A stretch of 64,000 bases of DNA. It comes from Bacillota bacterium (lineage in GTDB: Bacteria > Bacillota > Clostridia > Peptostreptococcales > Anaerovoracaceae). The notes under the pieces were generated by a model. That model had not been told where the DNA came from. It worked only from the letters and a program-made list of their open reading frames with translations, and searched no databases. A program made the translations under genes and the position numbers. The first letter of the stretch is position 1, and each line of letters opens with the position of its first letter. The stretch spans positions 38,076 to 102,075 of the forward strand of contig JAFRJI010000037.1 in NCBI GenBank assembly GCA_017432345.1. The letters run 5' to 3'. Below are positions 1 through 64,000 of this stretch, one piece after another.

Positions 1-277
1 TGTCGACGCAGTGGGCCGCCACACCCGTGCCGAGACGGATGCCCATTGCCGGCGCGATTTCTTCGCCGAGGGCGGTTGCTCCCATGAGCAGCACGTCCGG
101 GCGTTCCTCGGCGACAGTCTTTTGCAACTGGTCCGCCGCGGTCTCGTGGGCTTTGCCGATGCACCGGGCGAGCACGATTTCGCAGGTGCCGCTTTCCGGC
201 GTTCCGAATACTTCGATCGCTTTGGTAAGGAGCTGCTCTGTTACAGGATGTCCCTGGTCAAAGATCATGATCTTCAT
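1..277 (-). CDS. etfA: Electron transfer flavoprotein alpha subunit, N-terminal part (cut by window edge)
   Basis: The first 92 codons of an EtfA-like protein run off the left edge. The ATG overlaps the etfB stop codon as ATGA, so the two subunits are translationally coupled. The visible protein begins MKIMIFDQGHP and contains RPDVLLMGATALGEEIAP, typical of the alpha-subunit N-terminal domain. EtfA binds FAD and pairs with EtfB to carry electrons to or from acyl-CoA dehydrogenases. The FAD-binding C-terminal domain is outside the window, so it cannot be said whether an N-terminal ferredoxin domain or other variation exists; none is visible at this end. The assignment rests on the motif and on the neighbouring etfB and acyl-CoA dehydrogenase. 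Confidence 0.85.
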   Translation of the reverse strand, partial: MKIMIFDQGHPVTEQLLTKAIEVFGTPESGTCEIVLARCIGKAHETAADQLQKTVAEERPDVLLMGATALGEEIAPAMGIRLGTGVAAHCVD

Positions 278-1152
278 GCGCCCAGCCCCTCCTTCCTCAG
301 CAGGGCGAGGATCGCCTTCGCTGCGTCGGCGGCACTGCCGTCTTCTTCTGTCAGGTCTCTTCCCCCGCGGGACAGATCCGGTGTCATCAGCTCACCGGCT
401 TTGGTCGGTGAACCGGCGGCGCCGATTTTCGCCTCGTCCAGTTTCAGATCGTCGTTCGTCCATATGGTCAGCGGCTTTTTGCGCGCTTTCACGATACCCA
501 TCGCGCTGATGTGCCGCGGTTTGTTGATATCTCTGGTCACTGCGACCAGTGCCGGTTCTTCGCAGCGGAATGTGAGGAGCATCTCCTCGGTCTTCTTCGT
601 TGCGGCGATCACCGGAGTTCCGCCGGCGCCTTCCTGCCCTTCCGCGCCTTCCCGCTGGATCTGCAGTTCACAGACACGGGCCAGATGCGGCAGACCGAGC
701 CATTCGGCTACCTGCACCGGGACATGGGACGTCGCACCGTCCGCGCTCTCGTTTCCGGCGATGATCAAATCGAAGGCATCCAGCTCCTCAGCGGCGAGAA
801 TTGCTTTCGCTCCCTCCGCCAGGACATAGGATGTTGCATAGGTGTCCGCGCCTCCAAAGGCCGGATCGCTGAGCAGATACCCTGCGTCCGCGCCCATGGC
901 GAGGCATTCCAGGATCTTGTCGCGGTTCGTCTGCGGCGCCATGCTGAGGGCAATGACCTCGCAGCGGGCATCACCGCTTGCCGCCTCGACTTCCGACTTG
1001 ATGCGGAGCGCTTCTTCGAGGGCACATTTTGACGCCGGGTCGAGCACCGCCGCCGCGTCCTGCCGCAGGATGCGTTTTGTCTGCGGATCGATCTGTATTT
1101 CGTTGTATTTCTCCGGGTCAGGCACTGGCTTGACCAATACAAGGATTACCAT
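274..1152 (-). CDS. etfB: Electron transfer flavoprotein beta subunit
   Basis: A 292-residue EtfB. The start is the ATG giving MVILVLVKPVPDPEKYNEI, the hallmark N-terminus of the beta subunit; upstream in-frame codons lie inside the preceding gene and are ignored. It contains the GAD(A)GYLLSD and AGNESADGATSHVPVQVA stretches typical of the nucleotide-binding fold. The start overlaps the end of the acyl-CoA dehydrogenase gene by 7 bases and the stop overlaps etfA, giving a three-gene unit acd-etfB-etfA. In anaerobes such units reduce an enoyl-CoA, and the Etf may bifurcate electrons between NADH, ferredoxin and the acyl-CoA dehydrogenase; whether this one bifurcates cannot be decided here. At 292 residues it is somewhat longer than many EtfB proteins of about 260. 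Confidence 0.95.
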   Translation of the reverse strand: MVILVLVKPVPDPEKYNEIQIDPQTKRILRQDAAAVLDPASKCALEEALRIKSEVEAASGDARCEVIALSMAPQTNRDKILECLAMGADAGYLLSDPAFGGADTYATSYVLAEGAKAILAAEELDAFDLIIAGNESADGATSHVPVQVAEWLGLPHLARVCELQIQREGAEGQEGAGGTPVIAATKKTEEMLLTFRCEEPALVAVTRDINKPRHISAMGIVKARKKPLTIWTNDDLKLDEAKIGAAGSPTKAGELMTPDLSRGGRDLTEEDGSAADAAKAILALLRKEGLGA

Positions 1153-2291
1153 TTCTTGAGCGTTTCCCCCGCAATGATCATTTTCTGTATTTCGCTGGTC
1201 CCGCATGATGGGAGACAGCAGATGGCATCCCGCAGGTACCGTCCGGCGGCGTATTCATTCACAACGCCGTAGCCGCCCATGATCTCGCTGAGATTTCTGG
1301 CGGCGCGCACGGCCGCTTCCGAAATGAAATACTTAGCCATCGAAAACTCCGCGCCGACCTTGCCGGCGTCCTTCATGGCAGCCGCGTTGTACGTCATCAG
1401 CCTGGCCGCTTCGTAATCGCAGCGGATGTCCGCGATCTTGAACTGGATGGCCTGCAGCTTCGAGATCGGCTTGCCGTACAGGATCCTTTCCTTCGCGAAT
1501 TTCACAGCGTCTTCCAGGCAGCCGCGCAGGATTCCAAGTTCGATGGCGCTCATGCTGGCGCGGCCGACTTCACCCAGTTCCTTCATCGTGATCGGCATGC
1601 CTTTGCCGATCTCTCCAACGGTATTTTCGACCGGGACTTTGACGTCGTTCATCACCAGTTCCCCAGTGAACGATCCTTTCAGTCCCAGTTTGTTTTCTTC
1701 TCTTCCCGGAGCAAAGCCCTCGGTGCCCTTTTCGATGGCGATGGTCGTCATGATCGCGCGGCCCTTCTCATCTTCCCCCGACTTACAGGTGACCACCGTC
1801 ACGCCGGCGCAGTGGGAGTTCGTAATGAAGCATTTGCGTCCGTTGATGGTCCAGGTATCGCCATCCAGAACCGCCTCTGTCTTCAGTCCGGCCACGTCGC
1901 TGCCGCCGCCCGGTTCCGTTACTGCCAGGCCGCAGACACAGCTGCCGTCGCACATTCCAGGAAGCCACTTCTGCTTTTGCTCTTCGGTGCCGTAATCAAG
2001 GATGGCGGCGACGCCCAGGTGGTGCGTGAATACCATCATCGCCAAACCTGCTGAATAGCGGGCGACCTCTTCCAGTGCCATGCACCGTTCAACGTGTCCG
2101 AGTCCTGCTCCGCCATATTCTTCCGGAACAAAAACGCCCATGATGCCCATCTCTCCGAGTTTCGGAACGATCCCCATCGGAACGTAGTCTTCTTCGTCCC
2201 ACTTAGCCGCGTACGGCGCGATCTCTTCTTTCGCAAAATCTGCGAACGCGCTTCTGAGCAATTCCTGTTCTTCCGTAAATCTGAAATCCAT
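1146..2291 (-). CDS. Acyl-CoA dehydrogenase family flavoprotein with unusual active-site residue
   Basis: A 381-residue protein of the normal length for short-chain acyl-CoA dehydrogenases. Family motifs are clear: AVTEPGGGSDVAGL (about residues 126-139), the FITNS flavin-contact stretch, and KERILYGKPISKLQAIQ. The C-terminal signature reads PSCGTSEIQK where butyryl-CoA and medium-chain enzymes read IYEGT(N/S)QIQ, so Cys stands where the catalytic Glu is expected. The alternative base position used by isovaleryl-CoA and long-chain enzymes, the residue before the conserved Arg of helix G, is Gly here (EVGRASM). It heads the acd-etfB-etfA operon, a context typical of enoyl-CoA reductases in anaerobes. 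The start ATG follows an AGGAGG-type site. The exact substrate is unknown, so no bcd symbol is given. Confidence 0.9.
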   Translation of the reverse strand: MDFRFTEEQELLRSAFADFAKEEIAPYAAKWDEEDYVPMGIVPKLGEMGIMGVFVPEEYGGAGLGHVERCMALEEVARYSAGLAMMVFTHHLGVAAILDYGTEEQKQKWLPGMCDGSCVCGLAVTEPGGGSDVAGLKTEAVLDGDTWTINGRKCFITNSHCAGVTVVTCKSGEDEKGRAIMTTIAIEKGTEGFAPGREENKLGLKGSFTGELVMNDVKVPVENTVGEIGKGMPITMKELGEVGRASMSAIELGILRGCLEDAVKFAKERILYGKPISKLQAIQFKIADIRCDYEAARLMTYNAAAMKDAGKVGAEFSMAKYFISEAAVRAARNLSEIMGGYGVVNEYAAGRYLRDAICCLPSCGTSEIQKMIIAGETLKKW

Positions 2292-2349
2292 ATGTGATCC
2301 TCCTGAATGCTGTTTTTGACCGTAATTTTAGACAAAAATATACGTATAT

Positions 2350-2355
2350 ATTATA
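2350..2355 (-). promoter_or_regulatory. Likely -10 box of the acd-etfBA promoter
   Basis: On the minus strand the sequence reads TATAAT about 60 bases before the acyl-CoA dehydrogenase start. No convincing -35 box sits at 17 bases, so only the -10 is marked. Confidence 0.45.
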
Positions 2356-2381
2356 CCATAAAACCTCCCGGTTTTGGGGAC

Positions 2382-2417
2382 AAAAAAAGAGTTGTTCCCG
2401 AATCCGGAAACAACTCT
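2382..2417 (-). terminator. Intrinsic terminator of the trpB-like gene
   Basis: Minus-strand hairpin with a perfect 9-bp stem (AGAGTTGTT paired with AACAACTCT) followed by seven U. It lies 14 bases after the trpB-like stop codon. Confidence 0.9.
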
Positions 2418-2430
2418 TGCGGGAGGTGAT

Positions 2431-3810
2431 TTATCCAATCTGAGGAAGCGTCGCAAAGCTGGCTTCCAGTTCTTCGTCAGTCGGGATATAGTCCGTCATC
2501 TTGCCGTCATTGAACGCCTGGTAAGCGTACATATCAAAGTAGCCCGTACCGGTCAGGCCGAAGATGATGTTCTTCTCTTCACCGGTCTCTTTGCACTTGA
2601 GCGCTTCGTCAACAGCGACCTTGATCGCGTGGCTGCTTTCCGGCGCCGGCAGGATTCCTTCCACACGCGCGAAATCGATGGCTGCCTGGAACACTTCCGT
2701 CTGTTCCACGGCTCTCGCCTCGAGCACGCCGTCTTCGTACAACTGGGACACCGTGCTGCTCATGCCGTGGTAACGGAGACCGCCCGCATGGTTCGGGGAC
2801 GGGATGAAGCCGCTTCCGAGGGTGTACATCTTGGCCAGAGGGCACACCTTTCCGGTATCGCAGAAATCATACGCATACTTGCCTCTCGTCAGGCTCGGAC
2901 AGGATTTCGGTTCGACGGCGATGATCTGATAATCCTTCTCGCCGCGCAGTTTCGCTCCAGCGAACGGTGAAATGAGTCCGCCGAGGTTGGATCCTCCACC
3001 GGCGCATCCGATGATCATGTCCGCTTCGATATTGTATTTTTCCAGCGCGGTCTTTGTCTCCTCACCGATGATGGACTGGTGCAGGAGCACCTGATTGAGC
3101 ACGCTGCCGAGCACATAGCGGTAGCCTTCTCGGGAGGTGGCGCTTTCCACCGCCTCGGAGATGGCGCAGCCCAGGCTGCCGGTCGTTCCCGGATGCTCCG
3201 CCAGGATCCTCTTGCCAACTTCTGTCGTCATCGACGGAGACGGCGTTACGTTGGCCCCATAGGTCCGCATGACTTCCCGCCGGAACGGTTTCTGCTCATA
3301 GGAGACTTTGACCATGTAGACATCGCAGGCCAGTTCCAGATAGGAACATGCCATACTGAGCGCCGTGCCCCACTGGCCGGCTCCGGTCTCTGTGGTCACG
3401 CCCTTCAGGCCCTGCTTCTTCGCGTAGTATGCTTGGGCGATGGCGGAGTTGAGCTTGTGGCTGCCGCTGGTGTTGTTTCCCTCGAACTTATAGTAGATGT
3501 GGGCCGGGGTCTGGAGTTTCTCTTCCAGACAGTAAGCCCGGACAAGCGGTGACGGGCGGTACATCTTGTAGAAGTCCGCGATCTCCTGCGGAATATCGAT
3601 GTAACGGTCGTCGTTGTTGAGTTCCTGCTTGACCAGTTCTTCGCAGAATACAGCGCCCAGCTCTTCAGCGGTCATCGGCTCCCCGGTCGCCGGATTGAGC
3701 AATGGTGCCGGTTTGTTCACCATGTCCGCCCGGACGTTATACCATTGTTTCGGCATTTCGCTTTCTTCGAGATAGATCTTGTAAGGGATCGGTGTTTTTT
3801 CGTTTTTCAT
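2431..3810 (-). CDS. trpB: TrpB2-type tryptophan synthase beta chain (PLP enzyme)
   Basis: A 459-residue fold-type II PLP enzyme. The N-terminal extension (about 80 residues before YRPSPLVRA) and the ETGAGQWG motif place it in the TrpB2 branch rather than canonical TrpB1, which reads ETGAGQHG. The PLP lysine is in SGSHKLNSA; GCAGGGSNLGG is the phosphate-binding glycine loop. The start is the ATG after AAAGGAG; the longer in-frame start is rejected because it runs into the leader terminator. TrpB makes tryptophan from serine and indole. No trpA or other trp gene is adjacent, so this copy may use free indole or act on serine alone. It sits behind its own T-box leader and ends at its own terminator, so it is a single-gene unit controlled by a charged tRNA. 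Confidence 0.92.
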   Translation of the reverse strand: MKNEKTPIPYKIYLEESEMPKQWYNVRADMVNKPAPLLNPATGEPMTAEELGAVFCEELVKQELNNDDRYIDIPQEIADFYKMYRPSPLVRAYCLEEKLQTPAHIYYKFEGNNTSGSHKLNSAIAQAYYAKKQGLKGVTTETGAGQWGTALSMACSYLELACDVYMVKVSYEQKPFRREVMRTYGANVTPSPSMTTEVGKRILAEHPGTTGSLGCAISEAVESATSREGYRYVLGSVLNQVLLHQSIIGEETKTALEKYNIEADMIIGCAGGGSNLGGLISPFAGAKLRGEKDYQIIAVEPKSCPSLTRGKYAYDFCDTGKVCPLAKMYTLGSGFIPSPNHAGGLRYHGMSSTVSQLYEDGVLEARAVEQTEVFQAAIDFARVEGILPAPESSHAIKVAVDEALKCKETGEEKNIIFGLTGTGYFDMYAYQAFNDGKMTDYIPTDEELEASFATLPQIG

Positions 3811-3875
3811 TGTTTCGCTCCTTTCATTGCGCTTCTGTTGATTAAGGAGTCTCTGCGCGGAGGCCCGCTGCAAAT

Positions 3876-4150
3876 AAAAAGCGCTCGTCCACTCAAGGAC
3901 AAGCGCTAGCCTGCGGTACCACCTTGATTGACGCGGCTTGCCGCCGCATCCTCTCTGCAGAGTGCCATCACACTCCTCGCCCGTTACGCCGGCGTCACGT
4001 CTCAGCTACTCGGCATCGCCTTTCACCTCGCCCTCAGAGGCCCATTATACTGAAACTGCATCTGCCCGGATCGCACCGCCCCGGACTCTCTGTGAGACCG
4101 TCCCTCAGTTTTACTTCCTCGTCTTCGGTTTCGTTTTTTAATTCTTTGTT
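3876..4150 (-). promoter_or_regulatory. T-box riboswitch leader, probably tRNA-Trp responsive
   Basis: The minus-strand leader between the promoter and the trpB-like gene carries T-box landmarks in order: an AGAGAG-type stem I loop (about 4083-4095), the GCAGATGCAGTTT region, a candidate UGG specifier followed by a purine (4042-4044), the conserved T-box AAGGTGGTACCGCAG (3911-3925), and an intrinsic terminator (3876-3907) whose stem AGCGCTTGTCC pairs with GGACGAGCGCT before a U run. Uncharged tRNA would stabilise the antiterminator and switch the gene on. The UGG reading is inferred from position and from the downstream tryptophan gene, not from a full fold. Confidence 0.92.
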
Positions 4151-4179
4151 AGAGTAACACAACGAAATCGCTCTGTCAA
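4151..4179 (-). promoter_or_regulatory. Promoter of the T-box/trpB unit
   Basis: Minus strand TTGACA, a 17-base spacer, then TACTCT. The -35 is perfect; the -10 is weaker. It lies just downstream of the 595-residue surface-protein gene and just upstream of the T-box leader. Confidence 0.65.
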
Positions 4180-4230
4180 TGGTGTTTTTGTACAAATCCC
4201 ACAAATAATACTATCTGATTATTTCTGCTT

Positions 4231-6018
4231 CTAATTGTCTCCGATCTCGTTCACGACGCACCTGCTGTCCGAATACTGATCCCATCGTTTTCGGAGGTTC
4301 ACGAACGTAGCTTTCCGCGGACTGTCATCGTTTACTTTGAACAAAGCCCTCAGGCCGGTCGCTCCGCCCTGTTCCGCTGAGCCTCCCTGGATATCCGTGA
4401 TCCGGTCCAGACGATAGCGGGTGGTCGGGTACTCGTCACAACGGTAGGTCCCCTCGCCGATCCCATGGAATACGACGGACCGCTCCACATATCCCGCACT
4501 GTTCTTATGCGCTTCGACATAGTCCGGCGTGAACGTGATCACCTTGTTGTATTCGACTTCTTCCCCACTCTCCTTTTCTGTTCCGTTGAGCCGTATGATA
4601 AAAGACGGTACTCCGTGGGGCCAATAGAGTTCGTTCAACATGATCCTCTTTGTGATTGTAATGTCCGTATTGTATGGGAAGATGATGGTCGTTTCCGTCT
4701 CATTCGTTTCCCGATCATATGTGCCGTTTCCATCCGCGTACGTCACGGTCGCCTTGTTCTTCACCAGCGCTTTGAACGCATCGATGAAGTGGCCGTGTTC
4801 CCGCAGCGCGTCTTCGTCCACTCCGATCCGGACGTCGACCAGCATATAATATGTGTATCCGCAAAGTTCCGGGTCGTGGGTGTTCACGGCAGACGCTTCG
4901 ATCCGATTGTTATCGATATCGATCTCGAACTGGTCCGTCACGTCCGTCCCTCCTCCCCGCAGGATCTTCACGCCCGTGATTTCCAGGCACGGGTCAATCT
5001 GATCCGTGATCGAAAAGGCGTCCAGAAAATTGCCTTCCTCGGTTTCCAACGGAAGCAGAGCGGCCACCCGGTATTGCCATTCGGCGTTCCAGGAACGGAG
5101 CTCATTTTCCGTGCCGAATTCATCGCCATCCGTGGAGACTTCTTTTTTGATCGCACCCGTTTCGGGATCCGGAATGCCGGACGGTATTACCTTGGAATCC
5201 TCGAACGAAATGGTGTTCCTGGAGTCGTCGCTGTTACCATCCAGAATGAACTGATCGTGAGTAGCACCTTCGAAAGTATAGGAAAACATGGCTTTCGCGG
5301 CCTTCGCCGGAGTATACCCGTCACTTCCCGGACCTGGCACCGTGGCGCCGACACTGTCCTTCACGAAGAGATATCCTTCCGTCGTGATCTTATACTTCAA
5401 GATGGATCCGTTCCGGTTCGTCCAGAGATTCCGCACTTCTTCCGGAATGAGTCCGATTCCCTGATTGTTATCCACATCGGTATACGTGAAGAACCCCTTG
5501 ATAGAGACCGGCTCGTTCGTGCCGGATTTGAAAAATTCGTGCCGCAGACGGACGTAATTGACGTTGGTCCACCGGACCCTGCAAAATCCTCCGTTCACGA
5601 AGGCTTTGTTTTTGTCGACGACGGACCAATCCATGTACGTGGTCTTGACATCGATCCACTCGTCCTGATACCGGAACAGCCTGTTGTAACGAACGCCGCA
5701 CTGCCCTTTTGTATTCTTGTTCAGATAGCAGCCTCTGTAGGAAACGCTCCCGTTCGTATATGTGCCGACGGTACCAAAGAACTCATCGATCGTTCTGTCT
5801 TCGACGCGGAACGTGTATTCCGGTTCCACCATGCTCTCCGCATCGATGTTTTCCCGGATCGGCGTCTTGGAATAATCGAACGTCCGGATCCCGGGATATG
5901 TGGACATCTCCTGGTAATTGCCGGTATTGATCGTGAACCCCATGACGTCCGCCGCTGTCGCAAAAAACATCAGCAGACTCATCATAACGGCGATCGTTGT
6001 TCTGCTTTTATCTCTCAT
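4231..6018 (-). CDS. Large secreted surface protein of the SipW operon, SpaA-like C-terminal domain
   Basis: A 595-residue exported protein, last gene of the five-gene SipW operon; its ATG overlaps the preceding stop as ATGA. Residues 1-27 form a signal peptide. The middle has two stretches that read as beta-rich adhesin or isopeptide-type domains (about 150-430, including EEGNFLDAFSITDQID). The region from about 455 onward (TDITITKRIMLNELYWPHG, then a GEGTYRCDEYPTTRY stretch) resembles a SpaA/Cna-B prealbumin-like domain. There is no LPXTG motif or C-terminal membrane helix, so it is either secreted or held by its partners. By context it may be a matrix or fibre component processed with the TasA-like proteins. 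I cannot assign a precise family. Confidence 0.75.
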   Translation of the reverse strand: MRDKSRTTIAVMMSLLMFFATAADVMGFTINTGNYQEMSTYPGIRTFDYSKTPIRENIDAESMVEPEYTFRVEDRTIDEFFGTVGTYTNGSVSYRGCYLNKNTKGQCGVRYNRLFRYQDEWIDVKTTYMDWSVVDKNKAFVNGGFCRVRWTNVNYVRLRHEFFKSGTNEPVSIKGFFTYTDVDNNQGIGLIPEEVRNLWTNRNGSILKYKITTEGYLFVKDSVGATVPGPGSDGYTPAKAAKAMFSYTFEGATHDQFILDGNSDDSRNTISFEDSKVIPSGIPDPETGAIKKEVSTDGDEFGTENELRSWNAEWQYRVAALLPLETEEGNFLDAFSITDQIDPCLEITGVKILRGGGTDVTDQFEIDIDNNRIEASAVNTHDPELCGYTYYMLVDVRIGVDEDALREHGHFIDAFKALVKNKATVTYADGNGTYDRETNETETTIIFPYNTDITITKRIMLNELYWPHGVPSFIIRLNGTEKESGEEVEYNKVITFTPDYVEAHKNSAGYVERSVVFHGIGEGTYRCDEYPTTRYRLDRITDIQGGSAEQGGATGLRALFKVNDDSPRKATFVNLRKRWDQYSDSRCVVNEIGDN

Positions 6019-6506
6019 CGCTGAAATCCCCCTGATTCCTCATTGACGCATTCGCTGTAAACGATGATCTCAAATCCCTTGAGTTCTTCCGGTGATGCCC
6101 CTGCCGGAATCGTTACTTCTTCAAACAGGCACGCTGACACTTCTCCCGGCTGCAGCGTCTTTTTGCAATACCAATACCCATCTTCCTTGTATTCCCACTG
6201 ACCGGTATTGTACTGGATCCGTGCGTTCTTCTGCGCGAGGCTGTCCGAAAACACCGTGAGCACGCGGACCTTGCAAGGACTTATGCCGATGTTTTTGATC
6301 CTCACTTTTTTGGTGATGACCTGCCCGGGTTCCAGATGCCGCGGATTTTCAAAATCTTCAACGATCTTCAGACTGGCTTCACCGACCGTCACGCTGTTTA
6401 CGATCTTGTCGTTGCTGGTCAGGTACGCGCTGACGACCAGAACACTTGTAAAACAGGTCAGGTTAAGAAGAAGAACGATGAGCAGGATCAGTATATTCTT
6501 TCCCAT
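6015..6506 (-). CDS. TasA/camelysin-like SipW substrate (small)
   Basis: A 163-residue exported protein. After a hydrophobic helix (NILILLIVLLLNL) comes SAYLTSNDKIVNSVTVG, matching the SipW-dependent signal form in which a helix is followed by AYF/L, a short polar stretch and N-x-x-T-x-G. The mature part is a beta-rich domain with RIKNIGISPCKVRV and a polar C-terminus. Such proteins (TasA, CalY) assemble into extracellular fibres or act as minor fibre subunits. It overlaps the sipW-like gene by 44 bases and is coupled to the next gene by ATGA. GTG at 6509 directly precedes the ATG chosen here, so the start could be one codon earlier. Confidence 0.8.
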   Translation of the reverse strand: MGKNILILLIVLLLNLTCFTSVLVVSAYLTSNDKIVNSVTVGEASLKIVEDFENPRHLEPGQVITKKVRIKNIGISPCKVRVLTVFSDSLAQKNARIQYNTGQWEYKEDGYWYCKKTLQPGEVSACLFEEVTIPAGASPEELKGFEIIVYSECVNEESGGFQR

Positions 6507-6894
6507 CACGAAACTTTTCCCCCTTTCCGATCAAATACCCCAAAACGGGGATCCAGAACACGGTCTTCCCAAGCAGCTGTTCATTCGTGATCCGCCACGG
6601 GTCTTCCGAATCATTGGCATCACCTTTTGTGATCCACCCGTCTTCGGTGTCCTTTACGAGCCGGTGTGTGACCAGCGATCCTCCGGTCCGGAACGCAACG
6701 ATATCGTTTTCTTCCGGATCTTCGTATTTCGTATCGATGAAAATCAGACTGCCGGTCTTGATCGTCGGCTCCATCGATCCGCTGATGACAACGGCCGGTT
6801 TCAGGCCGAGGCCCATCATAACAAGAACTCCGACCAGCACGATAATGGCTACGATGCAAAGCCCGTTAACGATTCCTGATAGCACTTTTTTCAT
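6463..6894 (-). CDS. sipW: SipW-type (ER-type) signal peptidase I
   Basis: A 143-residue membrane protease. One N-terminal helix is followed by the catalytic serine motif ISGSMEPTI (Ser about residue 40) and by VTHRLV, in which His replaces the Lys general base of ordinary bacterial signal peptidases; GDANDSEDP matches the conserved GDxN/D box. The Ser-His form is the eukaryotic/archaeal type that in Bacillus (SipW) processes TasA and TapA. A second hydrophobic stretch (TVFWIPVLGYLIG) lies near the C-terminus. It sits in the middle of the operon between candidate substrates and overlaps both neighbours, so the peptidase and its clients are made together. Confidence 0.92.
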   Translation of the reverse strand: MKKVLSGIVNGLCIVAIIVLVGVLVMMGLGLKPAVVISGSMEPTIKTGSLIFIDTKYEDPEENDIVAFRTGGSLVTHRLVKDTEDGWITKGDANDSEDPWRITNEQLLGKTVFWIPVLGYLIGKGEKFRDGKEYTDPAHRSSS

Positions 6895-8005
6895 TCTTTT
6901 TCCCCTTGTGAAGACACAGGATGATGACCAGCATAAGGAGGCAGATCAGGATCGCGAAGCCGACCTTTCGCCATGCATCGTCTCCCGTTTTCACGGCTTT
7001 TCCAGGAGTTGTGTTACGTACCTTCTTCGTCTCGAAGATCCACATCACATCCTCTGCCGATTCCTGAAAGCGGTTGTCTGCTGTCTCCGGCAGCTGCAGC
7101 GAGTAACAGAAATCGATGGACTGTCCGGGATCCAGTACCGCACAGGTGACCGGATCGCTCAGGTCCTGCGAATCAAGGGATCCCTCATACGTGAAGCGTT
7201 TGCCGCAGCGGATCCGAAGTCGGATCTGCTGCAAAAGCTCTGACGGAACTGTCTCGGTCCGGAACAACACTTTCCTCTTGACGTTCGAACGGTTGGTCAG
7301 CGTGAGATGATCCGACCGGACATCACCTGCGACCAGTTCCCCGAATCCGTCAAACAGATCCTCCGGCGGACATTCGATCGAATTGTTCTCCCGGAATTCC
7401 ATCGTCTTCGTTTCGACCGACGAGGCCGCACGGCTTCTCACGGTCCCATGTTCCGCAGACGCCTCGATGGAAACGCTGCCCCATGGCTCATTGCTCTCGA
7501 AGTCCGGTGCAAAATTCTCAGACTGGATCGCATCCGCAGTGACCTTCACCCGGAACCCGGTGCAGCCGGCTCCGTTCTCCATCTGCGGAATTTTGATGCC
7601 CTCGAACACATCGCTGTACTCGCCGGTCCGGATCACGTTCCTGCAATAGAAGCGATTCCCCTTTCGTACCCAATCCTCATTGAGTCCATAAACATCTTCC
7701 GCCGAAATGCTCGTACTGCTGTCTTCATTCATCATCGCTTCGAATTGCAGCCTTACGTAGCTGTCTCTGCCGGTCACGGTCACGCGCGGGATGTAACTGC
7801 ATTTTTCCCCTGGCATTACCGGCTGGCTGCTGTCGATTTCCGTCAGTCCTTCATTGGTCCTCTGGAGCTGTTCGACCTGGACCTGCACGTGGGATGTTCC
7901 GATCCGGTTGTGAAAGATTTTCGTGCCGTTCGTGCTTGCAAATGCCGCTCCTGCTGCCAGCAATACCGCCGCTGCCGTCAGCAGAACTGCGATACGTTTT
8001 CTCAT
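6866..8005 (-). CDS. Membrane-anchored surface protein of the SipW operon
   Basis: A 379-residue protein with an N-terminal signal sequence (residues 1-24), a beta-rich extracellular part and a C-terminal helix (VGFAILICLLMLVIILCL) followed by a basic tail, so it is a type I membrane protein. The post-signal stretch ASTNGTKIFHNRIGTSHVQV resembles SipW-type substrates. The presence of VRLQFEAMM and PGEKCSYIPRVTVTG recalls the beta-sandwich of TasA relatives. The gene overlaps the TasA-like gene upstream (ATGA) and sipW downstream by 29 bases. It may tether the matrix fibre to the membrane, the part TapA plays in Bacillus, but there is no sequence basis here for calling it TapA. Family unknown. 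Confidence 0.75.
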   Translation of the reverse strand: MRKRIAVLLTAAAVLLAAGAAFASTNGTKIFHNRIGTSHVQVQVEQLQRTNEGLTEIDSSQPVMPGEKCSYIPRVTVTGRDSYVRLQFEAMMNEDSSTSISAEDVYGLNEDWVRKGNRFYCRNVIRTGEYSDVFEGIKIPQMENGAGCTGFRVKVTADAIQSENFAPDFESNEPWGSVSIEASAEHGTVRSRAASSVETKTMEFRENNSIECPPEDLFDGFGELVAGDVRSDHLTLTNRSNVKRKVLFRTETVPSELLQQIRLRIRCGKRFTYEGSLDSQDLSDPVTCAVLDPGQSIDFCYSLQLPETADNRFQESAEDVMWIFETKKVRNTTPGKAVKTGDDAWRKVGFAILICLLMLVIILCLHKGKKNEKSAIRNR

Positions 8006-8679
8006 TTGTCTGTTCCACCCTCACGCGCGCCGATCTGTCCGCTCAGAATGCTCCATACCTGTTCCGGGTCCGATGTATCACTGTCCGTCAGATCCGTTGT
8101 CTGTATTGCAAATGCTTCCACGGGCATTTCCAGTGTGGTTCCCTCCAGACCCTGTTCTTCCAGGACATTGATGAAGGTTATCTTGCTGTTTTTGAAGAAT
8201 ACCGATGTCTTCTCGTTAGGTGCGAGTGCCGTGCATTGATCTGGCGTTCCATACGCATAAATGTATGTATTTTCCGATTCGCTTTCCTGATAATCGACTC
8301 TCGTCCAGCCGTCATTCACGGTATATGCAAACAGCTCCTGCAGTCCTTCGGCAAAGCTGGTCCCATCTTGCGATGCCACCATGACATTCGCCTTTGGAAC
8401 GGTGACCTTCAAAAACACATAAGCATCATTGGTTCCCGTGTTCGCGATCTGCGGATCCTTCGTCAGGTCTTTGTTCGGCGCGATGTTCTCGCGCTCCTCC
8501 GCTGCGTTATCATACAGCGGTTCCTGCAATTCAACATCGATCTTTCCCACGGTCCATGCATTGGTCAGCTGATCCGTTGCTGTAAAATAGGCAGCGATAC
8601 CGCCTACCGCCATGATCGCCACCGATGCCCCTGCGATCAGCAGCCCTTTGCCGATCATTTTCCCTTGTTCTTTTTTCAT
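8002..8679 (-). CDS. TasA-like SipW-dependent matrix protein
   Basis: A 225-residue protein, first in the operon. Its N-terminus has a helix (GLLIAGASVAIMAVGGIA) followed by AYFTATDQLTNAWTVGKIDV, a close match to the SipW-dependent signal of TasA/camelysin proteins. The following DPQIANTGTNDAYVFLKVTV is the conserved TasA/CalY core, in which partner strands are joined. The start is the ATG after AAAGGAG at 8679; the earlier in-frame ATG at 8790 would give a polar extension before the signal and lies near the promoter. The gene probably encodes the major fibre-forming component. No other gene lies between it and a clear promoter. Confidence 0.88.
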   Translation of the reverse strand: MKKEQGKMIGKGLLIAGASVAIMAVGGIAAYFTATDQLTNAWTVGKIDVELQEPLYDNAAEERENIAPNKDLTKDPQIANTGTNDAYVFLKVTVPKANVMVASQDGTSFAEGLQELFAYTVNDGWTRVDYQESESENTYIYAYGTPDQCTALAPNEKTSVFFKNSKITFINVLEEQGLEGTTLEMPVEAFAIQTTDLTDSDTSDPEQVWSILSGQIGAREGGTDK

Positions 8680-8805
8680 CCTCTCTGATCTCCTTTTCCT
8701 TTTGTTTCCCACGCTCCATCCGGAATTTTGTTTTTCTGTGTTTGTGACCTGATCCATATTTTCTGCGGATGGTATGGAAATTATTTCCATTTTTCGGGTG
8801 TTTTG

Positions 8806-8834
8806 ATTATACTGCGGCCGATTTACATATGCAA
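8806..8834 (-). promoter_or_regulatory. Promoter of the TasA/SipW operon
   Basis: Minus strand TTGCAT, a 17-base spacer and a perfect TATAAT. About 120 bases of leader follow, with a small inverted repeat (GGAAATAATTTCC) that could be an operator or a weak RNA hairpin. Confidence 0.75.
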
Positions 8835-8867
8835 CTATTTCTGTAAAATATTTCCTATTTTGTAATC

Positions 8868-8902
8868 AAAAAAACTCCCCGCTCTGTGAAGAGCGAAGAG
8901 TC
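8868..8902 (-). terminator. Terminator after the cotH-like gene
   Basis: Minus-strand hairpin ACTCTTCGCTCT / AGAGCGGGGAGT (12 bp with G-U pairs) followed by seven U, 15 bases after the cotH-like stop codon. It ends the long carD-to-cotH transcript. Confidence 0.9.
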
Positions 8903-8916
8903 TATAAAAAAACTAT

Positions 8917-10980
8917 TTAGAACTTTTTGTTAGCTGCATGGATGTGCTTGAGACAAATCTTGGCCCTGACTTTGAGGAACCGTTTCATCTTCCGGTACTT
9001 TTTATCGTAACTCTTGATCGTCTTGGTTCCTTCATAGTACCGCTTCATATTGGCTTTGGTGTACTCTCTGCCTCCTTTGTACACCGTGTTGAGCGCCGCG
9101 ATCGCATTTTTCGGCTTGAAATTCGTCTTGGCAAGTTGTTCAAACCGTTTCGTGAACTTCTTTCTGAAATTCTTGTTCTTATACAAAGCTTTGAAGTACG
9201 GATCCTGCGAGAACGTGAACGCCATCATATTCTTGTTTTTCATTTCGAAGCAAGAGTATTTGTTCAGATCCCAGAGGATAAAATTCCATCTGCCATTATC
9301 ATAATCGCGGGATCTCCAGACTCCGTAATTCCAGTTCGGCCTCCAGTCAATATTCGCAGCAAAGATCTCCATACAGTAATAATCGATCATGCTGTTGATA
9401 TTGAGTCTGGCCTTCACATGTTTGTAGTTTTTGCCTACACGCATATTATGATTAACGATATATCTCTGAAGCGCCTTGTATTCTTTCAAGTCTTTCTTCT
9501 TGCCTTCGTTGAGCTCCAGTCGTTTGATGACAGCAATCGTTTTCTTGCGGACGCCGTACTTGTCCTCATAGTGGGATTTGGAGAACAGCCGCTCCCCTCT
9601 GTAATACAGGCCCCAGTACTCCCCATTCAGAAATGCCTGGCAAGGTTGATAGGAGGACTTTTCGAAATCAAGGCCCTCGGCGATCAGTGAGCCCGTAGGG
9701 TCCTTCAATTTATACGCCGCGTCCAGTCCGTCGATCTCCAATGTGAAAGAATTCTTTTTCCCTTTGATGTTCCAGCTTTTCTGAGGGAACGCCCTGCTAA
9801 GGTGCCCCTTGAGGGACATTTTCAGCGATTCATGCACCGGCTTTGCCTGACTGTTTTCAAAGAAATCAACGCGTCCCTTGATCTCACGATCCTTAAAATA
9901 ATTGGCTTTGAACCGCATCGCCATGTTGGTCGTGCCGACGATCTTATTGTTCTCTTTTCCGGTGTATTTGGCACCCAGAACGTAGATCCCCTTTTGCCGA
10001 TTCCAGAGATCAGAATCGGATGCCTGAATCGACACGATGTTGATGTCCTGATACGCCGTCTTTCCGGCAAGGCCGACAAAATATACGGCCGATGTCACAG
10101 AACTCTGTTCACCGGTCACATTGTCCACGCACATCGCCCGGATCCTGGTGATCTTATCGACCTTTTTCGAAGGAACCTTTTGATACCATTTCATCATATG
10201 GTACTTTTTCAAAAGTTTCTTTTTGTACAGCGTCGAGATGTCCTTTCGCGCCGAGTAGACATTTTTCTCAGACGATCTGTTATCCACTTCGATCGGTCCC
10301 GTATAGATCTTTGACTTTAACGTCGGCTTGTTGCCGTTCGTCGTATAGTAAATCGTGACATCGTCATACGCTGTCATCTCAAGATAAAACGGATCGTAAA
10401 ATCCGCTTTTATGTGAGAATACCGGCGCGGCCAGAGTATATCCGTTCGGGGCGCACGGCGTGGCGTCTGTCAGCGAGACTCTGTCTCCGCCATCCGGATA
10501 TCTGGACATGGTCTTGTTTGTTTTTGATCGGGTAATATCCAAACTGTCCAGAATGTTTTCGCCATCTGTAAGATACACGGTCTCATCGCCGTCTTTGGAG
10601 ATTCCAAAATCCGCGATGTATTCGCCCTCCTCCAGAACAGCAGGAACATCGCCGCAGAAAATGATGAGATACCCGTACCCTTCGATCTCTACCGGAGGCA
10701 GGTTGTACTTCGTGAGCTTTTTCTTTTTGTCCGTAAGATAATAGTCGCCGGCGAAGACAGCCTCATCGCTGCAGTTATAGATCTCGACCCAGTCGTAATA
10801 GCCGCCTTTTACGGTGTTCTCTTTATGGAGTGCCCCGTTTTCATCTTCATCCGCGCATACTTCATTGATGCAAAGCCCTTCGCGCTCCTCGGCAAAGGAT
10901 TGATCTGCAGGCAAGGCGATGAAGGCCAGCGCGGCACACAGCAGTGCTGCCACAAATAGTAGGTTTCTAGCTGCGTTCAT
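8917..10980 (-). CDS. Exported CotH kinase with lamin-tail and chitobiase-like domains
   Basis: A 687-residue exported protein. Residues 1-30 are a signal peptide ending ADQSFA. Next is a lamin-tail (LTD) domain: INEVCADEDEN, DWVEIYN and FAGDYYLTDK (about 36-170). A chitobiase C-terminal-like beta domain follows, with IYYTTNGNKPT (about 205-280). The rest is a CotH-type kinase: SLKGHLSRAFPQKSWNIK, LNGEYWGLYYRGERL, MEIFAANIDWRPNWNYG and WNFILWDLNKYS, the last two holding the Asn/Asp residues expected to bind metal and ATP. CotH proteins phosphorylate serines of other surface or spore-coat proteins. The gene lies 24 bases after the cyclophilin gene, at the end of a long operon, and starts with a distant GGAGA site, so translation may be weak. 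The target is unknown. Confidence 0.85.
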   Translation of the reverse strand: MNAARNLLFVAALLCAALAFIALPADQSFAEEREGLCINEVCADEDENGALHKENTVKGGYYDWVEIYNCSDEAVFAGDYYLTDKKKKLTKYNLPPVEIEGYGYLIIFCGDVPAVLEEGEYIADFGISKDGDETVYLTDGENILDSLDITRSKTNKTMSRYPDGGDRVSLTDATPCAPNGYTLAAPVFSHKSGFYDPFYLEMTAYDDVTIYYTTNGNKPTLKSKIYTGPIEVDNRSSEKNVYSARKDISTLYKKKLLKKYHMMKWYQKVPSKKVDKITRIRAMCVDNVTGEQSSVTSAVYFVGLAGKTAYQDINIVSIQASDSDLWNRQKGIYVLGAKYTGKENNKIVGTTNMAMRFKANYFKDREIKGRVDFFENSQAKPVHESLKMSLKGHLSRAFPQKSWNIKGKKNSFTLEIDGLDAAYKLKDPTGSLIAEGLDFEKSSYQPCQAFLNGEYWGLYYRGERLFSKSHYEDKYGVRKKTIAVIKRLELNEGKKKDLKEYKALQRYIVNHNMRVGKNYKHVKARLNINSMIDYYCMEIFAANIDWRPNWNYGVWRSRDYDNGRWNFILWDLNKYSCFEMKNKNMMAFTFSQDPYFKALYKNKNFRKKFTKRFEQLAKTNFKPKNAIAALNTVYKGGREYTKANMKRYYEGTKTIKSYDKKYRKMKRFLKVRAKICLKHIHAANKKF

Positions 10981-11004
10981 AATCTTTGATCATCGTCTCC
11001 GATG

Positions 11005-11487
11005 TTATTCTTCTTCAATGGTGACTTTCGCCATTCTCTGCGCTTTCTTCGGTTTGTCGCTCAGATCTCTCGGCGTTTTCACGATCTTGTCCGCTACATC
11101 CATTCCTTCCGTGATCTTGCCGAATGCAGCGTACTGTCCATCGAGATACGGTGAATCCTGTACCATGATAAAGAACTGCGATCCTGCGGAGTTCGGCATC
11201 ATCGTCCTTGCCATGGACATCACGCCGCGCTCATGTTTCAGATCGTTCTGGAATCCGTTCAGGTTGAATTCTCCTTCGATGGTCCAGCCCGGGCCGCCGG
11301 TTCCGTCACCCTTCGGGCAGCCACCCTGGATCATGAATCCCGGAATGACCCGATGGAATGTAAGGCCGTTATAAAAACCATCTTCCACCAGCTTGATGAA
11401 GTTTTCAACTGTCTTCGGTGCGATTTCCGGATACAGTTCCCCTCTCATCACGCCGCCGTCTTCCATCTCGATTTTTACATACTTCAT
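11005..11487 (-). CDS. Cyclophilin-type peptidyl-prolyl isomerase
   Basis: A 160-residue cytoplasmic single-domain cyclophilin. Signature stretches are FHRVIPGFMIQGG, where the Arg is catalytic, and NSAGSQFFIM. The ATG after GAGGAGG is chosen, seven codons inside the longest frame, which would overlap the nudix gene. It speeds cis-trans isomerisation of prolyl bonds during folding. It has no signal peptide, so it is cytosolic, unlike the exported CotH protein downstream. Confidence 0.95.
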   Translation of the reverse strand: MKYVKIEMEDGGVMRGELYPEIAPKTVENFIKLVEDGFYNGLTFHRVIPGFMIQGGCPKGDGTGGPGWTIEGEFNLNGFQNDLKHERGVMSMARTMMPNSAGSQFFIMVQDSPYLDGQYAAFGKITEGMDVADKIVKTPRDLSDKPKKAQRMAKVTIEEE

Positions 11488-11504
11488 TGCTTTTTCCTCC
11501 TCGT

Positions 11505-11966
11505 TCATATCTCACGCATTCGAAATGCGTTGTATTCCAGTTTTCCGTTTTCGAGCAGATCCCAGAATTCATCCTTGAGGAATTCCGGATACAGCACTTC
11601 CAGGCCGGCCATTTCCTCTTTGCTCAGAAAACGGACTTCCTGCAGCACCTGCTCCTCTTTTTTGAGTTCCGGATCGTATCCCAGTTCCACACTTGTATCG
11701 CATCCGGCCAGTTCGCCCAAAAAGAAATTGACGAACCGCTGTCCCCGATGGGACACTTCCTCTATATGCCACAGCAATCCTTTGATCACGATGTCCAGGC
11801 CTGTTTCTTCCTTGACTTCGCGGATCGCAGCATCGACAGCGCTTTCGTTTTCTTCAATCCGTCCGCCGGGCGCCATCCAGATGTCCCGGTCTTCATGATG
11901 CTGCCGAACGAGCAGCATCCTCTGTTCATGATCCAAAATCAGGACTCTTACTCCACCAGTCCACAT
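11505..11966 (-). CDS. Nudix hydrolase
   Basis: A 153-residue protein whose nudix box is complete: GGRIEENESAVDAAIREV followed by KEETGLDI, with the metal-binding REVKEET core. The sequence WMAPGG just before it is typical of the MutT/NUDT family. Nudix enzymes cleave nucleoside diphosphates linked to another group; the substrate here is not predictable. The start ATG follows GGGGAG. It lies 18 bases after the chrA pair in the same operon. Confidence 0.9.
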   Translation of the reverse strand: MWTGGVRVLILDHEQRMLLVRQHHEDRDIWMAPGGRIEENESAVDAAIREVKEETGLDIVIKGLLWHIEEVSHRGQRFVNFFLGELAGCDTSVELGYDPELKKEEQVLQEVRFLSKEEMAGLEVLYPEFLKDEFWDLLENGKLEYNAFRMREI

Positions 11967-11984
11967 TTTTCATTCTCCCCCATA

Positions 11985-12554
11985 TCAACTGAAACCGCCA
12001 ATCATTGCTCCTGCAAAACCCATCAGCAGCATGACCCAGATCGGTTTAACTTTCGGAATACAGATCAGCACGATCGAAACCGCGAAGATACAGATCGGTA
12101 CCACATTGTAATAGCTTGGATCCGCCATCTGCGCGGAGACCATTGATCCTTTGACAAGTACGCCCTCCGCGATGAACACCACCGCTGCCGCGATCAATCC
12201 GATCGCAGCGGGACGGATCCCCGCGAGAGCCCCCTGCACATACCGGTTTTCCTTGAACCGATTCAACATATGGATGACGATCAGCATGATCGCAAAACAC
12301 GGAAGACAAACGCCGATCGTCGCTATGATCGCGCCCGGCACGCCGGCGGTCTCCAGACCGACGTACGTTGCCGCATTGACGGCGACCGGACCAGGTGTTA
12401 CCTGTGACAGCGCGACCAGATCGGAAAATTCCGTTCCGCTCATGATCCCGACTTCCTGAACGCTCTGATAGATGAGCGGGAGCATCGCGTTCCCGCCGCC
12501 AAAGGCAAAGAGCCCTACTTTAAAGAAAACACCGAACAGGATGAGATAAATCAT
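11985..12554 (-). CDS. chrA: Chromate transporter family, second half of a short-chain pair
   Basis: A 189-residue integral membrane protein with about five to six helices and the ChrA motif FGGGNAMLPLIY near the N-terminus and SQVTPGPVAVNAATYVG in the first third. It overlaps the preceding chrA half by ATGA. Short-chain CHR proteins work as heterodimers of two homologous halves. Family members move chromate, but in anaerobes with no chromate context the physiological anion is unknown; the name is a family label only. Confidence 0.88.
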   Translation of the reverse strand: MIYLILFGVFFKVGLFAFGGGNAMLPLIYQSVQEVGIMSGTEFSDLVALSQVTPGPVAVNAATYVGLETAGVPGAIIATIGVCLPCFAIMLIVIHMLNRFKENRYVQGALAGIRPAAIGLIAAAVVFIAEGVLVKGSMVSAQMADPSYYNVVPICIFAVSIVLICIPKVKPIWVMLLMGFAGAMIGGFS

Positions 12555-13120
12555 AGATCATCCCTCCCATCCGATAGCTTCTTTGCCCGTATCGTATTGT
12601 AAGCGATCCCGATCACGATGCTGGCGAGGATCACCACGACGGCATTGACTCCTAAGAAGCCAACCGCCACAAGTGCCCCGATTGCCATCACGACCGTAAA
12701 GACATCGATTTTCTGGACCAGTTTCAGCGCCGATACCAGAATCAATCCGCAGACCGCCGCTTTGATTCCCATGAAGGCGCCCTGCACGAAGGCATTGTCC
12801 CAGAGCTGATCCAGGAACGCCAGCGCGATGACGATGGCCAGAAACGCCGGCACGACAACGCCGGCGGTCGCCACGACAGCCCCAAGGGTCTTTCGTTTTT
12901 TGTAGCCGATAAACGTCGCCATATTAACGGCGATGACTCCCGGAAGAGACTGGCTCATGGCAATGCAGTCCAGTATCTCTTCCTTCGTCAACCATTTCTT
13001 ATCCTCCACAGCGATCTGCTGCATCTGGGGGATCATGGCCGCGCCGCCACCGATGGTGAGGGCGCCGATCTTAAAGAACTCCCAAAAGAGCTCAATATAT
13101 TCTTCCGTCTTTTTCCGCAT
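12551..13120 (-). CDS. chrA: Chromate transporter family, first half of a short-chain pair
   Basis: A 189-residue membrane protein homologous to the next gene, with IGALTIGGGAAMIPQM and SQSLPGVIAVNMATFIGY, the same two CHR motifs. It starts inside the end of proS (30-base overlap), with no strong ribosome binding site, so its translation probably depends on proS. The two halves together would make one transporter. Confidence 0.88.
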   Translation of the reverse strand: MRKKTEEYIELFWEFFKIGALTIGGGAAMIPQMQQIAVEDKKWLTKEEILDCIAMSQSLPGVIAVNMATFIGYKKRKTLGAVVATAGVVVPAFLAIVIALAFLDQLWDNAFVQGAFMGIKAAVCGLILVSALKLVQKIDVFTVVMAIGALVAVGFLGVNAVVVILASIVIGIAYNTIRAKKLSDGRDDL

Positions 13121-14840
13121 TTACGATTTCGATTGCTTTTGCAATTCCTTCATCGACCGTAAGCTCTTCTTTATCCGCATCGCGCCGCAGCTTGTATTCG
13201 ATGATCCCGTCCGCCGCGCCCCGGCCGACCGTGATCCTGACCGGAATGCCAAGAAGATCCGCGTCTTTGAATTTGACGCCCGGACGTTCTTTACGGTCAT
13301 CGAGGATCACTTCGACGCCGGCTTTTCCGAGTTCGTTGTAAACCTTTTCAGCGACTTCTTTCTGTGCTTCATCGTCCGGTTTCATGACCGTGATGATGAC
13401 GTGATACGGCGCCACGGACATCGGCCAGATGATTCCGTTTTCATCGTGGTTTTCCGGCATATCGATGATCGCCTGGAACGTTCTTGAAACGCCGATCCCG
13501 TAACAGCCCATCACGATCGGATGATCCTGCTGGTTCTCGTCTTTATAGATGGCGCCCATCGGTTCGGAATACTTGGTGCCCAGCTTGAAGATCTGTCCGA
13601 CCTCGACGCCTCTGGCGTGCTTGACCGGTGCTCCGCAGATAGGACAAGGATCCCCTTCCATCAGGTTCTTGATGTCCGTCACGATATCAGCTTCGTAATC
13701 TCTGCCGTAGTTCACGTTCTTGATGTGATAATCCGTTTCGCAGGCGCCAGCAACGAGATTCCTCAGTCCCGGGATCTCGGAGTCCACGACGATCTTGCAG
13801 TCGTGAAGCCCCATCGGCCCCGTGAATCCGCCGACGCTTCCGCAGGCTTCACCCATCTTTTCCTCGTCAGCAAATTCGATCGAGAACGGATGGATCCCCA
13901 GCGCGTTGACCAGTTTCGTCATGTTCAATTCCCGGTCACCGCGGATGAACGCCGCCACGTATCCATCTTCCTTTCCTTCTATGTCATAGGTCACGAACAG
14001 CAAAGCCTTCAGCGTCTTTGTCTGATCGACGCCAAGATAATCCGCGACCGCTTCGATGGTCTTGGTTTCCGGCGTGTGGACCTTTTCCAGCGGGAGCATT
14101 TCCTCGTCGGAAGCCTTTGCATCAACACACGCCGCTTTCTCGATCGTCGTCGCCATGTCGCACGCGTCGCAGTAGCAGATCTCGCTCTCACCGTACTCGC
14201 AAAGCGCTGTGAATTCGTGGGAACCGCTGCCGCCGATGGCGCCGTTATCCGCCTCGACCGGGCGGTACGTCAGTCCGCACCGGGTGAACACGTTTGAGTA
14301 TGCCTCGTACATATTCTGATAGCTCTGCTCCAGGCCTTCCTCATCTTTGTCGAAGGAATAGTTGTCTTTCATGATGAAGTCTCTGGAACGCATCATGCCG
14401 AAACGAGGTCTGGCTTCATCCCGGAATTTATTCGAAAACTGATACAGTCTGAGCGGCAGCTGGCGGTAGGACGTGATGTCGTTGCGGATGATGTCCGTGA
14501 ACACTTCCTCCGCAGTCGGTCCCAGGCAAAATCCCCTGCCGTTCCGGTCATTGAGTCTCCACATTTCAGGACCGTAGTCGCTCCATCTGCCGGATTCCTC
14601 CCACAGTTCCCCCGGCTGGAGGACGGAGGTGTTGATCTCCTGTGAGCCTTTTGCATCCATCTCCTCGCGGATGATGTTCTCGATCTTGCGGATCGTTCTC
14701 CATCCCATCGGCATGTAACTATAGATGCCGGCGGCCGTCTTCTTGATGAGGCCGGCTCTGAGAAGCAGGATATGGCTCGGGATCTCCGCTTCGTTCGGAA
14801 CTTCCCTAAGTGTCTTGAAATAGGATTGTGATAGTTTCAT
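13092..14840 (-). CDS. proS: Prolyl-tRNA synthetase (bacterial type with editing insertion)
   Basis: A 582-residue class II synthetase of the normal bacterial length. Motif 1 region: MGWRTIRKIENIIREEM; motif 2: FRDEARPRFGMMRSRDFIMKD; motif 3: GCYGIGVSRTFQ. The inserted YbaK-like editing domain lies at about residues 235-400. It charges tRNA-Pro with proline and hydrolyses Ala-tRNA-Pro. It lies 36 bases after ispDF in the carD operon. No T-box leader is visible in the gap. Confidence 0.97.
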   Translation of the reverse strand: MKLSQSYFKTLREVPNEAEIPSHILLLRAGLIKKTAAGIYSYMPMGWRTIRKIENIIREEMDAKGSQEINTSVLQPGELWEESGRWSDYGPEMWRLNDRNGRGFCLGPTAEEVFTDIIRNDITSYRQLPLRLYQFSNKFRDEARPRFGMMRSRDFIMKDNYSFDKDEEGLEQSYQNMYEAYSNVFTRCGLTYRPVEADNGAIGGSGSHEFTALCEYGESEICYCDACDMATTIEKAACVDAKASDEEMLPLEKVHTPETKTIEAVADYLGVDQTKTLKALLFVTYDIEGKEDGYVAAFIRGDRELNMTKLVNALGIHPFSIEFADEEKMGEACGSVGGFTGPMGLHDCKIVVDSEIPGLRNLVAGACETDYHIKNVNYGRDYEADIVTDIKNLMEGDPCPICGAPVKHARGVEVGQIFKLGTKYSEPMGAIYKDENQQDHPIVMGCYGIGVSRTFQAIIDMPENHDENGIIWPMSVAPYHVIITVMKPDDEAQKEVAEKVYNELGKAGVEVILDDRKERPGVKFKDADLLGIPVRITVGRGAADGIIEYKLRRDADKEELTVDEGIAKAIEIVNAEKDGRIY

Positions 14841-14876
14841 TCGTTAGATTCTCCTTGCTATGTTGTTGTCTTGTTC

Positions 14877-16028
14877 TTATCGGTACAGTGACGCCACCGC
14901 CTGTGCGGCGATGCCTTCACCTCTGCCTGTGAATCCCAGTTCTTCCGTCGTCGTGCCCTTGACGTTCACGCGGCTTTCGTCCACGTCCAGAACACGGGCG
15001 ATGGTCTTTCGCATTTCATCGATATACGGTGCCACTTTCGGTTTCTGCGCGATGACCGTCGCATCGACGTTCGCGACCTTGTAGTAGTTGTCATCCAAAA
15101 GTTCCTTGACCCGTTCCAGCAGTTTCAGGCTGCTGATGCCGCGGTACTGTTCGTCGGTATCCGGGAAATGATGTCCGATGTCGCCCAGCCCGGCCGCACC
15201 GAGCAGCGCGTCCATGATGGCATGGAGCAGCACGTCCGCATCGGAATGTCCCAGCAGACCTTTCTCCCACGGAATCTCGATACCGCCCAGCACCAGCTTG
15301 CGTCCTTCAACGAGTCGGTGCACGTCAAATCCGGTTCCAATACGGTTTTCCATCGGCAGATCCTCCTTCGTTGTGATCTTGATGTTCTCATAATCGCCGT
15401 CGACGATGGATATTTCATAACCGGCCCGTTCGACGATGGATGCATCATCGGTCCCGATGAAATAGTCGTCGTAAGCCTTTTCATACGCTTCGATGAGCAT
15501 CGATTTGCGGAAGCCCTGCGGTGTCTGCACCGAATAGTAGTCACTCCGGTCAACGCTTTCGCTGCCGCCGGATTCGCCGTAAGCTCTGCGCACACTGTTC
15601 GTCATGGCGACGCACGCTACGGCGGCGCCTTTTTCATCGGTGGCCCTGAGGACATTCATGATGACATCCTCACTTACATACGGTCTTGCCGCATCGTGGA
15701 TCAGAACATACGAGACACCCGGACGGATGCGGTTCACTTCCTGCAGCGCGTTGAACACCGAATCCTGCCGTTCTTTTCCTCCGGGAACGATCGCGTCGAC
15801 CTTCTGCAGTCCGCAGCTCTCGACGATGTTCCGGCAAAAATCCAGATAGTCTTCATTCGTGACGATGAAGATATAGTCGATGGCATCCAGATGTTCAAAT
15901 GTCTTCAATGTCTTCGCGATGACATATTCCCCGCCAATTTTCAGGAACTGCTTTGGAACATGGGAGCCTAGCCGCGTGCCCCGTCCGGCAGCGGCGATGA
16001 TCACAGCGGTCCGTTTGTTGTTATACAT
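14877..16028 (-). CDS. ispDF: Bifunctional IspD-IspF isoprenoid enzyme
   Basis: A 383-residue fusion. Residues 1-225 are IspD (2-C-methyl-D-erythritol 4-phosphate cytidylyltransferase): [20 protein letters not shown] is the CTP-binding loop and [14 protein letters not shown] the catalytic region. Residues 226-383 are IspF (MECDP synthase): [19 protein letters not shown] and [19 protein letters not shown] carry the Asp/His zinc ligands, and [12 protein letters not shown] ends the domain. The two catalyse the third and fifth steps of the MEP pathway; IspE, the step between them, is not in the window. It lies 15 bases after yacL. The fusion is known in some proteobacteria and Clostridia. Confidence 0.95.
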
Positions 16029-16043
16029 TGTGGCCCACCTCCA

Positions 16044-17159
16044 TTAAGGATTGCCTGCAGGCTTGGCGAAAATCATCCGGCCTGCAGATGTCTGAAGCAC
16101 ACTCGTAACGATGACCTTCATGGTCTGGCCGATGAACTTGCGCCCTTCTTCGACGACGATCATCGTGCCGTCGTCCAGATAGGCGACTGCCTGATTGCGT
16201 TCTTTGCCTTCTTTGACCAGGGACAGAATCATTTCCTCACCTGGCAGAACGACCGGTTTCAGTGCGTTGGCCAGTTCGTTGATGTTCAGGACCGGCACGC
16301 CCTTGATCGCGGCGACTTTGTTGAGATTGAAGTCGTTGGTCACGACCTGCCCATTCATGATCTGCGCCAGTTTGAGCAGCTTGACGTCGACTTCCGGAAT
16401 CTCATCCAGTGCCTTTTCCTCGACCGTATTGTAGATCTCAATGCCGTATTCGCTTTGGATCTTATTGAGCACATCCAGTCCTCTGCGGCCTCTGTTCCGC
16501 TTCAGGCTGTCCGATGAATCCGCAATGTGGCGGAGTTCGACCAGTACGAACTCCGGGATCACGATCGGTCCTTCAATGAATCCGGTCTTCATGATATCCG
16601 CGATCCGGCCGTCGATGATGACGCTGGTGTCAAAGATTTTCGGCGTAGCGTCTGTCTTCTGCTTTCCTCCGCGGCCGCCGACGGACGATATTTTTCTCGA
16701 CGTCAGCCACAGAGATGTGATTTCTTTTGCCTTCGAGTTGGCGATAATGATTCCTAGGCTGCCAAAGATCACGAAACTCAGGATATTAAGGATGATATTG
16801 AGTACCGGGATATCGATGCTGGAAAAAACGCCTCGGTTGATTAAAAATGCGATGATAAGTCCGATGATCAATCCGATCGTCGTTGAGATCAGATCATTGA
16901 CCGACGTATTTCTGAGGTCGGATTCCAGATTATTTGCAGCGCGTCTTCCGCCCTTCGTGAACAGTGGGAAAAGCTTATAGAATAGTAATCCAAAAATAAA
17001 TACCAGGGCAACAACGATAAAGATCGTTTCTGATGTGTTTAAGCTTTTCTCCAGATCGTATCCATTCAGGTTGCAAATATACACGATCAGCTGGAAAACA
17101 CCATATCCGAATATGGCGCCAACAATGGTTATGATTCCTCTGACTATTTTCCTCACCAT
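16044..17159 (-). CDS. yacL: PIN/TRAM-domain membrane protein, YacL family
   Basis: A 371-residue protein. Four N-terminal helices (about 5-27, 39-60, 83-110, 113-135) are followed by a PIN nuclease fold with KIFDTSVIIDGRIADI and TNDFNLNKVA, which hold the acidic metal-binding residues, and a C-terminal TRAM domain rich in GR/KFIGQTMKVIVT. This is the standard YacL arrangement next to ispD/ispF and carD in Firmicutes. It is probably a membrane-bound RNase; the substrate is unknown. The start ATG has a strong AAAGGAGG site. Confidence 0.93.
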   Translation of the reverse strand: MVRKIVRGIITIVGAIFGYGVFQLIVYICNLNGYDLEKSLNTSETIFIVVALVFIFGLLFYKLFPLFTKGGRRAANNLESDLRNTSVNDLISTTIGLIIGLIIAFLINRGVFSSIDIPVLNIILNILSFVIFGSLGIIIANSKAKEITSLWLTSRKISSVGGRGGKQKTDATPKIFDTSVIIDGRIADIMKTGFIEGPIVIPEFVLVELRHIADSSDSLKRNRGRRGLDVLNKIQSEYGIEIYNTVEEKALDEIPEVDVKLLKLAQIMNGQVVTNDFNLNKVAAIKGVPVLNINELANALKPVVLPGEEMILSLVKEGKERNQAVAYLDDGTMIVVEEGRKFIGQTMKVIVTSVLQTSAGRMIFAKPAGNP

Positions 17160-17226
17160 GTAATCTCACCTCCTTTCCCTTATTTTTTAGCTATGGTCTT
17201 TTAATTATGAAATATAAAACTGCGGA

Positions 17227-17700
17227 TCAAATTGCGTTCTCAATGATTTCGCTTGCTTCCTCTTCCCCAATATCGAGCACAAGCATAATCTCACTCTGCA
17301 GGATTTTCCGCGCGTTGGAAAGCATTTTCTTTTCTCCTGCAGAGAGTTTGTTTTCACGATTGATTCTGGTCAGGTTTCTTACGATCTCGGCGACGGATAA
17401 TATTTCACCGCTCTTGATCTTTTGCATATTATCTCTGTATCTCTTGTTCCAGTTTCCTGACATTTCACTGGACTCAAGGCGCAGAACAGATATAGCCTCC
17501 TCAAGTTCCTTCGATGATACGATGGGCCGCACTCCGATGTCTTCACAATTATCAACGGGGATCATGACTTCCATGTCACCGCAAGGGACGTTCAGGAGAT
17601 AGTATTCCTTCACTTCCCCCAGGATTTCACGTTTGTCAATCGTCTTGATGACCCCTGCTCCATGCATAGGATACAGGATTTTATCTCCTGTCTTATACAT
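17227..17700 (-). CDS. carD: CarD-family transcription regulator
   Basis: A 157-residue protein. Residues 1-60 (MYKTGDKILYPMHGAGVI) form the RNA-polymerase-binding CarD/TRCF RID domain; the rest is the helical DNA-binding part with WNKRYRDNMQKI. CarD contacts the beta subunit and stabilises open complexes at promoters. The start at MYKTGDK is chosen because AGGAGGAG lies just before it; the earlier in-frame ATG has no such site. It is first in the operon that runs to cotH. Confidence 0.94.
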   Translation of the reverse strand: MYKTGDKILYPMHGAGVIKTIDKREILGEVKEYYLLNVPCGDMEVMIPVDNCEDIGVRPIVSSKELEEAISVLRLESSEMSGNWNKRYRDNMQKIKSGEILSVAEIVRNLTRINRENKLSAGEKKMLSNARKILQSEIMLVLDIGEEEASEIIENAI

Positions 17701-17728
17701 AAAACTCCTCCTAGCCATAGCTTTAGTT

Positions 17729-17734
17729 ATTATA
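17729..17734 (-). promoter_or_regulatory. Likely -10 box of the carD operon
   Basis: Minus strand TATAAT about 28 bases before the carD start. A T-run at the -35 position is the only candidate there, so the promoter is weakly supported. Confidence 0.45.
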
Positions 17735-17750
17735 CCACAAAAAACGGCTT

Positions 17751-17784
17751 AAAAAAAGCCCCGCTGCTATTGAAACAGCGGGGC
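17751..17784 (-). terminator. Terminator of the three-paralog cluster
   Basis: Minus-strand stem GCCCCGCTG / CAGCGGGGC (9 bp, perfect) with a 9-base loop and seven U. It ends transcription that comes from the paralogous secreted-protein genes before carD begins. Confidence 0.93.
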
Positions 17785-17868
17785 GCGGGGTCAATCGTTA
17801 CCGTCTGCCGAGGTCTATGTTTTTTTGTCTCCTTTCATCCATTGCGATCATTGTTTGAAATCAGCTAT

Positions 17869-18534
17869 TTATGGAATGTAGAAACCGAGATATTCCCAAA
17901 CGCCGTTTTTCTTGAAGCTGACGAAGAGATAGTCATTTTTCTTCATCGTGATTTTTGACTTATTCTTGACTTTCTTTGACTTATAGGTCTTGAAGTTGAC
18001 TTTCTGTATTTCTTTGATCTTCCAACCCTTCGCAGGCTTTATGACCAGTTTCCCGGACACTTTCTTTTTACTGGAAAAATAGGCTTTATTCGTAAATTTT
18101 TTCGTATAGTTCTTTTTTCCGATTTTAAAGGTCTTACATGGGCGGACGTATTTATTCGAATTGACGATGAGTGTCGCATCGACCCATACAGACGACTCCG
18201 GCGCCTTCGCCTGGAATGTCAGTGTCGCGGTGCCAGGCTTTGATGTCCAGACATCATACTCCTGATATTTGGAATCGTATTCCATCCATGCAACCTCCAG
18301 ATCCGTACTCTGAACGGATTCCATATCGATTTCCACCAACCCTGAATCGGCGAGATATTCCCAACAGTTAGCCTTATCCTTTGGATAGTAAAGTACATCG
18401 ATGGAAGTAGGAAGGTCGAGATTTTCTTCTTCTGCATATACTTTTTCCACTGCTACTCCCGATACAGCAAAAGTCGTTACGCAGAATACCGCCGCTATCA
18501 GCAATGACAGTATCCGTTTCTTCTTGTTCTTCAT
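17869..18534 (-). CDS. Secreted protein, tandem paralog family member 1
   Basis: A 221-residue exported protein with signal peptide MKNKKKRILSLLIAAVF to about residue 34 (VYAEE). The next part (VEIDMESVQSTDLEVAWMEY, then SKPGTATLTFQAKA) looks like a bacterial Ig-like sandwich. The basic C-terminal part has YVRPCKTFKIGKKNYTKKF and VSGKLVIKPAKGWKIKEI. The start follows AAAGGAG, inside a slightly longer frame. It is one of three adjacent genes of the same plan. No anchor motif is seen, so it is probably released or held by charge. Function unknown. Confidence 0.8.
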   Translation of the reverse strand: MKNKKKRILSLLIAAVFCVTTFAVSGVAVEKVYAEEENLDLPTSIDVLYYPKDKANCWEYLADSGLVEIDMESVQSTDLEVAWMEYDSKYQEYDVWTSKPGTATLTFQAKAPESSVWVDATLIVNSNKYVRPCKTFKIGKKNYTKKFTNKAYFSSKKKVSGKLVIKPAKGWKIKEIQKVNFKTYKSKKVKNKSKITMKKNDYLFVSFKKNGVWEYLGFYIP

Positions 18535-18561
18535 AAAAAACTCCTTTCTCATAGCTTGTCC

Positions 18562-19242
18562 TTAGTTACGATTGAGATCTATTGTTTCATATATGTCCGT
18601 GCCTTTCTTCTTGAAAGTCACCATAAGGCTGTCTCGTTTGGCCAGCGTTACCTTATGCTTGTTCTTCACTGTTACTTGTGTGTATGTCTTGGCAACAATT
18701 TTTGCAATCGTATCAATTTCCCAACCTTTTCTAGCCTTGACATATACCTTGCCGGATACCTTCTTGGTAGTGCTGAAGTAGCGCTTGTTCGTGAACTTCT
18801 TTGCATAGCTCTTCGATCCTACCTTCAATGTCGCGCACGGCTTTACCCACTTTCTGACTGTAACTTGGACGGTCGTCGGCACCCACGTATCCGTGCCTTG
18901 AGCCTTTGCATCAAACGTCAGCGTCGCCTTGCCGGCCTTCTTGGTTTTAACCAGGTAACATCCATATTCGCCGGTATAAGGATTGAACAACACTTTCGCA
19001 ACATCCAGGTTTGTACTCTGCACAGTATCCATATTGATTTCTACATCCGGTTGATCTGCCAACCACTCGGTGTTGCCGACTTTCCACTTCGGGTAGTAAA
19101 ACATTTCAACCGTCTGTCTGACCAGAGAATCCCCATCTTCTGCATACGTCTTGTCTGCTGAAGCGCCTATCACTGCAAAAGCCGTCACGCAGAACACTAC
19201 CGCAATCAGAAGAGATACGATTCTTTTTCTTTTGTTTTTCAT
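18562..19242 (-). CDS. Secreted protein, tandem paralog family member 2
   Basis: A 226-residue exported protein of the same plan as its two neighbours: signal peptide to about residue 36 (TYAED), VEINMDTVQSTNLDVAKVLF, then KKAGKATLTFDAKA, and a basic C-terminal half with WVKPCATLKVGSKSYAKKF and SGKVYVKARKGWEI. Residues shared with the others (P-C-x-x-x-K-V/I-G, KKF-N, SGK) suggest recent duplication followed by divergence. Its ribosome binding site is weaker than that of the flanking copies. Function unknown. Confidence 0.8.
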   Translation of the reverse strand: MKNKRKRIVSLLIAVVFCVTAFAVIGASADKTYAEDGDSLVRQTVEMFYYPKWKVGNTEWLADQPDVEINMDTVQSTNLDVAKVLFNPYTGEYGCYLVKTKKAGKATLTFDAKAQGTDTWVPTTVQVTVRKWVKPCATLKVGSKSYAKKFTNKRYFSTTKKVSGKVYVKARKGWEIDTIAKIVAKTYTQVTVKNKHKVTLAKRDSLMVTFKKKGTDIYETIDLNRN

Positions 19243-19263
19243 GCGTCAATTCTTTCTCTACAG

Positions 19264-19932
19264 TCAGCGGTAGATTACCACATACTCATATACGCCTTTT
19301 TTCTTGAATTCGACATAGAGATAATCACCGTTATTCAAAGTGATCTTTGTCTTGTTCTTGATTCGTTTTTCTTTGTCCTTCTTAAACTTATAGTACCAGA
19401 TTCCGGTGATTTTCCAGCCTTTTGCCGGTGTAACATTCACTTTTCCGGAAATCTTTTTTTTGCTGTAAAACAAACTACTATTATTGAATTTCTTTGTATA
19501 ATTCTTCTTTCCCACTTTGATGGATTTGCACGGGCGGACATATTTTGTCGATTTGACCTCGAGCGTTATATCGGTCCAGTTTTCCGATCCGGTATACTTC
19601 GCCTTAAAAGACACGGTGGCTTTCCCTACCTTGTCTGTCAGAATATAGTAGTAGTTAACATCATATCCGGAATCGTAAATAACTGAAGCAACTTCCGTAT
19701 CCGTGGTCTGCACGGAATCCATATCGATCGTTACTTCTGAATCCTCCCCAAGCCAGTAATAATTGTTGATTTTATCTTTTGGATAATAAATTATGCTGAT
19801 GTTTTCAGGGAAATACGTTTCTATTCCCTCCGCATACGCTTTGTCAGCCGCTGCTCCTGACACAGCAAAACTCGTCATGCAGAATACCGCCGCAATTACC
19901 AGTGATAATAGTTTCTTCTTCTTGCTTTTCAT
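19264..19932 (-). CDS. Secreted protein, tandem paralog family member 3
   Basis: A 222-residue exported protein, most upstream of the three paralogs. Signal peptide to about residue 34 (AYAEG), then VTIDMDSVQTTDTEVASVIY, then KVGKATVSFKAKYTG, then the basic C-terminal part with YVRPCKSIKVGKKNYTKKF and SGKVNVTPAKGWKITGI. A GAGGAG site precedes the ATG. It begins only about 30 bases after the end of a decayed fourth copy. Function unknown. Confidence 0.8.
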   Translation of the reverse strand: MKSKKKKLLSLVIAAVFCMTSFAVSGAAADKAYAEGIETYFPENISIIYYPKDKINNYYWLGEDSEVTIDMDSVQTTDTEVASVIYDSGYDVNYYYILTDKVGKATVSFKAKYTGSENWTDITLEVKSTKYVRPCKSIKVGKKNYTKKFNNSSLFYSKKKISGKVNVTPAKGWKITGIWYYKFKKDKEKRIKNKTKITLNNGDYLYVEFKKKGVYEYVVIYR

Positions 19933-19960
19933 GTCTTAACTCCTCTCTGTCTATGGTTCC

Positions 19961-20149
19961 TTATTTTATACGGTTAATGGAAAGCGGCATAATCAGGCCG
20001 TCCTTCTTAAAGTAGGCAATAATGCTTTCGTATTTCTTCAATGTGACTTTTTTCTTATTATTGATCTTCTTGTACTTTGATGTTTTACTGATATACTTTT
20101 CATGGCAGTCATCCCTTATACGAATAGTATCTGTCTTTGCTTTATTTTA
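19961..20149 (-). pseudogene. C-terminal remnant of a fourth paralog of the secreted family
   Basis: On the minus strand an open frame without a start codon encodes about 60 residues ending INRIK and a TAA. It includes SKYKKINNKKKVTLKKYES and IIAYFKKDGLIMPL, which align with the last third of the three intact neighbours (SKKVKNKSKITMKKNDYLFV, then FKKNGVWEY). The frame is closed upstream by a TAA near 20150, and no signal peptide or middle region is present. The 5' part has been lost, probably when the two-component operon's upstream region was joined here. Confidence 0.75.
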
Positions 20150-20165
20150 TAATAACGAAGAAGTA

Positions 20166-20194
20166 TTATCAATCTATTAAGGTAATGCTATAAT
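20166..20194 (+). promoter_or_regulatory. Promoter of the two-component system
   Basis: Plus strand TTATCA, a 17-base spacer and a perfect TATAAT, 68 bases before the response-regulator start. Confidence 0.65.
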
Positions 20195-20261
20195 ATTCAC
20201 AGGTTTTTCACAAACGCAATATATCCTATCTTTAATAATATTCGATAAACGGAGGTCTGAC

Positions 20262-20933
20262 ATGGCAAAAATACTTGTTGTCGATGATGAACAGAAGATC
20301 AGAGAAGTCATACGGGAATATGGCACGTTCAACGGGCATGAAATCAGCGAAGCTGCGGACGGAATGTCTGCCGTAGGGCTTTGCAAGCTCAACGAATACG
20401 ACTTGATCATCATGGATATCATGATGCCGAAGCTGGATGGATTCTCTGCTTGCAAAGAGATCCGGAAATTCAGCAATGTGCCGATCATCATGTTGTCGGC
20501 GCGGGGCGAAGAATACGATAAACTGTTCGGTTTCGAACTGGGAATCGACGATTACGTTGTCAAGCCATTCAGTCCGAAAGAGCTGATGGCCCGGGTCAAT
20601 GCGGTGCTTTCCAGAAAGAGCGCGCCGGAAAAGGCTGAACTGGAGGTCATGCAATTCGATGGTCTGGAAATCAACATCCCGGCTCGGACCGTCACCATCG
20701 ACGGTGAGAAAGTCGAGCTGACACCGAAGGAATATGAGCTGCTGTTCTACCTCGTAAAGAACAAGAACATCGCTCTCTCCAGAGACAAGCTGCTGTCTGA
20801 TATCTGGGGATACGATTTCTTCGGCGATGACCGGACGATCGATACGCACATCAAAAATCTGCGGAACAACCTCGGGAAATACCGGGATTATATCGTAACG
20901 CTGCGGGGCGTGGGGTACAAATTTGAAGCTTAG
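20262..20933 (+). CDS. OmpR/PhoB-family response regulator
   Basis: A 223-residue regulator. Receiver domain: ILVVDDEQKIREV with the acidic pocket, the phospho-acceptor Asp in LIIMDIMMPKLDGF (about residue 52), and VVKPFSPKEL with the conserved Lys. The winged-helix output domain follows from about residue 130, with GYDFFGDDRTIDTHIKNLR as recognition region and VTLRGVGYKF at the end. A strong GGAGG site precedes the ATG. The kinase gene overlaps its stop. Targets are unknown; divergently oriented secreted-protein genes are its nearest neighbours. Confidence 0.93.
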   Translation: MAKILVVDDEQKIREVIREYGTFNGHEISEAADGMSAVGLCKLNEYDLIIMDIMMPKLDGFSACKEIRKFSNVPIIMLSARGEEYDKLFGFELGIDDYVVKPFSPKELMARVNAVLSRKSAPEKAELEVMQFDGLEINIPARTVTIDGEKVELTPKEYELLFYLVKNKNIALSRDKLLSDIWGYDFFGDDRTIDTHIKNLRNNLGKYRDYIVTLRGVGYKFEA

Positions 20934-22392
20934 GATCGATCACAACAGCATAAAATTCAAAATGTTTCTCTACTTCGTGGTTTTCGCGGCGGCGCTGATG
21001 ATCGTACTGTGGGTGTTGCAGGTCTTTCTTCTAAACAATTTCTATGGAACGATGAAGACGCAGCAGACCAAGGAAGTCGCCAGAGAAATCGAAACGGCGT
21101 TCAAACACAATAACACCGATCGTTTTCTCAAAAACGTCGCGGAGATATCCGAATCCTACGACATGTATATCTATGTCGTCTCTTATGATGGGAAAACGAC
21201 CTATTATCAGCCTTCTGCCAACGATGTGGCGCAGGCCCCGGAGTTCGAACTGGCTGAGCCGGAAGAGAAGGAAATGCAGTACATCTCGCAGATCCAGACC
21301 CTGAATGAACACATGATGAAAGGCAACGGTTCTGCTTACGTCAAAATCGAGGGCGCTGATTCGCAGGATATTCTGGCATATGGAAGCGTTCTGACTGCCA
21401 AGAATAAAGAGCCGATGATCGTGTACATTTTCTCGCCTCTGTGGCCGGTCTCTTCGACCATCAAGATCCTGACGAACCAGCTGATCTTCGTTACGCTGAT
21501 TTCTATCATCGTGGCGTGTCTGCTCTCTCTTTATCTGTCATTCCGGATCACACGGCCGCTCCGCAAGATCAATGAATCCGCAAAGGATCTGGCTGCCGGA
21601 AAGTACGGCATCGTGTTCCAGGGAGGCCACTATACGGAGCTGGTGAATCTGGCGGATACGCTGACCGGTGCTTCCATCGAGCTGGAAAAGTCCGATATGC
21701 TCCAGAAGGATCTGATCGCCAACGTGTCCCATGATCTCAAGACGCCGCTGACTATGATCCGGTCCTATGCGGAAATGATCCGGGATCTGTCCGGGGATAA
21801 TCCGAAAAAGCGGAATGAGCATCTGCAGGTCATCATCGATGAAGCGGACCGGCTGAACGTTCTGGTAAATGATATGTTGGAGATTTCAAGATTGCAGTCC
21901 GGTAAACTGGCGCTGGAAAAAGCGGAATTCAATCTCACGCACGCGATCGAAAGCATCCTGCACACGTACCGGATCATGGAAGAGGAAGATGGCTATACCT
22001 TTGATTTCCAATGCGACACCGATTATTACGTCGATGCCGATGAAGAAAAGATCAAACAAGTGGTCACGAATCTTCTGACGAATGCCATCAAGTTCTGCGG
22101 CGGTGACAAGACGGTAATCGTGACACTGAAAAAACGCGGCCGCAATGTCGAATGCCGTGTAGAAGACCACGGTCCTGGAATCCCTGCCGACGAACTGGAC
22201 CGCATCTGGGAACGGTATTACCGCTCCAGTTCCAATATGAAACGTGAGAAAGAAGGAACCGGCCTTGGCCTTTCCATCTGCAAAGAAATACTGACCCAGC
22301 ACAAAGCGAAATTCGGGACGGACAGCACCGTCGGCGAAGGCAGCCAGTTCTGGTTCGAACTGGAATATGTGCGGGCCGAAAAACGGAAATAG
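20923..22392 (+). CDS. Sensor histidine kinase
   Basis: A 489-residue membrane kinase. Helix 1 (about 14-37) and helix 2 (about 183-206) bracket an extracytoplasmic sensor of some 145 residues rich in acidic residues. A HAMP linker (SFRITRPLRKINESAKDLAAG) leads to the HisKA motif NVSHDLKTPLTMI with phospho-His near residue 270, then the N box TNLLTNAIKF and the G boxes DHGPGIP and GTGLGLSI. The start is TTG, overlapping the regulator stop by 11 bases; the next in-frame ATG would trim the leading 13 residues without loss of the first helix. It would phosphorylate the adjacent regulator. Signal unknown. Confidence 0.92.
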   Translation: MKLRIDHNSIKFKMFLYFVVFAAALMIVLWVLQVFLLNNFYGTMKTQQTKEVAREIETAFKHNNTDRFLKNVAEISESYDMYIYVVSYDGKTTYYQPSANDVAQAPEFELAEPEEKEMQYISQIQTLNEHMMKGNGSAYVKIEGADSQDILAYGSVLTAKNKEPMIVYIFSPLWPVSSTIKILTNQLIFVTLISIIVACLLSLYLSFRITRPLRKINESAKDLAAGKYGIVFQGGHYTELVNLADTLTGASIELEKSDMLQKDLIANVSHDLKTPLTMIRSYAEMIRDLSGDNPKKRNEHLQVIIDEADRLNVLVNDMLEISRLQSGKLALEKAEFNLTHAIESILHTYRIMEEEDGYTFDFQCDTDYYVDADEEKIKQVVTNLLTNAIKFCGGDKTVIVTLKKRGRNVECRVEDHGPGIPADELDRIWERYYRSSSNMKREKEGTGLGLSICKEILTQHKAKFGTDSTVGEGSQFWFELEYVRAEKRK

Positions 22393-22408
22393 TTCCCGAT
22401 CTGCGCGA

Positions 22409-23824
22409 TCAGAACAGGTTCTTTGCCTCCGTGATGTTGCGCAGTCCGATGACTTGAATATTTGACAAACCCAATGCTGACGCTCTGCTCCGGATGCGCT
22501 CAGCATTTTTGATTGGGAGGACGACGCGTTCGAACCCGAGACGCTGCGCCTCTTTGATAATCTTTTCACTGTTCTGGACTGCCCGGAGATCCCCGGTCAG
22601 GCCGATCTCTCCGAGTACGAGGGTTTTGCTGTCCAGTTTCTTCCCCAAAAAGGACGAATAGACGGCGAGCGCCACGGCCAGGTCGGTATACGTTCCTTCC
22701 GGCCGGATCCCGCCAACGATGTTGACGTACACATCCTGATTCAAAAGTTTCAGCCCCATTTTCTTCTCGAGCACCGCGATGATCATGCTCAGCCGTGAGT
22801 TATCGATGCCCAGGGAAGTCCTTCTGGCAAAGCCAATGTTGCAGGTGCTGGTCAGTGCCTGGACTTCCAGGATCAGCGGCCGCGTCCCCTCATAGACGGC
22901 GGTCGCCACAGCGCCTTCACTCTCTTTATCCATTTCTTCCAGCAGAATGCCGGAGAGATTCTCGATTTCGATGAGTCCCTCTTCCGCCATTTCAAAAGCG
23001 CCGATCTCGCTGGTCGTTCCGAATCGGTTCTTCTGCGCTCTGAGGATCCGCATTTCGTGGCTGCGGTCACCGGTAAAGCTCAGCACGCAGTCCACCATAT
23101 GCTCCACGATACGCGGTCCCGCCAGATCGCCGCTTTTCGTAACGTGCGCGACGATAAAGACCGGTATGTTGTTCGTCTTTCCGATCCGCATCAGTTCATT
23201 GCCGCAAAGACGCACCTGGGACACGCTGCCCGGCGCGGAATCCAGGTCCACACTGTACATGGTCTGGATCGAGTCGATAATCAGGAACGCGGGTTCGAGG
23301 GTTTTGCATACCTCGGCGACATTCTCGATGTTCGTTTCTGAAAGGATGAAGAGGTTCTCGCTGATCCCGCCGCGGCAGATCCGGTCTGCGCGCATCTTGA
23401 TCTGTTCCTCTGATTCTTCTCCCGAAACGTAGAGCACTCTGCCCTTGGCCTTTGCAATATTCTGCGCCGCCTGCAGAATGATTGTCGATTTGCCGATACC
23501 CGGTTCTCCGGAGATCAGTGTGAGCGATCCCGGAACCAGTCCGCCTCCAAGCACCCGGTTCAGTTCTTTGATTCCTGTATCGATTCTCGCCGTTTCTCCT
23601 GAAATGATGCTGGAAAGCTTGGCCGGTTTGTTCGAACCGGTTGCGCCCGCCGCTCCCTGCGTGCGGGTGGATGTCCTCCGCCGCTTATCATCCTGCTCAA
23701 AATCGATAACCTTCTCTTCGACCATCGTGTTCCAAGCGTGGCAGACGGGACACTGCCCGACCCACTTCGAGCTTTCGCTTCCACATTCCTGACAGACAAA
23801 AACTGTTTTTGCTTTCTTCGCCAT
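22409..23824 (-). CDS. radA: DNA repair protein RadA
   Basis: A 471-residue RadA. Zinc-finger CQECGSESSKWVGQCPVC, Walker A GEPGIGKST, the RadA-specific KNRFG motif (QKNRFGTTSEIG), and the C-terminal Lon-protease-like P domain (DVYVNIVGGIRPEGTYTDL). RadA is a RecA-like helicase that drives branch migration in recombination repair. The start at MAKKAKTVF is chosen because AGGTG precedes it; six upstream codons in frame are ignored. It converges on the histidine kinase gene with only 16 bases between stops and no terminator there. Confidence 0.96.
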   Translation of the reverse strand: MAKKAKTVFVCQECGSESSKWVGQCPVCHAWNTMVEEKVIDFEQDDKRRRTSTRTQGAAGATGSNKPAKLSSIISGETARIDTGIKELNRVLGGGLVPGSLTLISGEPGIGKSTIILQAAQNIAKAKGRVLYVSGEESEEQIKMRADRICRGGISENLFILSETNIENVAEVCKTLEPAFLIIDSIQTMYSVDLDSAPGSVSQVRLCGNELMRIGKTNNIPVFIVAHVTKSGDLAGPRIVEHMVDCVLSFTGDRSHEMRILRAQKNRFGTTSEIGAFEMAEEGLIEIENLSGILLEEMDKESEGAVATAVYEGTRPLILEVQALTSTCNIGFARRTSLGIDNSRLSMIIAVLEKKMGLKLLNQDVYVNIVGGIRPEGTYTDLAVALAVYSSFLGKKLDSKTLVLGEIGLTGDLRAVQNSEKIIKEAQRLGFERVVLPIKNAERIRSRASALGLSNIQVIGLRNITEAKNLF

Positions 23825-23887
23825 TCCGCACCTCGCAAACATTTGTTCTTTTTTCTATGATACCGCTTTTATTTACTAAATGCAAGT

Positions 23888-24142
23888 TTAATAATGGTAT
23901 CTGCAAGCTAAAATCAATACATCGTCTTCCACAACGGTGTAAATCAATCGATGTTCATCATCGATTCTCCTGCTCCAGAACCCAGAAAGATCGTATTTCA
24001 AGGCTTCCGGTTTCCCTAATCCGTCAAAGGGCTCTCGACATATATCCCCTATCAAAGCATCGATCCTCTTGGATATTTTTCTGTTTTCCTTTTTCCAGTA
24101 AGTGTAGTCAGCCCAGGCATTTTCCGTAAATGTTATTCTCAT
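23888..24142 (-). CDS. yoeB: YoeB-type mRNA interferase toxin
   Basis: An 84-residue toxin of the RelE superfamily. It has the YoeB pattern: FTENAWADYTYWKKENRK, GLGKPEALKYDLSGFWSRRI, HRLIYTV and the terminal CRYHY. Family catalytic residues are present: Glu near 46, Arg near 59-65, and the penultimate His-Tyr. YoeB binds the ribosome and cuts mRNA at the A site. It lies 17 bases after its antitoxin gene, in the usual antitoxin-first order. Confidence 0.93.
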   Translation of the reverse strand: MRITFTENAWADYTYWKKENRKISKRIDALIGDICREPFDGLGKPEALKYDLSGFWSRRIDDEHRLIYTVVEDDVLILACRYHY

Positions 24143-24159
24143 AGCAATACCCCTGATGC

Positions 24160-24429
24160 CTACGGCTCATACTTGAATTTTTCTTCAGCCACCATGCTTA
24201 CGGTTTTGCCGCGTTCAAGCTGCTCGCGCGACTCTTGGATCCAGCGGTAGTTTGCTTCCGATCTGCGAACGTAATAATTCTCGATAAGGTTGTTATACTC
24301 ATCCAGCGACATCATTACAATGTTTTCGTCATTTTTCCGTGTCACGATTACGGTTTCACTATTTTGAATGATAGTATCGCATACGGATTTAAAATTGTTT
24401 CTAACATCAGAATAATTCTTGGCAATCAT
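24160..24429 (-). CDS. yefM: YefM-type antitoxin (Phd/YefM family)
   Basis: An 89-residue antitoxin starting MIAKNYSDVRNNFKSV, the standard YefM N-terminus, with TVIVTRKNDENIVMMSLDEYNNL forming the dimerisation/DNA-binding fold. The acidic, polar C-terminus would wrap around the toxin. The ATG at 24429 follows GAGG; a longer frame from 24450 would add seven polar residues and is less like the family. It is expected to repress its own promoter with the toxin. Confidence 0.92.
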   Translation of the reverse strand: MIAKNYSDVRNNFKSVCDTIIQNSETVIVTRKNDENIVMMSLDEYNNLIENYYVRRSEANYRWIQESREQLERGKTVSMVAEEKFKYEP

Positions 24430-24535
24430 ATCGTTCCTCTTTTCACTCATTCACTTTCTTTTTCCATATTATATTATAATTCCTTGCTCTGAAATAATCA
24501 ATATATTGTACAGTATTTTGTCATTATTTCGCCAA

Positions 24536-24568
24536 ATAAAAAGGAATCCCCAAATGGGAACTCCTTTT
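24536..24568 (-). terminator. Terminator of the EF-G-like gene
   Basis: Minus-strand hairpin AAAAAGGAGTTCCC / GGGGATTCCTTTTT, 27 bases after the stop codon; the A/T flanks make it usable in both directions. Confidence 0.85.
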
Positions 24569-24594
24569 TATTATATTTGATTGAGGTTGTCTAA

Positions 24595-26541
24595 CTATTT
24601 TGCAGCTTCCTGTTCTGCCTTGTAATCGTTGATGATCTTCTGCGCGATGTTAGCAGGAACTTCTTCGTATCTTGAGAATTCCATTTCGAAAACGCCTCTA
24701 GCCTGCGTCATCGTTCTCAGCGCGATCGCATAGTCAAGCAGTTCTGCCTGAGGTGCTTCCGCCATCAGCTTCTGTCCGCCGCCGTGCATCGGCTCCATAC
24801 CCAGAACCGCGCCGCGTCTTGTCGGCAGGTCACCCATTACAGCTCCGACGAAGTCGTCCGGAACCTGGATCTCCAGCTTCATGATTGGCTCGAGGAGGCA
24901 AGGCTTCGCCTCTGCGATACCCTTTTTGAATGCCAGTGAAGCAGCAATCTTGAACGCCATTTCGTTGGAGTCGACTTCGTGATAGGATCCATCGTACAGG
25001 ATCGCCTTGACGTTCTGTACTTTACATCCGGCGAGAGGTCCCTTTTCCATGCACTCGCGGAGGCCCTTTTCAACCGCAGGAACGTAGTTCTTCGGAACGG
25101 ATCCGCCGAAGAGTTCTTCGCCGAATTCGAATTCTTCCTGTGAAGGTGAGAACCGGATCCAAACGTCACCGTACTGTCCGGCACCGCCGGTCTGCTTCTT
25201 ATGCTTACCCTGGACATCGGACGTTCCCTTGATCGTCTCTCTGTAAGCGATCTTCTGCGGAACGGTCTCAACGTCAACGCCGAACTTATCCTTCAGCTTA
25301 TCCTTCATGATGTTCAGCTGGATCTCGCCCTGTCCGCCGATCAGCGTCTGGTGCGTTTCGATGTTGCTGACCAGTACGAAGGACGGGTCTTCTTCCATCA
25401 GTCTCTTCAGACCGGAACCCATCTTTTCATCGTCGCCCTTCTTCGCCGGTTCAACTGACTGATACAGCGTCGGGGATGGGAATTCGATCTTCGGGAACTT
25501 GACGACTGCCGTCTTGTCGCACAGCGTGTCGCCGGTCTTCGTGTTCTGCAGCTTGCCGATCGCAACGATATCGCCTGCTACGACTTCCGGCGCGTCTTCC
25601 TGTGATTTGCCTCTTGCAAAGAACAGGGATCCGAGTTTTTCATCTTTCTCTGATTCGGAGTTGTAGAGAATCTGTCCGGATTTGATCGTTCCTCTTACTA
25701 CCTTGGCCAGTGAGATCTTGCCCAGGAAGGAATCAGCCAGCGTCTTGAATACCAGAACGGCGGCCTTGCCTGCAGCGTCGACTTCTACTTCTACGTCAGC
25801 ACCGGAACCATCGACAGCAGGATATGCCTCGTGATCGGTTGCCTTTGGTACGAAATCGATGAACTGCTGCAGCACTTCTTCGATGCCGTCGCCTGTCAAA
25901 GCGGAGCAGGTGAATACCGGAACGATATCGCCGCTGCCGATACCCTTTGAAAGGCCTCTGGCAAACTGCTCATCCGTCAGTTCCATGTTTTCGAAATATG
26001 CTTCCATCAGTTCCTCATCGGTCCCGGCGATTTCTTCTTCCATGGATTCTCTGTCGTCCAGCGTTACAACCGATGTTCCGAACTTGTCCTTTAATGACTG
26101 GATGAGCGCATCCAGTTCCACGTTTTCTTTATCTGTTTTGTTGATCAGGAAGAACCTTGGAACACCAAACTTCTTGCAGGAATCCCATGCCTTCTCTGTT
26201 CCGACCTGAATGCCGGAAGCCGCGTCTACGAGGATCGCAGCTGCTTCAACTGCTCTCAGTGCGGAATTGACTTCGCCAACGAAGTCGAATGATCCCGGCG
26301 TGTCAACAAAGTTGATCTTGACTTTGTTGTATTCGACCGGTACCACGGTAGCATTGATGGAATAGCCCTTTTCGACCTCCATCTTGTCATAGTCTGATAC
26401 AGTCTGGCCATCTTCTACTTTGCCCAGTCTGCTGATAACTCCTGTCGCCAGGAGTGCCGCCTCAAGGAAGGTGGTTTTACCGCAACCGCCATGTCCTACC
26501 AACGCGACGTTTCTAATGTTTTCGCTCTTATAGCCCTTCAT
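24595..26541 (-). CDS. EF-G-like translational GTPase (EF-G2/FusA-like)
   Basis: A 648-residue protein, shorter than canonical EF-G (about 690). G1 is GHGGCGKTT, G3 DTPGSFDF, G4 NKTD. The switch I region reads EVEKGYSINATVV rather than EQERGITI, which places it in the second EF-G subfamily whose members have weak or no ribosomal translocation role. Domains II to V follow: AVLVFKTLADSF, QKIAYRETIKGTSDVQGKHK, the domain IV loop SYHEVDSNEMAF and the C-terminal LPTRRGAVLGMEP. It is a single-gene unit. Canonical fusA is expected elsewhere. Confidence 0.93.
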   Translation of the reverse strand: MKGYKSENIRNVALVGHGGCGKTTFLEAALLATGVISRLGKVEDGQTVSDYDKMEVEKGYSINATVVPVEYNKVKINFVDTPGSFDFVGEVNSALRAVEAAAILVDAASGIQVGTEKAWDSCKKFGVPRFFLINKTDKENVELDALIQSLKDKFGTSVVTLDDRESMEEEIAGTDEELMEAYFENMELTDEQFARGLSKGIGSGDIVPVFTCSALTGDGIEEVLQQFIDFVPKATDHEAYPAVDGSGADVEVEVDAAGKAAVLVFKTLADSFLGKISLAKVVRGTIKSGQILYNSESEKDEKLGSLFFARGKSQEDAPEVVAGDIVAIGKLQNTKTGDTLCDKTAVVKFPKIEFPSPTLYQSVEPAKKGDDEKMGSGLKRLMEEDPSFVLVSNIETHQTLIGGQGEIQLNIMKDKLKDKFGVDVETVPQKIAYRETIKGTSDVQGKHKKQTGGAGQYGDVWIRFSPSQEEFEFGEELFGGSVPKNYVPAVEKGLRECMEKGPLAGCKVQNVKAILYDGSYHEVDSNEMAFKIAASLAFKKGIAEAKPCLLEPIMKLEIQVPDDFVGAVMGDLPTRRGAVLGMEPMHGGGQKLMAEAPQAELLDYAIALRTMTQARGVFEMEFSRYEEVPANIAQKIINDYKAEQEAAK

Positions 26542-26634
26542 CTAGTGAGACCTCCTCAAATAATTCTATAATAGTTAGTTTCTCCAGCGACTTCTGTCGC
26601 CAGACGCACTAAATATTATAACATTGAGAACTAG

Positions 26635-28365
26635 TCACCGCAACGATTTTCTGAACGCAAGACAGCATCCAATAGCCAGCAGTGCCGCCGCCATCCCCAT
26701 AAATGCAAAAGCTAAGTGCGCCTCATCGCCGGTGATAGGGCTGCTGTCTCTGTACTCCTGAGAATTTTGCACTTGTCTGACCGGTGTTGAGGTCTTGGCC
26801 GGCGTCTTTTTTTGGATGTCTTCTGCCGGCGTTATTTCATCGGTCGGCGTTTCTTCGTCGCTGATTTCATTCGCCTCGATTGGCGTCGATTCGTCCGACG
26901 GCGTCGTTTCCTCGGTTGGATTAGTCTCGTCAGTCGGGTTAGTCTCGTCGGTCGGTGTCGTTTCGTCGGTCTCTTCCTGCTTGTTCAGCAGTTGGTCCTC
27001 CGAAGATGGTTCGGTCGGTTCTTCGCTTTCCTCCGTCGGCTCCTCCGGCTCCGGTTCCGTGATGAAGACTGTTTGCGCCTCATCATCCAGATCTTCGTGC
27101 GAAGCAATCAGTTCCTCACCCAGATACAGTCGTTCGAAGGCGACCAGTGCTTTCCCGGCAAGTGAGTCACTGTCGATCTCAAACTCGATCTCCACCGTTC
27201 CGCTCGCCTCTTCCGGTGTAAAGTTCACGCTCTTCTCTGAACCTTCCAGTTCCGTGTTGCTTTCTTTGTCCATCAGTCTGCCCGTGACGGTATACTCTTC
27301 GCCCGGCGTCAAGCCACTGTAAGTGACCTCATCCACGATGGTCACGGTTCCGTTGGCTTCGATTTCCTTGTCTCCGCTCTCCTGCTCCGAGGCGGATGTC
27401 CGGATCTCCGGTTGTCCGCTATCTTCTGAAGTGCCCCACTGGATCTCAAACGCTACGCTCCGCTTTTTCTCCAATCCAAAAACGACATTCTGCTTTCCGC
27501 TCTTCCGAATGATATACGCCTGGAAACCGCTCGGTGTTCCCTTGAGTTGCGGCGACTGATAGGTCCCATCTTTTTCAAGCTCGGCGGTAAATCGGAAGTT
27601 GTCCCCGGACGAAATGGTGACAGACTCTGCATCTTCAGGGCTGAATATTTCTTCCTCCCCGTTCGCTTTGCACCGGATCAATTTCGTCTCTTCAGGAATC
27701 GGCACCTGAATACTTTTTCCGGAGTCCGCTTTCAGCGTGATCGCCGGCGTTTCCTGCAGATCGGTTTCCTCATTGATGCTCGCTTTGATGACGGTCTGAT
27801 CCAGTCTCAGCTTGCTGTCCTTTGGCGGAGCCGGCCATTTCTGGATCTGTTTCATGACCCGCTTCAGCATCTTCTCCGAACTATCACTCAGCCCTTTGAA
27901 CGCGTCAGATCCGGAGCTTTTGTTGTCGTACGCGTAACTGAGCAGCAAATGGCTCAGCACATAATTCCCGCGGTTGCCCTTGAAACAGTCTTTCCGGTGG
28001 ACCCCCTTGAGATACTTTTCCGTCTTCAGCTCGAATCCCGGATAACCGTAGGAGTAATACAGCACCTTCCGGACCAAGGCGTCATTGTAACGGACCGCGG
28101 CATGCTTTCCCCTGCCCATCAGATCTTTCTTCGGCTCCACACAGTAAGCGTTCCATTTCTTCTTGTTGTACTTCACGTAAAAATCGTGGGTGTGAAAATA
28201 TTCATAATCGAGCATTTTCGTATAGCCGTACCGCACCGTGATTGAGCCGGACGCAAACGCCTCCTCCATGGTGACGACCCCGGCGCTGCTCCAGCACATC
28301 ACGAACATTAAAAAAATGGCGATCCCCCTGCGCAAATCGAGCCCCTTTCTCTTTTTGCTAGTCAT
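26635..28365 (-). CDS. Wall-anchored adhesin with TED-like and VaFE domains
   Basis: A 576-residue surface protein. A signal peptide of about 40 residues is followed by a thioester-domain-like region with a Cys (KKWNAYCVEPKKDLMG, about residue 75) and NYVLSHLLLSYAY where the Gln-bearing TQ motif of genuine thioester domains would be. The middle is a beta region. A VaFE repeat follows (TIVDEVTYSGLTPGEEYTV to LVAFERLYLGEELI). A Thr/Glu/Pro spacer made of repeated TDETNP- and TPTDE-like units leads to a sorting signal SPITGD, a helix and RKSLR. It would be cross-linked to the wall by a sortase. The start is the ATG after GGGGAG, 20 codons inside the longest frame. Confidence 0.87.
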   Translation of the reverse strand: MTSKKRKGLDLRRGIAIFLMFVMCWSSAGVVTMEEAFASGSITVRYGYTKMLDYEYFHTHDFYVKYNKKKWNAYCVEPKKDLMGRGKHAAVRYNDALVRKVLYYSYGYPGFELKTEKYLKGVHRKDCFKGNRGNYVLSHLLLSYAYDNKSSGSDAFKGLSDSSEKMLKRVMKQIQKWPAPPKDSKLRLDQTVIKASINEETDLQETPAITLKADSGKSIQVPIPEETKLIRCKANGEEEIFSPEDAESVTISSGDNFRFTAELEKDGTYQSPQLKGTPSGFQAYIIRKSGKQNVVFGLEKKRSVAFEIQWGTSEDSGQPEIRTSASEQESGDKEIEANGTVTIVDEVTYSGLTPGEEYTVTGRLMDKESNTELEGSEKSVNFTPEEASGTVEIEFEIDSDSLAGKALVAFERLYLGEELIASHEDLDDEAQTVFITEPEPEEPTEESEEPTEPSSEDQLLNKQEETDETTPTDETNPTDETNPTEETTPSDESTPIEANEISDEETPTDEITPAEDIQKKTPAKTSTPVRQVQNSQEYRDSSPITGDEAHLAFAFMGMAAALLAIGCCLAFRKSLR

Positions 28366-28533
28366 CTCTCTTTCATCTCCCCTTTCTGTTTGGTAATATA
28401 TGGTTGTACTTACTATTATTACCATTTATTGCCAATTTGTCAACCTGTTTTTTCTTCGCAAGATGGACACACTGATAGGCGGCAGCTCTTTATTGTGATG
28501 GAAAGGTCAAGTGATATATGCATGTCATGGGAA
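28366..28533. other. Upstream region of the adhesin gene
   Basis: AT-rich spacer between the adhesin start and the hairpin-repeat array. On the minus strand the stretch around 28400-28430 carries TAATAA-like motifs but no clear promoter. No open frame in it has a ribosome binding site. Confidence 0.4.
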
Positions 28534-28926
28534 AGCTTGGACAGATCTGAGAAATGATGAGTGTTTGTCAATTGAATGGATTATCATTTTGATTGAAAGC
28601 TTGAACTAATTCGTGAAATGAAGAGGGCTTGTCAAGTTTAGCATTAAAATGGATGGTCATTTTGACCTAAAATTACAGTTGGCTTGAACTAATTAAGCAT
28701 GAAGTATGAGCTTGTCAAGCAAAATCCTAAAATGCATTGACAACTGGAGCTCTCAGAAAGATAGTGTACAAGCTCGGGCCAGTTTCAGGCTAAAATAACG
28801 GCTGTTAAACGGTCAAAACTTGACAGATCCGAGAAAAACCAATGAATTGTTCAAGTTCCAAACGACTGTTGAAGAATTAGAACATGACAGATCTGAGAAG
28901 AATCAATGAATTGTTCAAGTTCCAAT
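28534..28926. repeat. Array of five degenerate hairpin repeats
   Basis: Five related units begin near 28534, 28598, 28681, 28818 and 28881. The last two are nearly identical over about 45 bases (GACAGATC-x-GAGAA followed by AATGAATTGTTCAAGTTC). Each unit starts with CTTGRAC or CTTGACA and ends with TTGTCAAG or TGTTCAAG, so each can fold as a hairpin with a CTTGA/TCAAG stem and a loop near 30 bases. Spacing is irregular (63-137). No long open frame crosses the array. Units 1-3 are more diverged than 4-5, suggesting old and recent duplications. Confidence 0.7.
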
Positions 28927-28938
28927 GTGGATGCACTC

Positions 28939-28999
28939 AAAAAAATAGGAAGCAGGTGCAGGTATACCGTGATGCCCTCACGGCTACAGCTGCACCTGC
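28939..28999 (-). terminator. Second terminator-like hairpin downstream of the orphan cobalamin riboswitch
   Basis: Minus-strand two-tier hairpin: outer stem GCAGGTGCAG / CTGCACCTGC (10 bp), inner stem CCGTGA / TCACGG, followed after six bases by seven U. It is unusually long for a simple terminator and could be a stable end of a small RNA. Confidence 0.8.
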
Positions 29000-29004
29000 G
29001 GATG

Positions 29005-29034
29005 AAAAGGCGCGCTTCGGTCTTCCGAGCGCGC
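29005..29034 (-). terminator. Expression-platform terminator of the orphan cobalamin riboswitch
   Basis: Minus-strand stem GGCGCGCTCGG / CCGAAGCGCGCC followed by UUUUC, about 65 bases beyond the aptamer. Its position fits a transcription-termination riboswitch. Confidence 0.85.
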
Positions 29035-29099
29035 CCTGTTATTTTCGATACATAATCGATACATAAAAATAACCGCCGTCTTACCTCAGAAGACAAACT

Positions 29100-29297
29100 T
29101 TGTTGATCAGACAGGTCTACCGACTGTACCCTTCAGGAAAGATCCCTTCCCAGCCTACTGAGGCGCCTTCCCAGAATTCTCGTTCCAGTGACTTGCCAAA
29201 TGGCGTGCCCGTTCGTAAGGTTTCACGGTTGCTGAGACACAGTGCCGGATTTACACCGGCTTCCGATATTGTCTTGATCGCTTCATATTCTTTTTAC
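29100..29297 (-). promoter_or_regulatory. Cobalamin riboswitch without an adjacent gene
   Basis: Minus-strand aptamer. GAAGCCGGTGTAAATCCGGC and the CACTGTGTCTCAGCAACCGTG stretch (about 29222-29262) form the conserved core; the B12 box AGTCGGTAGACCTGTCTGA lies at about 29104-29122. The core is almost identical to that of the riboswitch at 52560-52745. Two terminator-like hairpins and then the hairpin-repeat array follow, and the first protein gene on this strand starts about 730 bases after the aptamer. What it regulates is unclear. Confidence 0.93.
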
Positions 29298-29303
29298 ACA
29301 TAG

Positions 29304-29332
29304 ATAGTACACCACCGACGCCTGTCTGTCAA
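29304..29332 (-). promoter_or_regulatory. Promoter of the orphan cobalamin riboswitch
   Basis: Minus strand perfect TTGACA, 17-base spacer, TACTAT, directly before the aptamer. Its quality shows that the riboswitch RNA is a transcription unit of its own and not read-through from asnS. Confidence 0.8.
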
Positions 29333-29353
29333 CACCGGTAAGCGTTGTTTTGA

Positions 29354-29545
29354 GGGCCCGGCGGCCGCGGGGGCAGCGTCTCCGCAGGAGCGTCTGCGAT
29401 CAACGGCGAAGCGAGCAAAGAGAACAGACCAACCCCGGAGACTGTTTGAGCCGCAGGCGAGTTTCTCCGGGGTTCTGTTGTCTGCGAGCGAGCCGGTTTG
29501 ACCGCACGCGACGAGGACAACGCATGCCCTGCGGCCGCCGGGCCC
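29354..29545. repeat. GC-rich nested palindrome of about 190 bases
   Basis: Outer arms GGGCCCGGCGGCCGC (29354-29368) and GCGGCCGCCGGGCCC (29531-29545) are perfect inverted repeats of 15 bases, extended by three more pairs after one mismatch. A central inverted repeat AACCCCGGAGA / TCTCCGGGGTT (29431-29441 and 29464-29474) and a smaller hairpin near 29377-29398 (GCGTCTCCGCAGGAGCG) lie inside. GTCTGCGA occurs twice. The element lies between the asnS terminator and the riboswitch promoter. No credible protein is encoded. It could be a structured RNA or a miniature palindromic element. Confidence 0.65.
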
Positions 29546-29552
29546 CGGAAAT

Positions 29553-29590
29553 AAAAAAAGCCCGCCACGCAGGTGAACGTGGGCAGGCTT
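29553..29590 (-). terminator. Terminator of asnS
   Basis: Minus-strand hairpin AAGCCTGCCCACG / CGTGGCGGGCTT with one bulge, followed by seven U, 14 bases past the asnS stop. Confidence 0.9.
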
Positions 29591-29603
29591 TGTGATTCTT
29601 GGT

Positions 29604-30998
29604 TTAGAATTCTGCAGTTTTCGGTGTTCTCGGGAACGGGATGACGTCGCGGATGTTGCTCATGCCGGTCATGTACATGATGATGCGCTCGAAGCCGAGC
29701 CCGAAGCCGGAATGCACAACGCCGCCGTACTTTCTCAGTTCCATGTACCACCAGTAATCTTCCTCCGTCATGCCGATCTCTTCGATCCTAGCCTTGAGGA
29801 CATCGTATCTTTCTTCCCTCTGGGATCCGCCGATGATCTCGCCGACACCCGGAACGAGCAGGTCGCATGCCGCAACTGTCTTGTCGTCGTCATTGAGCCG
29901 CATATAGAAAGCCTTGATGTCCTTCGGATAATCCGTAACGAAGACCGGCTTCTTGTAAACCTTCTCCGTGATGTACCGTTCGTGCTCGGTCTGCAGATCG
30001 ATGCCCCATTCCACCGGGTACTGGAAATCCTCTCCCGACTTCTTCAGGATATCGACAGCTTCCGTATACGTGATCCTCGCAAAATCCGAGTTGACGATGT
30101 TGTCCAGCCGCTCCAGCAGTCCCTTGTCGACGAACTTGTTGAAGAACTCCATCTCCTCCGGCGCGTTTTCGAGGACGTACCGGATCACGTATTTGATCAT
30201 ATCTTCCGCAACGTCCATGTTGCCTTCCAGATCGCAGAACGCCATCTCCGGTTCAACCATCCAAAACTCCGAAGCATGCCGCGCCGTATAGGAATTTTCC
30301 GCGCGGAACGTCGGTCCGAACGTATAAATGTTACGGAACGCCATGGCGAAGATCTCGCCCTCCAGCTGTCCGCTGACCGTCAGGCCGGTGGTTTTGCCGA
30401 AGAAGTCCTGGCTGTAATCGATGCTGCCGTCTTCACAACGCGGCGGATCGTTGACGTCCAGTGTCGTGACCTGGAACATCTCGCCTGCGCCCTCGCAGTC
30501 GCTGGCCGTGATGATCGGCGTGTGAGCATATACAAAATTCCTCTCCTGAAAGAACTTGTGCAGCGCGTAAGCCGTGATCGAACGGACGCGGAACACCGCC
30601 GAGAACGTATTCGAACGCGGACGCAGGTGCGCGATCTCCCGCAGGAATTCCATGGAGTGGCGCTTTTTCTGCAGCGGATAATCCGGCGCGGAATCCGCCT
30701 CGATCAAAACGGTCTTTGCCTTGATCTCGAACGGCTGCTTGGCCTCCGGCGTAAGCACGAAAGTGCCTGTAACGTTCAGCGCGGCCGCGATCGGTGCCTT
30801 TGAAATCACATCGAAATTATCGAGGAATTCCGCCTCGTATACGACCTGCAGCGACTTGAAAAAGCTTCCGTCGTTGAGCTCGATAAAACCGAATTTATTA
30901 GAACCGCGGTTCGTTCTGATCCACCCGCGAACGGTGATCTCCTGATCCGCATATGCTTCACTGTTTCTGAATAATTCTCTGACTAAAACTTCTGCCAT
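29604..30998 (-). CDS. asnS: Asparaginyl-tRNA synthetase
   Basis: A 464-residue class IIb synthetase. The N-terminal OB fold ([19 protein letters not shown]) binds the anticodon; the catalytic domain has [36 protein letters not shown] (motif 2) and [15 protein letters not shown] (motif 3). AsnRS features, not AspRS insertions, are present. It starts at MAEVLVREL, after GGAGAG; nine upstream codons in frame are ignored. It makes Asn-tRNA directly. It sits 53 bases after the aldo/keto reductase gene and ends at a strong terminator. Confidence 0.96.
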
Positions 30999-31051
30999 GT
31001 GTCTTCTCTCCTTATCTGAAATCATGCAATCGTCATTCTAACACATCCGTT

Positions 31052-32176
31052 CTATTTCTTCAACATATTGGCAAATTTCCCCATGGTTTTCCAAATCTCG
31101 ACTTTTTGCGGGCAGACGAGCTGGCACGCACCGCAACCGATGCACTTGTCCGGGCGCTTGTCTTCCGGGATCGTCCGGATCACGAACGGCGCGATAAAGC
31201 CGCCGCCGGTAAAGCTGTGCTCATTATATAATCCCAAAAGTCTCGGGATGTCGAGGTCCATCGGACAGTGCCCGTCGCAGTAGTGGCATGCCGTGCACGG
31301 TACCGTGTTCTCGTTCATCAGTTCGTCCACGATCTCGTTCAGCGTCGCCATCTCGGTCTCCGTCAGCGGCTTGTCTTCTTCAAAGATCGCGATGTTCTCT
31401 GCCAGCTGCTCCAGGCTGGACGCGCCGGTCAGCACTGTCACGACCTCCAGGAATCCCTGAAGATAGCGGTGGGCCCACGCCGGGATGCTTTCGTCCGGAC
31501 GAAGTGCTTTGAGGCGCGCGGCCTGTCCTTCAGAAAGGTTCGCCAGCCGGCCGCCGCGCATCGGTTCCATGACCATCACCGGCAGTCCGTACTCATGCAA
31601 AAGTTCCAGTTTCGCTTTCGCGTTTTGGAAGCGGTAGTCCAGATAGTTGAGCTGGATTTGCGCGAACTCCACGTCTTCGCCATAGGCTTCCAAAAACTGT
31701 TTCAGCACATCGTATTCGCCGTGGGCGGAGAAGCCCAGATGTTTGATCCTGCCGGCTTCTTTCTGCTTCACCAGGAAGTCCCGCACCCCGTATTGCGGAT
31801 CCAGATACTTTTCGATGTTCAGTTCACAGACGTTGTGGAACAGATAGAAATCGAAATAGTCCACGCCGCAGCGTTCCATCTGCTCTTCGAAGATCTCTTC
31901 CACCTTATCAAAATTCTTGAGGTTGTATCCCGGGAACTTGTCCACCAGAAAGTAGCTGTCCCTCGGATACTTGGACAGGCTCTTGCCGATCACCACTTCC
32001 GACTTGCCGAGGTGATAATCGTATCCCGTGTCGAAATAGTTCACTCCTTTTTCGATGGCGTAATCCACCATTCTCTGCACGTGTTCTTCGTCGACGCTTT
32101 TTTCAGAGTCCGGCAGGCGCATGGTGCCCATAGCCAGCCACGAAATTTCTAAGTCCTGAAATTTTCTGTAAATCAT
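31052..32176 (-). CDS. Aldo/keto reductase with 4Fe-4S domain
   Basis: A 374-residue protein. Residues 1-280 form an aldo/keto reductase barrel with the catalytic-tetrad stretches YFDTGYDYHLGKSE and FYLFHNVCEL. The C-terminal part has two cysteine clusters: CTACHYCDGHCPMDLDIP and CIGCGACQLVCPQKVEIW, as in ferredoxins. Proteins of this plan are common in Clostridia and are oxidoreductases of unknown substrate. The start follows AGGAGG, just after the lysS terminator. Confidence 0.92.
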   Translation of the reverse strand: MIYRKFQDLEISWLAMGTMRLPDSEKSVDEEHVQRMVDYAIEKGVNYFDTGYDYHLGKSEVVIGKSLSKYPRDSYFLVDKFPGYNLKNFDKVEEIFEEQMERCGVDYFDFYLFHNVCELNIEKYLDPQYGVRDFLVKQKEAGRIKHLGFSAHGEYDVLKQFLEAYGEDVEFAQIQLNYLDYRFQNAKAKLELLHEYGLPVMVMEPMRGGRLANLSEGQAARLKALRPDESIPAWAHRYLQGFLEVVTVLTGASSLEQLAENIAIFEEDKPLTETEMATLNEIVDELMNENTVPCTACHYCDGHCPMDLDIPRLLGLYNEHSFTGGGFIAPFVIRTIPEDKRPDKCIGCGACQLVCPQKVEIWKTMGKFANMLKK

Positions 32177-32192
32177 ATTGCCCTCCTATGAT

Positions 32193-32231
32193 AAAACCAG
32201 ACACTGCCTGTTCAAAGAAAGTAGTGCCTGG
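32193..32231 (-). terminator. Terminator of the murE-to-lysS operon
   Basis: Minus-strand stem CCAGGCACT / AGTGTCTGG (one G-U pair) followed by UUUUAUC, 37 bases beyond the lysS stop. Confidence 0.8.
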
Positions 32232-32267
32232 TATCAATGGTCTCTATGAACGATTTGGGTTGTTCGC

Positions 32268-34271
32268 CTAGCAGATCCTGGTTCCTTCCGGAATGATGTC
32301 ATCCACGAAGATGACCTGGCATCCGCAGGCGTTGTTGGTCGCCGCCAGCAGCATGCCTTCGGACTCGACGCCCGTCAGTCTTGCCGGCATCAGATTCGCC
32401 ACGACGATGATCTTCTTGCCGACCAATTCTTCCGGCTCGTAATCAGCCTTGATGCTGGAAACGATCACGCGCTCCTTGATTCCATCAAAGAGCGTCAGCT
32501 TGTAGTTGCTGTGCGCCTTCCGGATCTCCTGGCACTTGAGAACTTTGCATACCCGCATGTCGACGGTGTAGAAGTCGTCGATGGTAATCTCCTTCTCTTC
32601 GATCGGCGCCACCGGATCCGGGTCGCCGTAGACTTTCTCTTTCTTCTCCGCTTTTTCTTCCAAAAGTTCCGGATGCAGTTCCAGTTCGGTCTTCGGCGTT
32701 GAGAAGTCCAGAAGCGGCAGGTAACGTTCCTTTTCGATGGCATAGAGGAACAGATAGAGTCTCGGTCCCTTTTCCTTCGCGATCAGGAGCTTGTAGACGA
32801 TCTTGAAGAATTCACGCTGCAGCTTCTTGATATCCGGACGGTCTTCTCCATAGACCATCTTCGGGATCGCGTAGAGTTCCGCGTTAAGCGCATCCAGATC
32901 GTACTCTTCCTCGGACAGATACTTGTACAGAATCTCCAGTTCCTTCTTCTGGTCGTCGTCCAGGCTTTCGTACAGATTCCAGTCTCTTGTCTTCCGCAGG
33001 GAATTGGCCTGTTCCGGCGCGCACTTCTCCAGCCAGTTCTTGGCCAGATCCAGTCTCTGCTTGAAGTCTTCGTACTTGTACGGCTGGTTGATCTTCTCGA
33101 ATACCGTTTCCATCATCGGGACGTTGAAGTCCACGATGGAGCCCAGCTGCACCAGCAGCGCCATCGGAACGGTCTTGATATCCGTGTATTCGGTCATGCA
33201 GTTCGCCATAACGACATTCAGGTATTCGTTGTCGGAACCTTCCTTGTACTCGTTGTACATCTTGTCGAACTCGAAGTACTGGCGCAGGATACCGTCGTCG
33301 AAGCAGAAATCGAATGCCTTGGTCGGCTCGCTCTTGGAGTAGAGCCACAGGATGATCTCCGGCTGATAGAACTGCAGCAGTGTCTGCGGCGTCATGTTCA
33401 ATCCGGAAGATCCGGACATCTTGCCGGCGACACCTTTGATGCCGATGAATTCGTAGCCCTGAAATTCCGGCGCGTCGTGATCAAAAATCTTTTTGCAGAT
33501 CACTTTGCCCGTTTCATAGCTTCCGCCCGGGGATGCGTGATCCTTGCCGCCCGGCTCGAAGTCAACGTCTTCGAACATCCAACGCATTGCCCAGTCAACT
33601 TTCCAAGCCAGCTTGCAGTTGAAGTCCGTATCGAAATTGAATGTTCCCTTGTGTCCGCAGGCGCATTCGTATTCCGCGATATGTGTTTCATCATCATAAG
33701 AGATGATCTTGGTCGTGTCTTTTTCGCATTCCGGGCAGTAAATGCTCGCCGGATAATACCGGTCGCGTTCCCCTTCTTCCGCCTGCTGTGTGCGGAAGCT
33801 GTCCAGAATATCGAAGATCTCTCTTCTCTTGGCCATGGCCATCAGTACGTGCTCTTTATATACGCCGGAGCGATACATTTCCGCCTGGTATTTGAAGTCC
33901 ATTTCGATATGGAAGTCCTTGATGGATTCCAGGAATTCCTCTTCGAAGTAGGATGCGTAGGTTCCTTCTTCACCGAACGGGTTCGGGCAGTCCACATAAG
34001 CCCGGCCGATGTACCGTTCGAAATCCGGCGCCACTTTGGCGACGTTGACCGGAACTTTCCTCAGACGGTCCAGTTCGTCCCATGAAAAGAGGAGTCTGGC
34101 TTTTTTGCCGGCTCTCTCCAGGGCTTTGCATACGAACAGCGATGTGGCGATATCCCTGAAATTACCGATATGGATCGAGCCCGACGGGCTGATTCCGGCT
34201 GCGCAGACGTATTCTTCTTTGTCCGGCTTCTTCGCAATAACTCTTTGCGCTATTTCATCTGACCAGTGCAT
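32268..34271 (-). CDS. lysS: Class I lysyl-tRNA synthetase with C-terminal tRNA-binding domain
   Basis: A 667-residue protein. Residues 1-530 are a class I (archaeal-type) LysRS: HIGH-like GSIHIGNF, a zinc-binding CPEC/CACG pair, KMSKS-like AGKMSGSSG, and a helical anticodon-binding bundle. From about residue 558 there is a tRNA-binding OB domain of the Arc1p/EMAP-II type found at the end of MetRS and in PheRS-beta: FYTVDMRVCKVLKCQEI, ERVIVSSIKADYEPEEL, GKKIIVVANL and GVESEGMLLAAT. A Lys/Glu linker joins the parts. Most class I enzymes end without this domain. It is the last gene of the murE operon, ten bases after greA. Confidence 0.93.
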   Translation of the reverse strand: MHWSDEIAQRVIAKKPDKEEYVCAAGISPSGSIHIGNFRDIATSLFVCKALERAGKKARLLFSWDELDRLRKVPVNVAKVAPDFERYIGRAYVDCPNPFGEEGTYASYFEEEFLESIKDFHIEMDFKYQAEMYRSGVYKEHVLMAMAKRREIFDILDSFRTQQAEEGERDRYYPASIYCPECEKDTTKIISYDDETHIAEYECACGHKGTFNFDTDFNCKLAWKVDWAMRWMFEDVDFEPGGKDHASPGGSYETGKVICKKIFDHDAPEFQGYEFIGIKGVAGKMSGSSGLNMTPQTLLQFYQPEIILWLYSKSEPTKAFDFCFDDGILRQYFEFDKMYNEYKEGSDNEYLNVVMANCMTEYTDIKTVPMALLVQLGSIVDFNVPMMETVFEKINQPYKYEDFKQRLDLAKNWLEKCAPEQANSLRKTRDWNLYESLDDDQKKELEILYKYLSEEEYDLDALNAELYAIPKMVYGEDRPDIKKLQREFFKIVYKLLIAKEKGPRLYLFLYAIEKERYLPLLDFSTPKTELELHPELLEEKAEKKEKVYGDPDPVAPIEEKEITIDDFYTVDMRVCKVLKCQEIRKAHSNYKLTLFDGIKERVIVSSIKADYEPEELVGKKIIVVANLMPARLTGVESEGMLLAATNNACGCQVIFVDDIIPEGTRIC

Positions 34272-34280
34272 GTTTTCCTC

Positions 34281-34766
34281 CTATTTTGCGATCTTTGTGA
34301 TTTGATAATTGATGATTCCGTCCGGGACTTCGACGGCGACCTTGTCGCCTTTTTTATGACCGATCAGGGCTTTGCCTACGGAAGACTCGTTGGAGATCTT
34401 ACCATTGAACGGATCGGATTCCGTCGCTCCGACGATGGAGAATACTTCGACTTCCTTCGTGTCCAGATCCTTGACCGTGACTTTCAGGCCGACGTTGACG
34501 ACATCGCCTTTTACATCGTCTTCCTGCACGATCTTCGCTTTACGGAGCATCTCTTCCAGATAGCGGATCCGCTCTTCCAGTTCCGCCTGTTCGTTTTTCG
34601 CGGAATCGTATTCGGCGTTTTCGGAAATATCTCCGTAGGAAATAGCCTCTTTTATTCTCTCAGCGACTTCCGCACGTTTGACGGAAACCAGATTTTCATG
34701 TTCTGCAACGATCTTGTCATAACCCTCCTGGGTCAATAACATTTCTTCATTCATGATTTCATCCAT
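34281..34766 (-). CDS. greA: Transcript cleavage factor GreA
   Basis: A 161-residue GreA. Residues 1-80 form the coiled-coil with the conserved acidic tip (SENAEYDSAKNEQAELEERI), which reaches into the RNA polymerase channel to rescue backtracked complexes; the C-terminal globular domain has ISNESSVGKALIGHKKGD. The start follows AAAGGAG at a long spacing; a second ATG four codons inside is possible. It precedes lysS by ten bases, the usual greA-lysS order in Firmicutes. Confidence 0.96.
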   Translation of the reverse strand: MDEIMNEEMLLTQEGYDKIVAEHENLVSVKRAEVAERIKEAISYGDISENAEYDSAKNEQAELEERIRYLEEMLRKAKIVQEDDVKGDVVNVGLKVTVKDLDTKEVEVFSIVGATESDPFNGKISNESSVGKALIGHKKGDKVAVEVPDGIINYQITKIAK

Positions 34767-34833
34767 GATTCAGTAAATCTCCTTTCGTTTCGATGGATTA
34801 TTATCTCACAACGCCCATGCCATGTCAATGAAG

Positions 34834-35940
34834 CTAGATATAGACTTTCGCAACATTCGGCGAGTTGGTCAGGTAGACCATCATGGCGTAATTGACTTTG
34901 AATTCGACGATATCGCCGACCCGCAGATCGCCACCCTTGTCCACAATGTCCTGGATGTCCAGCAGCGTGTGGTCGGAGGATGCTCCCAGCACCTCGATCC
35001 CATCCATTTCCGGGATCAGTTCGGACGGGTCGCCGTAATCCACTTTGCCGATTCCGAGCACCGCGCGACGGCGGATGCCCCGGTCCACATATTCGATCTT
35101 ATGTCCAAAGGCATCGAAGCCGATCTCGCCTACCGGGTGGGACGGCTTGTCTTTTACTTCGACGACTTCCGCTCTCAGGCGGAAGGTGTCCGTATGCATG
35201 TACGGCAGGTCATATCCGTAGAGCACTTTCAGGTCATATGAAAGCAGCACGCCCTCCCCGACCCGAAGCATATTGATCCTGGCCGGCATGTCTCCGTCGA
35301 TGACGCGCATGAAAGAACTCGTCGCTCCGCCGGAAATGATCTCCAGCTCACGTCCGATCCTGTCTTCGATGACTTCTGCGATATCCACCAGTTCCTGCAG
35401 TTTTTCCTTTGTCGGCTGAACAGAACCGTAGCATCCGACATTGACGCCGACGCCGGCCAGATGCAGATTGTGCATCTCATGCTCGATCATCACTGCAACA
35501 TCCGCCATCTCATCTTTGTCCCAGTATCCTTCGCGCAGATCACCGCAATCCGCCATCAGGATGATATTATGGATCTTGTCGTGTTTTCCGGCGAATTTAT
35601 TCAGCTCACGGATCACTGATATCTCGCTGTTCAGGCTGTAGTCGCAGATCCGGACCACGTCTTCCGCTTCCGTGATCATCGGGATGCGGATCATCATCAG
35701 TTCCGCCTGGATCCCCGCGTCCTTGAGGGGCGCCAGCTGATCCAGTCGGGAGCTCGCGATCCAGCGGCAGCCGGCACGGTAGAACTGTTCCGCGCAAGGG
35801 ATCAGACCGTTGCAGCCTTTGATGACGCCGGCGATCTCGATTCCTATTTCATCGCACCGCCGTACGACCTGCGTGATGTTGCTTCTCAGTTTGTTCAGAT
35901 CAACGATCAGTTCCGGATATCCTTTTCTTTCATAATCCAT
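34834..35940 (-). CDS. Alanine/ornithine racemase-like PLP enzyme (fold III)
   Basis: A 368-residue fold-type III PLP enzyme. The PLP lysine is in IEIAGVIKGCNGL; ILMADCGDLREGYWDKD and ELEIISGGATSSFMRV are signature stretches of the alanine/ornithine racemase-like family, which includes ornithine racemase of amino-acid-fermenting Clostridia. The start is the ATG after AGGAGC. It is not a canonical Alr, which would have a C-terminal Tyr base and a different domain order. It could racemise ornithine, or alanine for the peptidoglycan made by the murE-led operon. Substrate unknown. Confidence 0.8.
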   Translation of the reverse strand: MDYERKGYPELIVDLNKLRSNITQVVRRCDEIGIEIAGVIKGCNGLIPCAEQFYRAGCRWIASSRLDQLAPLKDAGIQAELMMIRIPMITEAEDVVRICDYSLNSEISVIRELNKFAGKHDKIHNIILMADCGDLREGYWDKDEMADVAVMIEHEMHNLHLAGVGVNVGCYGSVQPTKEKLQELVDIAEVIEDRIGRELEIISGGATSSFMRVIDGDMPARINMLRVGEGVLLSYDLKVLYGYDLPYMHTDTFRLRAEVVEVKDKPSHPVGEIGFDAFGHKIEYVDRGIRRRAVLGIGKVDYGDPSELIPEMDGIEVLGASSDHTLLDIQDIVDKGGDLRVGDIVEFKVNYAMMVYLTNSPNVAKVYI

Positions 35941-35950
35941 AGTCTTGCTC

Positions 35951-37756
35951 CTATTCTTCTGTTTTGTTCTCCTCTGCAAACCGGATGAGTTTGGAGGATG
36001 TGTTATGTATAAAGTCCGTCTTTCTCAGAATGACTTTTTTGATCTTTCTGTATGCAGGCGCGTCTTCATTGATCTTGTCGACTTCTTTCCAGATCAGCGC
36101 CTTCACGTCTTCATCGGTATACGTTTCTCCGAGGATCTCTTTGATTTCTTCGCTGTCCACTTTGACAGAAGCCACAATCTGCGTATCGCTGCCGGAAGCT
36201 TTTGCATCTTCAAAGACGAACGACTCGGCAATGAAGTCCACCAGCCCCAGCTGGTATTCGATCTCTTCCGGATAGACGTTCTTGCCGTTCTTCGTAATGA
36301 TGACGTTCTTGGCACGGCCCGTCAGATAGGCGTACCCGTCGTTGTCCACATAGCCCAGATCACCGGTGTGGAACCAGCCCTCTTCATCGATGACTTTCGC
36401 TGTCTCCTCCGGATCGTCGTAGTATCCCAGCATCAGGTTCTCGCCGCGGATGCAGATCTCGCCGATGCCTTCGTCATTCGGGTCAAGGACTTTGATGTCC
36501 TGGCTCGGGAACGGCACGCCGACTGATCTGGAATTCGGCGCATCCTGCGGGTTGAATGCTCCCATCGGAGCCGCTTCTGTGAGGCCGTAACCCTGCAGTG
36601 CGTTGAATCCGAAATCCTGCAGACCGTCCAATATCTCCGGATCGATCTTGGCGCCTCCGCAGATCAGCGTTTTCATCCTTCCGCCAAAGACTGCCCGGAT
36701 ATCTCCAAAGAACTTATCGCCCAGATCCAGACCGAACTTCTTCGTTACGCGATTGACCTTGATGACCCGTTTCAGCGTCTTTTCCTTGCCCTGTTTGCGC
36801 ACGTTCTTCCAGATGGTGTGATACATCTTCTCATAGAGCGCCGGGACCGCCAGCATCATGGTCGGCCGGACTTCCTTGAGGTTCTTCGTGATGTATTTGA
36901 GCCCCTGGCAGAACGCGACGGCGGATCCCTTGTAGATCGCCATCAGGAAGCAGCAGGTGCATTCATACGTGTGATGCAAAGGCAGGAAGGACAGATAGAT
37001 GTCCGTCGGTTCCAGCGTGAAAATGGTCGGCGCAATCATCAGCTCAGCGCAGACGTTTTTCTGGCTGAGCATGACGCCCTTTGGCGTTCCGGTCGTGCCG
37101 GAGGTGAAGATGAGAATGCTCATCACTTCATTGTCCACTTCGGCGTCGATATAGGAGGTATCCCCTTCTTCGACCAGCTTCTTGCCTTCCTCGATCAGCT
37201 GTTTCCAGGAAAGCACGCCGTCCTTCTCTTCGTCCGCGTCGAAGTTGACCAGAAGTTCCAGGTCCGTTTCGCCGCTGTCGAGAATGCTTCGGAACGTATC
37301 CAAATGGCGCCGGTCAAAAACGACGCAGCTGGCCTGTGCCCTTTGCAGCTGGCTCTTCAGTTCATCCTCGTTCAGTTCCTTATCCAACGGAACGATGCAG
37401 CCGATGCCGCCGGTCACAGCGAGGTAGGTGCTGCACCACTGATAGCAATTTGGCCCAATGACCGCAACGCGTTTGCCCTGAAGTCCGCGGGCGACCATCG
37501 CCGTGCCGAGTCCGTTGACATCTTTCAGCACTTCTTTATAGGTAATGCTCTCGAATTCGCCTTTTTTGCTCCACTTCTGCATGTAGGCGACGTTATCCGG
37601 AAAGAGCCTGGCGCTCGAATTCAGCAGATCCTTGATGTCGGTGATCGGTCGGCTCTCTTTGCATTTTACGAACGGCCGCGGATCGTTGTTGACCGCGTCT
37701 ACCAGACTCTGCGCCCATTCCAGCGCTTTCTGTCTTTTCTCATTGTTATCAGTCAT
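35951..37756 (-). CDS. AMP-forming long-chain acyl-CoA synthetase
   Basis: A 601-residue ANL-superfamily ligase. A3 loop LIFTSGTTGTPKG, A5 GYGLTEAAP, A7/A8 GWFHTGDLGYVDNDGYAYL, and the C-terminal catalytic lysine region near AYRKIKKVILRKTDF. It activates a carboxylic acid through an acyl-AMP to acyl-CoA; the size and the FadD-like motif fit long-chain acids. It lies in the murE operon 11 bases before the racemase gene and 12 after the C_GCAxxG_C_C gene. No transmembrane region. Confidence 0.92.
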   Translation of the reverse strand: MTDNNEKRQKALEWAQSLVDAVNNDPRPFVKCKESRPITDIKDLLNSSARLFPDNVAYMQKWSKKGEFESITYKEVLKDVNGLGTAMVARGLQGKRVAVIGPNCYQWCSTYLAVTGGIGCIVPLDKELNEDELKSQLQRAQASCVVFDRRHLDTFRSILDSGETDLELLVNFDADEEKDGVLSWKQLIEEGKKLVEEGDTSYIDAEVDNEVMSILIFTSGTTGTPKGVMLSQKNVCAELMIAPTIFTLEPTDIYLSFLPLHHTYECTCCFLMAIYKGSAVAFCQGLKYITKNLKEVRPTMMLAVPALYEKMYHTIWKNVRKQGKEKTLKRVIKVNRVTKKFGLDLGDKFFGDIRAVFGGRMKTLICGGAKIDPEILDGLQDFGFNALQGYGLTEAAPMGAFNPQDAPNSRSVGVPFPSQDIKVLDPNDEGIGEICIRGENLMLGYYDDPEETAKVIDEEGWFHTGDLGYVDNDGYAYLTGRAKNVIITKNGKNVYPEEIEYQLGLVDFIAESFVFEDAKASGSDTQIVASVKVDSEEIKEILGETYTDEDVKALIWKEVDKINEDAPAYRKIKKVILRKTDFIHNTSSKLIRFAEENKTEE

Positions 37757-37768
37757 GATGGCTCTCCT

Positions 37769-38248
37769 TTACTCGACTCCCTGCTCGAGATATTTTTCCA
37801 CGATCGTTGCTGCATCTTCCACGCATCCATCACAGCTCCGCAAGATCTTTCCGGTTTTCTTTCCATCAACGATACCTTTGATCTCACTGCAGATGATGGA
37901 TCCGTTCTTTTTCTGGAATTCATCGATCATGGCTTTTGCAGCTTTGTAGCTCGTCTTCTTGGATGCCGGTTTCTCCAGATTCCCGTCGGACTCCTTCATG
38001 CCCGCGACGGCAGCCATGGCTGAAACAGCGCCGCAAGTCGTCATGCTGCCCATTCCCAGTCCGAAGCCTTCCATGATCTCAAAGACCTCTTTCTCGCTTC
38101 TTCCCAGATCCTCTGCAAAAGCACAGGCGACTGCCTGGGCGCAGTTGTATCCTTTGTGGTGATTGATGATCGCCTGCTGAACTTTTTCACTCTTGCCGAT
38201 CAGCAGTTCCTTCCAGGCGTTCGGATCAGGTTTCTTGTTCTCACTCAT
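37769..38248 (-). CDS. C_GCAxxG_C_C family redox protein
   Basis: A 159-residue protein with the family pattern NCAQAVACAFAEDLG, MTTCGAVSAMAAVAGM, ICSEIKG and SCDGCVEDAA, i.e. five or more conserved Cys and the GCAxxG-like element. Members often sit beside oxidoreductases and may carry a metal or Fe-S centre; their role is unknown. Here it lies between an FAD oxidoreductase and an acyl-CoA ligase in one operon. Confidence 0.88.
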   Translation of the reverse strand: MSENKKPDPNAWKELLIGKSEKVQQAIINHHKGYNCAQAVACAFAEDLGRSEKEVFEIMEGFGLGMGSMTTCGAVSAMAAVAGMKESDGNLEKPASKKTSYKAAKAMIDEFQKKNGSIICSEIKGIVDGKKTGKILRSCDGCVEDAATIVEKYLEQGVE

Positions 38249-38279
38249 AATGGTTTCCTTTCTCTCTTAGGAATTTTGC

Positions 38280-39674
38280 TTATGCATTGTATTTGTCCGC
38301 CAGTATCCTGGCAACGTATACGCCGCTTGCCGAAGCCTGCGACAGGGAATGCGTCACGCCGGACCCATCGCCCAGCGCATACAGTCCCGGAATCTTCGTC
38401 TGCAGATTCTCATCCACCTTGACGACGGAATTGTAGAACTTGACTTCCACGCCGTACAGCAGTGTATCTTCATTGGCGGTTCCCGGTGCGATCTTGTCCA
38501 GCGCGTAGATCATCTCGATGATATTGTCCAGCTGCCGCTTCGGGATGACCAGAGACAGGTCTCCCGGCGTTGCCTGCAGCGTTGGGCGGGTGAAGCATTT
38601 CTTCATTCTCCGCTCGCTGGATCGTCTTCCCTTGACCAGATCCCCAAACCGCTGGAGCAGGACTCCGCCGCCCAGCATGTTGGAGAGCTTTGCAATAGAT
38701 TCGCCGTATTCGTTGCTGTCGTCGAACGGTTCTGTAAAGCTGTTCGAGACCAGCAACGCGAAGTTCGTATTATTCGTGTGCAGTTCCGGCGCATCGTAGC
38801 TGTGACCGTTGACCGTTACGATTCCATTGGTGTTCTCCGCGACGACTTCGCCGTACGGATTCATACAGAACGTCCGCACCATATCGTTATATTTATCCGT
38901 CTTATAGACGATCTTGCTTTCGTACACGTCATCGGTAATGTGCTTGAACACTTCTGCCGGGAGCTCGACCCGGACACCGATATCGACCCGGTTCTTTTTC
39001 TGCTCGATTCCCATCTTGTCGCAAACGCTGGAGATCCACTTGGATCCGGAACGGCCGGTGGCAAGGACCAGGTCTTTGCAGTTGAATTCCTCTCCCGTAT
39101 CGGTAACGACCGTGAAGGTGCGGTCCGCCTCGCGGACGACATCCACGATGGTCGTGTGGAACCGCATCTCGATCTTTTTTTTGGCGTAGTCGAACATCTT
39201 CGCGAGGATGCGGACGTTGCGGTCCGTTCCCAGATGACGCACTTTCGCTTCCAGAAGGTGCAGGTTGTTGCGCAGGCATACCGTCTTCAGTTCGGAGCTT
39301 GCCGTCGAATAGAGCTTCGCATCGGCGCCGCCCATACTGCAAAGCACTTCGTCGACGTATTCCATCAGTTCCATAGCCTGATCCACGCCAACATAGTTAT
39401 GCAGATCGCCACCGAACTGGGTCGTGATATTGTATTTGCCGTCGGACAGCGTGCCCGCCCCGCCATATCCGTTCATGATATGGCACGGATTGCATTTGAC
39501 GCAGCTCTTGGTCGCGCCTAATTTGATTGGGCAAAGCCGCTCTTCCAGCCGGCCGCCTTTATCGAGCACCAGCACTCTGGCATTGATGTCCAGCTTGGCG
39601 AGTTCATAGCTCATGAACACTCCGCTGGCACCTGCTCCGACAACGATTACATCATATTTTTCCATTGGTTTCAT
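38280..39674 (-). CDS. FAD-dependent oxidoreductase (COG2509-like)
   Basis: A 464-residue flavoprotein. FAD dinucleotide fold DVIVVGAGASGVFMSYELAK at the N-terminus, a Cys-rich stretch KSCVKCNPCHIMNGYGGAG (about residues 57-75), CKDLVLATGRSGSKW in the middle, and PGLYALGDGSGVTHSLSQA at the end, which closes the FAD site. Family members are uncharacterised dehydrogenases. The start follows AAAGGAG. It is directly after murE in the operon, 12 bases away. Confidence 0.9.
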   Translation of the reverse strand: MKPMEKYDVIVVGAGASGVFMSYELAKLDINARVLVLDKGGRLEERLCPIKLGATKSCVKCNPCHIMNGYGGAGTLSDGKYNITTQFGGDLHNYVGVDQAMELMEYVDEVLCSMGGADAKLYSTASSELKTVCLRNNLHLLEAKVRHLGTDRNVRILAKMFDYAKKKIEMRFHTTIVDVVREADRTFTVVTDTGEEFNCKDLVLATGRSGSKWISSVCDKMGIEQKKNRVDIGVRVELPAEVFKHITDDVYESKIVYKTDKYNDMVRTFCMNPYGEVVAENTNGIVTVNGHSYDAPELHTNNTNFALLVSNSFTEPFDDSNEYGESIAKLSNMLGGGVLLQRFGDLVKGRRSSERRMKKCFTRPTLQATPGDLSLVIPKRQLDNIIEMIYALDKIAPGTANEDTLLYGVEVKFYNSVVKVDENLQTKIPGLYALGDGSGVTHSLSQASASGVYVARILADKYNA

Positions 39675-39686
39675 GATCTCCTTTAT

Positions 39687-41198
39687 CTAATTCTCTCTCA
39701 GTTCTTCCAATACCTCTTTGATCAGGACGCGCTCGTCCATATCGTGCTTGACGCCGTTGATTTCCTGATACGTTTCATGGCCTTTGCCGGCGCAGATGAT
39801 GATATCGCCCGGCTCGCCGTGTTCGATTGCATAGCGGATCGCTTCTTTGCGGTCGATGATCTCCACGTATTTCCCGTCCGTCCGGCCGATTCCCGTCTTG
39901 ATATCGTCGATGATCGACTGCGGATCCTCGTTTCTCGGATTGTCGCTGGTGATGATCGTCAGGTCCGCCAGATTACCGGACACTTCCCCCATGTCGAACC
40001 GCCGGTCGCGGGCGCGGTTGCCGCCGCATCCAAAGACCGTGACCAGCCGGTGCGGATTGTATTCCCGCAGTGTCGTCAGCAGGCTTTCCAGCGCCATGGC
40101 GTTGTGGGCGTAATCGATCATCAGCGTGAAATCGTCACTGACCTTGATCAGTTCGATCCGTCCCTTTACCTTGATGTCCTTCAGCGCCTCCACGATGCTC
40201 TCCGGATCCACATCGAAGTGCCGGCAGATCGCGATGGCCGTCATGGAATTGTACACGCTGAACTTGCCAGGAATATCGATCTCCACCGGAAAGTCCATCA
40301 TGCCCTTAACGTGGTAGCGGATCCCCAGATACCCCGGCTGGGATACCAGTTCCATGTCCTCCGCCCGCAGGTCTTTCTTGCAAAGTTCCAAGTGCCGGCT
40401 CTCGCCGATGCCGTAGGTCTCGATCTGGCAAGTCGCTCCCTCGATGATCCGTTCAAAGTGCTCGTCGTCCCGGTTGATGATGCCGACTCTGCACTGCTTC
40501 AACAGCATTTTTTTGCACGCGAGATAGTGGTCGAAATCCCGGTGCTCATTCGGACCGACGTGGTCCGGTTCGATATTCGTAAAGATTCCGTAGTCGAAGA
40601 TGAATCCGGCTGTCCTATGCAGCATGAATCCCTGCGAGGAAGCTTCCATCACGACACAGTCGCAGCCGGCGTCAACCATTTCGCGGAAATATTTCTGTAC
40701 CAGATAGGATTCCGGCGTCGTATTGGCTGCCGGGATCGTCTTTTCTCCGATGATCACTTCAATGGTCCCGATCAGGCCGACCTTGTGGCCGACGTTTTCA
40801 AGGATCGATTTGACCATATACGTCGTCGTGGTCTTGCCTTTGGTTCCGGTGATGCCGATGGTCTTGAGCTCTCTTGCCGGATGTCCGAACCATGCCGCGC
40901 TGATGCATGCCAGCGCGTACCGGCTGTTCTCCACTTTGACCATGACCGGTCCGGCTGTTCCGTCCTCTGTACCCAGATCGATCTCGTCTTCGACGACCAG
41001 CACCGCGGCGCCTTTTGCTGCCACGTCCGGCGCGAATTTATGGCCGTCGGCGACAGCGCCTTTGATACAGACGAACAGACAGCCCGGCTGCGCCTTGCGC
41101 GAATCCAGAACGATCTCTTCGACCTCGGTTTCCAGACCGTTTTCGCCGGCCTCGATCACTCCATATTCAATATCTGCAAGTAATTCTGATAGTTTCAT
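39687..41198 (-). CDS. murE: UDP-MurNAc-tripeptide synthetase MurE (meso-DAP type)
   Basis: A 503-residue Mur ligase. ATP loop GITGTKGKTTTTYMVKSIL, the UDP-MurNAc region NTTPESYLVQKYF, carbamylated-Lys region, and SDNPRNEDP, whose Arg is the mark of enzymes that add meso-diaminopimelate instead of lysine. This fits the ddh/dap genes at 53-56 kb. The start is the ATG after CAGGAG; the 28 upstream codons in frame overlap the promoter and the xth terminator. It is the first gene of the murE-to-lysS operon. Confidence 0.96.
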   Translation of the reverse strand: MKLSELLADIEYGVIEAGENGLETEVEEIVLDSRKAQPGCLFVCIKGAVADGHKFAPDVAAKGAAVLVVEDEIDLGTEDGTAGPVMVKVENSRYALACISAAWFGHPARELKTIGITGTKGKTTTTYMVKSILENVGHKVGLIGTIEVIIGEKTIPAANTTPESYLVQKYFREMVDAGCDCVVMEASSQGFMLHRTAGFIFDYGIFTNIEPDHVGPNEHRDFDHYLACKKMLLKQCRVGIINRDDEHFERIIEGATCQIETYGIGESRHLELCKKDLRAEDMELVSQPGYLGIRYHVKGMMDFPVEIDIPGKFSVYNSMTAIAICRHFDVDPESIVEALKDIKVKGRIELIKVSDDFTLMIDYAHNAMALESLLTTLREYNPHRLVTVFGCGGNRARDRRFDMGEVSGNLADLTIITSDNPRNEDPQSIIDDIKTGIGRTDGKYVEIIDRKEAIRYAIEHGEPGDIIICAGKGHETYQEINGVKHDMDERVLIKEVLEELREN

Positions 41199-41234
41199 TT
41201 TGTCTCCTGTTTTTTTGATGCACATACATAATAG

Positions 41235-41263
41235 ATTATACGTCATTCCGGACAAAAAAACAA
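41235..41263 (-). promoter_or_regulatory. Promoter of the murE operon
   Basis: Minus strand TTGTTT, 17-base spacer, perfect TATAAT, 37 bases before the murE start. The -35 box overlaps the U-run of the xth terminator, so terminator and promoter are interlocked. Confidence 0.65.
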
Positions 41264-41284
41264 TGCGAACCGTAATTCGCATTG
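41254..41284 (-). terminator. Terminator of the cobalamin operon/xth, with a duplicated half
   Basis: Minus-strand stem CAATGCGAA / TTCGCATTG (9 bp, loop of six) followed by seven U. A second copy of the right half (AACCGTAATTCGCATTG) lies immediately beside it at 41285-41301, so a 17-base direct repeat could form an alternative stem. Confidence 0.88.
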
Positions 41285-41307
41285 AACCGTAATTCGCATT
41301 GTGCTGT

Positions 41308-42060
41308 TTACTTTAATTCCAGCGTCACCGGGCAGTGGTCGCTGCCGTAAACGTCCGTCAGGATCTCCGCCCCGGCAAGCGATTCCTTCAGCGCCTCGGA
41401 CACCAGGAAGTAGTCGATCCGCCATCCCGCGTTGTTGGCGCGGGCGTTGAAGCGATAGCTCCACCAGGAATAGACGCCTTCCAGGTCCGGATAAAAGTAC
41501 CGCCAGGTGTCGATGAATCCGGCGTCCTGCAGTTCCGTCATCTTTCCGCGTTCTTCATCGGAGAACCCCGCATTGCCGCGGTTGCTCTTCGGATTTTTCA
41601 GGTCGATTTCCTGATGCGCCACATTGAAATCGCCGCAGGTGATGATCGGTTTCTCTTTTTCGAGCTTTTTGAGATAGCTGCGGAACGCATCCTCCCAGCT
41701 CATGCGGTAATCGATCCGCTTCAGCCCGTCTTGCGCGTTCGGCACGTAGACATTGACCAGATAGAAGTCCGGGTACTCCAACGTCAGAGCCCTGCCCTCG
41801 TGGTCATGCTCGTCGACGCCGAGGCCTTTGCTCACGGATAGCGGTTCTTCTTTGGAGAACACCGCGGTTCCGGAATAGCCTTTCTTCTCGGCGGAATACC
41901 AGTATTGATGGTAGCCGTCAAGCGGCACTTCCGCCTGCCCTTCCTGCATCTTCGTTTCCTGTATGCAGAGGATGTCCGGATCCTGTTCCGTCACAAATTC
42001 CAGAAATCCTTTTTTCATCGCGGCACGGATGCCGTTCACGTTCCATGAAATGAGTCGCAT
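41308..42060 (-). CDS. xth: Exodeoxyribonuclease III / AP endonuclease
   Basis: A 250-residue EEP-family nuclease. MRLISWNVNGIRAAMKKGF at the N-terminus, LCIQETKMQEG, GDFNVAHQEIDLKNPKSNRG and the terminal GSDHCPVTLEL, with Asn, Glu, Asp and His of the metal-dependent active site. It repairs abasic sites. The start ATG overlaps the upstream stop by one base. It is the last gene of the transcription unit headed by the cobalamin riboswitch, by spacing alone; there is no functional reason to link it to corrinoids. Confidence 0.96.
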   Translation of the reverse strand: MRLISWNVNGIRAAMKKGFLEFVTEQDPDILCIQETKMQEGQAEVPLDGYHQYWYSAEKKGYSGTAVFSKEEPLSVSKGLGVDEHDHEGRALTLEYPDFYLVNVYVPNAQDGLKRIDYRMSWEDAFRSYLKKLEKEKPIITCGDFNVAHQEIDLKNPKSNRGNAGFSDEERGKMTELQDAGFIDTWRYFYPDLEGVYSWWSYRFNARANNAGWRIDYFLVSEALKESLAGAEILTDVYGSDHCPVTLELK

Positions 42061-42827
42061 CAGATATATCCTTTCTCTTTGAGCCAATCAAAGGATCCCC
42101 CGTCCGCCAGGATCTCAGCCGTGACCGTCGTCGTCGCCGGGCACTTTTCGATCATGCCGTCCAGCAGGCGTTCGATGTCGAGGGCCCCTTCCGTCAAAGC
42201 GCGGTGGTAATCGCGCTCTCCGTCATTGTTGTGTATGTGGAGGTGCTTCAGGTATGGAGCCAGTGTTTCCAACCACTGGTCCTGGCCCACCTCGCTGATG
42301 ATATTGGAATGGCCGACGTCGTAACATATTCCGATCCGCGGATCGTCGGCGTCCCGTGCGATCGCGGCGAGCATGTCCGGCTCGTCGTCCAGGACGTTTT
42401 CGATGGCGATCTCGAAGTCCTCCGGCTTGTCTTCCATGAACTCGGTCCAGAACTCCACCGACCTCGAAATGTGCCATTCCTTGAAATAGACATGGGGCAT
42501 GAACCCCGAGTGGACCACCATCTTTTTGACATCATAGCTGATGGCCAGATTCGCCGCCTGCTGGAGCCGGTCCATGGCAAGCTGTCTGGCCTTCGGGTCA
42601 ATGGCCGCCGGGAACAGTTCATTGAACGGGGCGTGAAGAACGAGTCCTTTGTACTTTTCCAGGCTTTTGCGGATGACCGCTTCCACCTTTTCGCCCTTCG
42701 CGCCGTCCATGTTCTCCGCCTGGCAGTACTGATCGAGTTCGATGGCAACGCCGTACTCCTCCGCGATCTGCTGCCATTTACCACACATGGTGGCTATCGC
42801 CAATCTTGATTGTATATTTCTATCCAT
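42060..42827 (-). CDS. Sugar-phosphate isomerase/epimerase-like TIM barrel
   Basis: A 255-residue xylose-isomerase-like TIM barrel: LVLHAPFNELFPAAID, KKMVVHSGFMPHVYFKEW, IAIENVLDDEPDML, GICYDVGHSN and HLHIHNNDGERDYHRAL provide the His, Glu and Asp metal ligands. Family members include sugar epimerases and endonuclease IV-like enzymes; the substrate is unknown. It lies 19 bases after the second EcfT gene, and its stop overlaps xth. Confidence 0.88.
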   Translation of the reverse strand: MDRNIQSRLAIATMCGKWQQIAEEYGVAIELDQYCQAENMDGAKGEKVEAVIRKSLEKYKGLVLHAPFNELFPAAIDPKARQLAMDRLQQAANLAISYDVKKMVVHSGFMPHVYFKEWHISRSVEFWTEFMEDKPEDFEIAIENVLDDEPDMLAAIARDADDPRIGICYDVGHSNIISEVGQDQWLETLAPYLKHLHIHNNDGERDYHRALTEGALDIERLLDGMIEKCPATTTVTAEILADGGSFDWLKEKGYI

Positions 42828-42846
42828 ATCGTCACTCCTGTACTCG

Positions 42847-43734
42847 TCATTCCTGTACGGTTTTTCTCGTGCGTTCGAATGCTCTTTCCCCTGCGATCTG
42901 CAGACCCATCGGCAACAGCAGCAAAGCCGCGTACGCCGCGTAGAACACGCCGGACACCGGCGTGATCCGGTTGAATATGATCTCCGGATCGTAGAGTATG
43001 GTCACCTGATCCAGCAGGATCGCCATGGTCATCAGCGTCAAGCAGAGAAAGAGGATGACCACGAAACTTCTGTCGCGGTTATCGAACCGGTATATGCTGA
43101 AAGCGGTCCTGCCCCGGAGCGAATAACCCCGGCTCTTCATGGACTGGGTGCTTTCGATAAAGTTTTCCAGGGTCCAGGTGATCAGGATCGAAATGAGCCT
43201 TACGAGGTTCAAAAATCTCCTGCCGATGTTTCCCTGACGGTACCCTTTGCCGACTCCTTCCTGGGAAATCTCGATCCGCCTTGCCGTCTGTTTGATCCGC
43301 GGCACGCTCCTGAGAAGGATCGACAGGAACAGCGACAGCTTCGGCGAGATGCGCCCGAACATATAGACAACCTTGTCGGAGGAAACCACCGCGAAGAAAC
43401 AGCTCATCCACATGATCACCGCCGCAACGGTCACCGCGATCACGAACCCGTACACGATCGATTCCAGTGTCATATCGTTCCCGAAAAAGTTCTGTCCCAG
43501 GACCGTCACCCCGAAATGGGTATAGTAGGAATACCAGAGAACGTACAGCACCATCAGCGGAATGAGGACCAGATCGAAGATCAGTCCCCGTTTCCCGTTC
43601 AGTTTCACGGAATACAAAAATGCGGCAACATAGGATATGGCCAGAAAAACAGGATGGTCAAACCAGATGGTGCACGTTATGGCAGCCGCGAAAAATATGA
43701 AGTTGATTGCAGGATGGTAACTGTCGAATCTCAT
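42847..43734 (-). CDS. ecfT: ECF transporter T component, second copy
   Basis: A 295-residue membrane protein with about six helices and the EcfT coupling motif SMKSRGYSL near residue 195. It is a paralog of the T component at 46111-47022: both begin with YHPAINFIFF/YNPAINFLFY, have SSDKVVYMFG/TSDKFMYLFG, and share GRTAFSIYRFDNRDR/KRTSFSIYRFDSRDK. T components join the S component to the ATPases. A possible start upstream overlaps nothing, and the ATG at 43734 is used. Two T genes in one operon are unusual. Confidence 0.93.
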   Translation of the reverse strand: MRFDSYHPAINFIFFAAAITCTIWFDHPVFLAISYVAAFLYSVKLNGKRGLIFDLVLIPLMVLYVLWYSYYTHFGVTVLGQNFFGNDMTLESIVYGFVIAVTVAAVIMWMSCFFAVVSSDKVVYMFGRISPKLSLFLSILLRSVPRIKQTARRIEISQEGVGKGYRQGNIGRRFLNLVRLISILITWTLENFIESTQSMKSRGYSLRGRTAFSIYRFDNRDRSFVVILFLCLTLMTMAILLDQVTILYDPEIIFNRITPVSGVFYAAYAALLLLPMGLQIAGERAFERTRKTVQE

Positions 43735-43757
43735 ATTTCAATATCAATGATCCATGA

Positions 43758-44492
43758 TCAATTATCCATGAGCCCGTACTTCACCTTGATCCGTTCGAGC
43801 TTGTCGCTGATCGGTTTGCAGAGGATGAGCAAAGTCAGTCCTGTCACGACCGCGTGGATCGCGTTGACTGGAACGCCAGCCGCGTAGATGGCCAGCACTG
43901 ACGAGCCCGGCTCATACATGGTGCTCATGAGGAACACCGTACAGGTATCGAGGAGCGGTCCGATGAGAACGAAGATCATGACGGCGCCGATGATGGCGGT
44001 CCTGACTCTCTTCTCCGGACTCATGATCCCCTTCTTGCCAAGGAGCCCTGCGATGAACCCCGCCAGTCCGTAGGCGAACATCTGCCACGGCGTCCACGGC
44101 CCTTGTCCGAAAATGAAATTGCTCACAAAGGCTCCGATGGCGCCCGTAAGAAATCCCGCTTCCGGACCCAGACAGATGCCGGTGATCATGATGATCCCTA
44201 TCATCGGCTTGATGTTCGGAAGCATGATAAAAGCTGCCCTCGAAATGACGGCGATCGCCGTCATGACAGCCAGCGTCACTAGTTCCCTGGCTGAGGGCTT
44301 CCTGTGTTCAAAGCTGAGAAAGAACGGGATCATGGCGATGATCATCACGATCACGCTGACCAGGTAGAACTGCCGGTCCCCGATCTTCCAGGAAATCAGC
44401 AGCGCGGCGGGTATCGCGAGTACGATGATCACGACACTCAGAATTTTGCGCGCGCTGAGGCCCTTTTTGTTTGTTACAGGTTCTTTTTGCAT
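43758..44492 (-). CDS. ECF transporter substrate-binding (S) component
   Basis: A 244-residue membrane protein with about seven helices. The ECF S-component pattern is seen in RELVTLAVMTAIAVISRAAF, the GIIMITGICLGPEAGFLTGA loop and NFIFGQGPWTPWQM; PWTPWQMFAYG is shared with many vitamin S components. The cobalamin riboswitch upstream suggests it takes up cobalamin or a precursor, in the manner of CbrT. The N-terminus of about 20 polar residues precedes the first helix. It overlaps the end of the ATPase gene by 19 bases. Confidence 0.9.
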   Translation of the reverse strand: MQKEPVTNKKGLSARKILSVVIIVLAIPAALLISWKIGDRQFYLVSVIVMIIAMIPFFLSFEHRKPSARELVTLAVMTAIAVISRAAFIMLPNIKPMIGIIMITGICLGPEAGFLTGAIGAFVSNFIFGQGPWTPWQMFAYGLAGFIAGLLGKKGIMSPEKRVRTAIIGAVMIFVLIGPLLDTCTVFLMSTMYEPGSSVLAIYAAGVPVNAIHAVVTGLTLLILCKPISDKLERIKVKYGLMDN

Positions 44493-46138
44493 AATTCTAT
44501 TACATCCTCATTGGTGATGGCGTTGGTGAACAGATGACGGCTCATCCGGTTCGCCGCCGTCGTGTAGAAGCTGTTCTTGGAGAAGAATCGGTGCGGCGTG
44601 TTGCTCGTGATGACACCTCCATCAAAGAACATGCTCACGGAATCCGCGTACCGCGCGCAAAATTCCACGTCGTGCGAAACCATGATGATGGTCACGCCTT
44701 TCTCCTTGAGCTGATTCAGGATCTTCGCGAACTGGAGCTTGAAGAAATTGTCCATGCCCTTCGTCGGTTCGTCCAGAAGCAGCACGTCCGGTTGGGTGAG
44801 CAATACTTTCGCCAGCGCGGTCCTCTGCTGCTCACCGCCCGAAAGGTCATACGGATGGCTGTCGAACAGGTGCGCGATGTCGCATACTTCCGCGACTTCG
44901 CGGATGAGGGTCTGGTTGTCTTTCCCTTCGCACATCTCCGCCAGTTCTTCGCGGACGGTTTTCTTCACGAAGAGGCTTTGCGGATCCTGCGGCAGCATGG
45001 CCGTTTTCACGCCTTTATCGATCAGGATCTTTCCCCGGTACGGCTTGCAGATGCTGCAGATGCACTTGAGCATGGTAGATTTGCCCGTTCCGTTGCCGCC
45101 GACGATGGCAAAAATGCTGCCCCGTCCGACCTGGAACGACGTCCCCTTCAGAACATCCGGGGCGTTTTTCTCATACCGGAACCACACTTCTTTCACGGTG
45201 ACCACCGCGTCTTCGATTTCTTCCCATTCTTTCTCCGCAACGGCCGTTTCATGCAAAGGCTCACTGCCCGCATGCGGGAAGACGGCGCTGAGCCAGTTCC
45301 TTCCTTCCCGTACGGTGAGCGGACATTCATAGACGGCGTCGCCGCTGAGGGCTTTGCGCTCAAGATCGTCCCGCACGCCGTAGAAGATCTGGACCGGAGA
45401 CGGCATGGCGGCGAACATTTCACTGTTCTCGCCTTTGAGGAATTCGCCGACTTTTTTCGGTTCGTCGTCGGCGATGATCCTGCCTTTATCCATGACGACC
45501 ACCCGATCCGATGCGTGGAAGATGTCTTCGAGCCGGTGTTCGGTGATGATGATCGTCGTGCCCAGTTCGAGATTGATCTTCCGGACGGTGTTGAGAAAAT
45601 CCGATGCCGCGATCGGATCCAGCTGTGACGTCGGTTCGTCGAGAATCAGAACGGAAGGCTGCATGGCCATGATCGACGCCAGATTCAGAAGCTGTTTCTG
45701 GCCGCCCGAAAGCTCCGCCACGTCCTTGTGGAACCATCCCTGTATGCCAAAATAGCTGGCCATTTCGGCCACCCTCAGGCGGATGGTGTTCTGGTCTTCG
45801 CCCAGACTCTCGAGCCCGAACGCCAGCTCGTGCCAGACTTTATCGGTCACGATCTGGTTGTCGGGGTTTTGCATGACATATCCGATCTTTGACGACTGGG
45901 TCCGCAGATCGGCCTGTTCCAGCGGCTTCCCTTCGAAAAGGATCTCGCCGGACCGTTTGCCGTGCGGCGTCAGAACGCTCTTGAGATGCTTGAGCAGCGT
46001 GGTCTTGCCGCTTCCGCTCTTGCCGCATATCGTCACATATTGTCCCTGCTGTATTTCGAGATTGATGTTGTCAAGAACCAGCCGATCTTCTGCCGCAGCA
46101 TAAGCAAAGCTTAGATCCCTGATCTCAAAATGCGCCAT
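44474..46138 (-). CDS. ecfA: ECF transporter fused double ATPase (EcfA1-EcfA2)
   Basis: A 554-residue protein with two ABC domains in one chain. Domain 1: Walker A GKSGSGKTTLLK, ABC signature LSGGQKQLL, Walker B VLILDEPTSQLD. Domain 2 from about residue 310: GGNGTGKSTMLK, LSGGEQQRTALAK, VLLLDEPTKGMD. The two halves drive import through the T and S components. The start at MAHFEIRDLSF, after GGGAGG, is 64 codons inside the longest frame; the earlier part lies in the EcfT gene. It overlaps EcfT by 28 bases. Confidence 0.96.
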   Translation of the reverse strand: MAHFEIRDLSFAYAAAEDRLVLDNINLEIQQGQYVTICGKSGSGKTTLLKHLKSVLTPHGKRSGEILFEGKPLEQADLRTQSSKIGYVMQNPDNQIVTDKVWHELAFGLESLGEDQNTIRLRVAEMASYFGIQGWFHKDVAELSGGQKQLLNLASIMAMQPSVLILDEPTSQLDPIAASDFLNTVRKINLELGTTIIITEHRLEDIFHASDRVVVMDKGRIIADDEPKKVGEFLKGENSEMFAAMPSPVQIFYGVRDDLERKALSGDAVYECPLTVREGRNWLSAVFPHAGSEPLHETAVAEKEWEEIEDAVVTVKEVWFRYEKNAPDVLKGTSFQVGRGSIFAIVGGNGTGKSTMLKCICSICKPYRGKILIDKGVKTAMLPQDPQSLFVKKTVREELAEMCEGKDNQTLIREVAEVCDIAHLFDSHPYDLSGGEQQRTALAKVLLTQPDVLLLDEPTKGMDNFFKLQFAKILNQLKEKGVTIIMVSHDVEFCARYADSVSMFFDGGVITSNTPHRFFSKNSFYTTAANRMSRHLFTNAITNEDVIELCKKNL

Positions 46139-47022
46139 ACTACTTCCTCCCTGATATTGATAAATGTAGGTATTGCCAGTAAAACGAAATATGCAATCAG
46201 CCCTGTAACGGTGTACGGGTTGTCTGTACCCGGAATGCTGAGTGCCGGTGTGAAGGTGGTGCTCATGCCGCCCTTGAGGCCGCAGATGAGTACCGCCGCG
46301 ATGAGTATGATCATGAACGCCATAAGGCATTTGTCCCTGCTGTCAAAACGGTAAATGGAAAAGCTCGTCCGCTTGCCGCAGCCGTATCCTCTGCTCCGCA
46401 TGCTGTCCGCGGTGATGATGCCGCCTTCCAGCGCCCAGCTCGTGAGAGCGGAAAGGATGGTCGCGCCGTTCTGGAAACGTTTCTTCTTCGTGTCCTGCGC
46501 GCCGCCTTTGCCGATGCTCTTTCGCGCGCCGGCGATCTGCCTTGTCTTGGCGATGTAGTCCGGCACGAACCGGAGGACCATCGTCAGAACGAGCGTCACG
46601 GAAGGAGCCATCGCTCCGAACAGATACATGAACTTGTCGCTCGTCATCACGACGTTGTAGGATGCGAACCACAGGATGATCGACACGAACATGGCGCCGA
46701 TCGCCATGCCGTAAAACAAAGCCTCCAGCGTATACGGCCTGCCGCCTGCCCAGGTGAACAGCACGTGCTCGCCGTACTTGTTGAGCAGCGGATTCAATAC
46801 GGATATTATAACAAAGACCGGGATGAGTCCAAGGATCAGTTTGAACGCCCTGGCGCCTCTGATCGTAATATAGTACGCTGCTGCCAGCACACACGAACAT
46901 AACAGAAAAACGGGATGCACAAAGAACATCCCGAAAACGATCGCGCTTATATAAAACAGGAAATTGATCGCCGGATTATATTCGGAAAACGCATTTCTGT
47001 TCTGATCGTCATCATGATTCAT
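46111..47022 (-). CDS. ecfT: ECF transporter T component, first copy
   Basis: A 303-residue membrane protein with about six to seven helices and the coupling motif DSMRSRGYGCG. A charged segment RKSIGKGGAQDTKKKRFQ lies in the cytosolic loop. It shares much sequence with the second copy at 42847-43734. It overlaps the preceding surface-protein gene by 11 bases and the ATPase gene downstream. It would form the energy-coupling module with the ATPases. Confidence 0.93.
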   Translation of the reverse strand: MNHDDDQNRNAFSEYNPAINFLFYISAIVFGMFFVHPVFLLCSCVLAAAYYITIRGARAFKLILGLIPVFVIISVLNPLLNKYGEHVLFTWAGGRPYTLEALFYGMAIGAMFVSIILWFASYNVVMTSDKFMYLFGAMAPSVTLVLTMVLRFVPDYIAKTRQIAGARKSIGKGGAQDTKKKRFQNGATILSALTSWALEGGIITADSMRSRGYGCGKRTSFSIYRFDSRDKCLMAFMIILIAAVLICGLKGGMSTTFTPALSIPGTDNPYTVTGLIAYFVLLAIPTFINIREEVVWRILRSGI

Positions 47023-49603
47023 CGGTATCTCTCCTGCGCCAGACTCTGAAAATCACGATCAAGATGAGCGCAATCAAAGCGAGCACGGCAACCGCAGCGA
47101 GGATCCATGGCAAAATCGATGGTTGCTCCTCACTGACGTCCTCTGGTTCCACGACGGTAAGCAGATCATCGAAGGTTCCGTTCATGCCGGCAATGCCATA
47201 GATCGAGAATTCGATCGCGTTGAATTCGATGACATTGTCCTCGGTGTCGCCTGCCAGGAACTCGAGCTTGCCGCCTTTACCTATGTGATAAACGATTGCA
47301 TCTTCAAGTCCGCCAAGATCAGGCACGTTGAGTCTGACACGGACGACTTTCTTCGGATGCCACGCTTCGTTGGTCAGCGTGTTGATGAAGCTGATGTCAT
47401 AGGTGCTGAGCACGGCGCTTTCTTCGCCCAGCTCACCCGTGATCGCCGCTTCCTGATCTTCGGTCAGAGTTTCATCCTCCACCACGAGCAGAATGTACCA
47501 CGGAAGTGCCTTCGCGCTGCTGTTGGTCAGGTCGACTCCCGTTGCCTCGTCGAAATGATTCTTCTTTCCAAAAGCCGAAATGAGGTCTTTGTACTTTTCC
47601 CATATTTTATCTTTACGGACCGCCAGCTTTTCCGCCGGGCTGAGATCCAGATACGCTCTGTATGCTTCCCTCGCGGCCTCTTCACTGCCGCTGGCAACGG
47701 CCGCCTTCACTAAAGCAATGACGTCCTTCGCGGCACTGGTAAGATCGAGCTTCAGCGTGATGGTCTTGCCGCCCGGTTTTGTCTTTCCGGACGGTTTATC
47801 CTTATCTTCGTCGCTCTCTTTCTCTTCATCATCGTCTTTCTTCTCGCCCGGCGTGGCCGTGGTCTTGGACAGGGATTCAACATCGCTCATGTCATAGAGG
47901 CTGGTCTTTCCGCCAATGAATCTCTGGTACGCGGTCAGCGCGTAATTGCCCTGTATCGTAGCCAGTGAATTTTTTCCTGTTTCCGCGTAGATGTGCTTGA
48001 AGCCGCCTGCTACATAGAACGAAAGCAGCGAATCGACGACGCTCTTGCCGTTCTTAACAAATCTCGGATCCGTGTTCGGATTGATTCCCAGCGCACAAAG
48101 GGCGACGATGACCTGTGCCGCGGATTCCGAAGTGACATAGCCGAAGCTGCCGAAATTGCCGTCGGAATCCTGTTGGTCAGACAGCCATTCCAGCGCTTCA
48201 TTGACGGCATCCGTAACATCTTCGTATCCTTCCTTTTTGTAATACGGTGCCAGCGCCTGTAAGGCCATGCCGGTCATGTCTACATCCGACTTGCCACCGC
48301 TGTACGCCCAGCCTCCATCCGATTTCCGGCTGGCAAGCAGAGCGCCGACCAGCTTCTCTCTGGTCGTCTGCATGGAAGGATCTTCATTTTCCGGGATTTC
48401 ATAGCCGTAACTGTCGAAGGCGAGCAGAGTCCATATGATCCCATTGACCCCCTGCCTTGTAACATAGCCCATGTCCGAAAGCGGCTCAAGGAGATTGTAC
48501 CCGTACACGTCGGTCGGATCGATCCCCATCGACGTCAGGGCAATGATGGCCTTCGCGTTGTTGCTCGCCTGATTTTCATTCAGCATGGCAGACTGATTCT
48601 CATTCAGTTCAGTAACCAGACTGGTGCAGTACTGCTCCACATTTTCCTCGGTAAACTGGTCGTTCCGTGAAAGCCCGATCGCGAGAAATTCGGTCCCAAC
48701 ATCCCAATCGGATTTGTTGCCCATATCTTCAACCGTTGCCGAAACCGCCTGGGATGTGGCGATGACCTGCTCATCCGATGCGATGTACTGCGGGAGGATG
48801 CCCCCAAGGATCGCAAGGTCCAGGATCTCTTCATCGATGCCTTCCAAAGGCTCTTCTCCAGCAACGGCTTCGATATCGGCTTCGGCGTCGCCGTCAGCAT
48901 CCGCGTCGGCATCGTCATCCGTATCGGCGTCGGTATCCGCGTCACGGTCGCTGTCCGCATCACCGTCATTGCTGCCGTCACTGTCCGCATCGCTATCCTC
49001 ATCTGCAGTTCCGCCGGCTGCCGGATCCTTCTCCGAATCCAGCTCTTCTTCGAAAGCCACGACTACCGCGTCTTTCTTCTTAAGTTCCAGTTCGAGCGGT
49101 TTTTTGTTCTTCTTTTCCTTGTTGATATATACGACCCATGCTTCGCCCACATCGGCATCCGTCTTAAGGCAGACCGGCTCGCCGTTCTTTTCCGGGCCGG
49201 TTATGCTGATGATCGCACCGTCCTTGTTCTCCCATTTGAACTCTTTTTCCTTAAAGACTTTGTCCAGGAAGTCCTCCAGGCTGCTGCCTTCTTCGACCGC
49301 AACGTCACACTTTTCGATCCAGTCCGAAGCCTTTGCAGACAATGTGAAAGAGACCGTGATCTCGTCCTTTGCAGGTTGATCCGGTTTCTGTGGCTTTGTC
49401 TCCGCCTTTTCCTTGGCCGCCCCTTTGTCTTTTGCCGGTTTAGCCGGAGCCTCCGTTTCCGGCTGGGTGGCCTGTTCCGTTTCTTCGGTGACCGCAGGCG
49501 CAGGATTATCCTGCCCGTCCTCTCCCTCTGCAAAAGCCGCCGACGGCATGTAGGCAAGTATTACCAGTATGATCGTTGTGATGGATATTAATTTCCTGAA
49601 CAT
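47012..49603 (-). CDS. Surface protein: DUF4430, Asp-rich spacer, prenyltransferase-like repeats (intrinsic-factor-like)
   Basis: An 863-residue surface protein. Signal peptide to about residue 25; an Ala/Pro/Lys/Glu spacer; a DUF4430-like domain at about 80-190 (EEGSSLEDFLDKVF, then DVGEAWVVYINKEKK); an Asp/Ala-rich stretch with DADADGDAEAD at about 200-245; an alpha/alpha repeat region at about 285-590 of the prenyltransferase/squalene-oxidase type (VNGIIWTLLAFDSYG, GGWAYSGGKSDVDMTGMALQ, DGNFGSFGYVTSESAAQVIV); a Lys/Asp/Glu linker; a helical segment; a beta domain; and a C-terminal helix with a basic tail. The pairing of an alpha/alpha barrel with DUF4430 is the plan of intrinsic factor. 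It probably binds a corrinoid outside the cell. The start follows GGAG at 49603. Confidence 0.85.
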   Translation of the reverse strand: MFRKLISITTIILVILAYMPSAAFAEGEDGQDNPAPAVTEETEQATQPETEAPAKPAKDKGAAKEKAETKPQKPDQPAKDEITVSFTLSAKASDWIEKCDVAVEEGSSLEDFLDKVFKEKEFKWENKDGAIISITGPEKNGEPVCLKTDADVGEAWVVYINKEKKNKKPLELELKKKDAVVVAFEEELDSEKDPAAGGTADEDSDADSDGSNDGDADSDRDADTDADTDDDADADADGDAEADIEAVAGEEPLEGIDEEILDLAILGGILPQYIASDEQVIATSQAVSATVEDMGNKSDWDVGTEFLAIGLSRNDQFTEENVEQYCTSLVTELNENQSAMLNENQASNNAKAIIALTSMGIDPTDVYGYNLLEPLSDMGYVTRQGVNGIIWTLLAFDSYGYEIPENEDPSMQTTREKLVGALLASRKSDGGWAYSGGKSDVDMTGMALQALAPYYKKEGYEDVTDAVNEALEWLSDQQDSDGNFGSFGYVTSESAAQVIVALCALGINPNTDPRFVKNGKSVVDSLLSFYVAGGFKHIYAETGKNSLATIQGNYALTAYQRFIGGKTSLYDMSDVESLSKTTATPGEKKDDDEEKESDEDKDKPSGKTKPGGKTITLKLDLTSAAKDVIALVKAAVASGSEEAAREAYRAYLDLSPAEKLAVRKDKIWEKYKDLISAFGKKNHFDEATGVDLTNSSAKALPWYILLVVEDETLTEDQEAAITGELGEESAVLSTYDISFINTLTNEAWHPKKVVRVRLNVPDLGGLEDAIVYHIGKGGKLEFLAGDTEDNVIEFNAIEFSIYGIAGMNGTFDDLLTVVEPEDVSEEQPSILPWILAAVAVLALIALILIVIFRVWRRRDTDES

Positions 49604-50793
49604 GTGTAGCTCCAAACGATGCTGTCACCGTCTTTGAGTTTGTATGATGAACACCCGTAATTCGGATACCATCCGTTGACCTTGTACATCCAGCCGGATG
49701 TCTTGCCGCAGTCAAATTCATACAGGTGATTGATTCCTTCTACATATTTCCCTCCATATGTTGGAGAGTTCGAATACTCGAGCTGTATTCCCGCTGCTGA
49801 ACAGACTCGTTTCAGCACATCAAATACCGTATCCCCTTTTCTGAACTGCACCTTGCTTGTGCCAAGTATGACTCCGTTGGCAGGAACGTACTTATCCTTG
49901 CCCGGAGTAAGATTGTCCATGTGTTTCAAAATGGTCTTGCAGTTGATGGATATCGTGCAGGTCTTTATGTTCGACGAAGATCCCGATGATGAGGAAGAAG
50001 ATGATTCTTCCTTCACGACCGCGATCGCTTCCTGCTCCAGCGCTTTGGCAGCCTTCTCCCTCTCCGCCTCGCGGTCAGCCACTACCTTCGCCAGTTCGTC
50101 CTGCGAGAAACAGATGTCGTTTTCGCAAGCCTGCAGCTTCTGGATCATAAAAGCATTGAGGGTATCCGCCTTGAGTTCCAATACGTCGAATCCTTCGTTG
50201 CCATCCTTATCGGTAAAGATCTGCAACTGGCTACCTTCCCCGATCTCCTGCTCACCGCCGGCCGTCTCAACCACGACCTCGCCGCCGTAAACGTTCAGTT
50301 CCGCGCTTCCGGACTGCTTGCTGATCGAAAACACCGCTTCATCGGCCGTTGCCGTGCTGTCTCCAAACGCGACCCGGAATTCCTTCGGGGCTTTTGCAAA
50401 ATTCAGAAACGCCTCGCCGCCTTTGAGGTCCAGCTGCACATTGTCCTGCTCGCAGGTGTCCATCTCCAGTTCGGTCTTCTCACCAAGGGTGAAGGTGTTC
50501 TTGTCCGAAACGGTGAACAGCGCCTCGGACTCACTCTTGGTTTCGACGATATCGCCGGATTCCATTGCGACTCCGTTTTCAAGACTGTAGCCGACATTGC
50601 TGCGTTCCATATTGGCAACGCCGATAACGTCGCCGCTGATCACAGGTGATCCTCCGCCCGGGCTGCCGGGATCATCCGATCCTCCGAACCAGCCTTTGAG
50701 CATCCCAACGGCCAATATGCCGCAGACGACGATGATAGCTATCAGCAGCACCATGATTATATTGGATGTTTTTCTTTTCGCTTTTGTTTCCAC
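49588..50793 (-). CDS. Membrane-anchored FecR-like/DUF4430 protein
   Basis: A 401-residue protein. Residues 1-34 are a basic start and one helix (IIMVLLIAIIVVCGILAVGML), then a Gly/Ser/Pro spacer. A FecR-like beta domain (about 60-210) has GDIVETKSESEALFTVS and GGEVVVETAGGEQEIGEGS. A helix with basic and acidic residues, then a Ser-rich linker, leads to a C-terminal DUF4430 domain from about residue 275: FRKGDTVFDVLKRVCSAAG, INHLYEFDCGKTSGWMYKVN, YPNYGCSSYKLKDGDSIVW. GTG at 50793 is chosen because AAAGGAG lies six bases before it; the ATG at 50847 has no such site. It is a second DUF4430 protein in the corrinoid operon. Confidence 0.85.
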   Translation of the reverse strand: METKAKRKTSNIIMVLLIAIIVVCGILAVGMLKGWFGGSDDPGSPGGGSPVISGDVIGVANMERSNVGYSLENGVAMESGDIVETKSESEALFTVSDKNTFTLGEKTELEMDTCEQDNVQLDLKGGEAFLNFAKAPKEFRVAFGDSTATADEAVFSISKQSGSAELNVYGGEVVVETAGGEQEIGEGSQLQIFTDKDGNEGFDVLELKADTLNAFMIQKLQACENDICFSQDELAKVVADREAEREKAAKALEQEAIAVVKEESSSSSSSGSSSNIKTCTISINCKTILKHMDNLTPGKDKYVPANGVILGTSKVQFRKGDTVFDVLKRVCSAAGIQLEYSNSPTYGGKYVEGINHLYEFDCGKTSGWMYKVNGWYPNYGCSSYKLKDGDSIVWSYTCSGN

Positions 50794-50817
50794 CAGCTGC
50801 TCCTTTAGTAGCAATAC

Positions 50818-50847
50818 ATGGCCAGAGGCATTTTGACCCCTGACCAT
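50818..50847 (-). promoter_or_regulatory. Intercistronic hairpin
   Basis: Minus-strand stem ATGGTCAGGGG / CCTCTGGCCAT with an eight-base loop and no U-run. It lies between the first and second genes of the corrinoid operon, just before the GTG start of the second. It may stabilise the upstream transcript or tune translation. Confidence 0.55.
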
Positions 50848-50900
50848 ATATCGTTATTCTTTTCGTTGACTATATTCAGTAACTGCTGCAGATCACGCTC

Positions 50901-52445
50901 TTACTTGATCGTCACCTTACAGACAGGCGCCATGATAGGAGCGTCCACATCAACTTCTACCACGTCCGGCCAGTTGCTGTAATCATATGCCTTATCAGGA
51001 ACGGTGCCGGATGCTGTTACATAGTAGGTGCCCTTCTTAGCGAACTTGATCGTGGCGTTGCCTTCTTCGTCTGTCGTTACACCTTCCAGCTCAACGAATT
51101 TGCCCTTTTTCCAGGTTCCGATCTTGATATTTTTAACCGGCTTCATCATTGCGCTGACTGCCATTCCCTGGTATCCGCTGAGATTCAGGGTTATTTCAGC
51201 ATTTTTGGATGCTGTTACAGAAGTCTTGTCAAAGGTCGTATACCAGTCTGAATAGTAAACGTCATCCGCATTGATGGATGCATACAGGACATCTCCCTTG
51301 CTGATCGTCGCGTCTCCAACACCGACCGCGAGTGGCCATCCATTCTGGAAGAACAGCGTGTTGAAGGTGCTTACGCCCCAAAGCTTGGTGATGCTTGTGC
51401 CATACTCCGATGTGGCAGTGGCATAACCGGCTTTCTTGTTATAGGTCTTATGTGCGGCTACCAGAGCCTCATTGTATGTGAACATGCCATCTTTGTTGAT
51501 ATCGATGACTTTCACTTTCTGGTTCCACATGATCTTGTTTTTGGTTTTCTTGTTGGTCTTGGCGATCACGCCCTTATTGTTGACGGTCATTTTAACGGTG
51601 ATCGGGGTCGCGGCTTTTGCCTTCTTGACGGTTACCTTGCAGACCGGCGCCATGATAGGAGCGTCCACGTCGACTTCCTTCACATCCGGATAACCGCTGT
51701 AATCATATGCCTTATCAGGAACGGTGCCATACGCTGTTACATAATATGTGCCCTTCTTGTTGAACTGAAGAGTAACGTTGCCTCCATCGTCTGTATAAAC
51801 GGCGTCCATTGGAGTAAATTCACCTTTTACCCAAGTCCCGATCATAACATTCTTAACCGGCTGTACTTCGCTGCCTGCCATTGCCTGGAATCCGCTGAGA
51901 TTCAGTGTGAGTTCTCTCTTCGCATAGACGGTTGCCTTTTCTTTATCAAAGGCTGTGTACCAGTCAGAATAGTAGCTGTCATCTGCATTGATGGATGCAT
52001 ACAGCTTATCGCCTTTCTTGATTTCTGTATCTTTTACATTGCTGGCAATCGGAACGCCGTTATCAAAGAACAATGTATTAAACGTTTCAACGCCCCACAG
52101 TTTGGTCACGCTTGCCCCGTACTCCGTCAATACAGTAGCGTAGCCTGCTTTCTTGTTGTAGGCCTTATGTGCAGCAACCAACGCCTCATCAAAGGACATC
52201 TTTCCATCCTTGTCAAGGTCTTTGACTGTTACTGTCTGGCCCGCCATGATCTTGCCCTCGTTGGTCTTCGCGACGACGCCCTTGTTGTTTACGGTCATCG
52301 TAACTTTAATGTCTTTTGCTGCCGCGCCGTTAATGGCAATTGACTGGTCATCAGCTCCTGCAGCGAACGACATTGTCGGCATGAATACAACTGCCATCAT
52401 CAGGGTCAGTAAAACAGCCAAGAATTTGTTCGACTTCTTCTTCAT
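50901..52445 (-). CDS. Secreted protein of two homologous EF-hand-bearing modules
   Basis: A 514-residue secreted protein and first gene after the cobalamin riboswitch. Signal peptide ends near residue 29 (MSFAAGA). Two modules of about 230 residues follow (about 40-275 and 283-514). Shared features: VTMTVNNKGVVAKTN/VKMTVNNKGVIAKTN, an EF-hand-like loop DLDKDGKMSFDEAL/DINKDGMFTYNEAL, TKLWGVETFNTLFFDNG/TKLWGVSTFNTLFFQNG, LYASINADDSYYSDWYT/LYASINADDVYYSDWYT, and VDVDAPIMAPVCKVT at the end of each. No wall anchor is seen. The start is the ATG after AAGGAG at 52445. I do not recognise the domain; by position it belongs to corrinoid capture. Confidence 0.85.
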   Translation of the reverse strand: MKKKSNKFLAVLLTLMMAVVFMPTMSFAAGADDQSIAINGAAAKDIKVTMTVNNKGVVAKTNEGKIMAGQTVTVKDLDKDGKMSFDEALVAAHKAYNKKAGYATVLTEYGASVTKLWGVETFNTLFFDNGVPIASNVKDTEIKKGDKLYASINADDSYYSDWYTAFDKEKATVYAKRELTLNLSGFQAMAGSEVQPVKNVMIGTWVKGEFTPMDAVYTDDGGNVTLQFNKKGTYYVTAYGTVPDKAYDYSGYPDVKEVDVDAPIMAPVCKVTVKKAKAATPITVKMTVNNKGVIAKTNKKTKNKIMWNQKVKVIDINKDGMFTYNEALVAAHKTYNKKAGYATATSEYGTSITKLWGVSTFNTLFFQNGWPLAVGVGDATISKGDVLYASINADDVYYSDWYTTFDKTSVTASKNAEITLNLSGYQGMAVSAMMKPVKNIKIGTWKKGKFVELEGVTTDEEGNATIKFAKKGTYYVTASGTVPDKAYDYSNWPDVVEVDVDAPIMAPVCKVTIK

Positions 52446-52494
52446 TTTCTTCTCCTTCATGATAAAACGAACAATAACTTTCTCAGCCTCTGAA

Positions 52495-52524
52495 TCAAAA
52501 AAGCGCACATCTCTGAGCGCTTTA
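52495..52524 (-). terminator. Expression-platform terminator of the operon cobalamin riboswitch
   Basis: Minus-strand stem AAAGCGC / GCGCTTT with a loop near 10 bases, followed by a U-run, placed between the aptamer and the first structural gene. Terminator control fits an off-switch on ligand binding. Confidence 0.8.
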
Positions 52525-52559
52525 AACGACATTTCTTGTCTGAACTCAGAAGACTTCTT

Positions 52560-52745
52560 TCAGCAAGCAGGTCTCCCGACTTAGTTCTTCAGCTGCAAAG
52601 ACGGTTCCGCCTTCACAGCAGCCTCAAAGGGAACCTTCCCAGAATGATCTCCAGTGGTTTCGGGCAGGACAGCCTGCCAGTCCCTTTTTGTAAAACATCA
52701 CGGTTGCTGAGACACAGTGCCGGAATCACACCGGCTTCCGAAGTG
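52560..52745 (-). promoter_or_regulatory. Cobalamin riboswitch of the corrinoid-uptake operon
   Basis: Minus-strand aptamer with GGAAGCCGGTGTGATTCCGG and CACTGTGTCTCAGCAACCGTG (about 52699-52745), and the B12 box AGTCGGGAGACCTGCTTGC at about 52565-52583. The core matches the orphan riboswitch at 29100-29297 nearly base for base. It links the operon's regulation to cobalamin. Confidence 0.95.
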
Positions 52746-52772
52746 CTTACTTATATTATTTATTATGGTTCA

Positions 52773-52801
52773 ATAGTAACACTGGCTGTATTGTAAGTCA
52801 A
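52773..52801 (-). promoter_or_regulatory. Promoter of the corrinoid-uptake operon
   Basis: Minus strand TTGACT, 17-base spacer, TACTAT, ending about 30 bases before the riboswitch aptamer. Same -10 form as the promoter of the orphan riboswitch. Confidence 0.75.
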
Positions 52802-52826
52802 TTTAAATAGGGGAAGTTGCAGGAAG

Positions 52827-52870
52827 AAAAAACGGCAGATGCCGTGGTTATTTCCCAAAGGCCTCTGCCG
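52827..52870 (-). terminator. Terminator of the 26-codon gene
   Basis: Minus-strand stem CGGCAGA / TCTGCCG, with a second small stem ACGGCA / TGCCGT possible on one side, followed by six U. It separates the small gene from the corrinoid operon promoter. Confidence 0.85.
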
Positions 52871-52918
52871 AAAAATATCTTCGAAATATTTGTTTTCTGT
52901 TTGTTTTGCCGATTGTGA

Positions 52919-52999
52919 TTATCTGCCATAAACGATGAGATCGATCATAGTAGCACAATCCTTGAAAGTTTTGTAGATTGACTTAGCTACAGCGCTCAT
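52919..52999 (-). CDS. 26-residue small protein or peptide
   Basis: An open frame of 26 codons beginning MSAVAKSIYKTFKD and ending LIVYGR. It has a complete expression context: promoter, AGAGGG ribosome binding site eight bases before the ATG, and its own terminator. The residues alternate basic/polar and hydrophobic, giving an amphipathic helix (AVAKSIYKTF, then MIDLIV), with one Cys at residue 16. There is no signal peptide or double-glycine motif. It could be a membrane-associated regulator, a signalling peptide or a toxin-like peptide. I do not recognise a family. Confidence 0.65.
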   Translation of the reverse strand: MSAVAKSIYKTFKDCATMIDLIVYGR

Positions 53000-53070
53000 T
53001 TCTTATCCCTCTTTTCCTGATAAATCTTTCGCTTTTTGTAGTAGCTTTTGCAATTTCTTTTTGCAGTTTT

Positions 53071-53099
53071 ATAGTAGCACTTAATTTGCGGTAAATCAA
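53071..53099 (-). promoter_or_regulatory. Promoter of the 26-codon gene
   Basis: Minus strand TTGATT, 17-base spacer, TACTAT. The predicted start lies about 65 bases before the ATG. Confidence 0.65.
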
Positions 53100-53100
53100 C

Positions 53101-53391
53101 CGATTATACTGTATTAGTTTGCTGTCTTGCGCTCTGAACGAGCTCTATGATTTCCATATTTTACTAATTTTGAGGGAGTTTTTCATCGGATCTTTCTGAA
53201 TCAATTGTGTCATGTTCCAATTCCTTAATCGTTCTTTCCTTTGCAATCACTGGGTTTCAGCGTTTGTTTAATCAATTTGCACATGCCGGATACTTTCTTG
53301 CTGCATTTGTCTTGTGCGTCGGAATTTTGCAGTTGGGATTATTAATTCGCTGAATCGAACAATTACTATATGCTATATCGTGTTTTTATAG
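53101..53391. other. AT-rich intergenic spacer before ddh
   Basis: About 290 bases with no supportable gene, no riboswitch landmarks and no strong inverted repeats. In particular no lysine riboswitch is seen upstream of the DAP/lysine genes. Confidence 0.5.
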
Positions 53392-53397
53392 TATAAT
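53392..53397 (+). promoter_or_regulatory. Likely -10 box of the ddh-dapA-dapB promoter
   Basis: Plus strand TATAAT about 63 bases before the ddh start, with only a weak -35. A hairpin CCCGCC / GGCGGG lies in the leader just before the ribosome binding site (53428-53446). Confidence 0.5.
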
Positions 53398-53460
53398 AAT
53401 CGAAGAATGCAACAAAATATGGTGTCCCGCCAGAATGGCGGCGGGCGGAAAGGAACAAAA

Positions 53461-54471
53461 ATGACGATTCGTATTGGAATCATGGGTTATGGTAATCTCG
53501 GACGCGGCGTAGAATGTGCCATCAAGCAGGCACCTGACATGGAGCTGGCCGCTGTTTTTACCAGAAGAAATCCTGAAGATGTACACATATTAACGGAAAC
53601 TGCCAAGGTCTACCGGGCCGATGAAGTCGAGCGGTTCAGCCCGATCACCGGCGCCGCGCCGGAAGACGCGATCGATGTCCTGATCATCTGTGGCGGAAGC
53701 GCGACCGACCTTCCTGAACAGACGCCGAAATACGCGAGCCTGTTCAATGTCGTCGACAGCTTCGATACGCACGCGAGGATCCCGGAGCATTATGCACACG
53801 TTGATGCCGCCTCGAAAGGCGCTTCGACAACGGCCACGATCTCCGCGGGTTGGGACCCGGGCATGTTCTCCGTAACGCGGCTCTACTCGGAAGCGATCCT
53901 TCCGGTCGGCGCAGCCTATACATTCTGGGGCAAAGGCGTCAGCCAGGGTCATTCCGATGCGGTCCGCCGGATCGACGGCGTTCTAGACGCACGCCAGTAC
54001 ACGATCCCGGTCGAAGCGGCACTGGAGGCAGTCCGCAGCGGCAGTGAGCCGGAACTGTCCACCAGGGAGAAACACACCAGAGAAGTCTTCGTCGTCGCGG
54101 AAGAAGGCGCCGACAAGGAGCGGATCACCGAAGAGATCGTAACCATGAAGAACTACTTCGACGAATACGACACCACCGTCCACTTTATTAGTGCGGAAGA
54201 AATGGCGCGCGATCACAGCGGCATCCCGCACGGCGGATTTGTGATCCGCAGCGGCCGGACCGGATGGGACGAAGAGGATACGAATATTATTGAATATAAA
54301 CTCACGCTGGATTCCAATCCGGAATTCACATCGAGCGTGCTTCTCGCGGTTGCGAGAGCGACCTGGAAAATGGCGCAGAACGGCATGTACGGCGCGAAAA
54401 CGATGTTCGACATCCCGCCTGCATTCCTGAGCCCGAGATCCGGGGAAGATCTGAGAAAGTCAATGCTGTAG
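53461..54471 (+). CDS. ddh: meso-Diaminopimelate dehydrogenase
   Basis: A 336-residue NADPH-dependent enzyme. RIGIMGYGNLGRGVECAI is the nucleotide fold; AGWDPGMFSVTRL and YTFWGKGVSQGHSDAVRRI are signature regions of Ddh. It converts tetrahydrodipicolinate to meso-DAP in one step, bypassing the succinyl or aminotransferase branches. The start is the ATG after AAAGGA; 18 upstream codons in frame lie in the leader. It is first in ddh-dapA-dapB. Confidence 0.95.
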   Translation: MTIRIGIMGYGNLGRGVECAIKQAPDMELAAVFTRRNPEDVHILTETAKVYRADEVERFSPITGAAPEDAIDVLIICGGSATDLPEQTPKYASLFNVVDSFDTHARIPEHYAHVDAASKGASTTATISAGWDPGMFSVTRLYSEAILPVGAAYTFWGKGVSQGHSDAVRRIDGVLDARQYTIPVEAALEAVRSGSEPELSTREKHTREVFVVAEEGADKERITEEIVTMKNYFDEYDTTVHFISAEEMARDHSGIPHGGFVIRSGRTGWDEEDTNIIEYKLTLDSNPEFTSSVLLAVARATWKMAQNGMYGAKTMFDIPPAFLSPRSGEDLRKSML

Positions 54472-54497
54472 GAGCATCATCTAAAAGGAGGTACTGA

Positions 54498-55391
54498 ATG
54501 GCTAAATCATTTGACGTCCAGGGATCAATGGTTGCATTGATCACACCATTCCATGAAGATGGAAGCATCAATTTTGAAAAACTGGAAGAACTGCTGGAGT
54601 TCCACATTGCGAACAAGACCGACGCGATACTCGTTCTCGGGACGACCAGCGAATCGCCGACATTTACAGCCGAAGAGGATTTTGAGATCGTCAAGCTCGC
54701 CGTCGAGGTATGCAAAGGCAGAGTGCCTTTAATGGCCAATGGCGGTTCCAACGACACCCGCACGTCCTTCGAGAAGGCTAAGAGATTTGCCGATGCAGGC
54801 GTTGACGCGCTGCTCTGCATCTCCCCTTATTACAACAAGGCCAACAAGAGAGGTCTCTATCACCACATCGCCGATGTGGCCGACTCTGTGGACATCCCGG
54901 TCGTCGTTTACAACATTCCGGGCCGGACCGGCGTCAACATTCCGATCGACGTCATGACCGAACTGGCGAAAAAAGACAATATCGCCGGCGTCAAGGAAGC
55001 GACCGGTGACATGAGCTATGTAGCAAAGCTCGCAAAAGCTACAAGAGATCTTGATTTCCACATTTGGAGCGGCAACGATGACATCACCGTCCCGATGATG
55101 GCGCTGGGCGGTTCAGGCTGCATTTCTGTATGGGCTAACCTGCAGCCGGAAAAGACGGTGGAAATGACGCATTCCTTCCTGGAAGGCAATGTCCAGCACG
55201 CCATCGATATGCAGCTCGAGTACATGACCCTGATCAACGATTTCTTCATCGAAGTCAATCCGATCCCGATCAAGGAAGCCATGAACATGGCCGGCATGGG
55301 AGTCGGCGGATTCCGCATGCCTCTCTGCGAGATGGAAGATGCGAACCGGGAGATCCTGCGCGCGGAGATGCAGAAGCTGGGAATCATATAG
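54498..55391 (+). CDS. dapA: 4-hydroxy-tetrahydrodipicolinate synthase
   Basis: A 297-residue TIM barrel of the normal length. GSMVALITPFHEDGSINF at the start, the GTTSESPTFTAEED loop, the Tyr in PVVVYNIPGRTGVNI, and the Schiff-base lysine in IAGVKEATGDM. It condenses pyruvate with aspartate semialdehyde. AAAGGAGG precedes the ATG, 26 bases after ddh. Confidence 0.97.
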   Translation: MAKSFDVQGSMVALITPFHEDGSINFEKLEELLEFHIANKTDAILVLGTTSESPTFTAEEDFEIVKLAVEVCKGRVPLMANGGSNDTRTSFEKAKRFADAGVDALLCISPYYNKANKRGLYHHIADVADSVDIPVVVYNIPGRTGVNIPIDVMTELAKKDNIAGVKEATGDMSYVAKLAKATRDLDFHIWSGNDDITVPMMALGGSGCISVWANLQPEKTVEMTHSFLEGNVQHAIDMQLEYMTLINDFFIEVNPIPIKEAMNMAGMGVGGFRMPLCEMEDANREILRAEMQKLGII

Positions 55392-55428
55392 ACTTGGAAA
55401 CCTATAGAATGGAAACAGAGGTGAACCT

Positions 55429-56172
55429 ATGAAAGTACTGATTGCAGGTTACGGCCGTATGGGACAGCTGATCGAGGATACCCTCCTGACAGCCGGCCAC
55501 ACGGTTCCTATGAAAATCGACACCGAAGAAATCGCAGCCAAAAAGATCGGCGTGATCCCTCCGGGAAGGCTCGAAACACTCGGCAAGGTTGCGGATGTCA
55601 TCATGGACTTCAGCAACCCTTCCCTGACCGACGACCTCATCGATTACGCACTCCGGACAGGCACACCGCTCCTCAGCGGCACCACCAACCTGACGAAGAG
55701 CCAGCACGAAGCGCTCGCGAAACTGGGCGAATCGGTTCCGGTGATCTGGGCGTCCAATTACTCCTTCGGGATCAACCTGTTCCAGCACATCCTGCCGGAG
55801 ATCACGAAAGCGCTCAAAGGCTGGGACATCGAAGTGACGGAGATCCACCACAACAAGAAGGTGGATGCGCCGAGCGGTACGGCTAAAACGCTGGCCGACG
55901 CCATCGATCCGGACGGAGCCTTTGCACGGGTCTACGGACGCGAAGGCGATTGCGGCGTGCGCACGAAGAAAGAAATCGGCATGCACTCGCTGCGCGGCGG
56001 CACGGTCGTCGGGGAACACAAGGTGGACTTCTTCGGAAATGATGAGGTCTTCGAAATCACCCACAAAGCCGGAAGCCGGCAGATCCTCGTTGACGGCGCG
56101 ATCACGGCGGCGAGGCGTCTGGTCATAAAAAAACCAGGCCTCTATACGATGGAAGATATCATCTTTGAATAA
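55429..56172 (+). CDS. dapB: 4-hydroxy-tetrahydrodipicolinate reductase
   Basis: A 247-residue reductase. KVLIAGYGRMGQLIEDTL is the nucleotide fold, TPLLSGTTNLTKSQ and VIWASNYSFGINLFQH are family regions, EIHHNKKVDAPSGTAKTLAD is the DapB signature with the catalytic His-His/Lys. It supplies the substrate for Ddh. It ends the operon just before a strong terminator. Confidence 0.96.
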   Translation: MKVLIAGYGRMGQLIEDTLLTAGHTVPMKIDTEEIAAKKIGVIPPGRLETLGKVADVIMDFSNPSLTDDLIDYALRTGTPLLSGTTNLTKSQHEALAKLGESVPVIWASNYSFGINLFQHILPEITKALKGWDIEVTEIHHNKKVDAPSGTAKTLADAIDPDGAFARVYGREGDCGVRTKKEIGMHSLRGGTVVGEHKVDFFGNDEVFEITHKAGSRQILVDGAITAARRLVIKKPGLYTMEDIIFE

Positions 56173-56201
56173 CCGCAACTGAATAACCGTAATCGAGACA
56201 T

Positions 56202-56249
56202 AAAAAACACCGGATCCGGCCGTTGCCGGACTTCCGGTGTTTTTTTTCG
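56202..56249. terminator. Bidirectional terminator between dapB and the DUF1292 gene
   Basis: Nearly perfect hairpin AAAAAACACCGGA..TCCGGTGTTTTTT with inner pairs CCGGC/GCCGG, with A- and T-runs on the two sides so it can serve both converging units. Confidence 0.93.
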
Positions 56250-56262
56250 CTATCCACGTTTT

Positions 56263-56535
56263 TTATTCTTCTTCTACTGCCAGCTTTTCAAATTCCGCGG
56301 CAACCGCCTTGAATTCTTCTTCGCTGGTGATGTCGATCAGTTCATAATCCTCTTCATATTCCTTGTAACCGTAAATATATACGTCCTCCGTTCCCAATGG
56401 ATTCAGCGCGATATATTCTTTACCGTTGGCATCGAATACTCCCAGGATCCCGCATTCTTCTTCTACACCGTCGTCGAATTCCAGTGTCAGGATATCTTCT
56501 TCTTCGTATCCGTATAATTCTTTTTCGTCTGCCAT
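56263..56535 (-). CDS. DUF1292 family protein
   Basis: A 90-residue very acidic protein with the family core DILTLEFDDGVEEECGILGVF, YIALNPLG and VYIYGYKE. Such proteins are common next to ruvX/yqgF in Firmicutes, but no such gene is here. Function unknown. AAGGAG precedes the ATG. Confidence 0.9.
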   Translation of the reverse strand: MADEKELYGYEEEDILTLEFDDGVEEECGILGVFDANGKEYIALNPLGTEDVYIYGYKEYEEDYELIDITSEEEFKAVAAEFEKLAVEEE

Positions 56536-56585
56536 AGTTACTTCTCCTTTTTAACAATGTATTTCAGGTATCGTTACTATACCAT

Positions 56586-58502
56586 TCATACCCGCTTTTC
56601 GCAACCCTTAAAAAACGCGCGCACGTTTTCCGCTGCTCTCTGGTCCATTCCCGGCGCCGCCGCCAGCATCTTCCGGTCTTCCTCGGCGTCCGACGTCGCC
56701 AGTTCCCGGATCTTCTCGATGCTTCCAAAGGCTTCCAAAAGCCCCCGTTTCCGCACCGGTCCGATGCCCTCTATCTCATCCAGCAGCGAACGGGACACGT
56801 TCTTCCCGCGCAGCTTGCGGTGGTATTCGATGGCAAAACGGTGTACTTCTTCCTGCATCCGCCCGATGTATTTGTAAAGCAAAGGCTTGCCCGCCAGCGG
56901 GATCTCATGCCAATCATTCCCTGCCTGATACGTCAGGGCTCTCGTCCTGTGGTGTTCGTCCTTGACCATACCCACCACCGGGATTTCAAACCCCGTCGCA
57001 CGGATGACTTCCAGCGCCGTCGAGACGTGCCCCTTGCCGCCGTCCATAAAGATGATGTCCGGCAGCACGGAGAATTTATCGTCGCCGTCGAAGAGTCGCA
57101 AAAATCTCCGCGAAAGGACCTCCTGCATGGAGGCATAGTCGTCCTGTCCCTGCACGGTCCGGACTTTGAACTTGCGGTAACTTTTGCGGTCCGGCGTCAG
57201 TCCGTTGAATACGACCATGGCGCCGACCGTATCGATGCCGTTGGTGTTGGAGATATCATAGGCCTCCGCACGGAACTCCCTGCCGTCGTATTCCTGCGGC
57301 ATCTGTTCGTCCGGATCTGATGCGCGTTCCATCTGCGTGAGGACTTCCCAGATCTCGCGGCCCAGTGTCTGTTTCCGTTCCTTTGCCGCCGCGGCGCGTT
57401 CGCCGATGGTCTTCATCATTTCCCCGGCATCCTTCTGCGCCATTCTGACCAAAGCTCTCTTCTCGCCGCGTTCCGGACGGATGATCCGGACGTTGTGCCC
57501 AGCTTCTTTCGTGAGGAACGCTTCCAGAGACGCCGCGTCATCCGGCATTCGACTGACCAGGATCTCCTTCGGGATCGTCGCCATTCTGGAATAGTGCTGG
57601 GTCAGGAACGCGGACAACATCGCTTTCTCATCGTCATCCACAGAGCCTTTTGCATCCAACGCGTAGGACTCGCGGCCGATGAGTTTGCCTTCGCGCACGC
57701 TGAAGATGACCATGTAGGCCTCTTCTTCCGTCGGGCACGGCAGCACGATATCCGCGTCGTCGCTGTGGCGCATGACGACACGCTGCGTTTCGGCAAGTGC
57801 CTTGGCGGCCTGGATGTAGTCGCGGTACGCGGCCGCTTCCTCATATTCCATTGCGTCGGAGGCTTCTTTCATTTTCGCGTTGAGCCTGGCGATGACCGGC
57901 TGGTTGTGCCCGTTCAAAAACTCCAGCGCCCCCGCGACCGCCTCCGTGTATTCTTCCTTTGATACAAGACCAGTGCAGATTCCTCTGCACTGGTTGATGT
58001 GATAGTTCAGGCACGGCTTGAAATCCTTCGGGAAGGCCACGGCCGAACACCGCTTCAGCTCGAAGCTGGCGTTCAGAAAATCCACGATCTTGTTGACCGC
58101 GCCCGCATCGCTGTATGGGCCGAAGTATTTGCCTCCGTCCTTCCTGAGCTGGCGCGTCTTCATGACACGCGGATACTCTTCATTGGTGACCTTGATATAA
58201 GGATAGGTCTTGTCATCCCGCAGGAGGACGTTGTATTTCGGCCGGTATTTTTTGATCAAGTTGCACTCCAGGATCAGCGCTTCCATCTCGCTTCCGACGG
58301 TGATGTACTCGAATTCCGCAATTTGCGAGACCATGCTCCGGACCTTCGGCGCCATGTTCCGCGACGACTGGAAATACTGGCGCACCCGGTTGCGAAGGCT
58401 GATCGCCTTACCGACATAGATGATGTTGCCGAGCTTGTCCTTGTGCATATAAACCCCCGGCTCTTCCGGGAGCATTTTCAGGTTTTCCTTAATGTCGAAC
58501 AT
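56586..58502 (-). CDS. uvrC: UvrABC excinuclease subunit C
   Basis: A 638-residue UvrC. GIY-YIG domain at residues 1-95 (PGVYMHKDKLGNIIYVGKA), Cys-containing central part, UVR motif (KEASDAMEYEEAAAYRDYI), the RNase-H-like endonuclease core with DISNTNGIDTVGAMVVF and FMDGGKGHVSTALEV, and C-terminal helix-hairpin-helix (DEIEGIGPVRKRGLLEAFG). It makes both incisions in nucleotide excision repair. The start ATG lies inside the end of the dacF-like gene (14-base overlap), after AGAGGA. Confidence 0.96.
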   Translation of the reverse strand: MFDIKENLKMLPEEPGVYMHKDKLGNIIYVGKAISLRNRVRQYFQSSRNMAPKVRSMVSQIAEFEYITVGSEMEALILECNLIKKYRPKYNVLLRDDKTYPYIKVTNEEYPRVMKTRQLRKDGGKYFGPYSDAGAVNKIVDFLNASFELKRCSAVAFPKDFKPCLNYHINQCRGICTGLVSKEEYTEAVAGALEFLNGHNQPVIARLNAKMKEASDAMEYEEAAAYRDYIQAAKALAETQRVVMRHSDDADIVLPCPTEEEAYMVIFSVREGKLIGRESYALDAKGSVDDDEKAMLSAFLTQHYSRMATIPKEILVSRMPDDAASLEAFLTKEAGHNVRIIRPERGEKRALVRMAQKDAGEMMKTIGERAAAAKERKQTLGREIWEVLTQMERASDPDEQMPQEYDGREFRAEAYDISNTNGIDTVGAMVVFNGLTPDRKSYRKFKVRTVQGQDDYASMQEVLSRRFLRLFDGDDKFSVLPDIIFMDGGKGHVSTALEVIRATGFEIPVVGMVKDEHHRTRALTYQAGNDWHEIPLAGKPLLYKYIGRMQEEVHRFAIEYHRKLRGKNVSRSLLDEIEGIGPVRKRGLLEAFGSIEKIRELATSDAEEDRKMLAAAPGMDQRAAENVRAFFKGCEKRV

Positions 58503-60204
58503 CCCCGCTGTTCCTCTGGCGCTCTTTTCTTCTGCGCGCCCGTTCTTTCCGCGCGGCCCGTTTCTCGGCGCGCGTCCGCGTTGGCCGGTTCGTTCCACCA
58601 AACGAAGATCTATCATAAGCAGATCTGTCATAAGATTCGCTATAAGAAGGTCTTTCTGCGGTCGGCGGCTCGGCCGGCGGTGCTTCTCCTCTCAGCTGCT
58701 GCGACAACGGCGGTTCAATCTTCCTCTTCTCGAACTGCGGGTTCTCGAAGCCTGCTGCCGGTGCCGGTCTTTCCGGTCTCGTCGGTGCGGCCGGTTCCTC
58801 CGGTGCGGTCTGCTTCAGCGTCGGCCGTTTCAGTGTCGGCCGTTTCATCGGTCTCTGTCTCCCCCGCTGTATCTTTCTCTTGCGGCGGTTGATCGCCCGC
58901 ATGATCAGGACGAACAAAATGAACGCAATGATCAGGCCGAGTATCAGATAGACGATCCACGCGTATTCATCCGCGATCCCGATATGGGAAAGCGGACCGC
59001 CCTTCTCCACCGTCTCCAGCGCGACAATGTCTTTGACGCCGATCAGTACGCCCTTTCCGTTATAGGCTTCGATCTTGCCCATGACATCACCCTTCTGGAT
59101 CGGTGCGGTCGGTTTCTCCTCGTTCAGTTTGACTTCCGTAGTGATTTTCTTTGCCGCTTTGCTGTCCTTATCCAGCGTTATATCAAAATTGCTCTTGATT
59201 CCCAGCTCGACACGAGCCAGCGATCCGAGGCGCACTTTCTGCTTAAGTTGGAAGTCCTCCGCCTTTTGGGCGGTGTACGTCTTATAGTATTTGAATCCGT
59301 AATCCCAGAGACTTCTGGCGTCCACGAATCGGGAGTATTTATCCACCGAATGCAAAAGCACGACCACAAGTTCCATATTGCCGCGCTTCGCCGTTCCGAC
59401 GTAGCAATCTCCGGCAGACGTAGTGTAACCGGTCTTCACGCCGGTGCAGCCGTCGTATTTAAATGGAACGTCTTTTCCCTTGTACGCGAACTTGTCCTGC
59501 GTATCCCAAAGCGTATAGTTCGTATTCCGCAAAACCCTCTTTTTGGATTTGTTCGTTTTCGGGACGACGTACTTCGCTGTTCCGACGATTTTCCGATAAC
59601 GCTTGTCCTTCATCCCCTCGCAGGCTATCATGGCCAGATCATACGCCGTCGTCACATTCAGCGCATTTGCGACCTCGTTCAGCCCATTCGGGTTCTTGAA
59701 ATTGGAATCCTGCGCGCCGCACTCCCTGGCCCTCGCGTTCATCATTTTCGCAAAGCCCTTCTGGCTGCCGCCGGCTGCCAACGCCAGTTGTTGGGCCGCA
59801 TCGTTTCCGGATACCAGCATCATTCCGTACATGAGCTGTTCCACGGTCAATTTTTCTCCCGGTTCGAGTCCCATGGTGCTGCCGGCTCTCTCGACATCGT
59901 CACTCACTTTGATCTCCTGATTCAGTTTCAGGTTCTCCAGTGCGACGAGCAGAGTCAGCACTTTCGTAACGCTGGCCGGTTCCCGGAGCTGGTGCGCGTT
60001 CTTCTCATAGATAATGTCCCCGTTTCCGACATTGACCAGGATTGCGGATCCCGCATTCACATTCGGAGCACGGCTGTCATCAAAGGTGGCGGAAGGGGCG
60101 ATTTCCTGTTCCGTCGCATCCCCTTCCTGCGCAAAAGCAAAAGACGGCGCTGTTCCTAGGAGAATTAGCGCCGCGATTGCTAACGTTGATATGAATTTTT
60201 TCAT
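58489..60204 (-). CDS. dacF: D-alanyl-D-alanine carboxypeptidase (DacF-like) with long basic tail
   Basis: A 571-residue penicillin-binding protein. Signal peptide to about residue 27; SxxK motif ASVTK, SxN motif VSGND, KTG motif GVKTGYT; a beta-rich DacA-type C-terminal domain to about 390; then a helix (IVYLILGLIIAFILFVLIM) and a tail of about 140 residues rich in Arg, Pro and Glu (RPTLKRPTLKQ, ending RRRKERQRNSGDVRH). The usual DacF ends soon after its amphipathic anchor, so the tail is extra. It trims pentapeptides in peptidoglycan. The start is uncertain: ATG at 60204 or 60222 inside the serC end; neither has a clear ribosome binding site. Confidence 0.88.
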   Translation of the reverse strand: MKKFISTLAIAALILLGTAPSFAFAQEGDATEQEIAPSATFDDSRAPNVNAGSAILVNVGNGDIIYEKNAHQLREPASVTKVLTLLVALENLKLNQEIKVSDDVERAGSTMGLEPGEKLTVEQLMYGMMLVSGNDAAQQLALAAGGSQKGFAKMMNARARECGAQDSNFKNPNGLNEVANALNVTTAYDLAMIACEGMKDKRYRKIVGTAKYVVPKTNKSKKRVLRNTNYTLWDTQDKFAYKGKDVPFKYDGCTGVKTGYTTSAGDCYVGTAKRGNMELVVVLLHSVDKYSRFVDARSLWDYGFKYYKTYTAQKAEDFQLKQKVRLGSLARVELGIKSNFDITLDKDSKAAKKITTEVKLNEEKPTAPIQKGDVMGKIEAYNGKGVLIGVKDIVALETVEKGGPLSHIGIADEYAWIVYLILGLIIAFILFVLIMRAINRRKRKIQRGRQRPMKRPTLKRPTLKQTAPEEPAAPTRPERPAPAAGFENPQFEKRKIEPPLSQQLRGEAPPAEPPTAERPSYSESYDRSAYDRSSFGGTNRPTRTRAEKRAARKERARRRKERQRNSGDVRH

Positions 60205-60208
60205 CGTT

Positions 60209-61297
60209 TTATTTGTTTTCATCTGCAAATTTCTTCATGAACTCGATCAGTGCATCGATTCCTTCTTCCGGCATAGCGTTGTAGATCGACGCTCTCATTC
60301 CGCCGATGGATCTGTGTCCGCCCAGGTTGTGGAGTCCCGCAGCCTTTGCTTCCGCAACGAACTTCTTCTCAACGTCCTTGTCACCGATAACGAATACGAC
60401 GTTCATCAGGGACCGATCTTCCTTTCTGACCGGGCACTTGTAGTAGCCGCTTCCATCGATGTAGTCATACAGCTTCTTTGCCTTTGCAACGTTCTTCTCG
60501 TGCATGACAGGAACGCCTCCGTTCCGCTTCAGATACTTGAATACTTCACCGGATACGTAGATCGAGAACGTGTTCGGCGTGTTGTACGCAGAATCGTTGT
60601 CGGCGTGGATCTTGTAATCCAGATACGTCGGGATGTCTGCCGCAGCTTTGCCGAGGAGATCCTCGCGGATGATGACGACCGCGATGCCGGATGGAGCCAC
60701 GTTCTTCTGAACGCCTGCCCAGATGATTCCGAACTTCGTTACATCGACTTCTTCGGACAGGATGCAGGATGACATATCCGCAACGAGAGGAATGTCCCCG
60801 GTATCCGGAATGTACGGATAGTGTGTTCCGTAGATCGTGTTGTTGAAGCAGATGTGTACATAATCGGCATCCGGACGGATGTCGTCCTTCGTGATCTTCG
60901 GGATCCAGGTGAATGTATCATCTTCGGAGGACGCGATGACCTTGGCATCGTATCCCATCTTAACGGCTTCTTTGTAGGCTTTCTTTGCCCAGTTGCCGGT
61001 AACGACGAAATCTATCTTTCTTGAGTTCACCGCCAGGTTGAGCGGTACCATAGCAAACTGTAACGTTCCGCCTCCCTGAATGAAAAGAACTTTGTAATTA
61101 TCAGGAATGTTCATGACATCTCTCAGGTCGGCCTCCGCATCGGCCAGGATCGCTTTGAACTCCGCTGACCGGTGAGACATCTCCATGACAGATTCTCCGC
61201 ACTCGTGATAATTAAGAAGATTGTCTGCTACGTCTTTGATGACTTCTTCCGGCAGCATCGATGGCCCGGCTGAAAAATTATAAGCTCTTTCTTTCAA
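60209..61297 (-). CDS. serC: Phosphoserine aminotransferase
   Basis: A 362-residue PLP enzyme. RAYNFSAGPSMLPEEV at the start, FIQGGGTLQFAMVP, the PLP lysine region in IIWAGVQKNVAPSG, and GGHRSIGGMRASIYNAMP near the end. It makes phosphoserine from phosphohydroxypyruvate. The start is TTG at 61297, after a strong AGGAGG at the right distance; an ATG 30 bases upstream has no such site and would add ten residues. Divergent from serA. Confidence 0.95.
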   Translation of the reverse strand: MKERAYNFSAGPSMLPEEVIKDVADNLLNYHECGESVMEMSHRSAEFKAILADAEADLRDVMNIPDNYKVLFIQGGGTLQFAMVPLNLAVNSRKIDFVVTGNWAKKAYKEAVKMGYDAKVIASSEDDTFTWIPKITKDDIRPDADYVHICFNNTIYGTHYPYIPDTGDIPLVADMSSCILSEEVDVTKFGIIWAGVQKNVAPSGIAVVIIREDLLGKAAADIPTYLDYKIHADNDSAYNTPNTFSIYVSGEVFKYLKRNGGVPVMHEKNVAKAKKLYDYIDGSGYYKCPVRKEDRSLMNVVFVIGDKDVEKKFVAEAKAAGLHNLGGHRSIGGMRASIYNAMPEEGIDALIEFMKKFADENK

Positions 61298-61325
61298 TTT
61301 AAATACCTCCTGTTTTTTTGTTTTC

Positions 61326-61354
61326 ATTATAGCATGCGCGGAACTCAAATACAA
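61326..61354 (-). promoter_or_regulatory. Promoter of serC
   Basis: Minus strand TTGTAT, 17-base spacer, perfect TATAAT, about 30 bases before the TTG start. Confidence 0.75.
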
Positions 61355-61475
61355 TTACAGCATCCACATCATTTTGTAGAAAATCAGCTTTTTTTATAGA
61401 TATTTCCACTAGTTCTATGTTAGAATGATTTCTGAAATAATTATTTGATAAAACAATCGTAAAGAGGTGACGTAA

Positions 61476-62612
61476 ATGTACAATATTGGAACTTTTAACA
61501 AGATTTCACCAGTCGGTCTCAGCAAGCTGACCGATGACTACTCGCTGGTCGAGGATCACAATGATGCTCACGGCATCATTCTGAGAAGCTATGACCTCCA
61601 CGAGATGGATTTTTCCAAAGAACTGCTGGCGATCGGCAGAGCCGGTGCCGGTACGAACAATGTCCCGGTAGATAGATGTTCCGAAGACGGCATCGTTGTA
61701 TTCAATGCTCCGGGAGCCAACGCGAACGCGGTCAAAGAACTTTGCATATGCGGCATGATCATGGCGGCCCGTAACGTTCCGGAAGGAATCGCTTGGGCGA
61801 AGACGCTCCAGGGCAGCGAGGGAGTCGGCAAGCAGATCGAAAAAGGCAAAGGCCAGTTCGCCGGAACCGAGATCATGGGCAAGACCCTCGGAATCATCGG
61901 CCTCGGCGCGATCGGCAAGCTCGTCGCGAACGCGGCGCTGGCGCTGGGAATGAATGTTGTCGGTTACGATGAATTTATGAACGATGATCTGAAGGCGCAG
62001 CTCGATCCGGATGTTACGGTCGTCGGAAGTTTGTCCGAACTGTATCCGCAATGCGATTATATCTCGATCCACGTTCCTGCGAACGATGCGACTAAAGGCA
62101 TGATGAACGCGGAGGCGTTCGCGCAGATGAAGGACGGCGTGAAGTTCATGAACTTTGCCAGAGACAAACTGATGAACGACGCAGACCTGCTGGCTGCACT
62201 GGATAGCGGAAAGGTTTCAAAATACGTCACTGACTTTGCGGATGATACAGTCCTGAACGCCGGACATCCTGGCATCATCGTGCTGCCGCATCTCGGCGCT
62301 TCCTCCGCGGAGGCGGAAGACAACTGCGCGAGCATGGCCGTTACGCAGGTCATGGATTACCTCGACAACGGAAACATCAAGAATTCCGTCAACATGCCGA
62401 ACGTTACCCTCGGCAAGCGCGAAGGCGCCCGGATCTCAGTGATCTGCAAAGCCAACGCAGTGAAAGATGTCCTCTTCAAGCTGAACGAGTTGGAGCTGGG
62501 GAACATCGCCTCCGGAACGCGCGGCGACTATGCGTATGTTCTGGCGGATCTGGAAGACAAGACCGTCGACCTGAAGGTCGCCGGCGTGATCCGCTGCCGG
62601 ATCCTGAAATAG
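61476..62612 (+). CDS. serA: Phosphoglycerate dehydrogenase-like 2-hydroxyacid dehydrogenase
   Basis: A 378-residue protein. RAGAGTNNVPVDRCSE and GKTLGIIGLGAIGKLVANAA (NAD fold) are SerA features; catalytic Arg is in NFARDKLMN and catalytic His in VLPHLGASSAEAE. A short ACT-like segment (ISVICKANAVKDV, then VAGVIRCRIL) ends the protein. It oxidises 3-phosphoglycerate and with SerC forms the serine pathway. AGAGGTG precedes the ATG. SerB is not in the window. Confidence 0.94.
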   Translation: MYNIGTFNKISPVGLSKLTDDYSLVEDHNDAHGIILRSYDLHEMDFSKELLAIGRAGAGTNNVPVDRCSEDGIVVFNAPGANANAVKELCICGMIMAARNVPEGIAWAKTLQGSEGVGKQIEKGKGQFAGTEIMGKTLGIIGLGAIGKLVANAALALGMNVVGYDEFMNDDLKAQLDPDVTVVGSLSELYPQCDYISIHVPANDATKGMMNAEAFAQMKDGVKFMNFARDKLMNDADLLAALDSGKVSKYVTDFADDTVLNAGHPGIIVLPHLGASSAEAEDNCASMAVTQVMDYLDNGNIKNSVNMPNVTLGKREGARISVICKANAVKDVLFKLNELELGNIASGTRGDYAYVLADLEDKTVDLKVAGVIRCRILK

Positions 62613-62671
62613 GATCGGCCGGCAATTGCCGGTGCCATTTGACATATTCAAATTCAATCAAAATGAAAAAC

Positions 62672-62713
62672 CCTGCCAAATCATGAACAGAACGTGTTTT
62701 GGCAGGTTTTTTT
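62672..62713 (+). terminator. Terminator of serA
   Basis: Stem CCTGCCAAA / TTTGGCAGG followed by seven T on the plus strand; an A-run on the other side could also stop minus-strand transcription from nth. Confidence 0.9.
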
Positions 62714-62876
62714 CTTGGGCACAAATCTATTTTTCCTGTCAAAACACCCAATCACAGTGATTTGACAGGAATGTTTGATGGCATATGTCATCTGGTTGGA
62801 TCTTATTCTGAATCATTTCCCTGTTTTTCGTCGTTTATTCATGCCCCTGACAGGGAAAACCGTTCAGTCAATCCTG

Positions 62877-63638
62877 CTACACTCCAGCTTTCCTGCAAAG
62901 TCCTTCGATGACGCATTGATCACACTTCGGCGCGCGAGCGGTGCAGCAGTTCCGCCCGTGGAAGATCAGACTGTGGTGTGCCTCGGACCAGCGGTCCTCC
63001 GGCAGCACTTCCATCAGATCGTATTCGGTCTGCAGCACTTCTTTCGCGCCAGCGGATTTAGCAGACTTCGCGGAATGTGTGGCGGATTTGCCAGACCCGG
63101 CGCTGTCCTCCACCAGTCCGATTCGGTGGGCTACGCGGAAGACGTGTGTGTCAACTGCGATCCTCTGCTGCCCGAACCCGACGGCAAGTATCACGTTGGC
63201 CGTTTTCCGTCCGACGCCCGGCAGCGCGATCAGCGCATCGTAATCATCCGGGACCTTGCCACCGTGTTTCTCGCAAAGGGCTTTGGCCAGATTGATGATG
63301 TTCCGGGACTTGGTCTTATACATGCCGATGGTCTTTATGATTTCCATGACATCTTCCTGCTCCGCGGCGGCTAGTGCCTCCGCCGTCGGATAAAGGTCGA
63401 ACAGACCCTGCCCTTCTTCACGGACACCGGTTCCGCCGTGGGTCACCTTGTTGACGCTGGCGTCGGTCGTCTGCGCGCTCAGCACAACGCAGACCGCCAG
63501 CTCAAAAACATCCATGTGTTCGAGGGCGCACCCGGCGTCCGGATATTCTTTCTTTAGTAGATCCAATATGGTTTTGATTTCGGCAGGTGTATATTTTGTT
63601 ATTCCGCTTCCTCTTAAAATATGGTAGTTATATGTCAT
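62877..63638 (-). CDS. nth: Endonuclease III
   Basis: A 253-residue repair glycosylase/lyase. HhH motif LPGVGRKTANVIL with the catalytic Lys, the Asp in AVDTHVFRVAHR, and the Fe-S cysteines C-x6-C-x2-C-x5-C in CTARAPKCDQCVIEGLC. Two insertions relative to the usual 210-residue form: one near THGGTGVREEGQ and one near SGKSATHSAKSAKSAG. The start is uncertain: the ATG at 63638 has no ribosome binding site, and AGAGGA lies inside the first ten codons with no ATG, GTG or TTG at the right distance after it. Confidence 0.93.
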   Translation of the reverse strand: MTYNYHILRGSGITKYTPAEIKTILDLLKKEYPDAGCALEHMDVFELAVCVVLSAQTTDASVNKVTHGGTGVREEGQGLFDLYPTAEALAAAEQEDVMEIIKTIGMYKTKSRNIINLAKALCEKHGGKVPDDYDALIALPGVGRKTANVILAVGFGQQRIAVDTHVFRVAHRIGLVEDSAGSGKSATHSAKSAKSAGAKEVLQTEYDLMEVLPEDRWSEAHHSLIFHGRNCCTARAPKCDQCVIEGLCRKAGV

Positions 63639-63900
63639 TGAAATGCGTCGGTTTGGATGGCTTTATTATACCTTTTTTTGTGCTTTATATGCTCTGTTTT
63701 TCATAATTTAACGATTTTGCGCTAAATATACCATAAAATAACATAAAAATTTTTTTAGACTGTTATTTGCCTCAATCCACTAAACCCTTTATATTTCAAC
63801 GCTTACAGCGCTTTTTCGCTTTATTTCTTCCATTTATTTGGTAAAAAAAAAGGACAAAAACTAGTTACATTTTTGTTTTTTTGGTGTAAAATACCTATGT
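63639..63900. other. AT-rich intergenic region
   Basis: About 260 bases of AT-rich DNA with long A- and T-runs. On the minus strand the stretch before nth has TATAATAAAG-like sequence (about 63660-63670) that could be its -10. No gene or repeat can be supported. Confidence 0.4.
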
Positions 63901-63906
63901 TATAAT
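63901..63906 (+). promoter_or_regulatory. Likely -10 box of the right-edge gene
   Basis: Plus strand TGTTATAAT, an extended -10 type sequence, 30 bases before the right-edge start codon; T-runs lie in the -35 region. Confidence 0.5.
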
Positions 63907-63935
63907 ATTATATCAATTTCAAATGGAGGTGTTTT

Positions 63936-64000
63936 ATGGCAACTTACACACAAGTTGAGACGAACGGCCTGTTTGAACTTTCAGAAGAGGCACGTGCTGA
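63936..64000 (+). CDS. Start of an unidentified small or larger protein (cut by window edge)
   Basis: An ATG after a perfect GGAGGTG site opens a frame of at least 21 codons, MATYTQVETNGLFELSEEAR, running to the edge. The pattern Leu-Phe-Glu-Leu-Ser-Glu-Glu resembles the end of leader peptides of double-glycine-type bacteriocins or signalling peptides (F-x-x-L-S-x-E-E-L). With only this much visible nothing more can be said, and it could equally be the N-terminus of an unrelated protein. Confidence 0.55.
   Translation, partial: MATYTQVETNGLFELSEEARA

Follow-up and report, generated by a model that had tools for sequence, protein, structure and literature searches.

Operon organisation

Many gut bacteria need corrinoids that they cannot synthesise (PMC7733943), and the literature examined holds no account of how Gram-positive gut bacteria capture these compounds outside the cell. 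Whether such a capture system is encoded by a minus-strand operon with a cobalamin riboswitch, three genes for exported proteins and the T-AA-S-T genes of an ECF transporter is the question raised here. The window, that is, the whole stretch analysed, comprises 64,000 nt (positions 38,076 to 102,075 of JAFRJI010000037.1, assembly GCA_017432345.1) from a Bacillota bacterium (Anaerovoracaceae). In our judgement this operon quite probably encodes a cobalamin-repressed corrinoid acquisition system. All parts of the gene set named in the original prediction were found on the minus strand by means of Pfam, Rfam and BLAST:

52801-52773, minus: promoter-like TTGACT-17-TACTAT, overlapping the riboswitch 5' end (consensus match only)
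52549..52801, minus: cobalamin riboswitch RF00174 (cmscan 55.7 bits, E 4e-11, model positions 1-189 of 189)
52501..52523, minus: terminator-like hairpin with a U run behind it, separating the riboswitch from the first gene (RNA fold and sequence)
50901..52445, minus: exported protein, 514 aa, signal-like N terminus and two modules (translation)
49588..50847, minus: FecR-like protein ending in DUF4430, a transcobalamin-type beta domain (Pfam)
47012..49603, minus: 863-aa protein (translation, Pfam, predicted structure)
46111..47022, minus: ECF T component 1 (BLAST kinship to T2-type genes; position kept in relatives)
44474..46138, minus: fused ECF A1-A2 ATPase (ABC_tran 198 bits; TIGR04520 346.6 bits, cut-off 315)
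43758..44492, minus: ECF S component, CbrT-like (PF07155 and PF12822 over cut-off)
42847..43734, minus: ECF T component 2, CbiQ family (PF02361 marginal, 26.2 bits, cut-off 25)
42060..42827, minus: CbiR-like protein, cobamide remodelling phosphodiesterase family (NCBIfam CbiR 2e-12)
41308..42060, minus: exodeoxyribonuclease III (xth), start 42060, last gene of the apparent transcript (TIGR00633 337 bits)
41261..41284, minus: terminator-like site after xth and before murE (10-pair stem, then T run)

The riboswitch, predicted to head the operon, scored well over the RF00174 gathering score of 31.5 bits, and the family matched the whole assembly at two places only (52549-52801 and 29115-29264). 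The hairpin at 52523-52501 lies in OFF-switch geometry relative to the riboswitch; it is absent from the list of a terminator pattern scan. As the listed ORF start of the first gene (52532) sits upstream of this hairpin, translation of that gene most likely begins at 52445. The start of the A1-A2 ATPase was corrected by computation from 46330 to 46138. Past T2 the apparent transcript continues through the CbiR-like gene and xth, probably a passenger, up to the terminator-like site at 41284-41261, with murE starting downstream of it at 41198. This site comes from the pattern scan, whose total number of sites was close to that in shuffles.

Conservation in relatives

The arrangement recurs in many genomes and is therefore beyond chance. 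ECF ATPase and S genes were present in 61 of 80 loci. These loci, fetched with the toroid domain of the 863-aa protein as the sole query, have the top scores among 571 relatives and do not form a random sample. In 25 of the 29 loci scanned, cmscan detected a same-strand cobalamin riboswitch upstream; all but 14 of the 29 had been picked after earlier checks pointed to them (L108 among those picked), and the loci chosen without prior hint gave 10 out of 14, which is the fairer figure. Among the extra regions scanned, four come from contigs that already supply loci to the set of 80 (L035/L074, L037/L088, L038/L075 and L040/L073). Homologous operons under another ligand, which would have spoken against the original prediction, were also looked for: a T-box (L083), a lysine riboswitch (L107) and a NiCo riboswitch (L039) were encountered, the latter two on the opposite strand; a cobalamin riboswitch is also present in each of the three loci. 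The toroid-DUF4430-ECF set with riboswitch is carried by named species such as Ruminococcus bromii, Blautia parvula and Lutispora thermophila, and therefore cultured hosts exist; the locus fetched from Emergencia timonensis has the exported part and riboswitches only.

Exported proteins

The two modules of the first gene product share 68% identity, and a structure was predicted for module 2 alone (pLDDT 94.5). Each module comprises, as modelled for module 2, a beta-grasp domain of the transcobalamin type, which bears an EF-hand-like loop, and an Ig-like domain. A Foldseek search of 350,542 PDB chains with this model returned haptocorrin at rank 1 and intrinsic factor at rank 2 (haptocorrin/transcobalamin/intrinsic factor at ranks 1, 2 and 6), while VIA ranks 1-14 were entries for vertebrate B12 carriers whose beta domains formed the aligned part; these matches scored well above the Ig-fold background. 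The beta-hairpin following the helix, by which the SLBB clade of the beta-grasp fold is defined (PMC1796856), is also predicted in module 2 (H49-60, then E67-71/E74-80). The modules had been described as EF-hand-bearing; the two modules stand, but the EF-hand identity does not, its Pfam match being weak (18.6 bits, cut-off 25.4). DUF4430 was recognised by Pfam in only two of 16 members of the module family (best 0.012), and the predicted fold marks these modules as divergent transcobalamin-type beta domains that Pfam hardly recognises. On this model, it is the first gene that provides the strongest evidence for the intrinsic-factor link. Intrinsic factor, transcobalamin and haptocorrin were not among the matches listed for the module sequence profile, and the 50 matches listed from a viral structure library included Ig-like and phage/virus proteins.

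The second protein was confirmed as FecR-like (42 bits, cut-off 24) with a terminal DUF4430 (76.8 bits, cut-off 23.8), and it is probably anchored near its N terminus, where a hydrophobic segment was judged by eye. In the 863-aa protein a signal-like N terminus is followed by a DUF4430-like domain, an acidic linker, an alpha/alpha toroid, a C-terminal region and a membrane-spanning segment at the C terminus. Of the two folds originally assigned to it, the alpha/alpha repeats were recovered as a toroid modelled at pLDDT above 90, whereas DUF4430 stayed below the cut-off of 23.8 bits (16.8 to 20.8 bits, low-confidence model), with matches in 11 of the 56 rows of its alignment (best 1.9e-9). Intrinsic factor, transcobalamin and haptocorrin were not among the matches listed for the toroid profiles, nor among those listed for DUF4430 profile and single-sequence searches. 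PF01122, the animal cobalamin binder family, is not among the eight Pfam families matched by the 863-aa protein; for the whole toroid-protein alignment the first 25 of 54 Pfam families were listed.

A particular resemblance of the toroid to intrinsic factor did not hold, as squalene cyclases scored higher in the structure comparison; the closest folds and sequence profiles were squalene-hopene cyclases, sugar epimerases and GH105/GH88-type toroids. This raises the possibility that the protein is a secreted enzyme under B12 control, terpene-cyclase-like or glycan-active, instead of a binder. Squalene-type cyclases carry a DXDD motif, and the toroid has a D-x-D-x-T motif, similar to part of it, that is invariant or nearly so in alignment A1 (16 rows). 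However, in each of the 16 rows one Asp of DXDD is Met or Ile instead, and the toroid proteins are exported (signal-like start in 76 of 79 judged ORFs, lenient rule) from within a transporter operon. The toroid also co-occurs with DUF4430 in the 11 rows mentioned and with first-gene-type modules in one ORF at eight loci, as in intrinsic factor, and an enzymatic role appears very unlikely.

ECF transporter and its ligand

A, T and S components are encoded together, and the double-T transporter was corroborated: A1-A2, S (PF07155 65.3 bits, cut-off 26.7) and T2 exceeded their family cut-offs, and T1 is a member by BLAST kinship. T1 had no Pfam match up to E 0.01; as a BLAST query it recovers T2-type genes from relatives, with identities of about 30-37%. 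Against solved structures, the S-family profile matched 6fnp_A (the ECF-CbrT entry) at 1.2e-16 and RibU (3p5n) at 2.9e-7, the remaining four matches being 0.0048 or worse. By profile comparison, then, the nearest solved S component is the B12 transporter CbrT. ECF-CbrT of Lactobacillus delbrueckii, proven to transport cobalamin and cobinamide, shares its ECF module with FolT2 (PMC5997447); the window S gene, of the same family, instead shares its operon with a dedicated fused ATPase gene, a pair of T genes and the genes for the exported proteins.

A non-corrinoid ligand, B12-related or unrelated (e.g., cobalt, a lower-ligand base, riboflavin or haem), would fit the S component being riboflavin-type in Pfam (PF07155) and weakly folate-type in NCBIfam, T2 belonging to the CbiQ family also used in cobalt transport, and the placement of a cobalamin riboswitch ahead of cbiMNQO, a cobalt importer of C. 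difficile (PMC11477304). We consider such a ligand hardly probable: the S-family profile favours CbrT over RibU by about nine orders of magnitude, no CbiM match was listed for the S and T proteins, and a CbiR-like gene and cobalamin-carrier folds lie alongside. Corrinoid uptake by the system is likely.

Possible remodelling and other B12 genes

The CbiR-like gene (42060-42827) was not part of the original prediction. CbiR, known from Akkermansia (PMC7733943), is the best NCBIfam family for its product (runner-up 2.7e-4); unlike the Akkermansia enzyme, the window protein falls under the equivalog cut-off (47.1 bits, cut-off 105), stands beside an uptake operon and has a putative activity. Elsewhere in the genome a CobT/CobU/CobS/CobC-like set is encoded as a cluster; the assembly is 82% complete, and the search for corrinoid ring-building genes covered CbiD only. 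That the ECF system is the genome's only B12 importer was rejected, two BtuC/FecCD-type ABC systems being present.

B12-controlled surface capture and import, as originally proposed, is well supported by the riboswitch (25/29 loci), the CbrT-nearest S component, the intrinsic-factor-type beta domains and the CbiR-like neighbour. At low intracellular cobalamin, the riboswitch would let transcription proceed, and three exported proteins with transcobalamin-type beta domains would gather corrinoids outside the membrane: one apparently released, one N-terminally anchored and one C-terminally anchored with an alpha/alpha toroid that may cooperate with the beta domains. Corrinoids would thereby become concentrated around the CbrT-like, double-T ECF importer, and we infer that handover may be ordered, from released to anchored protein to ECF. 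Unsuitable cobamides may afterwards have their nucleotide loop cleaved by the CbiR-like enzyme, and the CobT/CobU/CobS/CobC-like set could then rebuild a usable cobamide.

Relation to known systems

Relative to vertebrate intrinsic factor, transcobalamin and haptocorrin, the 863-aa protein has a reversed domain order and a toroid nearer to cyclases; the window proteins have no sequence-level match to these carriers, and B12 binding here is putative. BtuG and BtuH have different folds and belong to a Gram-negative outer membrane with TonB-dependent transport, whereas the window operon encodes an ECF importer and shows no outer-membrane parts. BtuH is a surface B12 binder of Bacteroidetes (PMC8941943). 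BtuG is another, and the Bacteroidetes system and, putatively, that of the window place extra surface binders ahead of a B12 transporter.

The system had been thought undescribed, but the general idea had already appeared in print in 2007: Burroughs et al. (PMC1796856) predicted B12 scavenging by transcobalamin-like surface proteins of CbiO/CbiQ operons. Both share surface beta-grasp proteins, often toroid-fused, with a second paralogue in the operon, a CbiO-like ATPase and a CbiQ-like membrane protein, in low-GC Gram-positives; by these features the window is an instance of that prediction. The word riboswitch does not occur in the main text of PMC1796856, which predates CbrT and CbiR, and the window goes beyond the systems described there in its divergent first-gene modules, CbiR-like gene, second T and B12-controlled surface protein. 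Among the titles and abstract starts listed in a literature search (few subscription papers and preprints), PMC1796856 alone pointed to this arrangement. New here are the riboswitch link, the cryptic beta domains, the CbrT kinship, the remodelling gene and the B12-controlled surface protein. The system supplies concrete candidate bacterial relatives of the animal B12 carriers. It is relevant to the suggestion, made in 2007, that the beta domain passed to animals from such bacteria (PMC1796856), and it makes the scavenging prediction directly testable by binding and transport tests.

A second riboswitch and a surface protein

A second riboswitch and a surface protein gene, both absent from the original prediction, are present in the window:

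29115..29264, minus: second cobalamin riboswitch (RF00174 43.2 bits, E 1.5e-7, model positions 47-167)
29007..29037, minus: strong hairpin, rich in G+C and ending in a U tail, that follows the second riboswitch (RNA fold)
26635..28425, minus: surface protein with TED_2 and TQ/VaFE domains (Pfam)

The gene starts about 690 bases downstream of the riboswitch, and its product has the domains of a thioester-domain adhesin, all over cut-off (TED_2 80.8 bits, cut-off 27; TQ 113.3, cut-off 23.8; VaFE 111.3, cut-off 24). Surface adhesins typically have domains of the Ig-like, TED and VaFE kinds. With such a protein in the same regulon and many homologues being long multi-domain proteins, the importer might take up B12 alone, the exported proteins being B12-regulated adhesins or wall proteins that use beta-grasp and Ig-like domains for attachment and bind no corrinoid. 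This is improbable, as structure comparison for the first gene puts specifically cobalamin-binding beta domains on top, well above Ig-fold background, and the joint occurrence of the toroid-DUF4430-ECF set (61/80 loci) is not required of adhesins alone.

Within the proposed corrinoid acquisition system, the surface protein belongs to the same regulon, with a putative role. A complete B12 regulon, in which secreted, N-anchored and C-anchored binders with the beta domain of animal B12 carriers feed a dedicated CbrT-type importer with CbiR-like remodelling and possibly a covalent adhesin at the corrinoid source, is conceivable but doubtful; if true, the adhesin would hold the cell at that source, e.g., host or microbial B12 carriers. 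The Cys of a thioester domain is usually partnered by Gln. Here, the Cys is kept in every alignment row covering the YC motif, and the later motif has a His and no conserved Gln. Homologues of the surface protein were located near the S gene in nine of the 12 best-matching relatives, a count that leaves out weaker TED-region matches (E about 1e-23 to 1e-11) and TQ-only matches, and in another relative the homologue sits behind its own riboswitch.

Operon structure and prior prediction

The window corresponds to G000:C22:38076-102075 in a draft assembly (1.8 Mb, 51 contigs, 82% complete). The operon lies on its minus strand and is framed by the following features:

52801-52549, minus strand, cobalamin riboswitch (RF00174, 55.7 bits)
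52523-52501, minus strand, terminator-like hairpin 3' of the riboswitch and ahead of the genes
41284-41261, minus strand, terminator-like site closing the gene series, after xth

After the hairpin follow, in this order, genes for a 514-aa exported protein, a FecR-DUF4430 protein, an 863-aa exported and anchored protein, T1, fused A1-A2, S, T2, a CbiR-like protein and xth. The coordinates and the components listed in the original prediction (a cobalamin riboswitch, three exported proteins and an ECF transporter with two T components) are correct; the CbiR-like gene had been overlooked there.

The SLBB superfamily was defined by Burroughs et al. 2007 (PMC1796856), who reported bacterial surface proteins combining a toroid with SLBB, encoded in operons alongside CbiO-like and CbiQ-like genes, predicted B12 scavenging for these proteins and proposed low-GC Gram-positives as the source from which animals acquired the SLBB domain. 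Their main text nowhere uses the word riboswitch. Because of that scavenging prediction, novelty is limited to a variant: this kind of system was already predicted in 2007, and the present operon is one form of it, supported here by new and stronger evidence.

Conservation of the gene set

S component matches were found in 62 of 100 genomes, weak matches counted, and many of the 40 regions fetched around them shared both gene content and gene order with the operon. For a choice of loci not made by the transporter, named genomes were queried with the toroid domain of the 863-aa protein alone; at least 595 stretches matched, of which 571 were confirmed and the best 80 retained. ECF ATPase and S genes were both present in 61 of these 80 loci, with T genes on both sides (19), before only (38) or after only (4). 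Several of the 19 loci without both genes were on short or truncated contigs. Matches among the same 80 loci were frequent for the FecR-DUF4430 protein (72) and fewer for the first gene (15), the CbiR-like gene (10) and the TED/VaFE surface protein discussed below (2). In L087 and L117 the toroid gene is divergent from the ECF operon, with riboswitch matches on both strands between them in L087.

Riboswitch linkage across relatives

Scanning 29 of the best 80 toroid loci with cmscan at the gathering threshold identified RF00174 in 27. Twenty-five of the loci have it in the same orientation as a toroid gene and upstream of that gene, at distances ranging from overlap with the listed ORF start up to several kb. 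The exceptions were L111 (opposite strand), L140 (downstream), and L147 and L122 (no RF00174 at this threshold). Among the 14 loci for which no riboswitch result was known before the scan, 10 had RF00174 upstream. Across 30 of these genomes (~64.6 Mb, summed by hand), RF00174 matched 50 times with E no higher than 0.001, five of the matches falling below the curated cut-off; a same-strand stretch of 10 kb would therefore be expected to hold ~0.004 matches. No match at this E-value was present in three of the 30, the genomes of L076, L082 and L106. The three Ruminococcus bromii genomes had one match each (36.5, 27 and 27 bits), which by coordinates lies immediately ahead of the toroid gene. The L093 match was verified above threshold, and the other two are below the curated score.

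A separate scan covered 16 relatives' regions around S clusters, four of which share their contigs with loci of the best 80. RF00174 was above threshold in nine (L037, L039, L040, L042, L048, L049, L050, L053 and L055, in the last downstream only) and not in seven (L033, L034, L035, L036, L038, L041 and L054), five of which start or end within the operon. Across both scans, three loci with a cobalamin riboswitch contained a further regulatory RNA: a T-box in L083, a lysine riboswitch in L107 and a NiCo riboswitch in L039. Three tandem cobalamin riboswitch matches were seen upstream of the operon at L048:6834-8031.

S component and proposed mechanism

The S-family profile (25-row alignment) matched 6fnp_A best (1.2e-16), followed by RibU (2.9e-7) and four others (0.0048 or worse). 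Entry 6FNP is ECF-CbrT, for which cobalamin and cobinamide transport is stated (PMC5997447); the matched chain is presumably the S subunit.

The most likely order of events is as follows. At low cobalamin the switch would open, since cobalamin riboswitches are usually OFF switches (PMC11477304) and a terminator-like hairpin is present. The exported beta-domain proteins would then collect corrinoid at wall and membrane and hand it to the CbrT-like S component, which would import it together with the T subunits and the two ATPases. Foreign cobamides may be adapted through CbiR-like cleavage and subsequent rebuilding by CobTUSC.

A second riboswitch and the TED/VaFE surface protein

The whole assembly contains two RF00174 matches, that of the operon and the following:

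29264-29115, minus strand, second cobalamin riboswitch (RF00174, 43.2 bits)

It too is followed by a strong hairpin, and ~690 bases downstream lies the gene for a TED_2 and TQ/VaFE surface protein. Among 100 relatives, the 12 best homologues covering the TED domain (E <=1.5e-46, own copy left out) were compared; nine (in G002, G017, G026, G029, G030, G031, G033, G037 and G048) lie within ~5 kb of the system's S gene on the same strand, a count that leaves out weaker TED-region matches elsewhere. The homologue in G013 is preceded by a cobalamin riboswitch of its own (53.4 bits), and those in G016 and G027 start at a contig edge, with no riboswitch in the fetched stretch. Given the second riboswitch, the nine homologues near S genes and the G013 riboswitch, the TED/VaFE protein is most likely a member of the B12 regulon. 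Its TED domain Cys is conserved among homologues; the Gln partner was not visible in this comparison. The stretch 26635-29264 includes a long, AT-rich leader between riboswitch and gene, in which near-direct repeats were seen by eye.

Probable B12 use and salvage, and two further ABC systems

Three genes with B12-binding domains suggest that this genome uses B12. Genes whose best matches are cobT, cobU, cobS and cobC are grouped on one contig (C47), cobT scoring above its NCBIfam cut-off, cobS above its Pfam cut-off, and cobU and cobC below theirs; this cluster fits salvage and remodelling. Only the first half of CbiD was matched, between unrelated genes (G000:C31:47648-48082, L168), so that the gene is either a decayed remnant or affected by a fault in the assembly. 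The genome also encodes two ABC systems of the BtuC/FecCD type, neither with a cobalamin riboswitch in the RF00174 scan of this assembly.

Related arrangements in other loci

L088 carries three tandem cobalamin riboswitches (L088:1243-3496), the first and second each followed by identical copies of genes for a Cys-rich zf-like protein (PF04071) and a lipoprotein-like solo-DUF4430 protein, which could reflect recent duplication or an assembly artefact. In Emergencia timonensis (L150:12601-20755) a second cobalamin riboswitch precedes a MotA/TolQ/ExbB-type gene, a 1699-aa repeat protein and a protein matching DUF4430 slightly below cut-off, a set that hints at proton-driven surface transport. 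An ExbB-type gene 46% identical to that of L150 adjoins a BtuC/FecCD-type cluster in the genome studied here. Finally, L043:31-8196 and L047:12166-19956 encode giant homologues of about 2,600-2,700 aa, in which inspection by eye shows several segments resembling DUF4430, two toroid-like regions and repeats of S-layer type.
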